This document shows, piece after piece, positions 1-64,000 of a DNA stretch of 64,000 bases. The DNA is from Martelella sp. NC20 (GTDB lineage Bacteria > Pseudomonadota > Alphaproteobacteria > Rhizobiales > Rhizobiaceae): positions 5,382,001 through 5,446,000 of the forward strand of contig NZ_CP054861.1 in NCBI RefSeq assembly GCF_013459645.1, written 5' to 3'. The notes under the pieces are model-generated. The model searched no databases. It was not told where the DNA came from and saw only the letters and a list, made by a program, of their open reading frames with translations. Each line of letters opens with the position of its first letter. Position 1 is the first letter of the stretch. Made by a program: the position numbers and the translations under genes.

Positions 1-22
1 CTGGCGCTGGAGCTGAGCGCTC

Positions 23-42
23 GCCGGGCCTTTCGGCCCGGC
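23..42 (+). promoter_or_regulatory. Intercistronic hairpin upstream of the first permease gene
   Basis: A perfect 8-bp inverted repeat (GCCGGGCC / GGCCCGGC) with a TTTC loop is followed by a C-rich stretch and no T tract. It is therefore more likely an mRNA-stabilising or attenuating hairpin than a full terminator. One frame just before it ends W-R-W-S-stop at 14-16. This could be the tail of the binding-protein gene expected upstream, but it is too short to assign. Confidence 0.5.
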
Positions 43-80
43 AACCCCCTCCCCGATGTCCATGAAAACGGAGAGCCGCG

Positions 81-1031
81 TTGCTAAGGTTTCTGCTGAA
101 CAGGCTAGGTCAGAGTCTGATCCTGTTGCTGGTCGTGTCGCTGATAGGCTTCAGCGTACTGATGCTGGCGCCCGGCGGCCCCATGTCGAAATTCGCCCTG
201 ACGCCTGGAATCGGCAAGGCGGACCTCGACCGCATCGCTCACCAGATGGGGCTCGATCGTCCCATTCTGGTCCAGTATGTCGACTGGTTATGGAATCTCG
301 TTCGCGGCGACTGGGGCGTCTCCTTTCGCGACGGCCGTCCGGTGCTTTCGATCATCGGTGAACATCTGTTCGCAACCCTGCTGCTGATGGGCAGCTCAAC
401 GGTGATCGCCATCGGTCTGGGAACATGGATCGGCATGAAGAGCGCCATTCGGCGTTATTCCATCTTCGATTACACGGCAACAGTCGGCACCATGATCGCC
501 CTGTCCATCCCGACCTTCTGGTTCGGCCTGGTCGCAATCTACATATTCTCGCTGGAACTCGGTTGGTTTCCCGCCGGCAACATGTACACGATCGGCAACC
601 AATCGGTCCTCGACTATCTCCACCACCTCGTCCTGCCGGCAATCGTGCTTGCGCTGGTCAACATCGCCATCTGGAGCCGCTATATGCGCGCCTCCATGCT
701 GGAGGCGATCGGCCAGGAATTCGTCAAGACGGCGCGCGCCAAGGGCGTCCCGGAACGGGTCATCATGCGCCGCCATGTCGCGCGCAACGCCCTGCTGCCG
801 ATGATCACGCTGGCGGGAATGCAGATCCCGCAACTGCTTGGCGGAGCGCTGGTTGCCGAAACCGTCTTCACTTGGCCGGGTATGGGGCGGCTGTTTCTCG
901 ATAGCCTCGGCTACAGCGACTATCCGGTGATCATGGGACTACTGATGTTTTCAGCCATTCTCACCATTCTCGGAAGCTTCATGGCCGATGTCCTGACAGC
1001 ACTTGTAGATCCGCGCATACGGCTTGCCTGA
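81..1031 (+). CDS. Peptide/nickel-type ABC transporter permease (DppB-like)
   Basis: 316-residue inner-membrane permease of the DppB/OppB family, one half of the pore of an importer for peptides or peptide-like solutes. The N-terminal helix (LLNRLGQSLILLLVV) is followed by an extracytoplasmic loop and about five more membrane segments. The EAA loop that docks on the ATPase is visible near residues 214-240 (EFVKTARAKG ... RNALLP). The start is TTG at 81, preceded by GGAG; it gives the family's normal N-terminus. The stop at 1029-1031 lies within the ribosome-binding region of the next permease gene, so the two are probably translationally linked. The binding protein is not in the window. Confidence 0.9.
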   Translation: MLRFLLNRLGQSLILLLVVSLIGFSVLMLAPGGPMSKFALTPGIGKADLDRIAHQMGLDRPILVQYVDWLWNLVRGDWGVSFRDGRPVLSIIGEHLFATLLLMGSSTVIAIGLGTWIGMKSAIRRYSIFDYTATVGTMIALSIPTFWFGLVAIYIFSLELGWFPAGNMYTIGNQSVLDYLHHLVLPAIVLALVNIAIWSRYMRASMLEAIGQEFVKTARAKGVPERVIMRRHVARNALLPMITLAGMQIPQLLGGALVAETVFTWPGMGRLFLDSLGYSDYPVIMGLLMFSAILTILGSFMADVLTALVDPRIRLA

Positions 1032-1041
1032 GGAGCGCTTC

Positions 1042-1917
1042 ATGACCACCACCGCAGATGTCATTTTGCCGCCGCGTCCGCAAAACCGGGTTCTGAAGCG
1101 CTTCCTGCGCCACCGGCTGGCGGTTTTCGGGCTCGCCGTCATCGTCGCGCTCACGCTGGCCTGCATTTTTGGCCCCTTTCTGGTTCCCTACGACCAGCTC
1201 TATATCGACCTTCGCGCCCGCAATGTCCCGCCATTGACCGGCGGCCACATTTTCGGCACTGACCCGCTGGGACGCGATGTGGCAGCCCGGCTGTTCATGG
1301 CCGGACGGGTTTCGCTTTCCGCCGGCGTGGCGGCCATGCTGTTGTCCACCATTATCGGCGTGCTTGTCGGCACGATATCCGGTTTTTACGGCGGCCGCAC
1401 CGGCGCCGTTCTCATGCGGATCGTCGATGGATTTCTCGCCTTTCCCGGCGTCTTCCTGATGCTGACGCTCGCCGCCTTCGTGCATCCGAGCCCGTTCATG
1501 ATCACCGTCATCATCGCCGCGACCAGCTGGATGCAGGTGGCACGGGTGGTCGATGCCGAGGTCCGCTCGCTGCGCAACCGCGAATTCGTCCTGGCGGCGA
1601 CCATGCTCGGCCTGAGGCCAAACCAGGTCATGTTCCGTGAAATCCTGCCGAACGTGATGGGGCCGATCATCGTCTCGGCAACACTGACCATCGCCAACGC
1701 GATCCTGCTGGAAGCCTACATCTCCTTCCTCGGCTATGGCATCCAGCCACCGCTTCCCTCCTGGGGCAACATGCTGAACGGCGCCCAGCAATATCTGGCG
1801 ACGGCCCCCTGGCTTGCCATCGTGCCCGGCGTGGCAATCACATTGGCGGTGACGGGGTTCAACTTCGTTGGCGACGGGTTGCGCGATGCGCTCGATGTGC
1901 GTGGAGATGCAAAATGA
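1042..1917 (+). CDS. Peptide/nickel-type ABC transporter permease (DppC-like)
   Basis: 291-residue second permease of the same importer. It has the DppC hallmarks: a long cytoplasmic N-terminus, a first membrane segment ending in FGPFLVPYD, the periplasmic motif GTDPLGRD near residue 75, and an EAA loop (EFVLAATMLG ... ILPNVMGP). A TTG codon 18 nt upstream keeps the frame open, but ATG at 1042 is preferred because GAGGAG ends 6 nt before it. The last codons overlap the ATPase start (ATGA), typical of tight operon coupling. Confidence 0.9.
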   Translation: MTTTADVILPPRPQNRVLKRFLRHRLAVFGLAVIVALTLACIFGPFLVPYDQLYIDLRARNVPPLTGGHIFGTDPLGRDVAARLFMAGRVSLSAGVAAMLLSTIIGVLVGTISGFYGGRTGAVLMRIVDGFLAFPGVFLMLTLAAFVHPSPFMITVIIAATSWMQVARVVDAEVRSLRNREFVLAATMLGLRPNQVMFREILPNVMGPIIVSATLTIANAILLEAYISFLGYGIQPPLPSWGNMLNGAQQYLATAPWLAIVPGVAITLAVTGFNFVGDGLRDALDVRGDAK

Positions 1918-3623
1918 CCCCACTCACCTCTCCATCCGTTTGCAAGCCGGAGACGCACGTGACACCCGTTTTGACCGTTGAAAACCTGACCGTTGCATTG
2001 CCCGCGGCAGCCGACCGCAAACATGCGATCAGCGACATTTCCTTTACCCTTGATGCCGGAGAAATTCTCTGCATTGTCGGTGAATCCGGATCGGGCAAAT
2101 CGGTAACGGCGAACGCCGTCATGGGGCTTCTGCCACCGGCGCTGAAAATCGAAAGCGGGAAAATCCGTCTGCATGACCGGGAAATCCGCGACCTGAGTGC
2201 CACGGAGCGGGCCCGGCTGAATGGCCGCGTCGTCTCGATGATCTTTCAGGACCCGCTGTCGGCGCTCAATCCGCTGATGACCGTCGGTCAACAGATCGAG
2301 GAGGTTATGCAGACCCATGGCGACGCCACGTTCTCCGGAGCGGTTTCAGACGAGGCGAATACCGGTTCATCGCCCGGAATAGCGTTAAATCGCTCTGATC
2401 GCCGCGCCCGGGTCATCGAATTGCTGGACATGGTTGGCCTGCCCAACCCGCAGGCCATGGCGCATCAGTATCCGTTCAGGTTGTCCGGCGGCCAGCGCCA
2501 GCGGGTGATGATTGCCATGGCGTTGGCGCTGGACCCCGACCTGCTGATTGCCGATGAACCGACCACCGCGCTCGATGTCACCACTCAGGCCCAGATACTC
2601 GACATCATTGGCCGGCTGCAACGGCAAAAGAAAATGGCGGTGATGTTCATCACCCATGATTTTGGCGTGGTCGCCGATATCGCCGACAAGGTGATCGTGA
2701 TGGAAAAGGGGCATCTCATCGAACAGGGAACGGCGCAGGCCGTGCTTCGTGCGCCGCGCGAACCCTATACCCAGCGATTGCTGGCGGCGATCCCGACGAT
2801 GCGGACCGAAGCGCGCGCGCCGGTTAGCGCCGCCGCTCCGGTCGTGCTCGATGTCCGCAACCTGAAGAAATGCTACAGGAGCGGCGGCGGCTTTTTCGGC
2901 CGGCAAAGCCTGATACAGGCGGTGGACGATGTCAGCCTGACGCTTCGCAAGGGCGAGACCATCGGGATCGTCGGCGAATCCGGCTCGGGCAAGTCCACGC
3001 TCGGCCGCATGGTCATGAAGCTGCTCGACAGCGATTCCGGTCAGATCATTCTGGATTGCGAGGATGCCGTGTCGATGCCCGAATCCCGGTTCCGGCAGAA
3101 ACGACCCTATATCCAGATGGTTTTCCAGGACCCGTTCGCCTCGCTCAATCCGCGCCACACCATCGAGCGTTCGCTGGTCTGCGGGCCGATGAGCTTCGGA
3201 ATGCCCCACCGGGAAGCCCATGCCAACGCGGTCCGGCTTTTGAACCGGGTCGAACTTCCCGAACACGCGCTGGAGCGCTATCCGCACGAATTTTCCGGCG
3301 GTCAGCGCCAGCGCATCGGCATTGCCAGGGCGCTGATGTTCAACCCCGTGCTGCTGGTTGCCGACGAGGCGGTTTCTGCGCTCGACGTGTCGATCCAGGC
3401 GCAGGTGTTGCAGCTGCTCGACGAAATTCAGCAGGAAACCCGCATCGCCATGATGTTCATCACCCATGACCTGCGCGTTGCCAGCCAGATCTGCGACCGC
3501 ATCGCCGTGCTCAGGCGTGGTCGCCTGGTCGAGCTGGCCCCTGCTCACGAGCTGTTTTCAGCCCCGCGTGACGCCTACACGAAAAGTCTGGTGGAAGCGA
3601 TTCCCGGCTGGGGAGGACGATGA
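1914..3623 (+). CDS. Fused double ABC ATPase (DppD-DppF type)
   Basis: 569 residues carrying two nucleotide-binding domains in one chain, so this single protein can energise the DppB/DppC-like pore. Domain 1 has Walker A GESGSGKS (about residue 57), signature LSGGQRQRV, Walker B LLIADEPT and a switch His (ITHDFG). Domain 2 has [30 protein letters not shown] and ITHDLR. Each domain carries the usual peptide-importer signature. A low-complexity segment (residues about 135-160) sits inside domain 1 before the signature. ATG at 1914 overlaps the permease stop by 4 nt. The substrate cannot be read from the ATPase. Confidence 0.92.
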
Positions 3624-3642
3624 GCGCTGCCGCAACAGCCAC

Positions 3643-3662
3643 CCTCCGGCGTCGGCCGGAGG
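3643..3662 (+). promoter_or_regulatory. Intercistronic hairpin between ATPase and first oxidoreductase
   Basis: An 8-bp perfect stem (CCTCCGGC / GCCGGAGG) with a GTCG loop lies in the gap of about 100 nt between the transporter genes and the oxidoreductase genes. No T tract follows, so read-through with partial attenuation or segmental mRNA stability is likelier than termination. Confidence 0.45.
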
Positions 3663-3722
3663 CGGCACGGCCGCGTCGAGGCGTAAAGGCATGATCGTTT
3701 CCTTCTTTTGAGAGGTCGCATG

Positions 3723-5045
3723 ATGACGAAATTTTCTCCCTTTGAAGCATCCTACTGGTTCGCCTCGGCGCCGCCGCCGCCGGAAACCGGTTCGCTTGCC
3801 GGCGAAAAGACCGTCGATGTCTGTGTCGTTGGCGCCGGCTATACCGGGCTCACCACCGCCATCGAACTTGCCCGCAAGGGCGTCTCCGTCGCCGTTCTGG
3901 AGCGGCAGCAGATTGGCTATGGCGGCTCGGGGCGCAATGCCGGCCATTGCAGTCCGACCTTTTCATACTACGAGCTGGAAAAGATCCGTACGCTTCTCGG
4001 CGAGCCCTGGGCCGAGCGCCTCATCCGTCGCCAGACCCGCGCCGCCGATGTCGCCGCCGGCTATATCCGCGATTACGATATCGATTGCGAATGGGTTCAA
4101 AACGGTCTGGTCATCGGCGCCATGCGGCCGGGCCATGTTCCGCATCTGCGTCACAAGGTTGAAAGCTATAATGCCGCCGGGGCGAGAACGCGCCTGCTCG
4201 ACCGCGACGAGGCAATTACCGCAACGGGCTCGCCGCGCCTGTATGGCGCCTGGCTGCATGAGGAAGGCGCCCATCTTCATCCGCTGAAATATGCGCGCGG
4301 GCTGGCGCGCGCCGCCATTCAGGAAGGCGTTGCCCTTTATACGAAGACATCGGCACAGGGCTGCGAAAAGCAGGGTGGCAAGTGGAAGGTCCGTTGCGAA
4401 AACGGTCATGTCCTTGCCGACAAGGTGATCTTCGCAACAGGGGCCTATACGGTGGATGGCTGGCCGAAACTGGACAAGACCTTCCGGATCCTGCCGGTCT
4501 ATGTCTGCGCCACCAATCCACTTTCCGATGATGCCCGCAAGGCGGCGCTGCCACGCAACACCTCAATGATCGACGGACGCGGCGACTTCTACTGCTACAA
4601 GTGGACCGCCGATAACCGCATCGTTGCCTCCATGTTCCTGATGGGGCCGCGCGGGCGCGACCTCGATTACACGAAAAGGGTCATGACCGATCGGCTGAAA
4701 TGGTTGCATCCACAGATTACCGAGGACGTGCGCTGGGATTATTTCTGGTTCGGCGAACTGGACATGCAGTATCGCACCGTGCCGCGCCTTTACAGCCTCG
4801 CGCCCGGCGTGGTCGGTCTGACCGGCTTGTCCGGCCGTGGCGTTCCGACCGGCACCATGCTCGGCGGCATTCTCTCGGACTGGGCCATGGGCGTTGGCGA
4901 GCAGGATCTCGATCTGCGCGCCGAACCGCTGCAAAAGGCACCATGGTGGATGGACTACGGACCGAACTACAAGCTGCGTGAAATGCGTTTCGTCGACAAT
5001 GTCATGAGCCGGCGCGGCGACGTGGAGCTGCCGCCTCATCCCTGA
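3723..5045 (+). CDS. FAD-dependent oxidoreductase, DAO family (PuuB-like)
   Basis: 440-residue flavoprotein of the D-amino acid oxidase fold, closest in layout to gamma-glutamylputrescine oxidases. The FAD ADP-binding motif VVGAGYTGLTTAIELARKG lies near residues 35-53, followed by GGSGRNAGH, which contacts the flavin in this family. A C-terminal FAD contact (GLSGRGVPTGTMLGG) is near residue 375. Likely activity: oxidation of a secondary or primary amine imported by the transporter just upstream. ATG 3720 and 3723 are both possible; 3723 is better spaced from AGAGG. The next oxidoreductase starts 64 nt downstream, so the three are probably co-transcribed. The substrate is not determined. Confidence 0.85.
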   Translation: MTKFSPFEASYWFASAPPPPETGSLAGEKTVDVCVVGAGYTGLTTAIELARKGVSVAVLERQQIGYGGSGRNAGHCSPTFSYYELEKIRTLLGEPWAERLIRRQTRAADVAAGYIRDYDIDCEWVQNGLVIGAMRPGHVPHLRHKVESYNAAGARTRLLDRDEAITATGSPRLYGAWLHEEGAHLHPLKYARGLARAAIQEGVALYTKTSAQGCEKQGGKWKVRCENGHVLADKVIFATGAYTVDGWPKLDKTFRILPVYVCATNPLSDDARKAALPRNTSMIDGRGDFYCYKWTADNRIVASMFLMGPRGRDLDYTKRVMTDRLKWLHPQITEDVRWDYFWFGELDMQYRTVPRLYSLAPGVVGLTGLSGRGVPTGTMLGGILSDWAMGVGEQDLDLRAEPLQKAPWWMDYGPNYKLREMRFVDNVMSRRGDVELPPHP

Positions 5046-5109
5046 ATGATACGGACGCCCGCAACAGACCGATACCGATGTGGGACTGTGAGGCCTGAGG
5101 AGAAGCAAG

Positions 5110-6282
5110 ATGGAAAAGTTCGATGTGGCCGTCGTTGGCGCGGGAATCAGCGGTTGCGCCACAGCCTTCGCGCTGGCCAAAACCGGGGCCAGCGTGATCA
5201 TCCTTGACCGTTTCGGTCCGGCGGCCATGGCCTCCGGCTGGACACTGGCTGGCGTGCGACAGTCCGGACGCGATCCGGCCGAGCTGCCGCTTGCCATGGC
5301 GGCGGTGAAGATATGGCAGACGCTGCACGAAGAGCTTGGCGCTCCAACCCGATATGTTCAGCGCGGCAATCTGCGCCTTGCCCGCGACGCGGCAGAATAC
5401 CAGCAGCTTCATAACATGGTCCGGCAACAGGCCAACAGTGGCCTCGACCTGACCTTCCTGCCGGACAACGCTGCGATCCGTGAGATCGCACCGGCAATTT
5501 CATCGGAAATTCCCGGCGCGTCTTTCTGCGCCAGCGATGGTCATGCCGATCCGCAGACGACCAGTGCCGCCTATATCGCCACGCTTGAGCGTCTCGGCGT
5601 CACGCTGGCAATGGGCGAGGTCGTCGAAAGGATCGAAGTTGTGGGCGGAAAAGCGGCCGGGCTTCGCACATCGAATCGTAGTATCGCCGCCGACAGCGTG
5701 GTGCTGACCGCCGGCGTGTTCACCAACAGCCTGCTTGAACCGCTGGGCCTGAATGTGCCCCTGGAGACACCGATGGTGGCGGTGGTCCGCACCGCTCCTG
5801 TCGCCCCGATCCTGGAACAGGTGATTGGCGTTGTCGGTGGCGACTGGGCCGGACGGCAGGAAACCAATGGCCGGTTGCGGTTGACGAGCGGCGCGCTGCC
5901 GTGGAACGGAACTATGGAAACAGTGGTGACAGCGGACGGCCCTCGCCCGAAGATCCGCCCGCCCCTGTCCAGCCTGCGCGCGATCATCGACAAGGCTGAA
6001 CTGTTGCTACCGGGTCTGTCGGATGCCGCCATCGATGACTGCTGGTCCGGCCTGCTCGACCTGACGCCGGATGCCCTTCCGGTTCTGGACCATGCGCCGG
6101 GAATCGACGGTCTGGTCGTCGGCATGGGATTTTCGGGCCACGGTTTTTGTCTCGGGCCCGTCACCGGTCATATCCTGTGCGATCTTGCCACCGGCAACAC
6201 ACCGGCACATGACCTGTCCGCCTTCGGATTTGACCGGTTTTCCGGCATTCACACAAAAACCGAGCCGGCGCTTCACGGCTGA
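5110..6282 (+). CDS. FAD-dependent oxidoreductase, DAO family (glycine/opine-oxidase-like)
   Basis: 390 residues beginning with the nucleotide-binding motif VAVVGAGISGCATAFALAK at residues 5-23. A following patch (GVRQSGRDPAELPLAM) closely parallels RITRRDPREIPLMAEAL in the next gene, so the two are probably paralogues. The C-terminal motif GMGFSGHGFCLGPVTG (about residues 338-353) is the conserved FAD isoalloxazine contact. GAGGAGA precedes ATG 5110 at good spacing. It likely oxidises an amino acid or N-substituted amino acid. It could act alone or as one subunit of a multi-subunit oxidase with its neighbours; the sequence does not decide this. Confidence 0.85.
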   Translation: MEKFDVAVVGAGISGCATAFALAKTGASVIILDRFGPAAMASGWTLAGVRQSGRDPAELPLAMAAVKIWQTLHEELGAPTRYVQRGNLRLARDAAEYQQLHNMVRQQANSGLDLTFLPDNAAIREIAPAISSEIPGASFCASDGHADPQTTSAAYIATLERLGVTLAMGEVVERIEVVGGKAAGLRTSNRSIAADSVVLTAGVFTNSLLEPLGLNVPLETPMVAVVRTAPVAPILEQVIGVVGGDWAGRQETNGRLRLTSGALPWNGTMETVVTADGPRPKIRPPLSSLRAIIDKAELLLPGLSDAAIDDCWSGLLDLTPDALPVLDHAPGIDGLVVGMGFSGHGFCLGPVTGHILCDLATGNTPAHDLSAFGFDRFSGIHTKTEPALHG

Positions 6283-6335
6283 CCGGCCCCATTCATGTTC
6301 AATTCTTCCTCCAACCCAATTCGGGAGTCACTTAA

Positions 6336-7667
6336 ATGCCTGGTCCTTTCGTCGTGCCGTTTCACGGAGATACCGAGCTGCCACAACAGGTCGATGTCGT
6401 GGTCATCGGTGGCGGCATCATTGGAACGTCAACCACGCTGGAACTGGCCGAACGCGGCCTGAGGGTCGCACTTTGCGAGAAAGGCGGTATCGGCCACGAA
6501 CAGTCCAGCCGCAACTGGGGCTGGGTCAGGATCACCCGGCGCGATCCGCGTGAAATTCCTCTCATGGCGGAGGCTCTGCGCATCTGGCCGCGTATGAAGG
6601 AAAGACTCGGGCGCGATGTCGGCTATACCCGCGCCGGCATCGCCTTCACCTGTCAGACCGACAGGGAGGTCGAGGAACACACGCGCTGGATGAACAATCT
6701 TGAGGGCTATCAGATCGACACGCGGATGCTGACGCCCGCCCAGTTCGCTGAACTGAACCCCGGCGCGCAGCTTGATGTCAAAGGCGCGCTTTATACCTCC
6801 GTCGACGGCCGAGCCGAGCCGCAGAAGGCCGCTCCCGCCATTGCCGAAGCCGCGCGGAAACACGGCGCCCATGTGATGACGGAATGCGCCGTGCGTGGCA
6901 TTGACCGCAAGGCAGGCCAAGTGTGCGGTGTTTTCACCGAGCGGGGGTATATCGCCTGCAATGCCGTGGTTCTGGCCGGTGGTGCCTGGTCCAGCCTTTT
7001 TGCCCGCAATAGCGGATTGCGGCTGCCGCAGCTGAAGGTAAAGAATTCCGTTATCCGCACCAAACCGCTGGAAGGCGGCCCGGAAACGACGATCTGGACC
7101 AATGGTTTTGCCATCCGCAAGCGTCAGGACGGTGGCTACACGATCGCCAACGGTTTCGAGAATATCGTCGACATCGTTCCGGACAGCTTCCGTTTTTTCC
7201 GCGATTTCCTGCCAGCGCTCGGTGCTGAGTGGCGCTCTCTGATGCTGCGCGGGGGCCTGCGGTTTCTCGACGAGGCCCGCATCCCCAATCGCTGGACAAT
7301 GGACGAGGCCTCCCCCTTCGAATATTGCCGCGTTCTTGATCCAAAGCCGTCCTTCTCGCTACAGGACCGGGCCCTGTCGAACCTACGAAAGGCCTTTCCC
7401 GTATTCGAGCACGCCGAAATAGCCCAGCGCTGGGCCGGCAATATCGACGTCACGCCGGATGCCGTGCCGGTCATCTCGCCAGTGGAGCACGTACCCGGCT
7501 TCTTCATCGCCACCGGCTTTTCAGGGCACGGCTTCGGCATCGGCCCCGCCGCCGGCCGGCTGATGGCAGATCTCGTCACCGGTGCGCCGCCGCTCGTCGA
7601 TCCGGTCGATTTCCGCTTCAGCCGTTTTTCCGACGGATCGAAGATCGAGATCATCAGCGGCTTCTAG
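6336..7667 (+). CDS. FAD-dependent oxidoreductase, DAO family
   Basis: 443 residues with VVVIGGGIIGTSTTLELAER at about residues 17-36 (FAD adenine site), the flavin-adjacent motif SSRNWGW near residue 58, and a C-terminal FAD motif ATGFSGHGFGIGPAAG near residue 390. It is the third DAO-family enzyme in a row and resembles the preceding one more than the first. A 53-nt gap separates it from that gene. The operon ends after it; an IS5-type remnant follows within about 90 nt. Amine or amino-acid oxidation is well supported by family; the substrate is unknown. Confidence 0.85.
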   Translation: MPGPFVVPFHGDTELPQQVDVVVIGGGIIGTSTTLELAERGLRVALCEKGGIGHEQSSRNWGWVRITRRDPREIPLMAEALRIWPRMKERLGRDVGYTRAGIAFTCQTDREVEEHTRWMNNLEGYQIDTRMLTPAQFAELNPGAQLDVKGALYTSVDGRAEPQKAAPAIAEAARKHGAHVMTECAVRGIDRKAGQVCGVFTERGYIACNAVVLAGGAWSSLFARNSGLRLPQLKVKNSVIRTKPLEGGPETTIWTNGFAIRKRQDGGYTIANGFENIVDIVPDSFRFFRDFLPALGAEWRSLMLRGGLRFLDEARIPNRWTMDEASPFEYCRVLDPKPSFSLQDRALSNLRKAFPVFEHAEIAQRWAGNIDVTPDAVPVISPVEHVPGFFIATGFSGHGFGIGPAAGRLMADLVTGAPPLVDPVDFRFSRFSDGSKIEIISGF

Positions 7668-7750
7668 CAGGGGGTTGCAAGAGGCCTCGTTAGGCGCTTG
7701 AGTTTGCGATTCCTTGCTACGGTGGTTGGCGCACTGGGGTTCGTGGACAA

Positions 7751-8090
7751 TTACCTCATGACGATGATGGATGCCGCGAGGTTCACGGTTGCGACAAAGC
7801 GGATGTCGGTCTTGTCATAGCGTGTATTGACCGCTCTGAAGTCTTTGATTTTAGAGAAATATTTCTCCACGCGGTGGCGCCATCGATACATCTCCTCATC
7901 ATGCGGGATCGGAGCTTTCCAGTCCTGTTTGGACGGGATAACGGCTTGGGCTTCCATGCCTTGCTATTGACCTCAGCAAGAACAGCCGCAGCCTTGTTGG
8001 GTTGGACGAAAGTGGGGCTGTCGTTGTTCGGCGGCGGATGCGTCGCGATGGGGGTTACCGTTCCGGACGCATTCACACCTCCTTAAAAAG
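7751..8090 (-). pseudogene. IS5-family transposase remnant, frameshifted
   Basis: Reading leftwards, the frame ending at 7751 encodes a typical IS5-group transposase C-terminus: YRWRHRVEKYFSKIKDF, then TRYDK and FVATVNLAASI. Upstream, the expected preceding segment (KAAAVLAEVNSKAW) is in a different frame, so a frameshift lies near 7950-7960. The N-terminal catalytic part is missing. No clear terminal inverted repeats were found, so the outer limits are approximate. It is a non-functional relic downstream of the oxidoreductase operon. Confidence 0.75.
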
Positions 8091-8563
8091 AAGGGTGAGA
8101 ATCACAGACTTCGAGGAAGAACCGTTTCAATTGTAAATCGACATGAAGGCTCTTCGGCCTTGGCGAAGACGAGAATACTCAACAACTCGCCGCGATTGGC
8201 TCCGCGACGGAATGGTCCACGTGGCGCCATCAGACAAATTACCACAATCCTCGGGTCGACTCCCCCCATTCGGCATCGAATTTCGAGACCCATGCCGCTA
8301 CATCGCACTCGCCAAGAGTGCGTGGCGGAAGGTCCCTGCAGGGAACCGCGATCAGGACCGCTGGGCCCGGGCCGTTCACGAACATGCACATATCCGCAAT
8401 GCCCTTGTCCGCCGCGAGGGCCTCTCCTGCGAGAGCTTCTGCGCGCGCACCACATTTCTGTCTGGAAAGCGGCGCGCCGCGCCATCGAGATGGACGCCGT
8501 CGCCGACGAGATGTGAGCCATCAGGAAGTTATCCACTCGGTGTGGTTTCAGCAGACAGCGAAA
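8091..8563. other. Unassigned sequence between IS5 remnant and lysR
   Basis: About 470 nt with several overlapping open frames on both strands, none with a convincing start, ribosome-binding site or family signature. One minus-strand frame between about 8440 and 8250 reads like a protein fragment (KGIADMCMFVNGPGPAV), but it lacks a clear beginning and I do not recognise it. It may be decayed coding DNA associated with the neighbouring IS remnant. Confidence 0.4.
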
Positions 8564-9460
8564 TCAGGCAACGGCCTGCGTGTTTGCCATCAGCGCGCGG
8601 ATGCGCTCTATCAGATCGTCGAGCACCGTGATGCCGCGCGCGCCTGTGGGACGGATTGCGAAGTATGAAATCTCCACCTCCGGCTCGAACGGCCTGGAAA
8701 TCGTCTCGGCGCCCGCCGCATTGAGACTGATCCTGTCCACAATGCCGATACCCATGCCTGCTGCGGCAAAGTGGCAGCAGTTGAGCATGGATGTTTCCAC
8801 GGCGCTGACAGGTTGCTGTTCGGCGCTGGCGAAAGCCCGGTCGAGCGCCCTGCGCATCGGCGAGTTCCGTCCCGGCAAAAGCACGCGCTGATCGATGAGA
8901 TCGGCGGGCGTGATGACGTCGCGTGCGGACAAAGGGTGATCCGGTCGCATCGCGGCGACGGCCTGCGAACTGTAAAGAAGCTTTGCCCCTTTGTCGGACA
9001 TGCGCGGCGAGCCGAACACGAGGCCGAGATCGTAGCGGTTGTGCTCGACCATATCCCAGATCTGGCGACTGTTTTCGACATCGATCACGAGCGGAATATC
9101 GAGCCGGTCGCCCAACGTCTCGATTACGGCATCGTGCAGGTAAGGTCTCACCAGCGAGGTGACGCTGGCGAGGCGCAAAACGGTATTCTTATGGACTCGG
9201 ATGTCTTCGGCAGCCCGCCCGATCTGGTCGAGCCCGAGATAGAGCCTTTCGACTTCGCGATAGAGTTGGGCAGCCTCTGCCGTCGGCACGAGGCGGACGC
9301 CTGCCCGTTCGAACAGCCGCATTTGCACCGCCTCCTCAAGATCGCGCACGAGCCTGCTCACAGCCGGCTGGGTTATGTTCATAGCGTCAGCGGCCGCGGT
9401 AATCCCGCCGGCCATCATCACGCTGCGAAAGGCTTCGATCTGTCGCGGTTTCAGTTTCAT
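8564..9460 (-). CDS. LysR-family transcriptional regulator
   Basis: 298-residue regulator. The N-terminal winged helix-turn-helix (MKLKPRQIEAFRSVMMAGG, then AADAMNITQPAVSRLVRDLE) is followed by a periplasmic-binding-protein-like effector domain with the LysR-typical hinge after about residue 90. ATG 9460 is chosen because it gives the standard LysR N-terminus and GGGGAACGG precedes it; an in-frame ATG at 9475 is the alternative. It is divergent from the binding-protein operon starting at 9590 and shares a 129-nt AT-rich control region, so it most likely regulates that operon and itself. The inducer is unknown. Confidence 0.9.
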   Translation of the reverse strand: MKLKPRQIEAFRSVMMAGGITAAADAMNITQPAVSRLVRDLEEAVQMRLFERAGVRLVPTAEAAQLYREVERLYLGLDQIGRAAEDIRVHKNTVLRLASVTSLVRPYLHDAVIETLGDRLDIPLVIDVENSRQIWDMVEHNRYDLGLVFGSPRMSDKGAKLLYSSQAVAAMRPDHPLSARDVITPADLIDQRVLLPGRNSPMRRALDRAFASAEQQPVSAVETSMLNCCHFAAAGMGIGIVDRISLNAAGAETISRPFEPEVEISYFAIRPTGARGITVLDDLIERIRALMANTQAVA

Positions 9461-9488
9461 CCGTTCCCCATCCATAACATTTAAGCAT

Positions 9489-9517
9489 GAATAGAACCAA
9501 AAATGCAATTTTTATTC
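9489..9517. promoter_or_regulatory. Imperfect AT-rich inverted repeat, candidate LysR site
   Basis: Between divergent lysR and the binding-protein gene, GAATA and TATTC arms enclose an AT-rich near-palindrome (AAAAATGCAATTTTT). Its size and position fit a LysR-type binding site. A further GC-rich hairpin (TCCCGC/GCGGGA, 9547-9565) lies in the leader of the binding-protein mRNA. Both are read from sequence symmetry alone. Confidence 0.35.
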
Positions 9518-9589
9518 TGTGATCATCATGTTTAGACTCATGTGAGTCCCGCCGGGAGTGCGGGAGTGGACAGTATGGAGGAGTGCTCA

Positions 9590-11140
9590 ATGAAAAATTC
9601 CGCTTTCGCGGCTGCCTTGGCTGCAACCGTTCTCTTTTCGCCGCTGGCAAGTCAGGCGGAGGATATCACGATCGGTCTGGCGGCATCGACAACGTCGATG
9701 GACCCGCAATTTTATGTGATCGGCCCCAACAGCGCGATGGCCCGCAATATCTTCGACGGCCTTGTGAATCAGGATGACAAGCAGCAGCTCAAACCGGGCC
9801 TAGCCGTTTACTGGAAACCCGTCGATGACACCACATGGGAATTCAAGCTGCGCGAAGGCGTGAAGTTCCACGACGGCAGCGATTTCACCGCCGATGACGT
9901 TGTCGCCAGCATCAAGCGCGTGCCGCTGGCCGCGACCAACAGTCCGAGTTCGTTCACGCCATACGTCAAGGGGATCACCGACGTCACGGCCGCGGATCCG
10001 ATGACCGTGCGCATCACAACGGCCGAGCCGATGCCGCTGCTGCCAAACAATTTGAGCCGGATCGCGATCCTGCCGGCGGAGATGGAAAATACCACAACCG
10101 AGGAAATGAACGCCGGAAAGGGCGTCATTGGCACGGGACCGTTCAAGTTCGTTTCCTGGGCGCCTGACGACAAGGTCGTCCTGGCGCGCAATGACGATTA
10201 CTGGGACGGCAAGGCCGAGTGGGACCAGGTGACCTTCCGGGTCTTCAAGAACCCCAGCGCCCGCGTCGCCGCCATGCTGTCGGGCGACGTCGACATGATC
10301 GAAAGCATTCCGACCGCCGACATGCGCCGGCTGGAATCCACCGAGGATCTGCAGGTGACCAAGGTTGCCGGCAATCGGGTCATGTATCTGCACATGGACC
10401 AGGATCGGGAAATCTCGCCCTTTGCGAAAGGCCCGGACGGCTCCAATCCGCTGCGCAACCCCGAAGTGCGGCGGGCCCTTTCCCAGTCGATCAATCGTGA
10501 GGCCATCGTCGACCGGATCATGGATGGGCAGGGCGTTCCGGCGGGGCAACTCGTCCCCGAGGGCTATTTCGGCTATGATCCGTCGATCAAGGTCGATCCC
10601 TACGATCCGGAAATGGCCGGAAAGCTGCTTTCCGAGGCGGGCTATCCCGATGGCTTCTCGCTGACCTTCCACGCCTCGAACGACCGCTATCCCAACGACT
10701 CCAAGGTGGCGCAGGCGATCGGTCAGTTCTTCAGCCGCATCGGCGTCAAGACCGATGTCGTCACGATGCCGGCAAGCGTTTACTTCAGCCGTGCCTCCAA
10801 TCTGGATTTCAGCTTCATCATGGGCGGTGCGGCGGTTGAAACGGGCGAAGCGTCCGGCGTGCTCGGTCCCCTGCTCGAGACCTACGGCGACAATGCCGGA
10901 CGGGGCAATCGCGGCCGCTACGCCAACCCGGAATTCGACAAGGCGCTCAATGAGGCGCGCGAAACGCTCGACGATGCAAAGCGCAGGCAGCTGTTGCAGA
11001 AGGCTATGGAGATCGCGATGAACGACCTCGGCGTTATTCCCGTCTTCTACCTGGCCAACACCTGGGCGATGCAGGACGGCGTCTCTTATCCGGGCCGTTC
11101 CGACGGTTATACCTTGCCGTATTACGTGACGTCGAACTGA
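9590..11140 (+). CDS. Family 5 extracellular solute-binding protein (DppA-like), normal domain order
   Basis: 516-residue secreted binding protein. The Sec signal peptide ([16 protein letters not shown] ... SQA) is followed by the standard SBP_bac_5 order: N-lobe opening with [17 protein letters not shown] and [18 protein letters not shown] near residue 85, middle lobe, then the C-lobe segment with [11 protein letters not shown] at about 443 and [20 protein letters not shown] precedes ATG 9590. It should deliver substrate to the permeases at 14072 and 15046 in the same operon. Nucleoside hydrolase genes in between suggest a nucleoside-containing ligand (inference). It serves here as a reference for the permuted homologue at 42289. 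Confidence 0.92.
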
Positions 11141-11163
11141 CTGGCAGCAAGGAGCGGTCCATC

Positions 11164-12045
11164 ATGTCCTTCAAAGGCGTATTCCCTTATCTTGTCTCGC
11201 CGGTCGATGCTTCCGGCGCGGTGATGACAGGCGTCCTGTCGGATCTGGTGGACCACCTTGTCGGCGCTGGCGTTCATGGTCTGACGCCCCTCGGCAGCAC
11301 TGGCGAGTTCGCCTATCTTTCCGGCGCGCAGAAACTCGAGGTCGTTGAAACGGTGATTGCGGCCAATCGCGGACGCGTGCCCGTCATTGCCGGTGTGGCA
11401 TCGACCTCGATCAGCGATGCCGTGGCCCAGACCGAAGCGCTGGTCGAATGCGGCGTCGATGGTATTCTCGGCGTGCTGGAAGCCTATTTCCCGCTTGGCG
11501 ATGATGGCGTCGAAGCCTATTTCCGCGCCATTGCCGAAGCTGCCCAGGGGCGGCCGGTCGTGCTTTACACCAATCCCCAGTTTCAGCGCTCCGATCTCAG
11601 CCTGCCGGTGATCGAGCGGCTCAGCGCCGTCGATAACATCCGCTACATCAAGGACGCATCGACCAATACCGGCCGTCTGCTGTCGATCATCGAGCGCACC
11701 CGCGGTCGCATGGAAGTGTTTGCCGCATCCGCTCACATCCCGGCATGCGTCATGATGATCGGCGGCGCGGGATGGATGGCCGGTCCCGCCTGCATCGTTC
11801 CCAGGCAGAGCATTGCCCTTTACGAGGCGGCGGCGGCGGGCGACTGGGGTCAGGCCATGGAACTCCAGCGACCGCTTTGGCGCATCAACGAGATTTTTGC
11901 GAAATACTCCCTCGCCGCGTGCATCAAGGCGGCGCTGGAACTGCAGGGGTTTGCAGTCGGCGATCCGATCGCGCCCCAGAAGGCGCTGGACGCGCCGGCG
12001 CGAGAGGAAATCGCAGGCGTGCTCCGAAGCGTCGGCGCGCTTTAG
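11164..12045 (+). CDS. Dihydrodipicolinate synthase/N-acetylneuraminate lyase family protein
   Basis: 293-residue TIM-barrel class I aldolase of the DapA/NanA family. Visible signatures are [12 protein letters not shown] near residue 42 (substrate carboxylate binding), a Tyr in VVLYTNPQF near residue 137, and the Schiff-base lysine in RYIKDAS near residue 166. The family cleaves or forms pyruvate-containing hydroxy-keto acids. Its location inside a transporter and nucleoside-hydrolase operon argues for a catabolic aldolase or dehydratase rather than lysine biosynthesis. AAGGAGCGG precedes ATG 11164; 23 nt separate it from the binding-protein gene. Confidence 0.85.
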
Positions 12046-12063
12046 AGCATTTCGCAGTCAGCG

Positions 12064-12099
12064 AGCATTTCCGGTGATTCCGTTCTTACCGAAAATGCT
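12064..12099. repeat. Imperfect palindrome, rhizobial-style intergenic repeat
   Basis: Twelve-base arms AGCATTTCCGGT and ACCGAAAATGCT pair with one mismatch around a 12-nt loop. It lies in the gap between the dapA-like and the first nucleoside hydrolase genes. The size and composition resemble short palindromic intergenic elements common in Rhizobiales genomes. It would fold in the mRNA and may influence the relative expression of flanking genes. Confidence 0.5.
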
Positions 12100-12135
12100 T
12101 CAGGCACGATAACTTTGAAAATGAAAGAATTCCGT

Positions 12136-13095
12136 ATGAAGACGGTCCCGATCATTATCGATTGTGATCCCGGCATCGATGACGCGATTGCCCTGCTGAC
12201 GGCGTTTGTCTCGCCCGAACTCGACATTCTCGCCATCACTCCGGTCTGTGGCAACCAGCCACTCGAGCGCACCGTGCGCAACGCGCTTCAGATATGCGAA
12301 CTCGGCGGACGCACCGATATTCCGGTTTTCCCCGGCTGCCACCGCCCCCTTTTTCGCGACACGATCCACGGCCAGTTTCACGGCGAGACCGGTCTCGGCA
12401 AGACCAGCCTGCCTGAACCGGAAAAGAAGGCGGAAAGCGTTTCAGCAGTCGATTTCCTGATCGAGCGGCTTTCGGTTGCGCGCGAAAAGCAGAAGCCCGT
12501 CACCATCTGCTGCCTGGGTCCGATGACGAACCTTGCGGTCGCCTTGCGCATGCAACCGGATATTGCCGCCGGGATCGAACGTATCGTCATGATGGGGGGA
12601 GCCTATCGCGAGCCCGGCAACCGGACGCTGACCTCCGAGTTCAACATGCTTGCCGATCCCCACGCAGCGCATGTCGTGTTTTCGAGCGGGATACCGATCG
12701 TCGCGCTTGCCCTTGATGCCACCCATCAGGTGATGCTGAAGCCCGAGCATGTCGCCGAATTCGCAAATGTGAGCGGGCGGATTTCCGAAACGCTAGCCGA
12801 ACTGATGGCGTTCTGGGACCGCAATGACGTCGCCCGTTACGGCTCGCGCGGCGGACCGATGCATGATCCGCTGGTGATTGCCTATCTCCTGGCGCCGCAT
12901 CTGTTTCAGACCGAAGCCGCCCGTATCTTCATCGAATATGAAAGCGCGCTGTGCATGGGACAGACCATCGCCGACTGGTACGGCAAAAGCGGGCTTAAAC
13001 CCAATGCGCGGATCGTCACCCGTGTCGACGCGGAGAAAGTCATCGCACTCTTTATCGACCGCCTCTCGCGTTACGCCGAAAGACAGCCGGCATGA
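12136..13095 (+). CDS. Inosine-uridine-type nucleoside hydrolase, copy 1
   Basis: 319-residue member of the IUNH family, which cleaves the N-glycosidic bond of ribonucleosides. The calcium-binding aspartate cluster DCDPGIDDA is at about residues 8-16. MMGGAYREPGNRT (about 153), EFNMLADPHAA and the C-terminal GGPMHDPLVIAYLL, carrying the active-site His-Asp, are all present. ATG 12136 gives the usual short N-terminus; in-frame ATG 12121 and TTG 12115 are alternatives. The stop overlaps the start of the second copy by 4 nt. No signal peptide is seen, so it acts in the cytoplasm on imported substrate. Confidence 0.88.
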   Translation: MKTVPIIIDCDPGIDDAIALLTAFVSPELDILAITPVCGNQPLERTVRNALQICELGGRTDIPVFPGCHRPLFRDTIHGQFHGETGLGKTSLPEPEKKAESVSAVDFLIERLSVAREKQKPVTICCLGPMTNLAVALRMQPDIAAGIERIVMMGGAYREPGNRTLTSEFNMLADPHAAHVVFSSGIPIVALALDATHQVMLKPEHVAEFANVSGRISETLAELMAFWDRNDVARYGSRGGPMHDPLVIAYLLAPHLFQTEAARIFIEYESALCMGQTIADWYGKSGLKPNARIVTRVDAEKVIALFIDRLSRYAERQPA

Positions 13096-14075
13096 GCAAG
13101 CTGCAAGTGATCATCGATTGCGACCCGGGCGTCGACGATGCAGCGGCCATTCTGTTGGCCCTGGCGTCGCCCGAGATCGAGCTCCTCGGCCTTTCAGTCG
13201 TGGCCGGCAATGTGCCGCTTGACGATACCCTCGCCAATGCCTGCAAGATCATCGGAATTAGCGGTCGCCGCGATGTTGCGGTCTATGCCGGTGCATCCGG
13301 CCCGCTGGTGCGCGATCAGGTTTACGGAAAATATGCCCGTATCGGAACTTTCGCCGATGACCTGATGCCGCCGGGCGATATTGCGCCGGCGCGTGAAAAC
13401 GCTGTGCAGTTTCTGGTCAGAAGCACGCACGCGGCCGCAGTTTCGGGCGATCCGATCACGATCTGCGCCATCGGCCCGATGACCGATCTCGCGCTCGCGC
13501 TGACGCTTCATCCCGACACCGCGCGCGGCATCAACCGGATCATATGCATGGCTGGCGCATTCAGGGCGCTCGGCCACCGCACCCCATGGGCCGAGTTCAA
13601 CGTCTATGCCGATCCCCATGCCGCCGATGTCGTTCTGCGCTCCGGCATACCGATCGTGATGATGCCGCTCGACGTGACCTTTCAGGCCCTGTTCACGAGC
13701 GAACACATAGCCGCCTTTCGCCGCGGCGGACGGGCGGGAGAGGCGCTTTGCAAGTTGTTTACGGCCTTTGACCGTTCAGATATCGGCCGCTTCGGCCGTC
13801 CTGGCGGGCCGATCCATGATGCTATGACGGTCGCCTGGCTGCTCCGTCCGGAGCTTTTCAGTGGCCAGCCGGCTCATGTCGGGGTCGAGACCAGAGGCGA
13901 AACCATGGGGCATACCTATGCCGACTTTACCGGCAAGCTTGGCCGCAAGGCCAATGTCACGGTCATCACGGGCGTTGACGAAGCCGGCTTTATCGAACTC
14001 CTGACCGAGCGTATCGCCCGCCACGCGGGCAGCTGTGCAAGGGACGGGCATAAACGGGAGGCTGAAATCAGATGA
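13092..14075 (+). CDS. Inosine-uridine-type nucleoside hydrolase, copy 2
   Basis: 327-residue paralogue of the preceding gene with the same catalytic elements: DCDPGVDDA (about residues 9-17), MAGAFRALGHRT, EFNVYADPHAA and GGPIHDAMTVAWLL. It differs from copy 1 in its loops (for example the segment after GVDDA and the FTSEHIAAF region), so the two probably differ in base or sugar preference, or form a mixed oligomer. ATGA overlaps both with copy 1 and with the downstream permease indicate one translationally coupled operon. Confidence 0.88.
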   Translation: MSKLQVIIDCDPGVDDAAAILLALASPEIELLGLSVVAGNVPLDDTLANACKIIGISGRRDVAVYAGASGPLVRDQVYGKYARIGTFADDLMPPGDIAPARENAVQFLVRSTHAAAVSGDPITICAIGPMTDLALALTLHPDTARGINRIICMAGAFRALGHRTPWAEFNVYADPHAADVVLRSGIPIVMMPLDVTFQALFTSEHIAAFRRGGRAGEALCKLFTAFDRSDIGRFGRPGGPIHDAMTVAWLLRPELFSGQPAHVGVETRGETMGHTYADFTGKLGRKANVTVITGVDEAGFIELLTERIARHAGSCARDGHKREAEIR

Positions 14076-15046
14076 GTCGCTATCTTGTAAGCCGATTGCT
14101 CCAGACCATTCTGACACTTCTGGTGATGTCGATGCTGGTCTTTGCCGGCCTCTATCTCGTCGGCAATCCGGTCGATGTGCTGCTGAGCCCGACGGCAACG
14201 CCGGCAGAGCGATTGCAGGTGATCCAGAGTTTCGGTCTCGACAAGCCGGTATGGGATCAGTACCTGCTGTTCCTGAAGCGCGCGCTTTCCGGCGATCTCG
14301 GCAATTCCTTCATTTACAACCAGCCGGCGCTGACGCTGATCTTGAGGCGGATGCCGGCGACGCTGGAGCTTGCCTTCGTTGCGCTGATGATGGCGCTGGT
14401 GATTGGCATACCGCTCGGCATCTATGCTGGTCTCAGGCCGAACGGCCCGATCTCCAAATCGATCATGACATTCTCCATCCTCGGCTTCAGCCTGCCGACC
14501 TTCTGGATCGGTCTCGTCATGATCATGGTCTTCAGCGTCTATCTCGGCTGGCTGCCGGCCTCAGGACGCGGCCAGACGGTAGACGTGCTCGGCGTGCCGC
14601 TCAGCCTGTTCACGCTGGACGGCCTGTCCCACCTGATCCTGCCCGCGCTCAACCTCGCCCTTTTCAAGATATCGCTGGTAATCCGGCTCACGCGCGCCGG
14701 CGTGATGGAGGTCATGCAGCTCGACTATGTCCGTTTCGCGCGCGCCAAGGGCCTGACCGAGCGACGCATCGTGACCGTCCACGTGCTGAAGAACACGCTC
14801 ATTCCGCTGATCACCGTGATCGGGCTTGAGCTTGGATCGTTGATCGCCTTCGCGGTCGTCACGGAGACGATCTTCGCCTGGCCGGGGATGGGCAAGTTGA
14901 TCATCGATGCCATCAGCGTTCTCGATCGCCCGGTCATCCTTGCCTATCTGATGATCACGGTGGTGATGTTCAGCGTCATCAACCTGCTCGTCGACATCCT
15001 CTATTCGGTGGTCGATCCGCGCGTACGTCTTGAGGGGAATGCGTGA
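14072..15046 (+). CDS. Peptide/nickel-type ABC transporter permease (DppB-like)
   Basis: 324-residue inner-membrane permease: N-terminal helix (VSRLLQTILTLLVMSMLVF), GLDKPVWDQY in the first periplasmic loop, and an EAA loop (DYVRFARAKGLTERR ... KNTLIPLIT) near residue 222. It should pair with the next gene product and the binding protein at 9590. It overlaps the upstream nucleoside hydrolase by 4 nt. Confidence 0.9.
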   Translation: MSRYLVSRLLQTILTLLVMSMLVFAGLYLVGNPVDVLLSPTATPAERLQVIQSFGLDKPVWDQYLLFLKRALSGDLGNSFIYNQPALTLILRRMPATLELAFVALMMALVIGIPLGIYAGLRPNGPISKSIMTFSILGFSLPTFWIGLVMIMVFSVYLGWLPASGRGQTVDVLGVPLSLFTLDGLSHLILPALNLALFKISLVIRLTRAGVMEVMQLDYVRFARAKGLTERRIVTVHVLKNTLIPLITVIGLELGSLIAFAVVTETIFAWPGMGKLIIDAISVLDRPVILAYLMITVVMFSVINLLVDILYSVVDPRVRLEGNA

Positions 15047-15984
15047 TGACCCAGGAAAATCCCGTGACCGCTTCGGTTCATTCGTCAAGCGATGGCACGG
15101 CCGGAGGGCCTGCGCGTTCGCCCTTCCGTCAAGTGCTGTCGGCGCTTCTTCGCGACAAGCTCGCGCTGTCCGGCATCATCATCGTGACCACCTTTGTCCT
15201 GGCCGCCGTTTTCGCGCCCCTGATCGCGCCGCAAAACCCTTATGATCTGGCCCAGCTCGATATCATGGACGGTCGTCTGCCGCCGGGCTCCGCCAGCATG
15301 ACGGGCATGCCCTATCTGCTCGGCACGGACACCCAGGGACGGGACCTGTTCAGCGCGATCTTGTACGGATTGCGCACCAGCCTTCTGGTCGGGCTTTCCA
15401 GCGCCGCCATCGCGCTTCTGATCGGCGCTTCGATCGGGTTGGTAAGCGCCTATGTCGGCGGCCGGCTGGATTCGGTGCTGATGCGCATCGTCGATATCCA
15501 GCTCAGCTTCCCGGCAATCCTGATCGCGTTGATCTTTCTGGCCATCCTTGGTCAGGGCGTCGACAAGATCATCCTGGCGCTGGTCGTCACCCAATGGGCC
15601 TATTATGCGCGCACCGTACGCGGCTCGGCGTTGGTGGAGCGCAAACGCGCCTATGTCGACGCGGCCCGCTCGATGGCGCTGACCGACAGGCGCATCCTGT
15701 TCCGGCATATCCTGCCGAACTGCCTGCCGCCACTGATTGTTGTCGCCACCATGCGCGTCGCCTATGCGATCATGCTGGAGGCCACGCTTTCTTTTCTCGG
15801 GATCGGCCTGCCGGTCACCGAGCCCTCGCTCGGTCTTCTGATATCCAATGGCTTTGAATACCTGCTTTCCGGCGTTTACTGGATCAGCTTCTTTCCGGGC
15901 ATCGTGCTTCTGCTACTGATCGTCGGCATCAACCTGATCGGCGATTCTCTGCGCGATATCCTCAACCCCCGACGGGAGGGTTAA
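15046..15984 (+). CDS. Peptide/nickel-type ABC transporter permease (DppC-like)
   Basis: 312-residue permease with a hydrophilic N-terminus of about 35 residues, a first membrane helix (LSGIIIVTTFVLAAVFAPL), the DppC motif GTDTQGRDLFS near residue 92, and an EAA loop (AYVDAARSMALTDRR ... ILPNCLPPLI). ATG 15046 overlaps the previous stop (TGATG) and follows GAGGGGA at good spacing; an in-frame GTG one codon earlier is possible. Confidence 0.9.
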   Translation: MTQENPVTASVHSSSDGTAGGPARSPFRQVLSALLRDKLALSGIIIVTTFVLAAVFAPLIAPQNPYDLAQLDIMDGRLPPGSASMTGMPYLLGTDTQGRDLFSAILYGLRTSLLVGLSSAAIALLIGASIGLVSAYVGGRLDSVLMRIVDIQLSFPAILIALIFLAILGQGVDKIILALVVTQWAYYARTVRGSALVERKRAYVDAARSMALTDRRILFRHILPNCLPPLIVVATMRVAYAIMLEATLSFLGIGLPVTEPSLGLLISNGFEYLLSGVYWISFFPGIVLLLLIVGINLIGDSLRDILNPRREG

Positions 15985-15987
15985 ATC

Positions 15988-17808
15988 ATGACCACACCGA
16001 TTCTCTCCGTCCAGGGACTGAACGCGGCCTTTTGCGTCGATGGCGAATGGCGCAATGTGGTGCACGATGTCAGCTTCGACATCGGCGACCGGGAAACTGT
16101 TGCCGTCGTCGGCGAGTCCGGCTCCGGCAAGAGCGTGACCGCAATGTCGATCATGCGGCTTCTTTCGCCCGGCAACGCCCGGGTCACGGGGCGCATCGAT
16201 TTCGATGGCCGGGATCTGCTCTCGCTGCCGCTTTCAGAGATGCAGTCGATCCGCGGCAATCGTATCGGTATGATCTTCCAGGAGCCGATGACATCGCTCA
16301 ACCCGGTGCTGAGGATCGGCAAGCAGATCACCGAGGTTCTGGTCCGCCATCGCGGGATCTCCGAGACAGAGGCCAAGGCCGAGGCGGTGCGGCTGCTCGA
16401 ACGGGTGCGCATTCCCTCCGCGAAATCCCGGCTTTCCGAGTATCCGATGAATTTTTCGGGCGGCATGCGTCAGCGCGTGGTGATCGCCATCGCGCTCGCC
16501 TGCGATCCGAAACTGCTGATTGCCGACGAGCCGACGACCGCGCTCGACGTGACCATTCAGGCGCAGATCCTCGAACTCATCAAGACGCTGCAGGAAGAAG
16601 AGGGCATGTCTGTTCTCTTTATTACTCATGACATGGGCGTCGTTGCCGAGATATCGGATCGCACAGTGGTGATGTATCGGGGCGAGCAGGTGGAGACCGG
16701 TTCGACGGCAGAGATTTTCGCCGGCGCGCGCCATCCTTATACCCGCGCGCTGCTGTCGGCCGTTCCGCAGCTTGGCGCGATGACAGGCAGCGATCTGCCG
16801 CTGCGCTTTCCCGAAGTGGATATGGCAACGGGCGAAATCGGGGCGATCAAACCGACCGAGGATACCGTTCGCCACGACGGGTCGGCGGTCCTGAAGGTCG
16901 ACAATCTGGTCACCCGTTTTCCGGTCAAGGCCGGACTGTTGCGCAAGACCATCGGCAGGATTCATGCCGTCGAGGATGTGTCGCTGGAGCTTCGCCAGGG
17001 CGAGACGCTGTCTCTGGTCGGAGAATCCGGTTGCGGCAAATCGACGATGGGGCGATCGATCATCCGCCTGACCGATCCGGTTTCCGGGGCTGTGCATATC
17101 GCGGGCAGCGATGTGATCGGCGCAGGGAAATCGGCGCTGACCGACATTCGCCGTCAGGCGCAGATGATCTTTCAGGATCCGTTCGAAAGCCTGAACCCGC
17201 GCATGCGCATTGGCGAGGCGATTGCAGAGCCGATGCTTGCCCATGGCCTTGCCCGCAAGGCTGAGGTGCGAGGAAAGGTTGGCACGCTTTTGGAGCGCGT
17301 CGGCCTTTCTGCTGCCATGGGCGAGCGCTTTCCCCACGAATTTTCCGGCGGACAGCGCCAGCGGGTCTGCATCGCCCGCGCGCTGGCACTTGAACCGAAG
17401 CTGCTGATCGCGGATGAATCCGTCTCGGCGCTCGACGTTTCAGTCAAGGCGCAGGTGATCAATCTGATGCTCGACCTCCAGGAGAGTTACGGCCTTTCCT
17501 ATCTGTTCATCAGCCACGACATGGCGGTTGTCGAGCGCATCAGCCACCGCGTCGCGGTCATGTATCTCGGCGAAATCGTGGAGATCGGCCCTCGCCGGGC
17601 GGTGTTTGAAAATCCGCAGCATCCCTATACCCGTCGTCTGATGGATGCCGTGCCGATCGCCGATCCCGCCCGCCGCCAGAACAGGCTGATTTCCGATGAC
17701 GAGATCAAAAGCCCCTTCCATCCCGCCGACTACGTGCACCCGAAGCGGGCGTATGAACAGATCGGCGAAGGCCATTTCGTTCAGACTGAGCGGTTGATCG
17801 TGCTATGA
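15988..17808 (+). CDS. Fused double ABC ATPase (DppD-DppF type), 3' end rewritten by an IS remnant
   Basis: 606 residues with two ATPase domains. Domain 1: [39 protein letters not shown]. Domain 2: [41 protein letters not shown]. The peptide-importer C-terminal motif HPYTR occurs after each domain. The last codons (RLIVL and the stop) lie in sequence that, read on the other strand, encodes the IS6-type peptide VDHSTINR. The natural end of the gene has therefore been replaced by IS DNA, which supplies the stop. Loss of a few C-terminal residues is unlikely to abolish function. Confidence 0.92.
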   Translation: MTTPILSVQGLNAAFCVDGEWRNVVHDVSFDIGDRETVAVVGESGSGKSVTAMSIMRLLSPGNARVTGRIDFDGRDLLSLPLSEMQSIRGNRIGMIFQEPMTSLNPVLRIGKQITEVLVRHRGISETEAKAEAVRLLERVRIPSAKSRLSEYPMNFSGGMRQRVVIAIALACDPKLLIADEPTTALDVTIQAQILELIKTLQEEEGMSVLFITHDMGVVAEISDRTVVMYRGEQVETGSTAEIFAGARHPYTRALLSAVPQLGAMTGSDLPLRFPEVDMATGEIGAIKPTEDTVRHDGSAVLKVDNLVTRFPVKAGLLRKTIGRIHAVEDVSLELRQGETLSLVGESGCGKSTMGRSIIRLTDPVSGAVHIAGSDVIGAGKSALTDIRRQAQMIFQDPFESLNPRMRIGEAIAEPMLAHGLARKAEVRGKVGTLLERVGLSAAMGERFPHEFSGGQRQRVCIARALALEPKLLIADESVSALDVSVKAQVINLMLDLQESYGLSYLFISHDMAVVERISHRVAVMYLGEIVEIGPRRAVFENPQHPYTRRLMDAVPIADPARRQNRLISDDEIKSPFHPADYVHPKRAYEQIGEGHFVQTERLIVL

Positions 17809-18059
17809 TCGACCTCGAAGCCACGCTCGCGGAACATCTCTTCCAAATCGCGATAGCTGAGCGGATAGCGCAGATACCAGGCCACCGCCTGCACGATGAG
17901 CCGTGCCTCGAAATGCCTGCCTTGAAGCCATCCTTCGACTGGCGCTTCAGCTTCTCGGCAATGGCATTCAGAATCATAGGCTCGCTCCGCAACCTTGGGA
18001 ACACAAATTTCGCTGACGATGATCAACATCGGGGTTAACCAGAAAATTTACGACAGGGC
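17789..18059 (-). pseudogene. IS6-family transposase remnant, left copy (5' part only, frameshifted)
   Basis: On the minus strand the element begins at an end reading GGCCCTGTCGTAAATTTTC (about 18059) and the transposase starts with MILNAIAEKLKRQSKDGF (ATG 17977). A frameshift follows, then GRHFEARLIVQAVAWYLRYP and LSYRDLEEMFRERGFEVDHS, the classical IS6/IS26 N-terminal domain. It stops after INR, where the sequence joins the ATPase gene. The catalytic DDE region is absent. A closely related copy in the opposite orientation starts at 26605. Confidence 0.85.
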
Positions 18060-18060
18060 C

Positions 18061-18079
18061 GAAAATTTGCAACAGGCCC
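18061..18079. repeat. Extra IS6-type terminal inverted repeat
   Basis: GAAAATTTGCAACAGGCCC abuts the left IS6 remnant and is identical to the last 19 bp of the right copy (27040-27058). It is therefore the end of a second, otherwise lost IS copy. Its outer edge lies only 8 nt from the lacI-family stop codon, marking a recombination or insertion junction. Confidence 0.7.
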
Positions 18080-18087
18080 GGCAAAAG

Positions 18088-19143
18088 TCAGCCCGCATCC
18101 GGGAAAGAAGACTCGGCTGCGACAAGCGCGCTGCCGCTGCTGTCGCGGATCGCCAGCTTCGGCTCGACCAGGGTGACGCGCGGATCCGGTAGCTTGCCAT
18201 CCGTGCCGATCAGCTTCAGCAGCCGTTCGATCGCAAGTCGGGTGAGGATGTCGATCTCGTAGCTGACGCTCGACAGCGGCGTGCTCAGGAATTCGCTCAT
18301 TTCCAGATTGTCGAAGCCGATCAGCGCGACATCCTCGGGAATCCGCAGTCCTTGTCTCTGGCACCAGCGCACCGCGCCGACGGCGATATAGTCGTTGGCG
18401 ACGAACACCGCCGTCGGCCGGTTTGCGGCCGCCATCAGCATGTCCATCGCCCAGAACCCGGCACTCGGCCCGTAGCCGGCCGGAGCGACCTGCAGTTCCG
18501 GATCGAAACCGATGCCAGCACTTGCCAGCGCCTGCAGATAACCGTCGAACTTCTCGTGATTGCCTTCCGCGGCATTGGTATCGAGCGTGCCGATGCGGCG
18601 ATGGCCGAGGTCGATGAAATGACGGACCGCCTTGTAGACACCCAGCCTCTCATCGACGCTCACCATATCGACGCCGATATTATCGCCAGACGTGAGCAGA
18701 ACCACCGGAAAATTGGCCCGCCTGAGGGCAATGAGATGATCGAAATTGCGGTCGCCACGGGCCGGATAGACCAGCATGCCGTCGACCTGGCGCGAGCGGA
18801 ACATCTCGATCGCCGCCACTTCCTCGCGCCGCGTGTTGTTGGAGGTCGCAAACAGCGTGCCGTAGCCGAGCTTCGCAAGTTCCTTCTCGATCATCCGCGA
18901 GGTCTCGGTCAGCACCGGATTGGTGATGTCGGCGAGCACCAGGCCGATGGTCTTGGTCTCGCGGCTGGTCAGCGACTTGGCGACGTGATTGGGCAGGTAG
19001 TTGAGCGCGCTTGCCGCCTCACGGATCAGCAAGCGCGTCGCTTCGGGAATGCGCGGGCTGTCGCGCAGGGCAAGGGAAACGGTGTTTTTCGAATAGCCGG
19101 TCCGGGCCGCGATATCGGCGAGCCGGGCCCCTGAATTGCCCAT
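18088..19143 (-). CDS. LacI-family transcriptional regulator
   Basis: 351 residues. The N-terminal helix-turn-helix and hinge (ARLADIAARTGYSKNTVSLA, then LNYLPNHVAKSL) are followed by a sugar-binding-protein-like effector domain (IGLVLADITNPVL to about residue 335). ATG 19143 follows AGGAAGGA. It shares direction with the VOC gene upstream, from which it is separated by 66 nt. Candidate operators with an ACCGGT core lie at 19733 and 20740 in front of the VOC gene and between the aldo/keto reductase and permease genes. It likely represses the cassette until a sugar or polyol is present. Confidence 0.92.
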   Translation of the reverse strand: MGNSGARLADIAARTGYSKNTVSLALRDSPRIPEATRLLIREAASALNYLPNHVAKSLTSRETKTIGLVLADITNPVLTETSRMIEKELAKLGYGTLFATSNNTRREEVAAIEMFRSRQVDGMLVYPARGDRNFDHLIALRRANFPVVLLTSGDNIGVDMVSVDERLGVYKAVRHFIDLGHRRIGTLDTNAAEGNHEKFDGYLQALASAGIGFDPELQVAPAGYGPSAGFWAMDMLMAAANRPTAVFVANDYIAVGAVRWCQRQGLRIPEDVALIGFDNLEMSEFLSTPLSSVSYEIDILTRLAIERLLKLIGTDGKLPDPRVTLVEPKLAIRDSSGSALVAAESSFPDAG

Positions 19144-19209
19144 GCCTTACAGTCATCCTTCCTGAAACGGGACCGCCGGCCCGAAGACCGGCAGTCCGCA
19201 ATCCTGTTT

Positions 19210-19650
19210 TCAGCGGCCTTCGCGATGCAGCCGTTCGATCGCCTCATATTGCAGGCAGCCAGGCTTCATTTCCATCAGTTCGATGCGGTTGCCGTCCGGA
19301 TCCTCAAGCCAGGCCTGACGGTTGCCGTCGAGCCCTTCCTTGATTGGCGACAGAAGCGTTATACCCGCTTCCTCGATCCGGGCAACCGTGCCGTCGAGGT
19401 CCTCGATGGTGAAGCACATGTGGTTGACGCCATTGGCATTCCAACCCGGAGCCCGGTCGTTTTCGGCACCCGGGAAGATCTCCAGATACTGGTCGTCGGT
19501 GATCCTGAGATAGACCAGCCACGGCGTGCCGTCGTCATTGTGAAGCCGCAGCATCTCCGGAAAACCAAGGCGTTTTTCGTAATAATCCAGCGATTTGTCG
19601 AGGTCCTTCACCTTGATGGCGACATGCCCGATGTGAACGATACCCTTCAT
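19210..19650 (-). CDS. VOC-superfamily (glyoxalase-like) protein
   Basis: 146 residues with two vicinal-oxygen-chelate modules. Candidate metal ligands are H7 (VHIGHVAIKV), E in YLEIFPG, H in VNHMCFTIEDLDG and E in NRIELMEM, the canonical pattern H/E-x-H/E. The family includes glyoxalase I, epimerases and dioxygenases. In a sugar cassette it may act as an isomerase or epimerase, or remove a reactive dicarbonyl; the sequence does not decide. GGGAGGAG precedes ATG 19650. It is upstream of the lacI-family gene and probably co-transcribed with it. Confidence 0.8.
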   Translation of the reverse strand: MKGIVHIGHVAIKVKDLDKSLDYYEKRLGFPEMLRLHNDDGTPWLVYLRITDDQYLEIFPGAENDRAPGWNANGVNHMCFTIEDLDGTVARIEEAGITLLSPIKEGLDGNRQAWLEDPDGNRIELMEMKPGCLQYEAIERLHREGR

Positions 19651-19732
19651 GCACTCCTCCCGCGCACGCTTTTGCAGATGATGACGAAGCCTCTGGAAGG
19701 TGCGGTTCCCGAGGTGCGTCGCCGGACTGTAG

Positions 19733-19740
19733 TACCGGTA
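19733..19740. promoter_or_regulatory. Candidate LacI-family operator 1
   Basis: TACCGGTA palindrome within AGTACCGGTAATACG, about 85 nt upstream of the VOC gene. The 12-mer TACCGGTAATAC recurs at 20741 on the same strand. LacI-family operators are typically palindromes with a central CG, as here. Confidence 0.6.
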
Positions 19741-19789
19741 ATACGAACAGGTTTTAGCGATGGGCGATGACTTGTCAATGCCATCCCTC

Positions 19790-20605
19790 TCAGTCCCAGT
19801 CCGGCGCCCAGTCGAAATCGATATAGCGCCGCCCGCAGTCGACCGAGGCGATCATGGCCATCTCCTCGTGCGACAGCGTCACCGCCTGCGCCTCGAAATT
19901 ACTGCGCAGCCGCTCCGGCCTGCCGGAGGCTGGAATGACGCAGTGGCCGTTCGTAATCGACCAGGCGAGCGCCAGTTGCTCGACCGTGCAGCCCTTCCTC
20001 TCCGCCAGCGGCTCCAAGACAGGATCGCCGGCGAGCCTGCCGCGGGCGATTGGCAGGTAACAGGTGACGGAAATCCCGTGTTCGCGGCAATAATCGGCCA
20101 GAACCCGGTTCTGAAGATAGGGATGGCATTCGAACTGGTTGTTGACGATCTTCAGGTCGCCGAGCAGCGCCTGGGCCTCGGCCAGCAGCTTTCGCGTGAA
20201 GTTCGAGACCCCGATCATCCGCGTCAACCCCGCCGCATGGGCCTCCGCGATCTGCGCAACATAGGTCTCAAGCGCGACCCTGTTCTTCGGCGACGGCCAG
20301 TGCAGCAAGGTAAGGTCGACGCTCTCCAGCCCGAGCCGGTCGAGGCTCTGGCGCAGCGAGGGTACCAGCATGCCGGGGCCGAAATTCTCCGTGGAAATCT
20401 TGGTGGTGACGAACACGTCGTCCCGCTTCAGCCCGGAGCGCCGGATAGCCTCGCCGCATTCGCGCTCGGTGTCATAGGTCTGCGCGGTATCGATATGACG
20501 ATAGCCGATCTCCAGCGCCGCCAGGATCGCCGACACGCCCTCCGGGCCGGTCCGGTCGAAGGTGCCGAGCCCCATGAGCGGCATACCATATTGATTCCTT
20601 TTCAT
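19790..20605 (-). CDS. Aldo/keto reductase (first of two in the window)
   Basis: 271-residue NAD(P)H-dependent oxidoreductase. The catalytic tetrad is visible: Asp and Tyr in HIDTAQTYDTE (about residues 40-50), Lys in FVTTKIS, His in LLHWPS. Cofactor-site motifs IGVSNF and VIPASGRPERLRSN are present. ATG 20605 is chosen because GGAGGAG lies 5 nt before it; longer in-frame starts add an unconserved leader. It is divergent from the transporter operon at 20823 and shares an operator-bearing control region. Likely role: reversible oxidation or reduction of an imported sugar or polyol. A paralogue is at 29206. Confidence 0.9.
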   Translation of the reverse strand: MKRNQYGMPLMGLGTFDRTGPEGVSAILAALEIGYRHIDTAQTYDTERECGEAIRRSGLKRDDVFVTTKISTENFGPGMLVPSLRQSLDRLGLESVDLTLLHWPSPKNRVALETYVAQIAEAHAAGLTRMIGVSNFTRKLLAEAQALLGDLKIVNNQFECHPYLQNRVLADYCREHGISVTCYLPIARGRLAGDPVLEPLAERKGCTVEQLALAWSITNGHCVIPASGRPERLRSNFEAQAVTLSHEEMAMIASVDCGRRYIDFDWAPDWD

Positions 20606-20739
20606 ATTTCTCCTCCTAACCTTTTCGCCACCGCACCCGCGGCGGCAAACAGCCCTCTCCAGCCGCAACCGGATCTCTCATCGGGAAAATGGCGCAACCT
20701 GATTTTCCCTGTTGACCGGAGGAGGAACATAGCCTTATG

Positions 20740-20749
20740 TTACCGGTAA
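20740..20749. promoter_or_regulatory. Candidate LacI-family operator 2
   Basis: TTACCGGTAA is a perfect 10-bp palindrome between the divergent aldo/keto reductase and permease genes. Together with operator 1 it defines the consensus TACCGGTAATAC. Its position would let one repressor control both transcription directions. Confidence 0.65.
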
Positions 20750-20822
20750 TACAATACCAATGGGAGTGGTGTTGCAGGAAGCCGCGAGCCCTGACGCAAG
20801 GGGCAAGCGGAAAGGGAGGAAC

Positions 20823-21719
20823 ATGCGTATTCGGTGGAGCCGATGGTCGCCCCAGTTCGCGCTGGCGCCGGCAGTCATCATCACATTCGTCGCCTTTTTC
20901 GGGTCGATGCTCTGGACCATCTATCTGAGCTTCACCCGCAGCCGGCGGTTTCCGGACTATGCCATCGACTGGAGCGACTGGTCACGCCAGTACGGCCGGC
21001 TCTTTGGCGACCATGCCTGGCTCATCTCGCTGAAGAACCTGCTCATTCTCGGCGTCGGCAGCACGCTGGCGATCGGCTTCGGCTTCATCCTCGCCTGCCT
21101 GATCAATGCCGAAAAGCGCGGCGAAGGCCTGTTCCGCACGGTCTTTCTCTATCCCCTCGCCGTCTCGCTGATCGTCACCGGGGTCGCCTGGCGCTGGCTG
21201 TTCGATCCGAGCCTCGGGTTGCAGAACTTCTTTCATTCCATCGGCCTGACATGGGTCCGCCTCGACTGGCTGTCCTCCGGCGACACCGCGATCTACGGCA
21301 TCATCCTCGCCTCGATCTGGCAGGGCTCGGGCTTCTACATGGCACTGATGCTGGCCGGGCTGAAGGGCATCAACTCGGAAATCTGGAGCGCGGCCAAGCT
21401 CGACGGCGTCGGCACCTTCCGCTTCTATGTCGAGATCATCGTGCCGATGATGCGCTTCACCTTCCTGACCTGCGCCATCCTGCTCTCGCTCGGCGTGGTC
21501 AAGGCCTATGACATCGTGGTGGCGATGACCAATGGCGGGCCGGGACAATCCACCTATGTGCCGGCCTATTTCACCGTCAATGCCTACTGGCAGAAATCCA
21601 ATCTCGGCTATGCCTCCGCCGCCGCCGTCATCATGCTGCTGATCACGCTCGCCGTGTTCCTGCCGCTGGTGACGCTGACGGCCTGGCAGCAGCGCCGCAG
21701 AGAGGGGAGGCCCGCATGA
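20823..21719 (+). CDS. Carbohydrate ABC transporter permease (MalF/UgpA-like)
   Basis: 298-residue inner-membrane permease of the CUT1 sugar-importer class, with about six membrane helices starting at APAVIITFVAFFGSMLWTIYL and an EAA loop (IWSAAKLDGVGTFRFYVEII) near residue 185. GGGAGGA precedes ATG 20823; an upstream in-frame ATG at 20760 lies inside the operator/promoter region and is less likely. It overlaps the next permease by 4 nt (ATGA). Confidence 0.9.
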   Translation: MRIRWSRWSPQFALAPAVIITFVAFFGSMLWTIYLSFTRSRRFPDYAIDWSDWSRQYGRLFGDHAWLISLKNLLILGVGSTLAIGFGFILACLINAEKRGEGLFRTVFLYPLAVSLIVTGVAWRWLFDPSLGLQNFFHSIGLTWVRLDWLSSGDTAIYGIILASIWQGSGFYMALMLAGLKGINSEIWSAAKLDGVGTFRFYVEIIVPMMRFTFLTCAILLSLGVVKAYDIVVAMTNGGPGQSTYVPAYFTVNAYWQKSNLGYASAAAVIMLLITLAVFLPLVTLTAWQQRRREGRPA

Positions 21720-22663
21720 CGCTTCCGACCGAGACCGGGCTCGCCGCCCCCTTCCCCGCCGCCAAGCCCCGCGCCGTCACCGGCCGCCCGGTCTATTTCC
21801 CGCGGCCGCGAAAGAAGATAAGCCCGCGCTCGATCGCGATCCTGGTGTTCCTGACGATGTGCGCGGCGTTCTTCTGCCTGCCGCTCTACGTCATCGTTGT
21901 CACCTCGCTGAAGACCATGGACCAGATCCGGCTCGGCGACATCTTCGCGCTGCCGACGACATGGACGCTGCAGCCCTGGCTGACCGCCTGGAACGACGCC
22001 TGCTCCGGGATCAACTGCAACGGGCTGAAGGTCGGTTTCGTCAATTCGCTGATGATCCTGTTTCCCTCGCTGATCCTGTCGCTCGCGATCTCCTCGGTCA
22101 CCGGCTATGCGCTGGCGCTGTGGAATGTGCGCTGGGCCGGGCCGTTCATGTTCCTGTTGTTCATGTGCGCCTTCGTGCCGTTCCAGATCATCATGATCCC
22201 GCTGATCGTGCTCTCCGGCCTGGTCAAGGTCTATGGCACGGTCTGGGGCATCGCGATCGTCCACGCGATCCTGTCTCTGCCGCTGCTGACGCTGATCTTC
22301 CGCAATTACTACAAGGACATACCGGACGAGATCATGCGCGCGGCGATGATGGATTCGGGATCGTTCTGGCGGGTGTTCGTGGAGATCATCATTCCGATGT
22401 CCGGCAATATCCTGATCGTGGTGCTGATCATGCAGATCACCCATATCTGGAACGACTTCCTTGTCGGCCTTACCTTTGGCGGGCTCGGCACCCAGCCGAT
22501 GACCGTCATCCTCGCCAATGTCGTGATCACCAACACCGGCGAGGTCCGCTACAACGAGAACATGGCGGCAGCCCTTCTGACGGCCGTGCCCCCGCTCGTC
22601 ATCTATTTCCTTCTCGGCAAGTTTTTCGTGCAGGGCATCACTGCCGGCGCAATCAAGGGGTGA
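21716..22663 (+). CDS. Carbohydrate ABC transporter permease (MalG/UgpE-like)
   Basis: 315-residue partner permease. A long cytoplasmic N-terminus is followed by helices beginning near residue 42 (SIAILVFLTMCAAFFCLPLY) and an EAA loop (IMRAAMMDSGSFWRVFVEII) near residue 205. A periplasmic loop carries two cysteines (DACSGINCN), which could form a disulfide. It lies 3 nt upstream of the ATPase gene. Confidence 0.9.
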   Translation: MTLPTETGLAAPFPAAKPRAVTGRPVYFPRPRKKISPRSIAILVFLTMCAAFFCLPLYVIVVTSLKTMDQIRLGDIFALPTTWTLQPWLTAWNDACSGINCNGLKVGFVNSLMILFPSLILSLAISSVTGYALALWNVRWAGPFMFLLFMCAFVPFQIIMIPLIVLSGLVKVYGTVWGIAIVHAILSLPLLTLIFRNYYKDIPDEIMRAAMMDSGSFWRVFVEIIIPMSGNILIVVLIMQITHIWNDFLVGLTFGGLGTQPMTVILANVVITNTGEVRYNENMAAALLTAVPPLVIYFLLGKFFVQGITAGAIKG

Positions 22664-22666
22664 TCC

Positions 22667-23770
22667 ATGCCTGAGATCCGTTTCGAACATATCGTCAAGG
22701 ACTACGGCGCGCTGACCGTGCTGGACGACCTCAATCTTTCGGTGGATGACGGCGCCTTCCTGGTGCTGCTCGGCCCCTCCGGCTGCGGCAAGACCACGCT
22801 TTTGAACCTGCTCGCCGGCCTGATCGAAGTCACCGACGGTCGCATCACCATCGGCGGGCGCGATGTCACCGATCTCGATCCCAAGGACCGCGGCCTTGCC
22901 ATGGTGTTCCAGTCCTACGCGCTCTATCCGACCAAGACGGTGCGCGGAAACCTGAAATTCGGCCTCGCCGCCGCCAAACTGCCGAAGGAGGAGGTCGACA
23001 AGCGTATAGACTGGGCGGCGAAGCTGTTGCAGATCGAACCGCTGCTCGCCCGCAAGCCGGCCCAGCTTTCCGGCGGCCAGCGCCAGCGCGTCGCCATCGG
23101 CCGGGCGCTGGTGAAGAATGTGCCCGTATTTCTGTTCGACGAACCGCTGTCGAACCTCGATGCCAAGCTGCGCACCGAGATGCGGCTCGAGATCAAGAAA
23201 CTGCATGACGAACTGAAATCGACCATCGTCTACGTCACCCACGATCAGATCGAGGCGATGACGATGGCAACGCAAATCGCCGTGATGAATGGCGGCGTCA
23301 TCCAGCAGTTCGGAACGCCGGACGAGATCTATGAACGCCCGGCCAATCTCTTCGTCGCCGGCTTCATCGGCGCCCCCTCGATGAACATGCTGGAGGCAAA
23401 CCTCACTGTCTCAGGAGACAGCATCGGCGCGAAACTCGCCGATGCCGAGGGGGTATTCGATCTCAGCGATCACGATTTCGCCGAACCGCCATCCGATGGC
23501 CAGAAAGTTATCCTCGGGTTGCGGCCGGAGCATTTCGGCGCTCCGGGCGCAGCACTCGCGGACCCCGCCTTCACCTTTTCGCTGCCGCTGCATTACGGCG
23601 AACGCACAGGCTCGGACTCGACCGCCTATTTCGGCATCGGCGGCCGGTTGCTGGCGATGCGCTGCACGCCGGCCGAACTCGGGGCCGCGCGTTCCGGAGA
23701 AACATTGCAATTCGGCTTCCTCAAGGGGAAGGCCCATGTCTTCGACGCCCAGACAGGGCGGCGAATGTGA
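22667..23770 (+). CDS. Sugar ABC transporter ATPase (MalK/UgpC-like)
   Basis: 367 residues. ATPase domain: Walker A GPSGCGKTT (about residue 38), signature [10 protein letters not shown], Walker [16 protein letters not shown], switch His THDQIEAM. The C-terminal OB-fold (TOBE) domain, from about residue 240 to the end, includes GLRPEHFG and is typical of MalK-type proteins that can bind regulators. It energises the two preceding permeases. A 25-nt gap with GGGAGGA leads to the binding-protein gene. Confidence 0.92.
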   Translation: MPEIRFEHIVKDYGALTVLDDLNLSVDDGAFLVLLGPSGCGKTTLLNLLAGLIEVTDGRITIGGRDVTDLDPKDRGLAMVFQSYALYPTKTVRGNLKFGLAAAKLPKEEVDKRIDWAAKLLQIEPLLARKPAQLSGGQRQRVAIGRALVKNVPVFLFDEPLSNLDAKLRTEMRLEIKKLHDELKSTIVYVTHDQIEAMTMATQIAVMNGGVIQQFGTPDEIYERPANLFVAGFIGAPSMNMLEANLTVSGDSIGAKLADAEGVFDLSDHDFAEPPSDGQKVILGLRPEHFGAPGAALADPAFTFSLPLHYGERTGSDSTAYFGIGGRLLAMRCTPAELGAARSGETLQFGFLKGKAHVFDAQTGRRM

Positions 23771-23795
23771 GGAGCATTTTGTAGGGAGGAATAAG

Positions 23796-25040
23796 ATGCA
23801 CAGGAAATCGCTTTTGGGGCTCGCCGGCGCCCTGCTGATGGGCACCGCCCTCAGCGCCTCGGCAGAGGAACTCGTTGTCTATCACGGGTGGTCGACACCC
23901 GGTGAGGTCGGCGCGCTGAACGTGCTGCGTGACGCGCTCGCCGAACAGGGGATCACGTGGAAGGATCTGGCGATCCCGCACAATTCGGGCGTCAATGTCA
24001 GCCTCGTCAACATGGTGACCGGCGGCAATCCGCCGAACGCCTTCGTCGAATCGAACCCCGGCGTCTACCGCGACCTCGCCGAGCGCGATCTCTCGCTTGA
24101 CCTGACCGACCTCTATAATTCGACCGATATCGCCGCCAATCTGGCGCCGATCGTGCGCGAATTGTCGACGGTCGACGGCAAGTTCGTCAAGGTGCCGGTG
24201 GCGCTGCATCTCGACGGCATGGTCTATTGGAACAAGTCTGTTGCCGAACAGGCCGGCATCGACCCGGCATCATGGACCTCGGTCGACGAGATGCTCGCCG
24301 ATTTCGATACAGTGCGGGCAGCCGGTTTCGCACCGGCCGCGGTCGGCAGCCAGGCCTTCCAGGTCGGCTACCTGACCCATGCGATGATCGCGGCGATTGC
24401 CGGGCCGGAGATCTATAACCGCATCTATGGCCCCGACCCGGACATCACCGCCATCGACACGCCGGAATTCGCCAAGGCCGTCGAGGTCGTGCGCGCCTTC
24501 TCCGAGGAAGCCGGTCCCGAGGCGCAGAACCGCCCCTGGAACGAGGCCACCAACCAGGTGATCACCGGCAAGGCGCTGATGCACATCATGGGCGACTGGA
24601 TGAAGGGCGAATGGAAGGCCGCCGGCAAGGAACCCGGCGTCGATTTCGGCTGCATCGTCATTCCGGGCGCCAAGGCGGTTCCGGTCACGTCGGATGCCTT
24701 CGGCCTGCTCGGAGATCAGTCGGAGGAGGTGACGGAAGCGGAATACACCTTCGCAAAGACCGCCCTCGATCCCAAGGTCTCAGGTGCCTTCGCCCAGAAA
24801 AAGGGCTCCTCGCCCGCCCGCCTCGACGCGCCGGCCGACATGCTCGACGTCTGCAACGAAGTGGTCATCGATCAGCTCAAGGTTCCAGGCGGCACGGTGC
24901 AGAACCCGTTCAACACCGCAGACAGCGACTGGCACCATGCAATATGGGACGTGATGTTCAACTTCTGGAGCGATCAGGACATGACGGTCGACGATGTGCG
25001 CGCCGGCCTCGCCGACGAGTATGACGCGATCTTCGGCTGA
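23796..25040 (+). CDS. Carbohydrate ABC transporter binding protein (family 1)
   Basis: 414 residues, secreted: signal peptide MHRKSLLGLAGALLMG...ASA with cleavage near residue 22. The mature protein opens with EELVVYHGWSTPGEVGAL, followed by the SBP_bac_1 pattern (GNPPNAFVE, YWNKSVAEQAGI, FTKTAL-like C-lobe). The tryptophan-rich region near the ligand cleft fits sugar stacking. GGGAGGA precedes ATG 23796. It presents ligand to the MalF/MalG-type pair. Being late in the operon is unusual but common in CUT1 clusters of this group. Confidence 0.9.
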   Translation: MHRKSLLGLAGALLMGTALSASAEELVVYHGWSTPGEVGALNVLRDALAEQGITWKDLAIPHNSGVNVSLVNMVTGGNPPNAFVESNPGVYRDLAERDLSLDLTDLYNSTDIAANLAPIVRELSTVDGKFVKVPVALHLDGMVYWNKSVAEQAGIDPASWTSVDEMLADFDTVRAAGFAPAAVGSQAFQVGYLTHAMIAAIAGPEIYNRIYGPDPDITAIDTPEFAKAVEVVRAFSEEAGPEAQNRPWNEATNQVITGKALMHIMGDWMKGEWKAAGKEPGVDFGCIVIPGAKAVPVTSDAFGLLGDQSEEVTEAEYTFAKTALDPKVSGAFAQKKGSSPARLDAPADMLDVCNEVVIDQLKVPGGTVQNPFNTADSDWHHAIWDVMFNFWSDQDMTVDDVRAGLADEYDAIFG

Positions 25041-25104
25041 AGCCTCGCAACGACAATCCCGGACCGGAGCGCCATGGCCCCGGTCCGCCGTCAGGAGAGC
25101 CCCC

Positions 25105-25581
25105 ATGGACAAGCGCCTTCTCGATGAAGACAAGGTCATGCAGCTTTGTTTCGTCACCGACGATCTTGAAAAATCAACCGCCTGGTTCGCCGACCTGACC
25201 GGCAAGGAACCGGCCCATATCGGCAAGTCGGCCACCGCCGACATCGCCCAGGCGACGTATTTGGGCAAACCCGCTGAAATCACCTTCCGCCTCGCGCTGT
25301 TCCGCTTCGAAAACATCGATGTGGAGTTCCTGGAGCCCGGCCCCGAGCCCAGCACATGGCGTGAGCATCTCGACAAACACGGCCCGTCATTCCATCACTT
25401 CGCCTTCCGCACCGTCGACATGACCGGCCGCCGCGACTACCTCGCCGGCAAGGGGCTTGCGATGATCCAGCACGGAGAATTCGAAGGCAATGACGGCCGC
25501 TACGAATATTTCGACGCCATGGCGCAGATGGGCGCGATCGTCGAACTGCTGGAATGGGACCGGGACAAGGTGGCGACCTGA
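25105..25581 (+). CDS. VOC-superfamily protein, second in cassette
   Basis: 158 residues with paired beta-alpha-beta-beta-beta modules: QLCFVTDDLEKSTAWFAD (module 1) and HHFAFRTVDMTGRRDYL (module 2), with acidic positions in DVEFLEPG and AIVELLEW. The pattern matches VOC isomerases/epimerases more than classical glyoxalase I, but this is only suggestive. ATG 25105 follows AGGAG; the longer open frame upstream overlaps the binding-protein gene and is rejected. The cassette thus holds two different VOC proteins. Confidence 0.8.
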   Translation: MDKRLLDEDKVMQLCFVTDDLEKSTAWFADLTGKEPAHIGKSATADIAQATYLGKPAEITFRLALFRFENIDVEFLEPGPEPSTWREHLDKHGPSFHHFAFRTVDMTGRRDYLAGKGLAMIQHGEFEGNDGRYEYFDAMAQMGAIVELLEWDRDKVAT

Positions 25582-25599
25582 GGGGCCTTGCAGTCCCAA

Positions 25600-25621
25600 T
25601 CTCCCCGGCCAAGGGGGGAGA
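25600..25621. repeat. Short GC-rich inverted repeat
   Basis: CTCCCC and GGGGAG arms around a short spacer lie in the 138-nt gap between the VOC and isomerase genes. Similar CTCCC/GGGAG sequences recur at 31766-31781 and around 31870-31890. They resemble the CTCCCC-GGGGAG intergenic repeats frequent in Rhizobiales. Confidence 0.4.
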
Positions 25622-25719
25622 AGGATTGCTGCCAAGTTTGCGAAACAAATATCTGCCGAGCAACCGGCCAGGACTTTTCAATAAAGCCGGGCGTCTTCTG
25701 CCTCTTCAGGAGAAACAAC

Positions 25720-26562
25720 ATGATCAGACTTGGCGGCCATGGCCTTCCCGTTGATCCGGAAGATCCGGAGGAATTCGCCCGCGCCCATGTCGATTTCGGC
25801 TACCACGCGGCCTATTGCCCGCCCTGCGACATCGGCGATACCGATCGGCAACGGGCGATCGAGACGGCCTTTACCGCCCATGACGTGATGATCGCCGAGA
25901 TCGGTATCTGGCGCAATCTCGTCACGCCGGATGAGACCGTGCGCAGGAACAACGTCGACTATGCCTGCAAGAAACTGGCGCTGGCCGATGCCGTCGGCGC
26001 CCGCTGCGCCGTCAGCTACATCGGTTCGTTCGAGGCCGGGACCGAATATGCCCCGCACCCAAAGAACCTGACGCGCGACGCCTTTGACGCCACAGTCGCG
26101 ACCGCCCGCGCCATTATCGATACGGTGAAGCCGAAACGGGCCCGGTTCGCGCTGGAAATGATGCAGTATGCCCTGCCCGACAGCGTCGACTGCTATCTCG
26201 ACCTGATCCGCGCGGTCGACCGCGAGGCCTTCGCCGCCCATCTCGATCCGGTCAACCTGATCATGACGCCGAGGGTCTATTTCGAAAACGGACGGCTGAT
26301 CCGTGAATGCTTCGAAAAGCTCGGACCCCATATCGCAAGCTGCCACGCCAAGGACATCATCCTCCACGACCGGGCCGCCCTGCATCTCGATGAGGTCATC
26401 ATCGGCAAGGGCGTGCTCGACTACGCCGCCTATCTGACCGAGCTCGAAAAGCTCGACCGCGGCGTCCCGTTGATGCTGGAGCATCTGGAGGGCGATGACT
26501 ATGCCGTCGCCCGCGACGCTCTGAAGGCTATGGCCAAACCGCTTGGCATTTCCTTCGGCTGA
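25720..26562 (+). CDS. Sugar phosphate isomerase/epimerase family protein (TIM barrel)
   Basis: 280 residues of the AP-endonuclease-2/xylose-isomerase-like TIM barrel. Likely metal ligands appear in order: Glu in FALEMMQYA (about residue 146), Asp in HLDPVNL (about 178), His in SCHAKDI (about 208) and Glu in MLEHLEG (about 254). The family isomerises or epimerises keto sugars and related compounds. It closes the cassette, and an IS6 remnant begins about 40 nt after its stop. ATG 25720 follows AGGAGA; the upstream extension is out of character for the family. Confidence 0.85.
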   Translation: MIRLGGHGLPVDPEDPEEFARAHVDFGYHAAYCPPCDIGDTDRQRAIETAFTAHDVMIAEIGIWRNLVTPDETVRRNNVDYACKKLALADAVGARCAVSYIGSFEAGTEYAPHPKNLTRDAFDATVATARAIIDTVKPKRARFALEMMQYALPDSVDCYLDLIRAVDREAFAAHLDPVNLIMTPRVYFENGRLIRECFEKLGPHIASCHAKDIILHDRAALHLDEVIIGKGVLDYAAYLTELEKLDRGVPLMLEHLEGDDYAVARDALKAMAKPLGISFG

Positions 26563-26604
26563 CGCCTCAGCCCATCGCGATCAGCGCCGCGACCTGGGCG
26601 GGGA

Positions 26605-27058
26605 GGCCTTGTCGCAAACTTTCTGGTTAACCCCATGTAGACCATCGTCAAGGAAATTTGCGCTCCCATTGTTGCGAAACGAGCCCATGTTTCTGAATGC
26701 TATTGCCGAGAAGCTGAAGCGCCAATCGAAGGATGATTTCAAAGGCAGGCATTTCGAGGCATGGCTCATCGTCGGCACAGATGGAACCAAAATGGTCCCA
26801 TCCGCGATCAAAACCTCGGTAGACAGCGGTTTCCTTCAGCCCAAACCCGTGCCTTATGTCACCAAGCATCTCCAACAACGCATCGAGAGTGATCACTTTC
26901 GGACGAAGAAGAACATGCCCAAGGTTGGTGGCTTTCAATCCTTCATAACGGCGCGGCGGACAATCGCGGGTTTCGAAGCCATGCTGTGGCTAAACGATCT
27001 GCTCGCGCGCCTCTTCGGACTGCAAATTCTGAAATCGCTGAAAATTTGCAACAGGCCC
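26605..27058 (+). pseudogene. IS6-family element remnant, right copy (internal deletion)
   Basis: The left end GGCCTTGTCGCAAACTTTC and right end GAAAATTTGCAACAGGCCC are imperfect terminal repeats of one another. The transposase starts MFLNAIAEKLKRQSKDDF (ATG 26687), continues through GRHFEAWLIV, then jumps to the C-terminal part (RIESDHFRTKKNMPKVGGF, then TARRTIAGFEAMLWL). Most of the catalytic core is deleted, leaving about 454 bp. It is inverted relative to the left copy at 17789-18059, so the two copies bracket the sugar cassette with their transposase 5' ends facing inward. Confidence 0.85.
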
Positions 27059-27283
27059 AGCAAGCGCGCCATTGCAGGCGGACGCCGCCTGTTGCGACAT
27101 GTGATGTTCCAGGCGGTCCTTGTTGCCAGCTACCATAGCACAGCCCTGAGGGTCTTCGCTGATCGTCTTCGTGACACCGGAAAACCACACAAGGTCGTCA
27201 TCACGGCGGTCGCCCGCAAGCTCGTCACAATCGCAAACGCCCTGTGCAACGCGCGCCAGAACTGGGCCGCGCAACCTGCCTGA
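27059..27283 (+). pseudogene. IS110-family transposase C-terminal fragment
   Basis: Directly after the IS6 end, the frame continues into RRLLRHVMFQAVLVASYH, LRVFADRLRDTGKPHKVVI and AVARKLVTIANALC, then stops. This is the helix-rich C-terminus of IS110/IS1111 transposases (Transposase_20 domain). The N-terminal DEDD catalytic domain is missing, so the fragment is inactive. The IS6 element probably landed in an older IS110 copy. Confidence 0.8.
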
Positions 27284-27355
27284 GAAATGCGGTAGCTAGC
27301 CAGTTTACGTGAAAGTTTGAGGAAATTCCGATGACAGCGAGGCTATGGCCGGGCC

Positions 27356-28093
27356 TCAAACCTTGCTTTGCGCATCCCGCCAGGCGACGTACTCGTCCCA
27401 GACCTCATCGGAGAGCGGGTAGTAGCGCTGCAGGTCGGCGCCCTCTGACAGGCGGAGGCGGGAGAATTCCTCCCATTCGGCGTGGCCGCTGCCGGCCTCG
27501 ATCAGCTTTTCGGCGAGCGCGATCGGCACGACCACGGCGCCGTCGTCATCGGCGATGATGATGTCGCCCGGCATCACGAAGGCGCCGCCGCAGGCAACGG
27601 GGACGTTGACGGCATAGGGCACGATATCGGTCTGGGCATGGTAGTTCGGGGTCACGCCGTTCACCCAGATGCCGAGGCCGAGCTTTTTCGCCGGGCCGGA
27701 ATCGCGGATGCAGCCGTCGATGACGACGCCCTGTCCGCCACGGCCCTTGAAGAAGGTCAGCATCATCTCGCCGAAAATGCCGCTCGACATGTCTCCGCGC
27801 GCGTCGACGACGATCATGTCGCCGGCCTTGGCCGGATACATCACATTGCGGTGCAACTGGAGATCAGGGTTGTCGTATTCGCCGCCGGCAAACAGGTCCT
27901 CGCGCTTCGGCATGAACTGCAGCGTCAGCGCCGGGCCGGCGACGCTCTTGCCGCTCACCAGCGCCTTCGGGCCGCGGATGTGACAGTTGCGCAGGCCCAT
28001 GCGGTTGAGCTCGCTGCTCGCGGTCGCGGTGCCGATCGCCGCCAGTGCGTCGCAGGTCTCCCGGCTCGGGCGCTTGATGTCGTGATATTCCAT
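27356..28093 (-). CDS. RraA/HMG-aldolase family protein
   Basis: 245 residues of the RraA fold, which also includes 4-hydroxy-4-methyl-2-oxoglutarate and 4-carboxy-4-hydroxy-2-oxoadipate aldolases. The metal/substrate region is intact: GEMMLTFFKGRGGQGVVI followed by DGCIRDS near residues 110-135 (Arg-Asp pair). It is the last gene of the minus-strand transporter operon, 27 nt after the ATPase gene. That context favours a catabolic aldolase or keto-acid decarboxylase over an RNase E regulator. AGGAAA precedes ATG 28093. Confidence 0.85.
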   Translation of the reverse strand: MEYHDIKRPSRETCDALAAIGTATASSELNRMGLRNCHIRGPKALVSGKSVAGPALTLQFMPKREDLFAGGEYDNPDLQLHRNVMYPAKAGDMIVVDARGDMSSGIFGEMMLTFFKGRGGQGVVIDGCIRDSGPAKKLGLGIWVNGVTPNYHAQTDIVPYAVNVPVACGGAFVMPGDIIIADDDGAVVVPIALAEKLIEAGSGHAEWEEFSRLRLSEGADLQRYYPLSDEVWDEYVAWRDAQSKV

Positions 28094-28120
28094 AAGGGTT
28101 TCCTGTCTCGAAAGGGAGGA

Positions 28121-29179
<1,059 letters not shown>

Positions 29180-29205
29180 GGGCATGTCTCCTTTGCATTG
29201 GCCGC

Positions 29206-30021
29206 TTAGGCGGCGTCGTCCCAGTCGGGCGCCTTGTCCGGGTCAATCAGCCGCATGCCCCGGTCGAGGCCGCGGATGGCGGTCATGTCGTCTGCGCTAA
29301 GGTTCACCGAAAGTGATGCGTAATTCTCCCTGAGCCGTCCGGCATTCGAGGAGGCGGGGATGACGATGTGGCCCTCTTCCATCAGGAAGGCGAGCGCGAC
29401 TGCTGCCGCCGTCACGCCATGGCGGGTGGCGATCTCCGACAGCAGCGGGTCATTGCTGACCCTGCCCTTGGCGAGCGGCATGTAGGCCGTCAGCGGCATG
29501 CCGATGCCGCGGGCATGGTCGCGAAGCTTCGGGCTCTGCAGGAAAGGATGGATCTCGACCTGGTCGGTGGCGAGCACGCCCTTGCCAAGCAACGCCTCGG
29601 CGCGCTTCAGGTGGCCGATCGGGAAATTCGAAACGCCGATATTGCGGGCAAAACCCCGCGCCTTCGCCTCGGCAAGCGCCTCCATATAGTCCTCAAATGG
29701 CACGGCGTCCTTTGCGGAGGGCCAGTGGATCAGAAGCAGGTCGACATGATCAAGGGCGAGCGTTTCGAGGCTTTTCTCGACGCTCGGCATGAAATCGCCT
29801 TTGGCTAGGTTTGTGTCCGCGACCTTGGTGGTGACGAAGAAGGCATCGCGGGCGAGGCCGGAACGGGCGATGGCGCGGCCGACATTCTCCTCCGTGCCGT
29901 AGCTCTGGGCGGTGTCGATATGGCGATAGCCGATCTCGATTGCGGAAAGCAGGGCGGTGAGGCCGTCCTCGCCGGTGCGGCCGAAGGTGCCGAGGCCGAG
30001 TTTCGGGATCGTGGTGTTCAT
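29206..30021 (-). CDS. Aldo/keto reductase (second of two)
   Basis: 271 residues, paralogous to the reductase at 19790. Tetrad: Asp and Tyr in [11 protein letters not shown], Lys in FVTTKVAD, His in LIHWPS. Cofactor-site motifs IGVSNF and [14 protein letters not shown] are present, and both proteins end in a PDWD sequence. It lies between permease and ATPase genes in one minus-strand operon, so it probably acts on the imported sugar or sugar acid. Confidence 0.9.
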
Positions 30022-30025
30022 GGGG

Positions 30026-30856
30026 TCAGCCCTTGGTGGCGCCGGCCATGATGCCGCCGACGAACAGTCTTTGCATGGAGAGGAACAGCACCGCGATCGG
30101 CACTGTCATGATCATCGAGGCGGCCATCACGGCGCCCCAGTCGGTGTTGAACTCGGTGGTGAATTCGGCAAGCCCGATCGGCAGCGTCTTCACCGAGGAA
30201 TCGGTGGCGAAGCAGAGCGCGAAAATGAATTCGTTCCAGGTGGTGACGAAGGCATAGACGGCGACTGCGACCAGCCCCGGAACCGACAGCGGCAAGGTAA
30301 TGCGGAACAGCACGCCCATCCGCGAGGTGCCGTCGATGATCGCCGCCTCCTCGAGGTCGACCGGGATCGCCTTGAAATAGCTGGTCAGCATCCAGACCGA
30401 GAGCGGCAGCGTGATGATCAGGTAGACCAGGATCAGGCCGAGATAGGTGTTGACCAGCCCGAGATAGCGCAACGTCACGAACAGCGGCACGATGATCGCC
30501 GCGGTCGGCAGAAGCTGGCCGATCAGCACGAAGGACTGGTAATAGGTTTTGCCCTTGAAGTTGAAGCGCGCGAAGCCGTAGGAGGCGAAGATCGCGAGGA
30601 TCAGGGCGAGCAGGGTGGAACCGACCGAGATCACCACGCTGTTCAGGAAATAGCGTGGGATATTGCTGTCGAACAGCACGGTCTTGTAGTTGGCGAGCGT
30701 CGGGTTCTCCGGGATCCAGGTCGGCGGCACGGTATAGAGTTCGCGCAGCACCTTGATCGACGAAATGCCCATCCACAGGAACGGAAACAGGCAGATACCG
30801 GCAACGGCGAGCGAGGCGGCCAGGATGATCAGGCTTGCGGGCAGGGACCGTCTCAT
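30026..30856 (-). CDS. Carbohydrate ABC transporter permease (MalG-like)
   Basis: 276 residues, about six membrane helices starting with LIILAASLAVAGICLFPFLW, and an EAA loop (DLEEAAIIDGTSRMGVLFRI) near residue 165. ATG 30856 overlaps the stop of the upstream permease gene (ATGA), so the operon-internal start is secure; the same frame continues further upstream without function. Its stop is 4 nt before the reductase start. Confidence 0.9.
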   Translation of the reverse strand: MRRSLPASLIILAASLAVAGICLFPFLWMGISSIKVLRELYTVPPTWIPENPTLANYKTVLFDSNIPRYFLNSVVISVGSTLLALILAIFASYGFARFNFKGKTYYQSFVLIGQLLPTAAIIVPLFVTLRYLGLVNTYLGLILVYLIITLPLSVWMLTSYFKAIPVDLEEAAIIDGTSRMGVLFRITLPLSVPGLVAVAVYAFVTTWNEFIFALCFATDSSVKTLPIGLAEFTTEFNTDWGAVMAASMIMTVPIAVLFLSMQRLFVGGIMAGATKG

Positions 30857-31713
30857 CGGGCGACCTCGTTGTTGGACGTCAGGAAGCGGATATAGATCGC
30901 GACGATCACCATCGCGAAGGCGAAGAACATTACCGACAGCGCGGCGGCCTGGTTGAACTGGAAGGATTCGAACGCCAGCCGGAAGATCTGGATCGGGGTG
31001 ATCAGTGTCAGGTTCGCCGGCCCGCCCCGGGTGATGGCGTAGATCGTGGTGATGTGGTTCAGCCCCCAGATCACCAGCAGCAGGGTGACGGCGATGATCA
31101 CCGGGCGCACCTGTGGCAGGGTGATGTAGATCACCTCGTCCCAGAAGCTCGCGCCGTCGACGCGGGCGGCCTCGTAGAGGTCCTTCGGGATCGACTGCAG
31201 GCCGGCCAGCACCATGATGGCGACGAAGGGGAACAGCTTCCAGACATTGATCGCGATCATCGCCGGCATGACGGTGTTCGGATTGGTGAGCCAGCCGACC
31301 GGCTTGTCGAGCACGCCGGTGGAGGTCATCATGTAGTTGATGATGCCGAACTCGGTATGGAACATCCACGCCCAGGTGGTGGCGGCGACGATGCCGGGTA
31401 CCACCCACGGGATCACGGCGACAGCGCGCAGCGCGCCGCGGAAACGGAATTCCTGGTTGAGCAGGATCGCGGTCGCCGTGCCGAGCACCACCTGGAACAC
31501 GATCGAGCCGCCGACCCACCACAGCGTGTTGATGAAGGCCTGCGGGGTCGCGCGCGATCTCAGCACATTGACGAAATTGTTGGCGCCGACATAGTTGCCG
31601 CGCACGTCGGTGACGCTGAGGATACCGGTATAGACCACCGGATAGGCGATCAGGAGCAGCAGCATCAGCACTGCCGGCAGGGCAAACAGCAAGCCTGTCG
31701 AGGGCCGTTTCAT
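30853..31713 (-). CDS. Carbohydrate ABC transporter permease (MalF-like)
   Basis: 286 residues. First helix GLLFALPAVLMLLLLIAYPV, EAA loop (DLYEAARVDGASFWDEVIYI) near residue 180, and a final helix near the C-terminus. ATG 31713 is chosen because GGAG lies 7 nt upstream; ATG 31719 would be too close to it. A gap of about 235 nt containing hairpins and repeats separates it from the binding-protein gene. Confidence 0.9.
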   Translation of the reverse strand: MKRPSTGLLFALPAVLMLLLLIAYPVVYTGILSVTDVRGNYVGANNFVNVLRSRATPQAFINTLWWVGGSIVFQVVLGTATAILLNQEFRFRGALRAVAVIPWVVPGIVAATTWAWMFHTEFGIINYMMTSTGVLDKPVGWLTNPNTVMPAMIAINVWKLFPFVAIMVLAGLQSIPKDLYEAARVDGASFWDEVIYITLPQVRPVIIAVTLLLVIWGLNHITTIYAITRGGPANLTLITPIQIFRLAFESFQFNQAAALSVMFFAFAMVIVAIYIRFLTSNNEVAR

Positions 31714-31765
31714 GGTCATTCTCCGTAAAGGCTGCCGGGTCCCGGATGGTCCGGCCTGTTTCGGC

Positions 31766-31890
31766 CTCCCGCTTGAGGGAGAGATGCCGCAACGTCGGGT
31801 GAAGGCGCCTCGCAACAAGGTTCGCGCGCTTGGGAGTGACGCGATGCCGTCCTCCGACTTTTCACGACATCTCACCCTCAAGGGGGAGAC
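31766..31890. repeat. Cluster of rhizobial-type short repeats
   Basis: Within the gap between binding-protein and permease genes, CTCCC-GCTTGA-GGGAG (31766-31781) and a later CTCACCCTCAAGGGGGAG (about 31871-31888) face each other. They look like two halves of a longer mosaic repeat element. No coding sequence was recognised here. Confidence 0.4.
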
Positions 31891-31910
31891 TGGTCGAAGC
31901 TCCGGACAAG

Positions 31911-31936
31911 CCCCCGGAGCGGCGAGGCTCCGGGGG
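31911..31936 (-). terminator. Strong hairpin downstream of the binding-protein gene
   Basis: A 10-bp perfect stem (CCCCCGGAGC / GCTCCGGGGG) with a 6-nt loop lies 14 nt after the binding-protein stop. There is no T run on the minus strand, so partial termination or 3'-end protection is likely. This would give more binding protein than permease, a common design in ABC operons. Confidence 0.6.
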
Positions 31937-31949
31937 TGGCTCTGGTCGG

Positions 31950-33176
31950 TTACTGGTCGAGAAGCGCCTGGATGTCCTCAGCCGCGAGGTCCATGGATTC
32001 CTGGGCGGTCTGCTGGCCGAGCAGGATGCGCTGGATGCCGTCGAAATAGGCCTGGGTGATCTGCACCCAGTTCTTGTGGATCGGCAGCGGCCGGGCATAG
32101 GGCAGCATGTCCTTGTAGACCTGCAGCAGCGGCGTGTTGAACCGCTCCATGTCCATGGCGGATTTGCGGGCCGGGAAGGTATCCGTGTAGTTGCCCATGT
32201 TCTCCGCCTCGGTCAGGAAGCTGATCAGCGTCTTGGCGTCGTCCGGATTGGGGGCGTCCTTCGGGATGACGAAGCTCCAGCCGGCGAGAATGCCGGAGGT
32301 TTCCTTGCCGTCGGGATAGGGCGTCATCATCACGCCGATATCGATGTTCGGATTTTCCTGCTGGATCGAGGCGAGGTCGAACTGGCCGGACTGGTACATC
32401 GACACGGTGTTGGCGATGAACAGGCGGCGGTTGGCCGTGCCGTCATTCTCGAGCGTCGAGGCCGGCGAGGAGCCGTCCTTGTAGAAATTGGTCCAGTATT
32501 CGACCGCCTCGACGGCGGCTTTCTCGTTGACGGTCGCCTTGGTCAGGTCGTCGGAGACGATGGTGCCGCCATTCATCCAGATGAACGGAAGCGAGCGATA
32601 AAGCGTGTTGCCGACCTCGCCGCCGCCGGTGATGGCGAAGCCGTAATGGTTGTCCTTGCTGAGCGTCGCGGCCACGGTCTTCAACTCTTCCCAGGTCTTC
32701 GGCGGGCTGTCCGGATCGAGCCCGGCGGCCGAGAAATCACCGCGGTTGTAGATCACGGCCATGGTCTCGATACGGTAGGGGATGGCGTAGAGCTCGCCGT
32801 CATAGGTGACGTAGTCGAGCGCGGCCTTGACGTAGTCGTCCCTGTCCTCGATCACGTCGCCGAGTGGTTGCACCAGATTGCCCTCGGCATAGCCGTTCAC
32901 CCACGGGCTCTGGACGTCGATGATGTCGGGCGTCGAGCCGGACATCAGGGTCGTGATGATGCGCTGCGGCAGGCCGTTGGTGGTGGTGATCTCGAGATTG
33001 ACCCTGATATCGGGATGGGCTTCCTCGAAGGCGGCCTTCAGCTTCTGGGCGCGCGCCTCGTTGAAGTTGGGCGTCCACCAGGTGACGTCGCCGGCAAAGG
33101 CCATTCCGGACGCGAGCGTCAGCGCCGATACCGAGATGGCGACGAGCGCCGAAAATTTCATCGCGGTCATTGTCAT
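31950..33176 (-). CDS. Carbohydrate ABC transporter binding protein (family 1), second system
   Basis: 408 residues. Signal peptide MTMTAMKFSALVAISVSALT...AFA, then mature DVTWWTPNFNEARAQKL and SBP_bac_1 features (LMSGSTPDIIDVQSPW, GRLFIANTVSMYQ-like loops). GGAGGAAAC sets ATG 33176; ATG 33170 and 33161 are alternatives. It is the first gene of the operon running down to 27356, with a 432-nt upstream region carrying a proposed IclR site. Confidence 0.9.
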   Translation of the reverse strand: MTMTAMKFSALVAISVSALTLASGMAFAGDVTWWTPNFNEARAQKLKAAFEEAHPDIRVNLEITTTNGLPQRIITTLMSGSTPDIIDVQSPWVNGYAEGNLVQPLGDVIEDRDDYVKAALDYVTYDGELYAIPYRIETMAVIYNRGDFSAAGLDPDSPPKTWEELKTVAATLSKDNHYGFAITGGGEVGNTLYRSLPFIWMNGGTIVSDDLTKATVNEKAAVEAVEYWTNFYKDGSSPASTLENDGTANRRLFIANTVSMYQSGQFDLASIQQENPNIDIGVMMTPYPDGKETSGILAGWSFVIPKDAPNPDDAKTLISFLTEAENMGNYTDTFPARKSAMDMERFNTPLLQVYKDMLPYARPLPIHKNWVQITQAYFDGIQRILLGQQTAQESMDLAAEDIQALLDQ

Positions 33177-33351
33177 GTTTCCTCCATTGCCACGGCGTCT
33201 TGCCGCGGCATCTCCCATGCGTCCGCGCCGGGCCTCCCGCCCGCCGGTCGCGCTCCTCCTGCCGTCAGCGGGACGGCCTCTCATGTGGCAACTGCCCGCA
33301 GCGGCGGACAGTTCGCGAACCGCTGGAAAATCTCCTGCTTCAATTCGATAA

Positions 33352-33383
33352 GTTCAAATATGAATAATATCAGTTCGCAATTT
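33352..33383. promoter_or_regulatory. Candidate IclR-1 operator A
   Basis: The stretch contains TTCAAATATGAA followed 5 nt later by CAGTTC. It aligns with 36136-36167 (TTCATATATGAA, then CAGTTC) at the same spacing. Site A precedes the sugar transporter operon, and site B precedes the iclR gene itself. Confidence 0.55.
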
Positions 33384-33561
33384 AACTATGATCTTGAACT
33401 TCCCTTAAGTCAAGTCGAGGGCACGAGGGATTTTCGTTGAAACAAGTCATTGAAAATAAATTATTATTTTTGAGAAGGCATCGACACGCACGCAGACCGC
33501 GAGCAAATTGCGCGCTCCTGCTGATCGTCAGGTTGCGAGTTCAAATACGAACAGAGGGAGT

Positions 33562-33601
33562 GCAACAAGGCTCGGGCAGCCACACGAGCCGGGCCTTGTT
33601 G
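33562..33601 (-). terminator. Terminator-like hairpin after the amidohydrolase gene
   Basis: CAACAAGGCTCGG and CCGGGCCTTGTTG arms pair with one mismatch over a loop of about 12 nt, just beyond the amidohydrolase stop. The T-rich tail is weak on either strand. It may act in both directions. Confidence 0.5.
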
Positions 33602-33608
33602 TTGCAAC

Positions 33609-34778
33609 TCAGTAGCGCCGCGCGTCCTCGCGTCCGTCATCGACCGGCGTGGCCGGTTCGCCGGCGCGCATGGTCATGACGTTTTCGAGTTTCATCCGGC
33701 TCTTGCGGGTGGCGCCGAGGGAATCGATGAAGGTGAAATCGCCCTCGGCGAGCCGAAACAGCGCGATATCGGCCTCGCCGCCTTCCGCAAGCCGGCCGAG
33801 TTCCGGGCGGCCGAGCACATCGGCCGGGGCCGAGGTCGCAAGCCGCAGCACCTCGGCGAGCGGCATGCCGAGCGCCAGGAATTTCGCCATCACATGCGGC
33901 AGGTCGAAGACCGGGCCGGCGATGTTGTGGGCGTGCAGGTCGGTGCTGATCGCATCGAAGGCGAGGCCATCGGCAAGCGCCGCCTCGGCATGGGTGAAGG
34001 AAAAGCTCGCGCCGCCATGGCCGACGTCGAGGCGCACGCCACGCGCGATCGCATCCTTCAGCGCCGGCTTGATCCGGCCGTCAGCCCCGATCGATGCGCC
34101 GCCGGGCGCGGGATTGAAGATATGGGTCAGGATGTCGCCGGCCTTCAGGAACGGCAGCACCTCCTCCAGCACCGGCGGGGCGAGCCCGACATGGACCATC
34201 AGCGGTACGCCCAGCATATCGGCGGCCTCGCGGGCAAGCGGCAGGACGACCCCGGCATTGCCGCCGGTGGCATTGTTGCTGGCGCGCAGCTTGATGCCGG
34301 CGACCTCACCGGGAAACTGCCGCGCGATCCGGCCGATTTCCTTCAGGTCGGCGAAGCGCCAGTCGCACAGCTCCCCGACCTCGAGGCTGAGATTGCCGGC
34401 GGGCGTCAGCCCGATATAGGAGAGGTTCAGGAACGGGATGATCCGCATCCGCGCGGATTTTATCACGTGGTGGTAAAATCCCTCGAAGGTCGCGGCCCCC
34501 GCCGAGCCGCAATCGACCCAGGTGGTGACGCCGCTCCTCGGCCCGATCTTGTCGGCATTGACGCCGAGCAGGGTTCCGGCCCAGTAGGCATGGGTGTGCA
34601 GGTCGACGAGGCCGGGCATGACCAGCAGGCCGCCGGCCTCAATCACCTGATGGCCGTCCGGCAAGATGTCCGGCGCGATCGCGGTAATCCGGGTGCCTTC
34701 GGTCGCGACATCGGCGATGGCATCGAAGCCGGAGGCCGGATCGATGATCCGGCCGCCCCTGATGAGAAATTTCGCCAT
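33609..34778 (-). CDS. Amidohydrolase/deacetylase-family metallohydrolase (dihydroorotase-like)
   Basis: 389-residue amidohydrolase-superfamily TIM barrel. Metal-ligand motif GLVDLHTHAYW (HxH, about residues 55-65), a region around KLRASN that may supply the bridging Lys, His residues in MVHVG and ILTHIFNP, and Asp in AISTDLHAHN near residue 275. The family hydrolyses cyclic amides, lactones or N-acyl groups. It follows the enolase-superfamily gene by 5 nt, so the two are co-expressed. Ring opening or deacylation of a sugar-acid derivative is plausible but unproven. Confidence 0.85.
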   Translation of the reverse strand: MAKFLIRGGRIIDPASGFDAIADVATEGTRITAIAPDILPDGHQVIEAGGLLVMPGLVDLHTHAYWAGTLLGVNADKIGPRSGVTTWVDCGSAGAATFEGFYHHVIKSARMRIIPFLNLSYIGLTPAGNLSLEVGELCDWRFADLKEIGRIARQFPGEVAGIKLRASNNATGGNAGVVLPLAREAADMLGVPLMVHVGLAPPVLEEVLPFLKAGDILTHIFNPAPGGASIGADGRIKPALKDAIARGVRLDVGHGGASFSFTHAEAALADGLAFDAISTDLHAHNIAGPVFDLPHVMAKFLALGMPLAEVLRLATSAPADVLGRPELGRLAEGGEADIALFRLAEGDFTFIDSLGATRKSRMKLENVMTMRAGEPATPVDDGREDARRY

Positions 34779-34783
34779 CGTTC

Positions 34784-35956
34784 TCAGTCGTTCCCGGTCA
34801 GCGTTTCCGCGCCGGTCGCGATCCCCTTGGTGTTCATCGAGCCGTCGAACAGCGGCACGTCATAGGGCTCGTAGGGGAAGTTGGCGCAGGCCTCCTCGAT
34901 CAGTTCGACGCCGAGGCCGGGCGCGGTCGGGGCCAGGAGATCGCCATTGTCGAAGCGCAGCGTCTCCTTCACCAGCGTCTTGCGCCACGGCACGTCGACC
35001 GACACCGTCTCGAAGATCGCGAAGTTCGGGATCGCCACTGAAGTATGCAGCGTCATCGCATTCATCACCGGCCCGACCGGATTGTGCGGGGCGAGCGGGA
35101 TCAGGTGGGCATGGGCGAGATGGGCGATGCGCTTGGTCTCCGAAAGCCCGCCGAAATGCGAGACATCGGTCTGCAGCACGTCGACGGCGTGCTTGGAGAG
35201 CGCCTCCAGCACCTTGCCCGGCTCGAACCAACGCTCGCCGGCGGCGATCTCGACCGGCGAGTTGGCGCGCACCTCGGCCAGCGCATCGATGTTTTCCGGT
35301 GGTGTCGGCTCTTCGATCCAGCGCAGGTCGAAACGGGCGAGTTCCCGGCACATCGCGATCGCCGTCGGCACGTTGAGCCGGCCATGGACGTCGAGCATCA
35401 GGTCGATATCGGGGCCGACGGCATCGCGCACGGCGCCCACGATCTCGATGGTCTCGCGGCGCTGTTTGCGGCTCATCTCTAGGTCGGCGACGTCGAAGGG
35501 GTCCCATTTCAGCGCCCGGTAGCCCATCCGCACGGCGTTGCGGGCGCGCTCGGCATATTCGTCCGGCGTGGTTGCGCCGAAGAACCAGTGGTTAGCGTAG
35601 CAGGCGATGCGGTCGCGGTATTTGCCGCCGAGCAGCTCGAACACCGGTACGCCGAGCGCCTTGCCCTTGATGTCGAGCAGGGCGGCGTCGATGGCGCCGA
35701 GCGCGGTGCGGAACACGGCGCCGGTGCGCCAGTAGCTGTCGCGGTGCAACCGCTCGATGATCGCGTCGCTGGCGAACGGGTCGTGGCCGATCAGCGCGCG
35801 TTCGAGTTCGTGGAGCGCCGAGACGATGGTTTCGGTCTTCCATTCGAGCGTCGCCTCGCCGACGCCGTCGATGCCGTCATCGGTATAGAGCTTGACGAAC
35901 ACGAAATTGGTGCGCGAGACATTGGCGACGAAGGTTTTGAGCTTGGTGATCTTCAT
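34784..35956 (-). CDS. Mandelate racemase/muconate lactonizing family enzyme (galactonate-dehydratase-like)
   Basis: 390 residues. N-terminal capping domain, then an enolase-superfamily barrel with DVHGRLNVPTA (Asp plus catalytic His, about residue 200), Glu in WIEEPTPP, Glu in AAGERWF, Asp in QTDVSHFGG and His in APHNPVGPV. The Asp-x-His at the first metal position is typical of acid-sugar dehydratases. ATG 35956 gives the family N-terminus MKITKLKTFVANVSRTNFVF; its ribosome-binding site is weak. It heads a two-gene operon with the amidohydrolase and is divergent from iclR. Substrate, likely an aldonate or similar sugar acid, is not fixed. Confidence 0.85.
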   Translation of the reverse strand: MKITKLKTFVANVSRTNFVFVKLYTDDGIDGVGEATLEWKTETIVSALHELERALIGHDPFASDAIIERLHRDSYWRTGAVFRTALGAIDAALLDIKGKALGVPVFELLGGKYRDRIACYANHWFFGATTPDEYAERARNAVRMGYRALKWDPFDVADLEMSRKQRRETIEIVGAVRDAVGPDIDLMLDVHGRLNVPTAIAMCRELARFDLRWIEEPTPPENIDALAEVRANSPVEIAAGERWFEPGKVLEALSKHAVDVLQTDVSHFGGLSETKRIAHLAHAHLIPLAPHNPVGPVMNAMTLHTSVAIPNFAIFETVSVDVPWRKTLVKETLRFDNGDLLAPTAPGLGVELIEEACANFPYEPYDVPLFDGSMNTKGIATGAETLTGND

Positions 35957-36135
35957 GTCCGGACGGGCCCTTGCTGTCGAAACGGGATGCCGGCGCCGGC
36001 GGGTGGCCACCCGGGCCTATGCGCCTGTCGCCGAGCGGCCGGACCCTCTGGTCCCACCGGCTTTTTGCTACTAGACTAACCGGGTTCGCGCCTTTGCCGC
36101 GCGGTTTCCTCCCCGTGAACTGGATTCCTTTGCCA

Positions 36136-36167
36136 ATTCATATATGAACTATTGCAGTTCAATTGTT
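36136..36167. promoter_or_regulatory. Candidate IclR-1 operator B
   Basis: TTCATATATGAA palindrome followed by CAGTTC, matching site A at 33352. It lies between the divergent dehydratase-like gene and iclR, 47 nt from the iclR start. This position suits autoregulation and control of the divergent operon. Confidence 0.6.
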
Positions 36168-36213
36168 AATGCTATAATCCGTTCCGCCAGAAAGTCAATC
36201 AAGCCGGGGATGC

Positions 36214-37008
36214 ATGGAACAGTCGGTCGAACCCGCCGCGCAGAAACACACAGTTCCGGTCATCGACCGGATGATGGAAGTGCTTGGCCTTTTGGAGCGT
36301 CGGCCGGACGGGATGACCATCCGCGACCTGTCGAAGGCGCTCGACCAGCCGCGCACCACGGTCTATCGCATCCTCAACACGCTGCAGGTCCATCAGGTCG
36401 TGCGCCGCGACGATGACGGTTTTTACTATCTCGGCGCACGGCTGCTGCAACTCGCCGCGCAGGTCGCCGGCAGTTCGGGACAGGTCGATATCGCGGCGCT
36501 GAGCCAGCCGGTGCTCGACCAGCTTGCCGACGAGATCGGTGAGAGCTGCAAGCTCTCGGTGCTTGATGACAAGGGCTTGCTGGTGATCGCGGTGTCACAG
36601 GGGCGGCGCGATTACGCGCTGTCGGTCACGCCCGGCCAGCGCATGCCGGCCCATGTCGGCGCGGCCGGCAAGTTGCTGCTCTCCCATCTCGACGGAGCCG
36701 AGCTGGAAAGCCGGCTCGCTAAGCCGCTCGTGGCGATGACCGCGAAATCGGTGACCGATCCGCAGCGCCTGCGCCGCGAGTTGGTGCGCATCCGCAAGCA
36801 GGGCTACGGCCATGACGCGGGCGAGCACATGGCGAGCATCCAGGCCGTGTCCGCGCCGGTCTATGATCGCGCGGGCAAGATGCTGGCGGCGATCAGCGTT
36901 CCCTTCCTCAGGGGTACAGAGCAGGAGCGCATCGATGAAATCCGCGAGGCCGTCATCAAGGCCGCAAAGGGCCTGACGGCAGCACTCAAGGCACAGGCCA
37001 TTCCATGA
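36214..37008 (+). CDS. IclR-family transcriptional regulator 1
   Basis: 264 residues. N-terminal winged helix (VIDRMMEVLGLLERRPDGM, IRDLSKALDQPRTTVYRILN) and C-terminal IclR effector domain (VLDQLADEIGESCKLSVLD to the end) with GAAGKLLLSH. ATG 36214 follows GGGGA. Its stop overlaps the start of the second enolase-superfamily gene (ATGA), so regulator and enzyme are one transcript. It probably controls both that enzyme and the transporter/amidohydrolase operons through sites A and B. Confidence 0.92.
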   Translation: MEQSVEPAAQKHTVPVIDRMMEVLGLLERRPDGMTIRDLSKALDQPRTTVYRILNTLQVHQVVRRDDDGFYYLGARLLQLAAQVAGSSGQVDIAALSQPVLDQLADEIGESCKLSVLDDKGLLVIAVSQGRRDYALSVTPGQRMPAHVGAAGKLLLSHLDGAELESRLAKPLVAMTAKSVTDPQRLRRELVRIRKQGYGHDAGEHMASIQAVSAPVYDRAGKMLAAISVPFLRGTEQERIDEIREAVIKAAKGLTAALKAQAIP

Positions 37009-38201
37009 AGATAACAGATGTCCGGTGCGCCGTGATCGGCCGCCATCCAGTGGTGCGCATCCTCACCGACGCGGGGATCTCGGGCTATGGGCAAGCCGAG
37101 TTCTGGAAACCCTACCTCAAGCGCCACATCCTCGATTTCCGCGATATCCTGATCGGCGAGGACCCGACGCTTGTCGAGCGCACCATGCTGAAGATCCGCC
37201 AGCGCGGCAGTTTCAAGCCGGCAGGCGCCGCCGTCTCGACCATCGAGATGGCGCTCTGGGATATCGCCGGCAAGGCCGCTGGCGTGCCCGTCCATCGCCT
37301 GCTCGGCGGCAAGGTCCGCGACCGGGTGCGGGTCTATAATGGCGGCGTCCGGTTTCCGATGGCGGGCTACGGTCCGCAGGATTATGCCGAGGACACGAAG
37401 CGGATGCTCACTGCGCCGGAAGGTTTTACAATCATCAAGCAGCCGATCGCCTTCCATTCCGACATGAAGCGCCAGGTGCCGGACTTCTATTATGGCGAAC
37501 CGCGCCGGAGCGAGCTTCACGGCGCGCTTGACCGTGGTCCGATCACCGAGCGCGGGCTGAAGCATGTCGTCGAATGCGTGGCGGCGATGAAGGCGGTGAC
37601 CGGCGACCGCGTCGGCCTCGCGCTCGATTGCGGGCCGGGCTGGATGTTGCCGGATGCGCAGCGCTTCGCCCGCATGGTCGAGCCCTATAACCTGATGTGG
37701 CTGGAAGACCTGCTGACCGGCGATTACACCCCTTACGTCAATGCCGGTGTCTATCGCGAACTCACCCGCGTGTCGCCAACGCCGATCCATACCGGCGAGC
37801 AGATCTATCTCCGGCAGAATTTCAAGGAACTGATCGAGACCCAGGCGGTCAACGTCATCGGCCCCGATCCGGCCGATGTCGGCGGCATCGCCGAGCTGAA
37901 ATGGATCGCCGAATATGCCGATCTCCACGGCATCCTGATGGCGCCGCACGGCACGGCGAACGGGCTTCTGGGTCTCGCCGCCCTCGTCCAGGTCTCGGCC
38001 ACGCTGCCCGCCAATTTCATCGCTTTCGAATACCCGATCGCCACGCCTGACTGGTGGGCGGAGATCGTCGAGGGTCTGCCGGACCCGATCGTGAAGGACG
38101 GCATGATCACCGTTTCCGACCGCCCCGGCATGGGCGTAGAGTTTATCCCCGAGCGCGCCATGCGCTATCTGGAGGACGAGGATCGCGGCTTTTTCGATTG
38201 A
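37005..38201 (+). CDS. Mandelate racemase/muconate lactonizing family enzyme, second type
   Basis: 398 residues, same superfamily as the 34784 enzyme but a different subgroup: ALDCGPGWMLPDA (first metal Asp), Glu in LMWLEDLLTGD, Glu in HTGEQIYLR, Asp in DPADVGGIAELKW and His in APHGTANG. An insertion around residues 140-170 (MKRQVPDFYYGEPRR) is absent from the other. It likely dehydrates or cycloisomerises a related acid sugar. It is translationally coupled to iclR and followed by IS debris. Confidence 0.85.
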   Translation: MKITDVRCAVIGRHPVVRILTDAGISGYGQAEFWKPYLKRHILDFRDILIGEDPTLVERTMLKIRQRGSFKPAGAAVSTIEMALWDIAGKAAGVPVHRLLGGKVRDRVRVYNGGVRFPMAGYGPQDYAEDTKRMLTAPEGFTIIKQPIAFHSDMKRQVPDFYYGEPRRSELHGALDRGPITERGLKHVVECVAAMKAVTGDRVGLALDCGPGWMLPDAQRFARMVEPYNLMWLEDLLTGDYTPYVNAGVYRELTRVSPTPIHTGEQIYLRQNFKELIETQAVNVIGPDPADVGGIAELKWIAEYADLHGILMAPHGTANGLLGLAALVQVSATLPANFIAFEYPIATPDWWAEIVEGLPDPIVKDGMITVSDRPGMGVEFIPERAMRYLEDEDRGFFD

Positions 38202-38299
38202 GCCGTGGCGCTCAGATTGCTGCCAGAATTATTCCGAGATGTCGCTGGGATGTGCCGTCGTCAGCATGTCCTGATAGATGCCAGCCGTCGGTATTGTAA

Positions 38300-38892
38300 A
38301 CTTAACGCTCCGCATTCAAGATAGGGGGCTGAAACGTTGGTTCAGGCGACTTGAATGCCGGCGATTTGGCACCATGCTTGCATGGCTGTTTTTCGCAATT
38401 CGCGGTGATGGGCGGATGGAATGTCGTGGCGGGGAATGCGAAAGAGGTTGGCAATCGGATCGTGGATGGAAACGCACCTTTGAAGGTGCCTAGCTGACTT
38501 GAAGCGCCTCATAATCCTTTCACGCCGTCGGACAGGCTGATGAGAATTTTCGACCCGATTGTTCAAGCCCTTGTGAGAGCGATGTTCAACACCGGGCATG
38601 ATATCGCGCTTCGCCGAACCGTAGGATCGAAGTTTGTCGGTAATAATTACACGCGGCGAACGGCATTGCCCTTTCAGCAGCTTTCGCATCAAGCGCCTTG
38701 CCGGCGATCGTGATGACAACCTCATCGATGTGCCATTTGTCACTGAGCCTGCCGGCTGAGCGCCTCCGGATACCATTGGCAAAATACCGGCCGAACTTCT
38801 CCGCCCAGGGCCTCAAGGTTTGGTGAGACGACGACGCCACGGGCGGCAAGCATATCCTGGACCATACGCAGGCTCAGCGAAAACAGTGCCCC
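38300..38892 (-). pseudogene. IS6-family transposase remnant (different subgroup), deleted and frameshifted
   Basis: Minus-strand fragments in two frames: SLRMVQDMLAARGVVVS (N-terminal), HQTLRPWAEKFGRYFA then SDKWHIDEVVITIAGK (catalytic region with the first Asp), then LLKGQCRSPRVIITDKLRSY and SHKGLNNRVENSHQPVRRRE. The segment between the first and second catalytic parts is deleted. The sequence differs from the IS6 copies at 17.8 and 26.6 kb, so it is a separate element. Outer limits are approximate. Confidence 0.85.
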
Positions 38893-39066
38893 GATGAGGC
38901 ATCCCGGATCGCCTTCACCGACATTTTTCCGAACCCAAAGGCCGAGAGCGCCATCACCTTCCTCAAGGCGGCAGTCGGTTGTTGCGCCAGCCTCGGCACT
39001 ATGGTGAAGCGGATCATGACCGACGGTTCGTGCTACATCGCCAGGGATTTTGCAAAACCCTGCTAG
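38893..39066 (+). pseudogene. IS481-family transposase fragment
   Basis: 57 codons ending in TAG encode DEASRIAFTDIFPNPKAESA, TFLKAAVGCCASLGTMVKRI and MTDGSCYIARDFAK. This matches the middle of the IS481 integrase core, where the usual MTDNGSCY has lost its Asn. Both ends are truncated; the left end abuts the IS6 remnant. It is clearly inactive. Confidence 0.8.
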
Positions 39067-39284
39067 ACCGGCGGCAAGACACGCGAGGCGATAGCCATAT
39101 GGCTCTTTGCAAGCCCGATATCGAGAGGCTTTCTGATCCTGGTCGTCGGCCGGCTTGCGCCTGTAGCCGTCCGGATGGCGTCCGCGAAGACGGCAATTCC
39201 GGACCTGAGCCACGGCAAAACACACAATCCAGCTCCCGTCAGGTCGGTCTCAGACGGGCACAGGCGAGCCTGCGCGCCACTGTT
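39067..39284. other. Unassigned sequence between IS481 fragment and M28 peptidase gene
   Basis: About 220 nt with no recognisable gene. A minus-strand frame here reads through both IS fragments as antisense and gives no family signature. No clear terminator for the left-running peptidase gene was found. Confidence 0.4.
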
Positions 39285-41030
39285 TCAGCCGCCTCGGGCT
39301 GTTGCGGTCTCTATCAGCGCCCCCGCTTGCTTTAGCGCAGCGATGACGCGGTTCTGCCCGCGCACCAGATGTGTCCGGGCAAAGCCAAGCTTTGCCGGAC
39401 CCAGCTTGTCGAGGTCCGCTGCTGCAGAAAGGGCAGGCAGAGCCGGGATCGGGGTCGCCGGATCGTGACGGAAGCGCTGCTCACGGGTGAAGTTCAGCGG
39501 AACGAGAATGCGGGCAAGCCGCTGGATGACACTGTTGGCGGCGGCAGGCGGCACACTGCCATCGGCTATGCCGTCGTAAAAGACAGAGAGTTTCGCCTTC
39601 AGCGCTTCCGCCTCGCTGCGGACTGGCGTCAGATCGAAGCGGTCTCCGGCCTTGCCTTGATAGCCATCGATCGTCTGGAGGAATTCCTCGGCGGTCTTGC
39701 GCCAGTCAAAGGGCAATATTTCCGCATTGGCATTGCGCAGGACAGCCAGAAGATAGACCTTGATGTCACGCAGGAGAATATCCTTATCGGCGATCTCAAG
39801 CGTATCGTTTTCCGTGTGCCAGGCGATATTGCCGCCGCAGCCGCCGACCGTGTAATAGCCCTTCTCCTCGCGGGCGCGCTCAGCCATGGTCGATGACAGC
39901 ATCAGATAGCTCGTGAGCCCGATATTGTTGAAGGAATAGTCGCCCGCCCGGTGCGGACGCTCGCCCTCGGCGGTCTTGCCGGCCACTTCCGCGATCACCT
40001 CGGAAAGGAAATCCTCAGCTTCGCTCATCATGCACAGATTGATGAACTCCGTTGCCCAGCGGCAGCCGGGACTGTCGCAATTGACCGAGGCCACGCAGTT
40101 CTCGTCAAGGTCGAGCGCGAAATGATCGGCGAACCACGTCGATCCGGCATAACGGCCGGTGGAGTGGCCCGGCCACCAGCACACGCGCACCGAACGTTTC
40201 AGCTTGTCGCGGTTTTCATAGAGAACCCGCGCCATTTCGAGAAGCGAGGCGTCGCCGGTCGCGTTGTCGCCAACGCCGACATCCCAACTGTCCAGATGAC
40301 CGTGCAGCAGGATGTATTTCTCCGGCTCCTCAGTGCCTTCGATGAAGACTTCCGGCAGCATCGAGGAATACCAACCCTCCTCCATTTCGGCGAAGACAGT
40401 GACCTCCATCCCCGCCTTCGCCAGTTCGATCAGCGCATCGCCGCTTTCGCGATTGACGGCGACGGCCGGGATACGCGGTTTGCGCGGCAGGTCATCGAGA
40501 TCCGGCGTGCCCCAGATTGTCGTGCAGATGCCCCAGTGAATATCGACGCCGGGATTGATGGCGATCACCCCGATCGCGCCAAGCTCCGTGAACTGGGCGA
40601 CAAGGCCCGGATTGGCGAAACCTTCCGAGAGGACAATCTTGCCGGAAACGAGCGCAGCAAGATCGCCCGCATCCTCCACCGAGCGCTCGAACATGGTCGA
40701 GATCGCTCTCGGCTGGTTGCTCGCCACATAGACGAGTTCGCCGCAAAGGCCATCGCGCGCATCGACGCAATAGGCCGGCGGCTTGGCCCGAAAAGTCTTG
40801 CCCGAAGCCTCCACACGCGCCTTGCCGGGCAGGCTCAGATAGAGTTCGGGTTGGTGCATGGTGACGGGAACGCCGTGTTTTTCAAGGCGTGTCCTGACCT
40901 CGTTCATGCCCCGGTTCACATCGTCTGGATGCTCGCGCTTGTAGGTGGAGAAGCTTTCGACCAGTGCCCAGGGGGCGTCAAGCGACACGTCGCCAATTAT
41001 AGCGGATTCAATATCGTTCACAGCTGTCAT
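39285..41030 (-). CDS. M28-family peptidase (PA-domain-containing) with altered catalytic motif
   Basis: 581 residues. A PA-like insertion (about residues 95-215, with VSGKIVLSEG) precedes the zinc-peptidase domain. Expected ligands H245 (HGHLDSWD), D255 (VGDNATGD), D319 (VNCDSPG) and H405 (IAWHTENDT) are present. The usual Glu-Glu pair (metal ligand and general base) is replaced by G288-H289 within WWPGHSTGRYAGSTW. No signal peptide is evident, so it is probably cytoplasmic. Upstream is a GTTTTA-N5-TAAAAC site shared with the iclR-2 region. It may be a peptidase, amidase or a non-canonical zinc enzyme. Confidence 0.85.
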   Translation of the reverse strand: MTAVNDIESAIIGDVSLDAPWALVESFSTYKREHPDDVNRGMNEVRTRLEKHGVPVTMHQPELYLSLPGKARVEASGKTFRAKPPAYCVDARDGLCGELVYVASNQPRAISTMFERSVEDAGDLAALVSGKIVLSEGFANPGLVAQFTELGAIGVIAINPGVDIHWGICTTIWGTPDLDDLPRKPRIPAVAVNRESGDALIELAKAGMEVTVFAEMEEGWYSSMLPEVFIEGTEEPEKYILLHGHLDSWDVGVGDNATGDASLLEMARVLYENRDKLKRSVRVCWWPGHSTGRYAGSTWFADHFALDLDENCVASVNCDSPGCRWATEFINLCMMSEAEDFLSEVIAEVAGKTAEGERPHRAGDYSFNNIGLTSYLMLSSTMAERAREEKGYYTVGGCGGNIAWHTENDTLEIADKDILLRDIKVYLLAVLRNANAEILPFDWRKTAEEFLQTIDGYQGKAGDRFDLTPVRSEAEALKAKLSVFYDGIADGSVPPAAANSVIQRLARILVPLNFTREQRFRHDPATPIPALPALSAAADLDKLGPAKLGFARTHLVRGQNRVIAALKQAGALIETATARGG

Positions 41031-41039
41031 CCTCTCTTT

Positions 41040-41056
41040 GTTTTACTCAATAAAAC
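41040..41056. promoter_or_regulatory. Candidate IclR-2 operator A
   Basis: GTTTTACTCAATAAAAC, an inverted repeat GTTTTA-N5-TAAAAC, 9 nt upstream of the M28 start and overlapping its translation or promoter signals. It differs by a single central base from the site at 42133. Confidence 0.7.
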
Positions 41057-41267
41057 GACGTTTCATTTTTATTAAGGATAACAGAGGGCTGCGGTCGCGG
41101 CAAGCGTTTACGAATTCACTCGCAGGGAGACGGGCATTTAAGTGCGGTGGGGCCGACACGCCGGCAAAGGCCTACCCCCGGGTGGCGCGTCGGCAAGCCG
41201 CCTCACGGCCGGCAGGCCGGTTGTCGAAGGCAGATTGAAACGGGGACGCAGACGGCGGCGATCGCGC

Positions 41268-42050
41268 TCAGTCCACCTTCAGGAGGCCACCCACGGCGAG
41301 CTTGTCCGAGATTCGGCGGCCGGCCTCAAGTGCGGCCTCCAGATTGGCGGCGCGACGTTCCTCGTCAAGGCGCATGACGGCGCCGGCGACCGAGATCGAC
41401 GCGGTCACCGTCCCGTCCGCCGCTGTAATCGGCGCGGCCACCGAGAAAGCACCCTCGTCGAGATCATTGGCGACGATGTTGTAGCCGCTTGCGCGAATGC
41501 GCTCGAGCGTCTGGCTCAGCTTTTCCGGATCGGTGATGGTGTAGGGCGTAAAGGTTTCGAGCGGCTTTGCCAGAACCTCCTCGATTACCGCGGGTTCGGC
41601 ATAAGCAAGAAGCAGTTGCGAACTGCCGCCGGCATGCAACGGACCGAAACGGCCGGCCTGGGCGAACAGGCGCATGGAATGCCGCCCCGGCCGCGTTGCC
41701 AGCACATAGCTCTCGCTCCCGTCACGGATCACCAGATTGACGTTTTCGGAGGTGACGTCCCGCAGCCAGTCCATCACCGGACGCGCAGCGAACAACAGGC
41801 CGCCATCCTTGCCAAGGCATTCCCCAAGCACGCCGATACGGTAGCCGAGCGCATATTCGGAACGCTCCGCGTCACGCGAGACAAAGCCGCGTTCCTCAAG
41901 CGTGAACAGGATCCGGAAAATCAGGGATTTCGTCATGCCAAGCGATTTGGCAAGTTCCGTCAGGCCCTGATTGGGCCGCGCCGCAAGCGCCTCCAGCACC
42001 AAAATGGCCCGGTCGACGGCGGCGATCGTATAGTCTTTTGCCTCGGTCAC
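41268..42050 (-). CDS. IclR-family transcriptional regulator 2
   Basis: 260 residues. HTH region VDRAILVLEALAARPNQGLT, LAKSLGMTKSLIFRILFTLE; effector domain from about residue 80 (PVMDWLRDVTSENVNLVIRD) to the end. GTG 42050 is the start, preceded by AGGGGGG. It lies between the M28 gene and the permuted binding-protein gene. Both neighbouring control regions contain GTTTTA-N5-TAAAAC, so it most likely represses peptidase and transporter together. Confidence 0.9.
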   Translation of the reverse strand: MTEAKDYTIAAVDRAILVLEALAARPNQGLTELAKSLGMTKSLIFRILFTLEERGFVSRDAERSEYALGYRIGVLGECLGKDGGLLFAARPVMDWLRDVTSENVNLVIRDGSESYVLATRPGRHSMRLFAQAGRFGPLHAGGSSQLLLAYAEPAVIEEVLAKPLETFTPYTITDPEKLSQTLERIRASGYNIVANDLDEGAFSVAAPITAADGTVTASISVAGAVMRLDEERRAANLEAALEAGRRISDKLAVGGLLKVD

Positions 42051-42132
42051 GTTTCATGCCCCCCTGCTTTGACAACATATTCACGACTTGCAATCGTGAC
42101 AGAATCTGCTTTACTTAGAATTACGAAACAGC

Positions 42133-42149
42133 GTTTTACTGAATAAAAC
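42133..42149. promoter_or_regulatory. Candidate IclR-2 operator B
   Basis: GTTTTACTGAATAAAAC, 16 of 17 bases identical to operator A at 41040, located between divergent iclR-2 and the binding-protein gene. Confidence 0.7.
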
Positions 42150-42288
42150 ACTTGCGATTTCGTTTCAAGCTCCCTCGCGAGCTTTCCTTTCGAAAATACC
42201 GGCCAGACCGGCGAACGCCGTTTCCAAGATATAACCGGAAAAATCCGGACACGATAAAAAGAACCAAACCGTTCAGAGGAGAACGACC

Positions 42289-43935
42289 ATGAAATATATC
42301 GCGCGGGCTTCACTTGCCGCGTTGCTGGCGTCCACGGCGGCTTTCCCCGCCTTTGCGGGCGACCAGATCCGCGAAATCGTGCTTTTCTCCCGGCCGCAGG
42401 CCGGACAACAGGCCGAGTTCCAGTCCGTCCAGCTCATTGCCCAGGAATGGCGAAAGCTCGGTCTTGACGTCAAGGTCGAGGTCATGCCCTGGGAACAGAT
42501 GTCGAATGTCGTCTGGTACGACCGCGACGCCTGGGATGCGACCGCATGGCAGATGGTCGGGCGGCCGGAACGCTCGGACCCGGATGAGCTTCTGTTCAAC
42601 CTGTTCCACTCGACGACGGCCGAATCCGGCTATAATTTCGTCGGTTACGAGAACCCCGAATATGATTCGATCGTCGAGGCGCAACGCCGCGAGGTCGATC
42701 AGGACAAGCGCCGGGAGATGGTGTTCGAGGCCCAGGAAATCCTGAGCGCCGACCAGCAGTACATGATGCTGGTCCACCCGAAATCCACTTTCGCCTTCAA
42801 CAAGGCTGTCTTCGACCCCGAAACCGTCGTCAACCAGAGCGGCATCGGCATCAAGAACGCCTGGACCTTCATGGATATCGCCCCGCTCGGCGATCAGAAG
42901 GATATCGTTCTCAACTCCTCCGACAATGTGAAGTCGATCAACCCGCTCTATATTTCAGGCGGCGTCGACAGCTGGGTCACCGAGCTCGTTTATGACCGCC
43001 TTCTGCGCGTCGGTCCCGACGGCCTGCCCCAGCCCTGGGCGGCGGAAAGCCATGAATGGCTCGACGACACCACGATCGCGCTCACGCTGCGCCCCGGCAT
43101 GACATGGCACGATGGCGAGCCGGTCACGGCCGAGGATGTGAAATTCTCCTATGAGGCGGCCGCCAGCGAAGAGGCGCCGATGTATCAGCCATTCGCCAAG
43201 AACATTGACAGCATCGATGTCGAGGGCGATGTCGTCACATTCCACCTGAAGACCCCGCTTGCCTCCTTCCTCACCTCCACGCTCGCCAAGATCAACATCA
43301 TCCCTGAACACATATGGGGGCCGATCCTGGAGGACCTGAAGGACAAGCCGGAAAACGCCGAAAGCTATCAGGAAGACACGCCGATCGGCTCCGGCCCCTA
43401 CAAATTCACAAGCTGGACCAAGAACGAGGAGATCGTTCTGGAGGCCAATGGAGATCATTTCCACGCGCCGAAGGCCGATCGCTGGATCCTGCGCATCGTA
43501 CCGAATGCCGAGGCAGCGCTTGGCATGCTAAAGTCGGGCGAGTTGAACTTTATCGGCGAGTTCCCGGGCGACCCGCAGGTCCTCGTTGACGCGGCCGCGG
43601 AGAACGCCGATCTCGAAGCGGTGTCTACCGTCGATATCGGCTTCCGCTATATCGGCTTCAACAACCGCCGCGCGCCCTTTGATGACCCGGCCTTCCGCAT
43701 GGCGCTGTCCCAGGCGGTCAACCGCCAGCTGATCGCCAAGGCCGCCTATCGCGGCTATGCGGTGCCCTCCAACTCGGTCGTCTCGCCGGCGCTTGAATTC
43801 TGGCATGACCCGGCGGTCGAGGACTTCGCGACCGGAACCGATCTCGCCAAACAGACGCTTGAGGATGCCGGTTATACGCTTGACGGCGGCAAACTGTATT
43901 ATCCGGGCGACATCAAGGAAACGCTCGGCAACTAG
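42289..43935 (+). CDS. Circularly permuted family 5 solute-binding protein
   Basis: 548 residues, secreted (signal peptide MKYIARASLAALLAST...FAG). After the signal, residues about 28-200 carry what is normally the last part of SBP_bac_5 proteins: AEFQSVQLIAQEWRKLGLDV, FVGYENPEYDSIV (about 117-129), KRREMVFEAQEIL (140-152) and MMLVHPKSTFAFNK. The normal beginning then follows: NSSDNVKSINPLY (about 209), LRPGMTWHDGEPVTAEDV, and GSGPYKFTSW in the middle lobe. The chain ends at DAGYTLDGGKLYY, the point just before the moved segment in normal proteins. It is followed by cognate DppBCDF genes and is thus likely functional. Confidence 0.9.
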   Translation: MKYIARASLAALLASTAAFPAFAGDQIREIVLFSRPQAGQQAEFQSVQLIAQEWRKLGLDVKVEVMPWEQMSNVVWYDRDAWDATAWQMVGRPERSDPDELLFNLFHSTTAESGYNFVGYENPEYDSIVEAQRREVDQDKRREMVFEAQEILSADQQYMMLVHPKSTFAFNKAVFDPETVVNQSGIGIKNAWTFMDIAPLGDQKDIVLNSSDNVKSINPLYISGGVDSWVTELVYDRLLRVGPDGLPQPWAAESHEWLDDTTIALTLRPGMTWHDGEPVTAEDVKFSYEAAASEEAPMYQPFAKNIDSIDVEGDVVTFHLKTPLASFLTSTLAKINIIPEHIWGPILEDLKDKPENAESYQEDTPIGSGPYKFTSWTKNEEIVLEANGDHFHAPKADRWILRIVPNAEAALGMLKSGELNFIGEFPGDPQVLVDAAAENADLEAVSTVDIGFRYIGFNNRRAPFDDPAFRMALSQAVNRQLIAKAAYRGYAVPSNSVVSPALEFWHDPAVEDFATGTDLAKQTLEDAGYTLDGGKLYYPGDIKETLGN

Positions 43936-44037
43936 GCCAGCGCAATCTCCGAAGAGGCGGCAGACGCGTGCCTGCCGTCCCCTTTTCGACCTTCATGCCT
44001 GATTGCCGCAATCGCAACAGGAAGAGGACGGCGCTTC

Positions 44038-45015
44038 ATGTCAACTTTAAAGCCGATCGGCAGTCGCGTGCTGCAGATGATGCTGGTCCTGTGGGCCGTG
44101 GTCACCATTCTGTTTCTGATGTTCCGGCTGATGCCGGGAAACCCGATGGCGGCCTATATCGACCCGAACTTCACCCTGGAGCAGCAGCAGATCCTGATGG
44201 CTTCCTTCGGGCTCGACAAACCGTTGTGGCAGCAATATCTGATCTATATCGGTAATCTTCTGCAGGGCAATCTCGGCGAAAGCTTCACCTATCGCCAGCC
44301 GGTGGCGGATATCATCTTCCCGCTGCTGCCAAACACGCTGATCCTGACCTTCACCTCGCTGATCGTGGCCTATGCCTTCGGCATTCTGGCCGGCGCCTAT
44401 CTCGCCTGGAAGCGCGGCAACTGGGTCGAGCAGGCGGCCATTCCAGCGGTACTGACCACGCGCGCCATGCCGGAATTCTGGCTCGGCATGGTGCTGCTCG
44501 CTATCTTCTCCTTCTGGCTCGGCTGGTTTCCGGCAGGCGGCACGCGCATGGCGGGCGAAAGCTATGACAGTTATTTCGCCCTTTATACTTCGCGCGATTT
44601 CCTCGCTCATCTCGCTTTGCCGGCGCTTACCCTTGCAATCTACAGCCAGGGGCTTCCGCTTTTGCTGATGCGATCCAACATGCTGGACGTGATGAAGGAG
44701 GACTTCGTCACCATGGCGCGCATCAAGGGGCTTTCGAGCTGGACCGTGGTCGTGCGCCATGCCGCCCGCAACGCGCTTCTGCCGATCATGACCTCGTTCG
44801 CGATCGCCGTCGGATACCAGTTGCAGGGCAATGTCGTGGTCGAGACCGTGTTCTCCTGGCCGGGCCTCGGCCGCGAACTGGTGCGCGCCGTCTCTGCCTC
44901 GGACTACCCGCTGGCCCAGGGCGCCTTCCTGCTGATCGCGGTGGTGGTGATCCTCATGAACATGATCGCCGACCTTCTCTATGCCCTGCTCGACCCGAGG
45001 ATCGGCCATGCGTGA
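44038..45015 (+). CDS. Peptide/nickel-type ABC transporter permease (DppB-like)
   Basis: 325 residues: first helix MLVLWAVVTILFLMFRLMPG, periplasmic GLDKPLWQQYLIY, and an EAA loop (DFVTMARIKGLSSWTVVVRH) near residue 222 followed by RNALLPI. A 102-nt gap follows the binding-protein gene. It overlaps the next permease start by 8 nt. Confidence 0.9.
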   Translation: MSTLKPIGSRVLQMMLVLWAVVTILFLMFRLMPGNPMAAYIDPNFTLEQQQILMASFGLDKPLWQQYLIYIGNLLQGNLGESFTYRQPVADIIFPLLPNTLILTFTSLIVAYAFGILAGAYLAWKRGNWVEQAAIPAVLTTRAMPEFWLGMVLLAIFSFWLGWFPAGGTRMAGESYDSYFALYTSRDFLAHLALPALTLAIYSQGLPLLLMRSNMLDVMKEDFVTMARIKGLSSWTVVVRHAARNALLPIMTSFAIAVGYQLQGNVVVETVFSWPGLGRELVRAVSASDYPLAQGAFLLIAVVVILMNMIADLLYALLDPRIGHA

Positions 45016-45904
45016 GATTGCCTCCTCTGTTTCCAGCGGTCTTGGCCGCTTCGGCCGCGGGCTGAAATTTCCGTTGCGCGACCCTTTCGCCATTGCCGGC
45101 ATCGTCATCTATGTCGTGTTCATCCTGGCGGCGATATTCGCCCCCGATATCGCCACCCATGACCCGAACGAGATCCTCTATTCCGCCTCATACGATCTGG
45201 CCGCCGATCTCAGGCCCGGTCAGGATGGCTTCATCCTCGGCACCACCAGTCTCGGCCGCGACATCTTTTCCCAGCTTGTCTATGGCAGCCGCTCGGCACT
45301 GGTGATCGGGCTGACCGCAGCTTTCATGGTGGTGCTGATCGGCTCGCTCGTCGGTATTCTCGCCGGTTATTTCGGCGGCTGGGTCGACACGCTCTTGATG
45401 CGGCTTGCCGATATTGCCTTCGGCATCCCGTTCCTGCCCTTCGTCATCGTCATCGCCGCCTTTCTCGAACCTTCGATCTGGAACGTTGTGATCGCCATGG
45501 CGCTGGTGCTCTGGCGCGACACCGCCCGCGTCATCCGCAGCCAGGTTCTGACGCTGAGAACCCGCGGCTATGTCGAGGCGGCAAGAATCTCCGGCTCCTC
45601 CAGTCTCAAGATCATCGCCCGCCATGTCGCGCCCAACGTCCTGCCGCTCTCCTTCCTCTACGGATCGATCGCGATCGGCTGGGCGATCCTGACGGAGGCC
45701 TCGATCAGTTTTCTGGGCTTCGGTGATCCGAACTCGATCAGCTGGGGCTACATGCTGCAGGATGCCTTCGCCAGCCAGGCGCTCGCCAAACAGGCCTATT
45801 ACTGGTTCTTGCCCCCGGGCCTGTGCATCATCCTCGTCGTCAGCGCGGGCTTTTTCGTCACGCGCGGCTATGAAAACCTCCTGTTTCCGAAGTTGAGCCG
45901 ATGA
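45008..45904 (+). CDS. Peptide/nickel-type ABC transporter permease (DppC-like)
   Basis: 298 residues: N-terminal arginine-rich stretch, first helix AIAGIVIYVVFILAAIFAPD, GTTSLGRDIFSQ (DppC motif) near residue 79, and an EAA loop (GYVEAARISGSSSLKIIARH). ATG 45008 lies inside the upstream stop region with GAGG before it. It ends in a 4-nt overlap with the first ATPase. Confidence 0.9.
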   Translation: MREIASSVSSGLGRFGRGLKFPLRDPFAIAGIVIYVVFILAAIFAPDIATHDPNEILYSASYDLAADLRPGQDGFILGTTSLGRDIFSQLVYGSRSALVIGLTAAFMVVLIGSLVGILAGYFGGWVDTLLMRLADIAFGIPFLPFVIVIAAFLEPSIWNVVIAMALVLWRDTARVIRSQVLTLRTRGYVEAARISGSSSLKIIARHVAPNVLPLSFLYGSIAIGWAILTEASISFLGFGDPNSISWGYMLQDAFASQALAKQAYYWFLPPGLCIILVVSAGFFVTRGYENLLFPKLSR

Positions 45905-46917
45905 GCGAACCACTTCTTTCCGTTGACAATCTCAGCGTCTCCTACAAGGTCCCCGGTGGCCTCGTCCATGCCGTCGATGGCGCAAGCTTCGATGTGCCCG
46001 AGGGCTCGATCACCGGCCTCGTCGGTGAATCGGGCTGCGGCAAGACCACCGCCGCACGGGCGCTGACACGGGTGATGGCCGACAATGCATCGATCTCCGG
46101 CGGCAGGATCATGTTTGCCGGACAGGATCTGGCAAAGCTGTCCGAACGCCGGATGAACGCGCTGCGCTGGCGCGATATCGCCTTCGTGCCGCAAAGCGCC
46201 ATGAACTCGCTCGACCCGGTCTACACCGTCGAATACCAGCTTGCCGAAGTCTTGCGAAAACGCGGCGGCATGGGGCGTAGGGATGCACGCCGCCGCTCGG
46301 AGGAACTGTTCGACATGGTCGGCATCGATCGCGGGCGGCTGTCGGATTTTCCTCACCAGTTTTCCGGCGGCATGCGCCAGCGCGTCGCGATCGCCCTAGC
46401 ACTGGCGCTCGATCCGAAGCTGGTGATCGCCGACGAGCCGGTGACCGCGCTCGATGTCATCGTCCAGCGCCAGATCCTCGACCAGTTGAAGGAATTGCAG
46501 GAACGTCTCGGCCTTTCCGTCATCCTGGTGACCCACGACATCTCGGTCGTCGCCTATATCTGCGACCGGACGGTGGTGATGTATGCCGGCAAGGTCGCCG
46601 AGGCCGGAACCACCAGGGCCACGCTGATCAAACCCTCGCATCCCTATACGATGGGCCTCAAGAATGCCTTTCCAGACCTGACCGGGGCGGAAACCGGCGC
46701 GCTGACGCCAATCGAGGGCGCGCCGCCAAACCTTGCCGATCCGCCGCAAGGCTGCCGGTTTGCCGAGCGCTGTCCCTTCGCCGTCAACATCTGCGCCACC
46801 GAACCACCGCTTGTCGCGCTGGATGCGGCCCATCAGGTTGCCTGTCACCGCGCCGGCGAGGCCACGGAATTGCGGGCCAAGGCCGCCAGAACAGAGACAT
46901 GGGAGGCGGGTCTTTGA
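45901..46917 (+). CDS. Peptide ABC transporter ATPase (DppD-like)
   Basis: 338 residues: Walker A GESGCGKTT (about residue 42), signature FSGGMRQRVA, Walker B LVIADEPVTALD, switch THDISVV, and the peptide-importer C-terminus HPYTMGLKNAFPDL with a cysteine-containing tail (CRFAERCPF ... C ... C) of the kind that binds an Fe-S cluster or structural metal in DppD/OppD. It is separate from its partner ATPase here, unlike the two fused ATPases elsewhere in the window. Confidence 0.92.
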   Translation: MSEPLLSVDNLSVSYKVPGGLVHAVDGASFDVPEGSITGLVGESGCGKTTAARALTRVMADNASISGGRIMFAGQDLAKLSERRMNALRWRDIAFVPQSAMNSLDPVYTVEYQLAEVLRKRGGMGRRDARRRSEELFDMVGIDRGRLSDFPHQFSGGMRQRVAIALALALDPKLVIADEPVTALDVIVQRQILDQLKELQERLGLSVILVTHDISVVAYICDRTVVMYAGKVAEAGTTRATLIKPSHPYTMGLKNAFPDLTGAETGALTPIEGAPPNLADPPQGCRFAERCPFAVNICATEPPLVALDAAHQVACHRAGEATELRAKAARTETWEAGL

Positions 46918-47921
46918 TGATGTCGGGAAAAAGGAGCGATGTTCTGGTCTCGGTCTTCGAGGCAAAGCTGCACTACAAGGTCGGAAGCGCGCTGTCTGCC
47001 ATGCGCGGCCATTCGTCCGTGGTGAAGGCCGTCGACGGCGTCACCTTCGATATCCGCCGGGGCGAAAGCATCGGCCTTCTGGGTGAAAGCGGCTGCGGCA
47101 AGAGCTCCATGGGAAGGCTCCTCCTCAAACTGGAGGACGTGACCGGCGGCAATATCAGTTTCGAGGGCTATGACCTTGTCGGCATGGGTCGGCAGCGGCT
47201 GAAGAAATTCCGCTCCCAGGCGCAGCTGATCTTCCAGAACCCCTTCGATGCGGTCAATCCGCGCTTTTCCATTCGCGCCACACTGGCCGAGCCGCTGGAA
47301 AATGCCGGGATCCCCAACAACGATCGCGAAACGAAGATCATCGCAGCGCTTCAACTCGTGAAACTGCCCGATCCGGAACAGTTTCTCGACCGTTACCCGC
47401 ACCAGCTTTCCGGCGGGCAGTTGCAGCGCGTGGTGATGGCGCGGGCGCTGATCCTCGAGCCCGAATTCGTCGTTGCCGACGAGCCAGTCTCGATGCTCGA
47501 CGTTTCCGTGCGCGCGGGCGTGCTCAATGTGTTTCGCGATGTCCGCGACCGACTGGGCCTGACGGCGATCTATATCAGCCACGATCTGGCCCTGGTGCGC
47601 TATGTCTGCGAGCGCACCATCGTGATGTATCTCGGCCGGATCATGGAAGACGGATCGACCGAGGCCATCGTGCGCGAACCGCTGCACCCCTATACCAAGG
47701 CGCTCGTTTCCGCCGTGCCTGTGCCCCATCCCGACCAGAGCCACGCTCCGCTGCCGATCGGACGCGGTGCGCCGGATCCGCGCAATCCGCCCTCGGGCTG
47801 CGTTTTCCGCGACCGTTGCCCCAAGGCCTTTGGGCGCTGCGCATCGGACGTCCCGAAGCCGCAGTCCGTCGGCAACCGGCTTGTCGCCTGTCATCTTTAC
47901 GACGGGGAGACCGGCGCATGA
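46917..47921 (+). CDS. Peptide ABC transporter ATPase (DppF-like)
   Basis: 334 residues: Walker [10 protein letters not shown], signature [11 protein letters not shown] (note L instead of R after Q), Walker [13 protein letters not shown], switch SHDLALV, and the C-terminal Cys tail [17 protein letters not shown] 46917 overlaps the upstream stop and follows GGGAGGCGGG; ATG 46920 is equally possible. Its stop overlaps the next gene by 4 nt. Confidence 0.92.
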
Positions 47922-48925
47922 GGGCGGCCTATTACGAGACGACCGGCACCGCCGGCGACGTTCTGAAACTGGGCGATCTCGCCGATCCCGCGCCCGGGTC
48001 CGGCGAGGTTCTGGTGGCCGTCAGGGCTTCCGGCATCAATCCGGCGGATGTGAAGCGACGGGCCGGATGGCGCGGCGCGGGCATGGATCACCCCTTGATC
48101 ATTCCCCACACCGATGGCGCGGGCGAGATCGTCGCCGTCGGAACCAATGTTGACGCCGGTCGCATCGGCGAGCGCGTCTGGCTCTGGAACGCCCAGGGCG
48201 GCTATCGGCAGATAGGCCGCGCCTTCGGCACGGCCGCAGAACTGATCGCCATCAACGCGCGCCAGGCCGTCCGCCTGAACGAGCATCTGACCTTTGCGGA
48301 GGGCGCCTGCCTCGGCGTTCCCGCCATGACGGCCCATCGCGCCGTGTTTGCCGATGGCAGAGTAACCGACAAGACGGTGCTCGTCAGCGGCGCGGCCGGC
48401 GCGGTCGGCCATTTCGCCGTGCAGATGGCAGCGCTCGACGGCGCCCGCGTGATCGGCACCGTCAGCAATGAGGCGTCCGCCCTCCACGCGAAAGACGCCG
48501 GCGCCGAGATCACCATCAACCGCACACAGGAGAATGTGGCGGCCCGGATACTGGATCTGACGGATGGCGCGGGCGTCGACCGGATCATCGAGGTCGATTT
48601 CGCCGCCAATGCCGCTCTCGCCGCCGCCGTCCTGAAGCCGAACGGCACGATCGCCGCTTATTCCTCTAGCAGCAATCCAGAGCCGGTGCTGTCCTATTAC
48701 GGCTTTGCTTCCCTCGGCGCCAATCTGCGCTTCATCCAGGGCTTTGCCATCCCCGAGGGTGCGCGCCGTGCCGGTGAGGAGACAATCGATGCGCTTGCAG
48801 GATCAGGCCGGTTGAAGGTCGCCATCGGCGCCACATTTTCCCTTGCCGACATCGCCCTTGCCCATGAACGCGTGGAAGCGGGCGGGCTTGGCAATGTCGT
48901 CGTCTTTCCCGAAACGCCGGCGTGA
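47918..48925 (+). CDS. Quinone oxidoreductase-like MDR-family enzyme
   Basis: 335 residues of the zinc-independent medium-chain dehydrogenase/reductase family: N-terminal GroES-like domain (GEVLVAVRASGINPADVKRR) and a Rossmann domain with VSGAAGAVGHFAVQMA near residue 150 (NADPH binding). No catalytic-zinc ligands are seen. It is coupled by ATGA to the transporter ATPase, so it belongs to the same pathway, probably reducing an enone or quinone-like intermediate. The substrate is unknown. Confidence 0.85.
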   Translation: MRAAYYETTGTAGDVLKLGDLADPAPGSGEVLVAVRASGINPADVKRRAGWRGAGMDHPLIIPHTDGAGEIVAVGTNVDAGRIGERVWLWNAQGGYRQIGRAFGTAAELIAINARQAVRLNEHLTFAEGACLGVPAMTAHRAVFADGRVTDKTVLVSGAAGAVGHFAVQMAALDGARVIGTVSNEASALHAKDAGAEITINRTQENVAARILDLTDGAGVDRIIEVDFAANAALAAAVLKPNGTIAAYSSSSNPEPVLSYYGFASLGANLRFIQGFAIPEGARRAGEETIDALAGSGRLKVAIGATFSLADIALAHERVEAGGLGNVVVFPETPA

Positions 48926-48964
48926 AACATCCGCTGCGGACATATTCAGAATGAAGGTAGCCTA

Positions 48965-50788
48965 ATGTCAGACACTATGAATGAAAAACGGGATGGCGGC
49001 CCACCGCTCTGCGATCCCGTGACGCTCGAGATCATCCGTGGCGCGGTGGCCGCCGCCCAGGCGGAAATGGAAGCCCTTCTGGAGCGCACGGCGATTTCCG
49101 CCTTCATCCGCGAGAAGAAGGATTTCTATACCGCTCTCTTCGATGCGGACGGCGTGATGGCGGTCGGCTCGATGGTGCCGATCTTCGGCGACATGACGAC
49201 GCCGGTGCTGGAGAAATTTCCGGCCGAGACGATGCAGCCCGGCGATCTCTACTGGTATAATGATTGCTATGGCTCGCGCGGCGCGGTCTCCCATTCCAAT
49301 GACCAGGTGCTGCTTGCGCCCGTCTTCAAGGATGGCAGGCTCTCGGCCTTCGTGATGAGTTGGGCGCATTTCGCCGATATTGGCGGCATCCATCCGGGCT
49401 CGATCAGTCCCGATGCCACGGAGATATTCCAGGAAGGCATCATCGTGCCGCCGACGAAGCTGACCTCTGCGGGCGTCACCAACGAGGCCGCGCTTGAAAT
49501 CTTCCATCGCAATTCGCGCTTTCCCGACCAGAGCATCGGCGACATGCGCGCACTGATGGCGAGCGTCGATCTCGGCGTACGGAGGATCGGTGAGATTGTC
49601 GACCGCTTCGGCGCGGATGTTCTCGCCGACGCGCTTTCCCAGCTGCTGGTGCGTACCCGCAAGCTTGTGCGCGAGAAACTGGCCGAAACATTCGACTACG
49701 GCACCTATTCCTTCACCGATGCGATCGATACCGACGGTCATGGCAACGGCCCGTTCAAGATCCGGTTTTCACTGACGCGCGAAAAGACCGATGACGGCGA
49801 TGACCGGTTCATATTCGACGCCACGGCAACCGACGACCAGGCTCCCGGCCCGGTCAACTTCCTGATGAACCGGGGCGTACCCGGCATGGCGCTCGGTCTG
49901 TTCTATCTCGGCGGCGATCCGGCCCAGGTCTGCAATGCCGGCGGACCGAACGCTCTCGATGACGTGAGGCTTCGCGCTGGCTCGCTGCTGCAGCCGGAAT
50001 TTCCCGCACCGCTCGGCATGCGCGGCCTGACGACGATGCGGGTGCTTTCGGCGATCAACGGGCTCGTCAATGTCGCCGGCGGCAAGGCGCCCGCCGCCAA
50101 TTCCGCCTATGTGATCACGATCATGCGCGGCAAGTTCCGCGACGAGGACGACGGCCTGCTGAAGCGTTTTCTGCTCGCCGACGGCATCGGTGTCGGCTAT
50201 GGCGCAAGGCCGGATGCCGACGGCATCGACGCCGTTTATTTCGTCGCCCAGGAAAATTATCCTGTAGAATTTCTCGAGGTCGGCTATCCGGTGCGCCTCC
50301 GGCGCTACGGAATTGTCGAGAACTCCGGCGGTGCGGGGAAATTCCGCGGCGGCTGCGGCATCATCCGCGAGTATGAAATCCTCGCCGAGGACATGATGCT
50401 GGCGGTCCGGATCGACAGCGTGAAGAACCCGCCCTGGGGCATTCACGGCGGCATGGGCGGCGGCAGCGGCCGCGTCACCGTCAATCCCGGCCTTGAGAGC
50501 GAGAGGGGCCTGAAACCGCTTTCCGACGGCAACCGGCTGATCAAGGGCGACATTCTGCGCATGGAAACCGGCGGCGGCGGCGGCCACGGCCACCCCTTCG
50601 ACCGACCGGAGGAAAAGGTGCTGGCCGATGTGCTCGGCGGCTTCGTCAGCGCCGACGCGGCCGAACGGCTCTACGGCGTCGTCATCCGCGACGGCGCGAT
50701 CGATCACGCCGCAACAGCGCGGTTGCGCTCCAGCCGCCCCGAGACCAAAGCCTTCCATCGCCAGGAGTATGTCGATGTCCTTGCCTGA
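48965..50788 (+). CDS. hyuB: Hydantoinase B/oxoprolinase family protein (HyuB-like)
   Basis: 607 residues matching the HyuB family throughout: CDPVTLEIIRGAVAAAQAEM near residue 18, GDLYWYNDCYGSRGAVSHSN near residue 95, FADIGGIHPGSISPDATEI, TGGGGGHGHPFDRPEE near the C-terminus. HyuA/HyuB enzymes hydrolyse cyclic amides such as N-methylhydantoin or 5-oxoproline with ATP, or carboxylate ketones. Overlap with hyuA (14 nt) implies one complex. The family's substrate range is wide, so only ring-opening or carboxylation is suggested. Confidence 0.88.
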   Translation: MSDTMNEKRDGGPPLCDPVTLEIIRGAVAAAQAEMEALLERTAISAFIREKKDFYTALFDADGVMAVGSMVPIFGDMTTPVLEKFPAETMQPGDLYWYNDCYGSRGAVSHSNDQVLLAPVFKDGRLSAFVMSWAHFADIGGIHPGSISPDATEIFQEGIIVPPTKLTSAGVTNEAALEIFHRNSRFPDQSIGDMRALMASVDLGVRRIGEIVDRFGADVLADALSQLLVRTRKLVREKLAETFDYGTYSFTDAIDTDGHGNGPFKIRFSLTREKTDDGDDRFIFDATATDDQAPGPVNFLMNRGVPGMALGLFYLGGDPAQVCNAGGPNALDDVRLRAGSLLQPEFPAPLGMRGLTTMRVLSAINGLVNVAGGKAPAANSAYVITIMRGKFRDEDDGLLKRFLLADGIGVGYGARPDADGIDAVYFVAQENYPVEFLEVGYPVRLRRYGIVENSGGAGKFRGGCGIIREYEILAEDMMLAVRIDSVKNPPWGIHGGMGGGSGRVTVNPGLESERGLKPLSDGNRLIKGDILRMETGGGGGHGHPFDRPEEKVLADVLGGFVSADAAERLYGVVIRDGAIDHAATARLRSSRPETKAFHRQEYVDVLA

Positions 50789-52817
50789 AATCACGAGCGC
50801 CCTTTCGATCGCCGTCGACATCGGCGGAACCTTTACCGACATCTCGCTTCTGGATCGGCAAAGCGGCAGGGTCTGGCGCGCCAAGACGCCAAGCATTCCC
50901 TCCGACCCGTCAGCAGCCTTCCTCGATGGCATCCGCCTTGCCCTCGACGATGCGGGCCTTGAGGCATCGCGACTGACGCAGGTGCTGCACGGCACGACGG
51001 TCGCCACCAACATGATCCTTGAGGGCAAGGGTGCCAGAACTGCCCTTATCACCACGCGCGGCTTCCGCCACGTGCTGGAGATCGGTCGCCAGGATATTCC
51101 GCGCAAGGCCAATCTCTACAATTGGGTCAAGCCCGAGCGCCCGGTACCGGCCGCCCGCGTTCTCGAGATCGACGAACGCATCGGCCCCGGCGGCGCGGTG
51201 CTCGAACCGCTTGACGAGAAGAGCGTATGCCGGGCAGCCGAGGCGATCCGCGCCATGGACGTCACCGCCGTCGGCGTCTGCCTCCTGCATGCTTTCGCAA
51301 ATGCCGACCATGAAAAACGTGTCGTCGAGCTTCTGCGAGAAGCGCTTCCAGACCATGCCATCACCTGTTCGACCGATATCCTGCCGGTTGTGCGCGAGTT
51401 CGAGCGCTCGTTGACCACGGTGCTGAACGCCACCGTCATGCCGGGCGTGACCTCGTATGTCGAAAAGCTGGAACAGCGCCTTGCCGGCGAGAAGGTCGCG
51501 GCCCCACTGCTCCTGATGCAATCGAATGGCGGTGTCGCCGGTGCGGCAGCCATTCGCCAGGCGCCGGCGCTGACCGCGCTTTCAGGGCCCGCCGCCGGCG
51601 TTGTCGGCGCGAGGGCCGCGGCTTCGGCTTGCGGCATCAAGGATATCATCACCGTCGATATCGGCGGCACCAGCGCCGATATCTGCCTGATCAAGGACGG
51701 CGAGATCGGGCTGACCCAACATGGCCGCATCGGCGAATGGCCTCTGCCGCTTCCCATGGTCGACATGGTGACGATCGGCGCGGGCGGCGGATCGATCGCG
51801 AAGGTGAGCGATGGCACGTTGACCGTCGGCCCGCAAAGCGCCGGTGCAAGGCCGGGACCCGCCGCCTACGGCAATGGCGGCAAGGAGGCGACGGTGACCG
51901 ATGCCCATGTGGTGCTCGGCCATCTGCCGGCGAAACTGCTCGGCGGGCGCATGGCGCTGGATGTCGAAGCGGCCTCGGCCGTTGTTGATGCCGGCATTGC
52001 TGCGCCCTTGAAGCTTGGACGGGAGGCGGCGGCGCGGGGCATTCTCGCCATCGTCGACAGCCACATGGTTGGCGCCGTCCGCGTCGTCTCCGTCGAGCGC
52101 GGCCATGATCCGCGCGATTTCACCCTTGTGCCTTTCGGCGGCGCCGGGCCGCTGCATGGCTGTGCACTGGCGGAGCTTCTGGGCATCCGTCAGGTGATGA
52201 TCCCGACCGCGCCCGGCGTGTTGTGCGCCGACGGCCTTCTGGCCGCCGACCTCAAGGCCGAATTCAGCCGCACCATGCCGAAGGCCGGCGCGATCGATGT
52301 GGAAAGCGCCAGATCCATCATCGACGGTCTCGCGAAACAGGCCGATGACTGGTTTGAGGAAGAGGGCGTTCCAGCGGAAGCCCGCGAGAAACAGGCGATT
52401 GCGCTTCTACGCTATCACGGCCAGGGCGGCGAACTGGCCGTTTCCTGGGATGACGATGCCGAAATCGTGGAGGCCCGCTTTGGCGAGGCCCACCGGTCGC
52501 TCTACGGTTTCACCCTCGATGCGGCAATCGAACTGGTAACGCTTCGGGTCGAGGCCAGAGGCTGTGTCGAGGCTCCCGAGATCGCCGTCCTTCCGCCGCA
52601 ACAAGGGGCGATCACGCCTTATGACCATGTGCCGCTGCACTTTCAAAGCGGCACCGAGAATGTTCCCGTCATCGATCGGGCAACGCTCGGCGCGGGCGCG
52701 CGCTTCGAGGGGCCTGCTATCCTCACCCAGCTTGACACCACCACCGTCGTCAAACCCGGCTGGCGCGCAAGCGTCGAAGCGTCCGGCGCCGTCATTCTGA
52801 ACCGCAAGGAGGGCTGA
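50775..52817 (+). CDS. hyuA: Hydantoinase A/oxoprolinase family protein (HyuA-like)
   Basis: 680 residues with the actin-like ATP site: SIAVDIGGTFTDISLLD (about residues 10-26), GTTVATNMILEGKGARTALI near residue 75, a second phosphate motif TVDIGGTSADICLI near residue 294 and SGPAAGVVGA. ATG 50775 is preferred over 50769 because AGGAG is then about 8 nt away. It is the ATP-dependent subunit partner of HyuB. The M20 peptidase gene starts 4 nt after its stop. Confidence 0.88.
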   Translation: MSLPEITSALSIAVDIGGTFTDISLLDRQSGRVWRAKTPSIPSDPSAAFLDGIRLALDDAGLEASRLTQVLHGTTVATNMILEGKGARTALITTRGFRHVLEIGRQDIPRKANLYNWVKPERPVPAARVLEIDERIGPGGAVLEPLDEKSVCRAAEAIRAMDVTAVGVCLLHAFANADHEKRVVELLREALPDHAITCSTDILPVVREFERSLTTVLNATVMPGVTSYVEKLEQRLAGEKVAAPLLLMQSNGGVAGAAAIRQAPALTALSGPAAGVVGARAAASACGIKDIITVDIGGTSADICLIKDGEIGLTQHGRIGEWPLPLPMVDMVTIGAGGGSIAKVSDGTLTVGPQSAGARPGPAAYGNGGKEATVTDAHVVLGHLPAKLLGGRMALDVEAASAVVDAGIAAPLKLGREAAARGILAIVDSHMVGAVRVVSVERGHDPRDFTLVPFGGAGPLHGCALAELLGIRQVMIPTAPGVLCADGLLAADLKAEFSRTMPKAGAIDVESARSIIDGLAKQADDWFEEEGVPAEAREKQAIALLRYHGQGGELAVSWDDDAEIVEARFGEAHRSLYGFTLDAAIELVTLRVEARGCVEAPEIAVLPPQQGAITPYDHVPLHFQSGTENVPVIDRATLGAGARFEGPAILTQLDTTTVVKPGWRASVEASGAVILNRKEG

Positions 52818-52821
52818 AACC

Positions 52822-54201
52822 ATGACTGCAACCGGACTTGAACCCGTCTTCGCCCATATCGATGCGCATGCCGATGATTTCGTCGCGCGGGTGATGGAAT
52901 ATGTCAGCCACCCCTCGATCAGCGCCCAGAACAAGGGGATCCGCGAGGTCGCCGACATCCTGGTCGCAAAGCTTTCCGCCATGGGCTTTGAGGCCGAGAC
53001 CATTGCCACAAGGAACCATCCGATGGTGCTCGGCCGCTGGGAGAAGAAACCCGGCAAGCCGACCGTGCTGCTCTACGGCCACTACGATGTGCAGCCGCCG
53101 GAACCGCTTGGCGAATGGAACAACCCGCCCTTCGAGCCGACCATCCGTGACGGTCGCATCTATGCCCGTGGCATCGGCGACAACAAGGGTCAGCATTTCG
53201 CGCAGCTGATGGCGATCGAGACGCTGCTGGAAACGCGGGGGGAACTGCCCTGCAACGTGCTCTTCCTGCTGGAGGGCGAGGAAGAAATCGGCTCGCCGCA
53301 TATCGCCGAATTCGTGACCGAACATGCCGGGAAGCTGAAGGCCGACCTGGTGATCACCTCAGACGGTCCGCTGCATGAGAGCGGGCGGCCGATCATCACC
53401 TTCGGCGTGCGCGGCGTCGCCTCCTTCGAACTTCGCTGCCGCACGGCGCGGCGCGATGCCCATTCCGGCAATTTCGGCGGCGTGATGCCGCATCCGATCT
53501 GGAAACTTGTGCACCTGCTTTCAACGATGAAAAACGAGGCAGGCGAGATCACCATCGAGGGCATCAACGAACCGGTCATTCCCCCGACCAATATGGAGCG
53601 CGAGGCCGTCAGCCGTCTGCCGCTGGATCTTGAGGCGATCAAGGCCGATCTCGGCATCACCGAACTGGATGCTCCCGTTGATCGTGCCTATTACGACCGG
53701 CTGATGTTCCACCCGACGCTGACGATCAACGGTTTTCACAGCGGCTATGGCGGCGAAGGCACAAAAACGGTGTTGCCCTGCGAGGCGATCGTCAAATGCG
53801 ATATCCGCCTCGTCGAGCCGCTGACGCCGGACTACGTTTTCGACAAGGTGAGGGCCCATGTGGAGCGCCACGCGCCCGATGTCGCGTTCATCCCCGCAAA
53901 CGGCATGCTGCCGTCCAAGACGCCGATGGACAGCCCGTTTGCGGCAACCATCGAACAGGCGATTATCGACGCGCGCGGCGAAGCGCCTCTGCTCTACCCG
54001 ACCGTCGGCGGCAGCCTGCCGGATTACGTTTTCACCAAGATCCTGAAGACGCCGGCCTTCGTGGTGCCCTACGCCAATGCCGACGAGGCCAACCACGCGC
54101 CGAACGAAAACCTCGAGATCGAACTCTTCATCAAGGGCATCAAGACCGGTGCGGCGCTTCTGACGCGGATCGGCAGGACGGAAGCCGCTTCGGCTTCCTG
54201 A
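52822..54201 (+). CDS. M20-family metallopeptidase (CNDP dipeptidase-like)
   Basis: 459 residues. Di-zinc site: His-Asp in LYGHYDVQPPEPLGEW (about residue 88), Asp in ARGIGDNKGQ (canonical DDKG is GDNKG here), Glu pair in LEGEEEIGSP (about 152), His in RRDAHSGNFGG (lid domain start) and His in ADEANHAPNEN near the C-terminus. The family cleaves dipeptides or N-carbamoyl amino acids. Directly downstream of hyuBA, it would suit hydrolysis of the linear product of ring opening. No signal peptide; cytoplasmic. Confidence 0.88.
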   Translation: MTATGLEPVFAHIDAHADDFVARVMEYVSHPSISAQNKGIREVADILVAKLSAMGFEAETIATRNHPMVLGRWEKKPGKPTVLLYGHYDVQPPEPLGEWNNPPFEPTIRDGRIYARGIGDNKGQHFAQLMAIETLLETRGELPCNVLFLLEGEEEIGSPHIAEFVTEHAGKLKADLVITSDGPLHESGRPIITFGVRGVASFELRCRTARRDAHSGNFGGVMPHPIWKLVHLLSTMKNEAGEITIEGINEPVIPPTNMEREAVSRLPLDLEAIKADLGITELDAPVDRAYYDRLMFHPTLTINGFHSGYGGEGTKTVLPCEAIVKCDIRLVEPLTPDYVFDKVRAHVERHAPDVAFIPANGMLPSKTPMDSPFAATIEQAIIDARGEAPLLYPTVGGSLPDYVFTKILKTPAFVVPYANADEANHAPNENLEIELFIKGIKTGAALLTRIGRTEAASAS

Positions 54202-54231
54202 AACGCGGCTTTATCGAGGCCGGCGACTGAG

Positions 54232-54516
54232 TCAAGCGTTCCGGATACGGGGCATCTTGATCCTGCAGGATGTCCGTCGTCGAATGATCTCGGGCATATT
54301 GAAAGCGGCCTTACCGGTCATCGTCTTGGTAAAGAAGGCCCACAGACCGCCGAAGACAAAGATGGCGCTGCCGATGACCCACAAGCGCTGTGGCAGGATG
54401 GTCGCGCCGAGAATGTGGATCGGATCGTCGCCGGAAAGGGCCGGAAAACGGTGAAGCTGCTTGTCGAAGATGAACAGCATATCGGCGAGGCTGAAGCCGC
54501 CGCATCGTAGAACCAT
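54232..54516 (-). pseudogene. Branched-chain amino acid ABC permease (LivH-type) fragment
   Basis: The minus-strand frame reads DDPIHILGATILPQRLWVIG followed by a membrane helix and TKTMTGKA, a characteristic internal stretch of LivH-family permeases. Both the N-terminal helices and the C-terminal half are missing, and the frame runs out in unrelated sequence. No other Liv genes are nearby, so this is an orphan relic, probably left by rearrangement before the IS21 element arrived. Confidence 0.7.
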
Positions 54517-54806
54517 CGTCGCTCGTCTCGCCGATGTTGACCTCCAGAAGCGCGCGAAGCGGCGCTGCGAGGAGAACGAAGGCCCCTCTTAACCGCGTCG
54601 TACCTTTGCAACATCGTCCATAATGCAGATGGGGGTCGAATACCCCCCTGTCACGAGAGCGAGCCCATGATATGTGTCAACGGCGGCGTAAAAACCGGCC
54701 ACGGGGCGGAGCAAAAGTCGGCCACTTTGGGCGCAGGCATGAGACCCGCGGGAGGGCGTAGCCCGAGCGGGGGGCTCATGCCTGCGTTGCGATTTTTTGA
54801 AGGGTT

Positions 54807-55558
54807 TCAGCCAGCCTTTCGGGCGCGGCTTTGGGCGAGACGGTAGCTGTCGCCATTCATTTCGAGAATGTTGACGTGGTGGGTGATACGATCGAGCAGA
54901 GCGCCGGTCAGACGCTCCGAACCCAGAGTTTCCGTCCATTCGTCAAAGGGCAGATTGCTGGTGATCAGGGTGGCGCCCCGTTCATATCGCTGCGAGATCA
55001 ACTCGAACAGCAGTTCCGCGCCAGTCTTGGAGAGCGGCACGAAGCCGAGTTCGTCGATGATCAGCAGCTTGTACCCTGCCATCTGCTTTTGGAAACGTAA
55101 GAGACGCCGCTCGTCACGGGCCTCCATCATCTCGCTGACCATGGCGGCGGCTGTGGTGAAGCCGACGGACAGGCCCTTCTGGCAGGCCGCAAGGCCGAGG
55201 GCGAGCGCTATGTGCGTCTTGCCGGTTCCACTGGGGCCGAGAGCGATGACGTTCTCGCGACGCTCGACCCACTCGCAGCGGGCCAGTTCCATCACCTGCA
55301 TCTTGTTGAGCTTCGGTATGGCGGCAAAATCGAAACTGTCGAGGCTTTTGACGACCGGGAATTTTGCCGCCTTGATACGGCGCTCGACCTTGCGACGATC
55401 CCGTTCGATCATCTCCCGCTCGGCAAGCCGGCTGAGGTACCTGCGACGCCCTCGGTGGCGCAAAGCCGGGCCAGTTTCTGATACTCCCGCTGGAAGGTCG
55501 GCAGCTTCAGGCTCTTGAGGTAGTGGGCAAGCAGGATCTCAGGTGCTTCAGTGCTCAT
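54807..55558 (-). pseudogene. istB: istB, IS21 helper ATPase, frameshifted
   Basis: Start ATG 55558: MSTEAPEILLAHYLKSLKL, then TFQREYQKLARLCATEGV. At about 55440-55450 the frame changes, and the rest follows in another frame: YLSRLAEREMIERDRRKVE, Walker A GPSGTGKTH, Walker B LLIIDELGFVPLS, LITSNLPFDEW. Walker motifs are intact; only the frame break would prevent a full product. The start overlaps the istA stop by 4 nt, the usual IS21 arrangement. A sequencing error is an alternative to a real mutation. Confidence 0.85.
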
Positions 55559-57052
55559 GCCGCTTCTCCCTTCCCCGACGACAGAAGTCGCATGTAGGCT
55601 TTCGCCGGTGTCTTCTCGACCGTCGCCCTTGGCAGGTAGGGATAGATCGACAGATCCAGTCGCGGCGGGCGGCGCTCCACCCGGCAAAGGATCAGGTGCT
55701 TGACGGCGTCGAAGCCAATCGCGCCGAGATGAATGGCCTGCTTGACCGCCGCATGCAGGTCGACAAGCTCAAAAGTCTCCAGCAGTCGAAGAACCTGTAC
55801 ATATTCCCGCCTGCCATGCTTTGCCATGCGGCCCTCCATCAGACGGCACAGTGTGGCGAATTCCTCCGGCAGATCCCAGCCCTGTAAAGGGGCCGCCTGA
55901 TCCAGCGCATTGATCTTCCGCTCGATCAGCGGCAGGTAATGCACGGGGTCGAAGATGACATCCTCCCGATCCGAGCTTCGGGGATGGCGAGCGATGACCT
56001 CGCCGCGGCAACCGATCACGACTTCACCGACATAGCCACGGACCCAGACGTCCTGATGACCGTAGGCGACGGGTACGGAATAGTCGTTGGTTTTGTAGCG
56101 AACGAGAGACTGGGCCGTGACCCTGGCACTGGCCTGATCGCAGGCATCGAAGGGCGACGCCGGCAAGGGGCGCATAGCCGCCAGGTCGCGTTCCAGCCGT
56201 TCCCCGATCGTCTCGCTCTCACCGCGCAGCCTGTCGCCCTGGCGCTTGCGGCACTGTTCTTCCAGAAAGGCATTGAAAGCATCCCAGGTCGCAAACTGCG
56301 GGATGGGGACCATGAAATTACGCCGGGCATAGCCCACGAGGCCCTCGACGTTACCCTTGTCATTGCCCTTGCCGGGGCGGCCATAGCGATCCCGGATCAG
56401 GTAGTGGGACAGGAACCCGCTGAACAGTGTTGCCCGCTTGCGCGTGCCGTCGGGCAGGATCCTGGCCACAAGGCAGCGGTCATTGTCATAGACGATCGAT
56501 TGCGGCACGGCCCCGAAAAACGCAAACGCATGGACGTGGCCATCGACCCAGGCCTCGACCACCGCCGCCGGATAAGCCCGCACATGAGCCACCATCGCTA
56601 TGCGGAAGGTCGAGCACGAAGAACCGGGCTTTCTGCTCGACACCGCCGATCACGACCGTCGCCTCACCGAAATCAGCCTGCGCATGGCCGGGCGGATGAG
56701 AAAGCGGCACGAACACTTCCTGACGGCGTTGTTCCCGCTCGCGAATATAATCCTTGATGATCGTATAGCCGCCCGTGAACCCGCATTCGTCGCGAAGCCG
56801 GTCAAACACACGCCTGGCCGTATGGCGCTGTTTGCGAGGTACTTGTCTGTCTTCATCCAACCAGGGGTCGATCGTCGAAACAAACGCGTCCAGCTTCGGC
56901 CGCCGGATCGGTGATTGTCGCTGATAGCCAGGAGGCGTCGAATACGACAGCATCTTCGCTACGCTGTCGCGCGATATATTGAAATGCTTTGCAGCCTGAC
57001 GTCGGCTCATCCCTTCCGAGACGGCCAGACGAACCTTCAGATAAAGATCCAC
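55555..57052 (-). pseudogene. istA: istA, IS21 transposase, frameshifted
   Basis: The N-terminal part from ATG 57052 includes the helix-turn-helix (VSEGMSRRQAAKHFNISRDS) and the first catalytic Asp region (HAQADFGEATVVIGGVEQKA). Near 56590-56600 the frame changes at FFVLDLPHSD, and the remainder continues as AMVAHVRAYPAAVVEAWVDG, YDNDRC and KGNVEGLVGYARR, the rest of the DDE core, to 55555. A single small deletion explains the break. Confidence 0.85.
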
Positions 57053-57202
57053 GGTATAAATCCTCTGTCCCTCCTGCGCTCATTGCAGAAGGAAAATAGG
57101 TGGCCGGGTTTTACGCCGCCCGCGACCGAATTATTCCGCCGCTTCCGTGGCCGACTTTTGCACCGCCGATCTCAGACTATTGTTTTGAATTTAAAAGATA
57201 GC

Positions 57203-57236
57203 AGGCCCGGTTTAAGTCGGGCCTTTCTTTTTTAAA
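57203..57236. terminator. Rho-independent terminator
   Basis: Stem AGGCCCG / CGGGCCT with an 8-nt loop, followed on the + strand by TTCTTTTTTAAA. On the minus strand the hairpin is followed by a shorter T-containing stretch (CTATCTTTTAAA). It therefore probably ends the lactonase transcript from the right and could also stop + strand transcription coming through the IS21 region. Confidence 0.75.
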
Positions 57237-57262
57237 TCATCTGGGGGAAGGTTGGTAGCCCT

Positions 57263-58150
57263 TCAAACGACAAGAAAGGGCTCTCTTACGCCACGGGTGT
57301 TCGTCTGGAGTTTCAGCAATCCACCTGACCAAGGTTCCCTTTCACGGATCTCCTCGGACATGCGGAAAGTTGCCGTCGTAATGAACAGCGTGCTGAGGTC
57401 TTCGCCTCCAAAAGTCAAATGCGCTGGCTTCGAAACGGGCAGGTCAATCAGACAATCCAAACGACCGTCCGGATCAAACCTCGCGATGCAACTTCCATTT
57501 ATCCGCGCGTTCCACAAAAAACCCTCGAAGTCCACGATGCTTCCGTCACATTCGCCGGGCAGGTCGCGCGTATCGGCAAAAATCCTGCGATTGGAAATGG
57601 CGCCCGACTCGAGGTCATAGTCATAAGAATAAATCACGTTGCTGGTCGTCTCGCCAAAATACAAGGTAGTCCAGTCCGGACTCCAGCAAATGGAATTGGG
57701 CAGCGTGATATCGCCATCCTGCAGGACACGTGGCTCGGACTTACAATCGTAGCTCCAGAGGCGCCCTGACGCCGTTTCGAGCTGCTTGTTCATGCCAGCA
57801 GTTAAAAACCTGCCCATGGCATCTGTGCGGCCGTCGTTAAGTATGTTTTCGGGGCGATCGCTCTCGATCGGCGCAATCAGTTCATGCTTGTCTGTTTCCG
57901 GCCACCAACGGGTTAAGCCACTGCGTCCCGAGATTAAGACACTTCCGTCACGGTAGAGACTGTACCCGCCCAGTTTTTCAGGTGGCGTCCAGCTTCGCAC
58001 ATTATCTTCAATTGGATCATATATGTGAAAAGCAGGCTTGAAGACATCAATCCAATACAATTTCGACTGCTCCGCATGCCAAAGCGGAACCTCGCCGATT
58101 ATGTCGTTAGTATTGGCGACAAGCTCGGTGTTTCCCAATTCCAGCTTCAT
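57263..58150 (-). CDS. SMP-30/gluconolactonase family protein
   Basis: 295-residue six-bladed beta-propeller. Divalent-metal ligands of the family are visible: Glu in IGEVPLWHAEQ (about residue 19), Asn in ENILNDGRTDAMG (about 103), Asn in LPNSICWSPDW (about 151) and Asp in GECDGSIVDFEG (about 200). The family hydrolyses sugar lactones. It is downstream of the TRAP transporter genes on the same strand (39 nt after dctM), suggesting the imported acid or its lactone is the substrate. AGGAA precedes ATG 58150. Confidence 0.87.
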   Translation of the reverse strand: MKLELGNTELVANTNDIIGEVPLWHAEQSKLYWIDVFKPAFHIYDPIEDNVRSWTPPEKLGGYSLYRDGSVLISGRSGLTRWWPETDKHELIAPIESDRPENILNDGRTDAMGRFLTAGMNKQLETASGRLWSYDCKSEPRVLQDGDITLPNSICWSPDWTTLYFGETTSNVIYSYDYDLESGAISNRRIFADTRDLPGECDGSIVDFEGFLWNARINGSCIARFDPDGRLDCLIDLPVSKPAHLTFGGEDLSTLFITTATFRMSEEIREREPWSGGLLKLQTNTRGVREPFLVV

Positions 58151-58189
58151 ACTCTATTCCTGTGGTGGCGGATGCGGTCATAATTTCAT

Positions 58190-59503
58190 TCACCGCGACA
58201 ACATCATCGACGGTAGGGCTATGCTGAGGACCGGGAACGAAAAAAGGAGGATCAAAACAATAATTTCCATAACGATGAAAGGCAGCACTCCGATAAAAAT
58301 CTCTTTTGCCTTGACCTGCCCATCAGAAGCACTGATTACGGCAAACAAATTTATGCCTATCGGCGGCGTTATCGCAGCTAGCTCCACCATCTTTACGATA
58401 ATGATGCCGAACCAGATCGGATCGATGTCTAGCGCGATTACAGCCGGGAAGAGAAACGGAATTGTAATAACCATCATCGAGACGGGATCAATAAACATTC
58501 CCATAACAAAATAGCTGATCACGATAAAAACCATGAACATCTGTGGCGACAGCCCGCTATCGCTTATCGCTGATGTCAGCGTGGTGACCGAGCCACTGAA
58601 CAGAAGCAGTCGCGCAAGCAGCGTTCCAGCAATGATAATCAAGAACAGCGATGCGGTGGTTATCGCGGCACTCTTGAGTGAGCCGAAAAATAGTTCGAGG
58701 CTAAATCTGCCTCGTAAAACAGTGATTGCGAGCGCACCAACCGCGCCAACCGTGCCAGCCGCAGAAGGCGAAAAAGCTCCCGTGTAAATTCCGCCCAAAA
58801 CAACCGCAGCCAATAGCGCCGCTGGCCAGATTGTGACCAGACTGCCAACCTTCTCGCGCATGGTAAATCGTTCGGTGGTGACAGGTGCGAGCTCTTTTCT
58901 CAAGGCCACGGAAATCACAGAAACCAGCAATAATCCGGCGGCTGTAAGAAATCCGGGAATAATTCCGGCAATCAAGAGACGACCAACTGATTGCTCCGTC
59001 AGCACACCATAAAGCACCATGGTTATGGACGGCGGTATCATGGCCGCGAGTGCGCCGGACGCAGCGATACACCCCGCACCAAAACCTCTATTATACCCCA
59101 AACGCACGATCTCGGGCAACGCAACGCGGGTAAATACTGCCGCATTCACAATAGTGGAACCGGATATCGCCGCAAATCCGGCTGAGGCGAGAACCGTAGA
59201 TGCGTAGACCCCACTGCGGAACCCTCCGAGCCATTTGTAGCAAGCTTCGTAGAGGTCTCCAATAATGCGCGATCGTCCTGCGATCTCTCCCATCAATACG
59301 AACATGGGGATGACGGCAAATGCGTAGGAACTGGAGGAAGCAAATGTAAGGGTTTTGAATGTCGTAAATAAAAACGCATCGCCAACCAGAAAGTACATTC
59401 CAGTTATCGTGACAGCCATAATCGAGAACGCGACAGGAACCCCGAACACAATCAGAGCAACGATGGAAACAATGCTAAGGGCGGCAAAAACTAAGGGGTC
59501 CAT
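58190..59503 (-). CDS. dctM: TRAP transporter large permease (DctM)
   Basis: 437-residue integral membrane protein with about a dozen hydrophobic segments from LVFAALSIVSIVALIVFGVP onward and the DctM-typical FVLMGEIAGRS (about residue 72) and GSTIVNAAVFTRVALPE. ATG 59503 overlaps the dctQ stop (GTGATG); an in-frame GTG three bases earlier is the alternative. It forms the secondary-transporter core of a Na+- or H+-driven organic-acid importer with DctQ and DctP. Confidence 0.92.
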   Translation of the reverse strand: MDPLVFAALSIVSIVALIVFGVPVAFSIMAVTITGMYFLVGDAFLFTTFKTLTFASSSSYAFAVIPMFVLMGEIAGRSRIIGDLYEACYKWLGGFRSGVYASTVLASAGFAAISGSTIVNAAVFTRVALPEIVRLGYNRGFGAGCIAASGALAAMIPPSITMVLYGVLTEQSVGRLLIAGIIPGFLTAAGLLLVSVISVALRKELAPVTTERFTMREKVGSLVTIWPAALLAAVVLGGIYTGAFSPSAAGTVGAVGALAITVLRGRFSLELFFGSLKSAAITTASLFLIIIAGTLLARLLLFSGSVTTLTSAISDSGLSPQMFMVFIVISYFVMGMFIDPVSMMVITIPFLFPAVIALDIDPIWFGIIIVKMVELAAITPPIGINLFAVISASDGQVKAKEIFIGVLPFIVMEIIVLILLFSFPVLSIALPSMMLSR

Positions 59504-60012
59504 CACACGATCTCACTGATGTGGGTTTCTTGGGAATCCGGCTCAGGACGGAACGGCAGGACAAGAACCTGTACAAGCGCCAAGACCGACCCGAGGAATA
59601 CCGCAAACTTGGCGGGATAAACTGGAAGCTTCACGAGACCCTGGGAAATTTCCTGTATCTGGTAGCTAGCAATAAAACTTGCATATGAGCTGCGCACCAG
59701 AACTCCGTAACATAACGCTCCAGTCACAACGATCAGCAGCATGCGGACCCGCGCACCAAAGGAGCCATGCGCGAAATCCAACAGATCCAGCGCGACATGA
59801 CCTCTCGCAAACACAGCGAAGGGCTGAGCTAAAAATATAAGCACGACAAGGAGAAGTTCTGTTGCCTCGAAAACGCCCTTCAACGGCGCCCTGAACAGGA
59901 ATGACGCAACTACGTCACTAAATCCGATCATCGCAATGAGGACCATTGCAGCACCAGAAACGGCAAATAGTGCCTTCGCAGACATGCCCGAAAGCCATTC
60001 CAATCGCGTCAT
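59503..60012 (-). CDS. dctQ: TRAP transporter small permease (DctQ)
   Basis: 169 residues with four hydrophobic helices: FAVSGAAMVLIAMIGFSDVV, ATELLLVVLIFLAQPFAV, a third at about residues 87-105 (VRMLLIVVTGALCYGVLV), and FAVFLGSVLALVQVLVLPF. The conserved RGHVALDLLD after helix 2 is typical of DctQ. ATG 60012 follows GGGGGG; longer in-frame starts only add unconserved residues. Confidence 0.9.
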   Translation of the reverse strand: MTRLEWLSGMSAKALFAVSGAAMVLIAMIGFSDVVASFLFRAPLKGVFEATELLLVVLIFLAQPFAVFARGHVALDLLDFAHGSFGARVRMLLIVVTGALCYGVLVRSSYASFIASYQIQEISQGLVKLPVYPAKFAVFLGSVLALVQVLVLPFRPEPDSQETHISEIV

Positions 60013-60085
60013 AGTCCCCCCTTGCAAGATCAACTCAAAAAAACGGTCGAATGGTGTGTTGCACCTCCCGACCGCCAAACTTTTA

Positions 60086-61096
60086 TTAGTTGGTTTTGGC
60101 CTTAACAATCGCCACAACCGAGTCGACGGCTTCAGCGGGAATACCAGCCTTCTTTTGCGTCTCCGCCCAAAGTGCAAGCATGTCAGGTATCAATTCGTCC
60201 ACTTTTGCCTGATCCTGGAATGGAACGAGCGTGACGCCTTTCTCCTGTACGAATGCCAATGCAGCTTCCTCAGACTTGGCGGCATTCTCTTTCCTCAGTT
60301 CAAGGTGCTTGGCGGCCACTTCATCAACCACCGCCTTGAAAGAATCCGACCAACCTCCATTCTTGTAATCGTTCCAGCTTGCGTAAAAGACCGGTCCAGA
60401 CTGTGCCCCAAGCGCGATATCGCTGTAGAATGGCGCGACTTCGTGAATATTGTAGGACTTCGACAAATCATAGCCGAAACTGGTGCAATCGATCACGCCG
60501 CGCTCGATGCCCTCATAAATCTCATTCAGCCCCATATTGACGGGAACCATGCCGATCGACTCGAACATGACTGGCAAGAAGCTACCATAGCTACGAACCT
60601 TCTTGCCTTTGAGATCTTCGAGGGTTTCGACCTTGTCGCGACACTGCAAATGAGCTGTGGGCAGTGCTTGCACGATGATCGGAAAAACGCCGTTGCGCTC
60701 AAACTCGGCAACAACGGCAGCGTTCTCACGAAGCTCAGTCGACACGTCCATTGCGACACCAGCATCAGGGAACAGGGCCGGCACTGTATTGGTCACACCC
60801 GACAGCGGCATGTCAGACGGATAGTAGGCAGGCGCGGTCACGCCCGCCCGAATAGCGCCGCCCTTGATCAGCGGAATGATCTCATTGCCAGCGCCAAGTG
60901 AACCACTCCAAAAGAACGTGAATTTATGCTCACCCTGCGACTTTTCTGCCAACTCATTGGCGAAGGCCAAATCAGCTTGGGAAATGGCCGATGCCTCAGG
61001 CGTGATATGCGCCACTTTAATTTCGTCAGCCAAAACCGGTGTCGCAATTCCCGCGATAACACCGACCGTTGCAGCCGCCAAACCAAAATTTTTCAT
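60086..61096 (-). CDS. dctP: TRAP transporter binding protein (DctP)
   Basis: 336-residue periplasmic protein: signal peptide MKNFGLAAATVGVIAGIATP with cleavage after VLA, then DEIKVAHITPEASAISQADL. The family signature around the carboxylate-binding Arg is KGKKVRSYGSFLPV (about residues 167-180), followed by NMGLNEIYEGIERGVIDC. It should bind an organic acid. AGGAGG precedes ATG 61096. It heads the order dctP-dctQ-dctM-lactonase. Confidence 0.92.
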   Translation of the reverse strand: MKNFGLAAATVGVIAGIATPVLADEIKVAHITPEASAISQADLAFANELAEKSQGEHKFTFFWSGSLGAGNEIIPLIKGGAIRAGVTAPAYYPSDMPLSGVTNTVPALFPDAGVAMDVSTELRENAAVVAEFERNGVFPIIVQALPTAHLQCRDKVETLEDLKGKKVRSYGSFLPVMFESIGMVPVNMGLNEIYEGIERGVIDCTSFGYDLSKSYNIHEVAPFYSDIALGAQSGPVFYASWNDYKNGGWSDSFKAVVDEVAAKHLELRKENAAKSEEAALAFVQEKGVTLVPFQDQAKVDELIPDMLALWAETQKKAGIPAEAVDSVVAIVKAKTN

Positions 61097-61492
61097 TAGC
61101 TCCTCCTGTATCGATTAAAAGTCGCAGATTTGACATTCAAACCTCTGCGAAGTCCTAAATCTCAACTTTGTCGGCTTATCTAGCAGTGTCACTGTTATTC
61201 AGTGCACCCGCGCAAACATAATATCAGCTATACGGCGGTGGTGGTGCTTGAGTTTTTGCCGGGTATGGCCACCGACAAATGAGGATACCGAAATTGTGGT
61301 TTAACCACGCACATGCCGGTTAAGCGCCCCCGATGGGCAACCATCCCACAGAGGTAAGGCCCGACCTAAACATTCATCGGCGGCCGACCCTGAGGCGACC
61401 GCGCCTGAACTCAACAATTAACTTCATTCACCAAAGGCGTTTTTCCAGATTTGCGGCGTAGGATTGTTCAAGCCAAGGGATAGCTTAATCAC
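61097..61492. other. Intergenic region upstream of dctP
   Basis: 396 nt between the dctP start and the NIPSNAP gene stop. No gene, tRNA or clear palindrome was recognised; it must hold the dctP promoter. The part nearest dctP is AT-rich, and the part around 61320-61400 is GC-richer without a recognisable product. Confidence 0.5.
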
Positions 61493-62110
61493 CTAGCAAA
61501 GCGGTGAGTGCTTTTCGGGAAAGGCGATCATTGTCCGAGCCTGATCAATCTGTACCGGACCGTTTTTGGGTGGCCAAGTTCCATTTTTGTAGTGTTCTGC
61601 CCTCAGAGAAAGTCGCTGCTCAAAACTTTCGAAGCCCCAGATGTGCAAAATCCTGGGTGCGCCATCCAGCCCATACATATTGGTGATCAAATGGTCTGAA
61701 TACGGTCTGGCCGCCTCTATCGCTCCCTGCCAGGCGTCAACGCTCGGTTTGATTCCATAAGGCCGGACAAGATACTCGCGAAACTCATATACTTTCCCTA
61801 GCTCGCGCGGTTGAATTTCTGGAAGGAAGTCAAACTGCCTGAACGTTTCGATTTTCCATCCTTTGATAAGTTCGCCACAGCCAAACGGATCAGGGTGCAA
61901 AAGCAGTTTTTCCCTTTCTTCCATCTGTCTGGATAGGTTTTCAAACTGCCGAAGTACCAGCAACTGCCCCAGCGTGCCGATGTCAGTGCGCCAGCTTCCG
62001 ACATATTTGCACGGCGACCTCTCAATCCACCCATTGATGTTCTTTGAAAGAGTTCCAATTTCAAGAATTGAACAAGAAATTGTAAGTAGTTCTAAAATAT
62101 TATAAGACAT
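61493..62110 (-). CDS. NIPSNAP-family protein
   Basis: 205 residues that fit two ferredoxin-like NIPSNAP modules. The second is clearest: KVYEFREYLVRPYGIKPSVD (about residue 106), a Trp-containing helix (HIWGFESFEQRLSLRAEHYK) and the C-terminal signature TWPPKNGP with SPL near the end. The first module (NILELLTISCSIL) is more diverged. NIPSNAP proteins often neighbour CoA-dependent catabolic genes, as here, but have no settled biochemical role. AGAGG precedes ATG 62110. Confidence 0.75.
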   Translation of the reverse strand: MSYNILELLTISCSILEIGTLSKNINGWIERSPCKYVGSWRTDIGTLGQLLVLRQFENLSRQMEEREKLLLHPDPFGCGELIKGWKIETFRQFDFLPEIQPRELGKVYEFREYLVRPYGIKPSVDAWQGAIEAARPYSDHLITNMYGLDGAPRILHIWGFESFEQRLSLRAEHYKNGTWPPKNGPVQIDQARTMIAFPEKHSPLC

Positions 62111-62227
62111 TGCACTGCCTCTTTATTGGTTGAATGGAGCCGAAATTGGTACCAAATCTCCAGTTGACGCCCTAAAGATAATGAATTGTGCTTAGGCGTT
62201 TGCCAAGCATTCAACGCGTAATTACTG

Positions 62228-63400
62228 CTATTCAAATGTGTGGGGCCAAGTCGCTGATCTAGCGTTTTTCACGCAGTCATCCAATCCGGAAATCAATTCA
62301 TTGGTGTCCGCCCCCAATCGTGGCACACGGCCGAGCCGGCGACGGCCTCCATCGACCGTCACGGGATGGGCCGGCAAAGAAACGTTCCCCTTCTCAGTTT
62401 CCACGGGAACCCGACGCAGCGCCGGGTGCGCTGCAAAACCGTCCATGCTGTTTACTTGAGCAAACGCGATTTTTTGCTCGGACAGAGCCCTGGTCAGATC
62501 GTCCCGATTGAATCTCAGGACTTCGCGCCGAACAAGGCCGTCGGTTTCGACGCGATTTTTGACGCGTTCGTGATTACTGACAAAACGCGGATCGAAAACC
62601 AATTCCGGTTGACCAAACACTTGTCCGCATAAGGCCTTCCACTCATGCTCAGATTGGATCGCCAACAAAATTTCTGCGCCATCCGCAGCTTCAAAGGTTC
62701 CATAAGGTGCAATTAAAGGATGAGAAAGCCCGCTATTTTGGGTGGGAAGCCCAGCCTCATGGCTTAAAAGCGGTACCGTCAGCCATTCTGCCATAACGTC
62801 GAACATCGACACCCGAATGTCACAGCCTTGCGCTGAGGACTTTCGCGCAATGATTGCTTCTAAAATCGCAGCATTTGCCGTCACAGCTGTCGCTATGTCG
62901 ACAACTGAAATTCCAACTCTGGCAGACATCCCCGGCGGTCCAGACAAGGACGCCAGTCCGGACTCTGCCTGTATCAACAAGTCATAGGCCTTCCTATCTG
63001 CATATCCTTCGGCTTCGCCGTACCCGGAGATGGAACAACAGATCAATTGTGGGTACTCCGCCCGCAATCTGCTGATGGGGAAGCCCAATTTGTCTGCCGC
63101 ACCAGGGCGAAGGTTTTGAACAAACACATCGGCGCCCTTGATCAAAGCTTCACATGCATGTTGATCAGCTTTTTTATTCAGATCCAAAACCACGGATTTT
63201 TTTCCGCGATTGATCCAGACAAAATAACTGCTTTGACCCAGTGCGGCTCGGTCATACTTGCGCGCAAAATCTCCTTCTGGCCGCTCTATTTTGATCACCG
63301 TGGCGCCAGCATCCGCCAGCCTCGCGGTGCAAAGAGGAGCGGCAACTGCCTGCTCCATCGACACAACAACTAAGCCTTCAAGCGGTCGCAGGTTAGACAT
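62228..63400 (-). CDS. Class III CoA transferase (CaiB/BaiF family)
   Basis: 390 residues opening with LRPLEGLVVVSMEQAVAAPL and DAGATVIKIERPEGDFAR, the family's CoA-binding N-terminus. YDLLIQAESGLASLSG near residue 147 contains the conserved Asp of the family, which forms the acyl-anhydride intermediate. It likely activates an organic acid imported by the TRAP system by transferring CoA from succinyl- or acetyl-CoA. GAGGGGG precedes ATG 63400. It is divergent from the MmgE/PrpD gene and shares a 183-nt control region with it. Confidence 0.9.
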   Translation of the reverse strand: MSNLRPLEGLVVVSMEQAVAAPLCTARLADAGATVIKIERPEGDFARKYDRAALGQSSYFVWINRGKKSVVLDLNKKADQHACEALIKGADVFVQNLRPGAADKLGFPISRLRAEYPQLICCSISGYGEAEGYADRKAYDLLIQAESGLASLSGPPGMSARVGISVVDIATAVTANAAILEAIIARKSSAQGCDIRVSMFDVMAEWLTVPLLSHEAGLPTQNSGLSHPLIAPYGTFEAADGAEILLAIQSEHEWKALCGQVFGQPELVFDPRFVSNHERVKNRVETDGLVRREVLRFNRDDLTRALSEQKIAFAQVNSMDGFAAHPALRRVPVETEKGNVSLPAHPVTVDGGRRRLGRVPRLGADTNELISGLDDCVKNARSATWPHTFE

Positions 63401-63519
63401 TTTTCCCCCTCGGCTTGCCTCAGTCCCGAGAAGGGCAGGCTCGCCCTACTGGCTTTACCTAGTTTTCACGGTCAATCCGATTTTTGTAAACGCATAACTG
63501 GTATCGCAATACGCGCAGT

Positions 63520-63537
63520 GGCCAAATTTTTTTGGCC
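63520..63537. promoter_or_regulatory. Palindrome in the divergent CoA-transferase/PrpD control region
   Basis: GGCCAAA and TTTGGCC arms separated by TTTT, 46 nt upstream of the MmgE/PrpD start. It is too close to a start codon to be a terminator of an upstream gene, so an operator is likelier. No second copy was found to support a named regulator. Confidence 0.4.
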
Positions 63538-63583
63538 GTTCACAGTGTCTGTATGTTAGATTTCATATGTGGGGTTTTCTACC

Positions 63584-64000
63584 ATGCGCGACATGACTTT
63601 GGCCCAGCAGTACGCGACTTTCGCAACTAGCCTTGAATTCGGTGCCCTAAGTGATGATGTCGTCGAAATGGCGAAAACGTGCTTGAAAGATTCCATTGCC
63701 CACGCGTTGGCTAGCCTTCAACGCCCCGAGGCAGTCGCAGCGCGCGCTACATTTTTGGAGGTGCATGATCGGGGCACTGCATGTGTGTGGGGAACCGATA
63801 TTCGCACATCTTCTGCGACGGCAGCCTATTTGAATGCGCTCACGTGCTCATGTACGATCCAGAATGATACACTCGTTGTCAGCAATTCCCATCCCGGCAT
63901 GAGCGTGATCCCCACAATCTTTGCGCTTTCCGAAGAGTCTGATTGCAGCGGGCGCGATCTAATTGTGGCTTTGGTCGCAGGCTATGAAATAATCGCGCAC
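63584..64000 (+). CDS. MmgE/PrpD family protein (partial, runs off the right edge)
   Basis: First 139 codons, open to the end of the window. It starts MRDMTLAQQYATFATSLEF, followed by VVEMAKTCLKDSIAHALASL near residue 25 and NDTLVVSNSHPGMSVIPTIF near residue 103, the N-terminal pattern of MmgE/PrpD proteins (2-methylcitrate dehydratase, cis-aconitate decarboxylase and related isomerases). GGGG lies upstream; ATG 63593 is an alternative start. With the CoA transferase and TRAP genes it points to branched or unsaturated di/tricarboxylate degradation. Confidence 0.88.
   Translation, partial: MRDMTLAQQYATFATSLEFGALSDDVVEMAKTCLKDSIAHALASLQRPEAVAARATFLEVHDRGTACVWGTDIRTSSATAAYLNALTCSCTIQNDTLVVSNSHPGMSVIPTIFALSEESDCSGRDLIVALVAGYEIIAH

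Follow-up and report, generated by a model that had tools for sequence, protein, structure and literature searches.

Cluster C (family 5) solute-binding proteins (SBPs), such as DppA, OppA, AppA and NikA (PF00496), are the closest described relatives of the protein analysed here, which resembles them in its profile match, its fold class, its signal-peptide-like start and its DppBCDF partners, and differs from them in that the segment forming the last ~175 residues of their chains comes first and the N-lobe part is continuous. The E. coli dipeptide importer DppABCDF has the same subunit set as the system described below and, according to the available sections of its description, residues D436 and R383 of DppA touch the amino and carboxyl groups of the dipeptide, as well as the scoop loop of DppB (PMC12136057). 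Natural circular permutation among SBPs has been described in other clusters. TpMglB-2 (Tp0684), proposed as 'cluster Bc', is a natural circularly permuted SBP with a family of the same order; as far as the accessible part of the article goes, it is a type I/cluster B sugar binder permuted within the N-lobe, with an added fourth lobe crossing, and its authors suggest that the permutation is an adaptation to membrane anchoring (PMC4990184). The glycine-betaine binding proteins related by permutation are another natural case, mentioned in the accessible text of the CPSARST paper; they are small proteins of a different cluster (PMC2395249). In the open-access literature, no permuted cluster C SBP was found described, no paper contained both 'OppA' and 'circular permut', and no paper was found on the gene neighbourhood of the present protein; most subscription papers were outside this search, and an earlier report is possible. 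The CIRPIN preprint, checked for six terms only, gave nothing on transporters under these terms (PMC12667903).

The window analysed is a stretch of 64,000 nucleotides from Martelella sp. NC20 (contig NZ_CP054861.1, positions 5,382,001 to 5,446,000). The open reading frame at 42289..43935 (+ strand) codes for a protein of 548 residues, with a ribosome-binding-like sequence, GAGGAGAA (42276..42283, + strand), located 5' of the ATG. A putative Sec-type signal peptide was read by eye at residues 1-23 (42289..42357, + strand), with putative cleavage after ...AFA, in agreement with the first-pass annotation of this window; the AlphaFold2 pLDDT is below 50 at residues 1-3 and 5-20, which lie in this putative signal peptide. 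SBP_bac_5 (PF00496) is the sole Pfam family matched by the protein at E <= 0.001, with 243.2 bits against a curated cut-off of 32.4, and membership of the type I/cluster B sugar-binding proteins was not found. The SBP_bac_5 match consists of two stretches, the best one aligning query residues 247-537 with positions 2-286 of the 368 positions of the profile.

The homologous blocks are in swapped order. On AppA (PDB 1xoc), query residues 205-533 aligned with residues 23-348 and query residues 46-170 with residues 376-495. In BLASTP against the normal-order paralogue of the same window (residues numbered from 9587), a first block aligned query residues 197-543 with 17-373 (E 1.3e-28) and a second one query residues 48-177 with 376-502 (E 2.2e-7). 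The usual family 5 order, with the start of the N-lobe first and the end of the C-lobe and the return strand last, is not the order of this chain. Its moved segment (residues 25-199, 42361..42885, + strand) is homologous, by PDB, BLASTP and segment profile matches, to the C-terminal part of normal members. It is followed by a new linker of ~residues 197-204 (42877..42900, + strand), placed from the secondary structure of the model and the rotation scan, which unites the old C- and N-ends. Residues 204-541 (42898..43911, + strand) correspond to the first two thirds of a normal chain, a homology seen in Pfam, PDB, BLASTP and structure alignment, and the final residues 542-548 (43912..43932, + strand) form the new C-terminus. 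Since the chain stops 5-15 residues past the last aligned position, there is no second C-lobe at the C-terminus. The first-pass annotation had correctly traced the moved segment to the C-terminal region of the normal paralogue, but its start was set too late: the cut maps to ~residue 375 of the paralogue and not to 443. The two motifs that it had named, GYENPEYD at residues 119-126 and KRREMVFEAQEI at residues 140-151, are both present, and it is only their counterparts in the paralogue that sit past 443.

A profile of residues 25-202, made from 34 members, found 27 distinct sequences in PDB, in each case in the C-terminal part of the chain; their names are those of peptide, dipeptide, nickel, heme or similar binding proteins, with two uninformative. 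On its own, the segment also matched the NikA, DppA and Opp4A NCBIfam profiles, close to their ends and with scores far under the whole-protein cut-offs. An unrelated leading domain, with a normal C-lobe kept at the end, had been named as the alternative to a permutation; such a domain was rejected, as the segment profile matches the C-terminal parts of solute-binding proteins in PDB, and the chain ends early. The segment carries the motif GRPERSDPDE (residues 91-100, 42559..42588, + strand; alignment of the segment profile), in which E94 aligns with D436 of DppA (5f1q numbering). E94 is conserved in 96/101 permuted proteins, R95 in 100/101 and P98 in 101/101; where normal-order E. coli DppA has D436, the amino-group contact in the available part of its description, the permuted proteins have a conserved Glu and then a conserved Arg. 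The counterpart of R383 falls just ahead of the aligned block and has no position assigned in the protein, so that a ligand other than an ordinary dipeptide is conceivable.

Classification of 136 proteins from the examined loci gave 101 permuted, 32 normal and 3 other proteins, the last being two overlapping ORFs of locus L150 that resemble a single permuted gene with a broken frame, and one of locus L030 with an internal stop. The scores of the N-part did not overlap, with 272 bits for the weakest permuted protein vs 152 bits for the best normal one, on a profile trained on permuted proteins with the four weakest outside the training set. A normal-order profile was then built from those 28 of the 32 normal-order proteins that have 480-600 aa, and 47 permuted proteins, thinned from the 101, were scored natively and after rotation. 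Rotation lifted the best single-domain score in 47/47 proteins, with medians of 203.2 bits before and 277.4 bits after; coverage of the profile reached 85% or more in 44 of the rotated sequences vs none of the native ones. When the rotation point of the window protein was shifted six residues at a time, the score was highest at residues 193-199. The comparison with a tandem duplication of a normal family 5 protein, which had been proposed as a check, also came out as expected of a permutation, phmmer against a head-to-tail copy of the normal paralogue giving a single domain (query residues 101-536) that crosses the join. Because of the swapped blocks and the rotation test, the protein was filed as a permuted variant and not as an ordinary member. 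By these comparisons of BLASTP, Pfam and PDB blocks and of rotated sequences, ORF 42289-43935 is confirmed as a circularly permuted family 5/cluster C SBP, as had been claimed from the first reading.

The AlphaFold2 model of the whole protein is a confident single fold (pLDDT 88.0, pTM 0.85); for the moved segment by itself the model was poor (pLDDT 61.5, pTM 0.37). Structural alignment by Foldseek and VIA-align took in residues ~198-542 only, because both keep chain order; both parts of the family 5 chain are covered by the sequence matches. By homology and with the domain borders of OppA, the cut would lie inside the C-lobe. With these borders, the rotation would turn the normal arrangement round, the N-lobe becoming one continuous stretch and the C-lobe being split in two. 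The signal peptide and both ends of the mature protein would then belong to the C-lobe, and the number of lobe crossings would still be two. By sequence, the new ends open where one strand normally precedes the next, and the old ends are joined via the short linker. The chain would fold into the ordinary two-lobed Venus-flytrap shape. An altered hinge, which had been suggested as a consequence of the permutation, found no support, because the cut lies by homology in the C-lobe and the chain would thus still cross between the lobes twice. Compared with TpMglB-2, as described in the accessible part of its article, the present protein belongs to cluster C and, by homology and with the OppA borders, would have its cut in the C-lobe and gain no crossing.

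In the SBP tree, calculated on the unswapped part, one branch (SH-aLRT 97) parted the 47 permuted from the 32 normal rows, and in a tree of DppB, the permeases beside permuted SBPs (33 after thinning) were parted by one branch from those beside normal SBPs (26, of which 23 come from the genome of the window) with an SH-aLRT of 99. The two trees were quickly made and have long branches among the normal rows, most of which come from one genome; they are compatible with a single origin and joint inheritance with the permease, short of proof. With a rotated query, no normal-order sister was found in the protein database among the best 120 of 2708 matches (E <= 0.001); 117 of these 120 were shared with the listing of the native query, and the 3 new ones aligned over 66-67% of the query. 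The same kind of query against 278 genomes of the class, with at most five candidates scored per genome, gave 0/17 listed matches (E <= 1e-45) spanning the join. A small chance is left to the permutation having arisen repeatedly at the same permissive site, the permuted proteins then not being one lineage: the cut is at a turn between strands, where new ends may be tolerated, normal-order proteins are narrowly sampled and the branch support is SH-aLRT only, but one change is enough on the SBP tree as well as on the DppB tree, and the rotated query of the class genomes gave no join-spanning match within the scope just given. The permuted proteins are probably an old permuted subclass of cluster C SBPs of single origin, serving its own importer lineage, in which the ancestral gene would have been duplicated and then trimmed, probably in one ancient event within a lineage of transporters that retained its own permease. 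That they amount to a distinct permuted class of importers, a 'cluster Cc', seems doubtful to us.

Four genes of a cognate transporter follow on the + strand: a DppB-type permease (44038..45015, Pfam BPD_transp_1), a DppC-type permease (44981..45904, Pfam BPD_transp_1 and OppC_N) whose ORF overlaps dppB and whose start codon is uncertain, a DppD-type ATPase (45901..46917) and a DppF-type ATPase (46899..47921), both with Pfam ABC_tran and oligo_HPY. The BC permease and DF ATPase genes noted in the first-pass annotation were thus recovered by Pfam, and they recur in the loci of relatives. They are followed, on the same strand, by a zinc-type alcohol dehydrogenase/quinone oxidoreductase-like enzyme (MDR; 47900..48925, an NCBIfam match below every cut-off), a hydantoinase B/oxoprolinase (48965..50788, Pfam), a hydantoinase A/oxoprolinase (50766..52817, Pfam) and an M20-type dipeptidase (52822..54201, NCBIfam), and on the - strand, ahead of the SBP gene, Pfam identified an IclR-type regulator (41268..42050) and an M28 peptidase with a PA domain (39285..41030). 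Among 80 loci of relatives, homologues of DppB were present in 77, DppD in 77, DppC in 76 and DppF in 73, together with the M28 peptidase in 59, hydantoinase/oxoprolinase B in 50 and A in 49, the IclR regulator in 49, the MDR enzyme in 43 and the M20 dipeptidase in 15; each homologue was assigned to the best of ten references wherever it lay in the locus, and some counted neighbours therefore belong to other operons, and some loci are on short contigs. The deep members likewise adjoin DppBCDF-type genes, where contig ends allow.

Taken together, it is very likely that the gene encodes a working, circularly permuted cluster C SBP of two-lobed fold, which would be exported and would feed DppBCDF, with a probably single, ancient origin. 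A peptide-like, N-acyl or pyroglutamyl-type solute would bind between the lobes and would pass to the neighbouring DppBC permease, with DppDF driving. Our guess from the neighbours is that the substrate is such a peptide-like, N-acyl or pyroglutamyl compound, imported and then degraded inside the cell; by eye, neither the M28 nor the hydantoinase B protein begins with a signal-peptide-like stretch. It is very improbable that the fold was kept by a protein no longer feeding the importer, for example a sensor or a storage protein with DppBCDF as mere neighbours: transport is read from gene context, and an IclR regulator and catabolic genes adjoin, but DppBCDF homologues recur beside permuted SBPs, also in the deep members, and DppB is co-inherited. 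Elsewhere in the window, positions 9542-17808 hold a normal-order Dpp-type operon, in which the ORFs at 11164-12045, 12115-13095 and 13092-14075 resemble by eye a DapA-type aldolase and two nucleoside hydrolases and therefore suggest a non-peptide substrate for that system.

Of 7998 candidates scored in the database search, 2317 were homologues at E <= 0.001. The best 120 of them are 547-553 aa long and, over 95-100% of the query, 67-95% identical to it; their names do not mention a rotation. From 164 relatives found in a scan of named genomes, 80 were kept, and a single match spanned the permuted order in 80/80; the homologues of the same order for which a profile search had been proposed therefore exist, and the arrangement is widely common to a subfamily. 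The nearest relative found is from Martelella radicis (96%). Going by their titles, the kept relatives are mostly from Alphaproteobacteria, with others in Trueperaceae (L073 and L075), Bacillota (L101), Armatimonadetes (L102), ANGP1 (L107) and Rubrivivax (L109), and the family thus extends over several bacterial phyla. Order and cut are unchanged in five distant members; in the N-lobe part, three of these are 34-35% identical to the window protein. One rival reading, that the gene is in decay or is the product of a recent fusion or an assembly error, with C-terminal and N-terminal fragments of two SBPs united and no working product, was rejected as hardly conceivable: a lone genome would give the same picture and order-bound searches yield two broken matches, but the order recurs in all 80 kept relatives, the best 120 homologues align over the lengths just given, distant members have the identical cut, the frame is open and the residues are strongly conserved.

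The distribution of the permuted family is patchy, in counts that are samples and lower bounds and include the window's own or the starting genome. In the class, the A2 search found it in 11/289 genomes (at most 11 candidates scored per genome) and the A5 search in 7/142. Over the whole phylum, A2 gave 1/398, the window's own gene only (at most 8 candidates scored per genome), and 0/16 other same-family genomes among those listed matched. In the phylum of L101, 17/43 genomes passed the cut-off of A5: 15 with matches across the junction, including the previously known G655, G656 and G658, and 2 with matches only to the half common with normal proteins; in that of L075, A5 gave 3/61, one previously known. 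Family 5 SBPs are very numerous, with 35 SBP_bac_5 matches in the genome of the window alone; one gene there has the end-of-profile piece upstream of the start piece, and 27/28 of the own-genome ORFs compared are not permuted. Permuted SBPs give two broken matches in order-bound searches and may be mistaken for fusions or fragments. This natural permuted family, with its fixed cut, also offers a ready experiment on chain order vs folding, export and docking of a two-lobed protein, for which the normal-order paralogues of the same cell serve as controls.

The start of the window protein is plain Sec-like. A twin-arginine-like pattern, a simple one that gives false positives, was found at the start of 34/101 permuted proteins, the flagged starts including L124, L123, L086, L095-L097, L099, L100, L103-L105 and L108, and from these sequences the export route seems to vary within the permuted family. 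In the genome of the window, an ordinary-order SBP_bac_5 gene (G000:C1:138611-139661) is apparently split into two overlapping frames, matching profile positions 1-250 and 248-347. At L101:14657-16408, a normal-order family 5 SBP adjoins the permuted system, both orders being present in one genome region.
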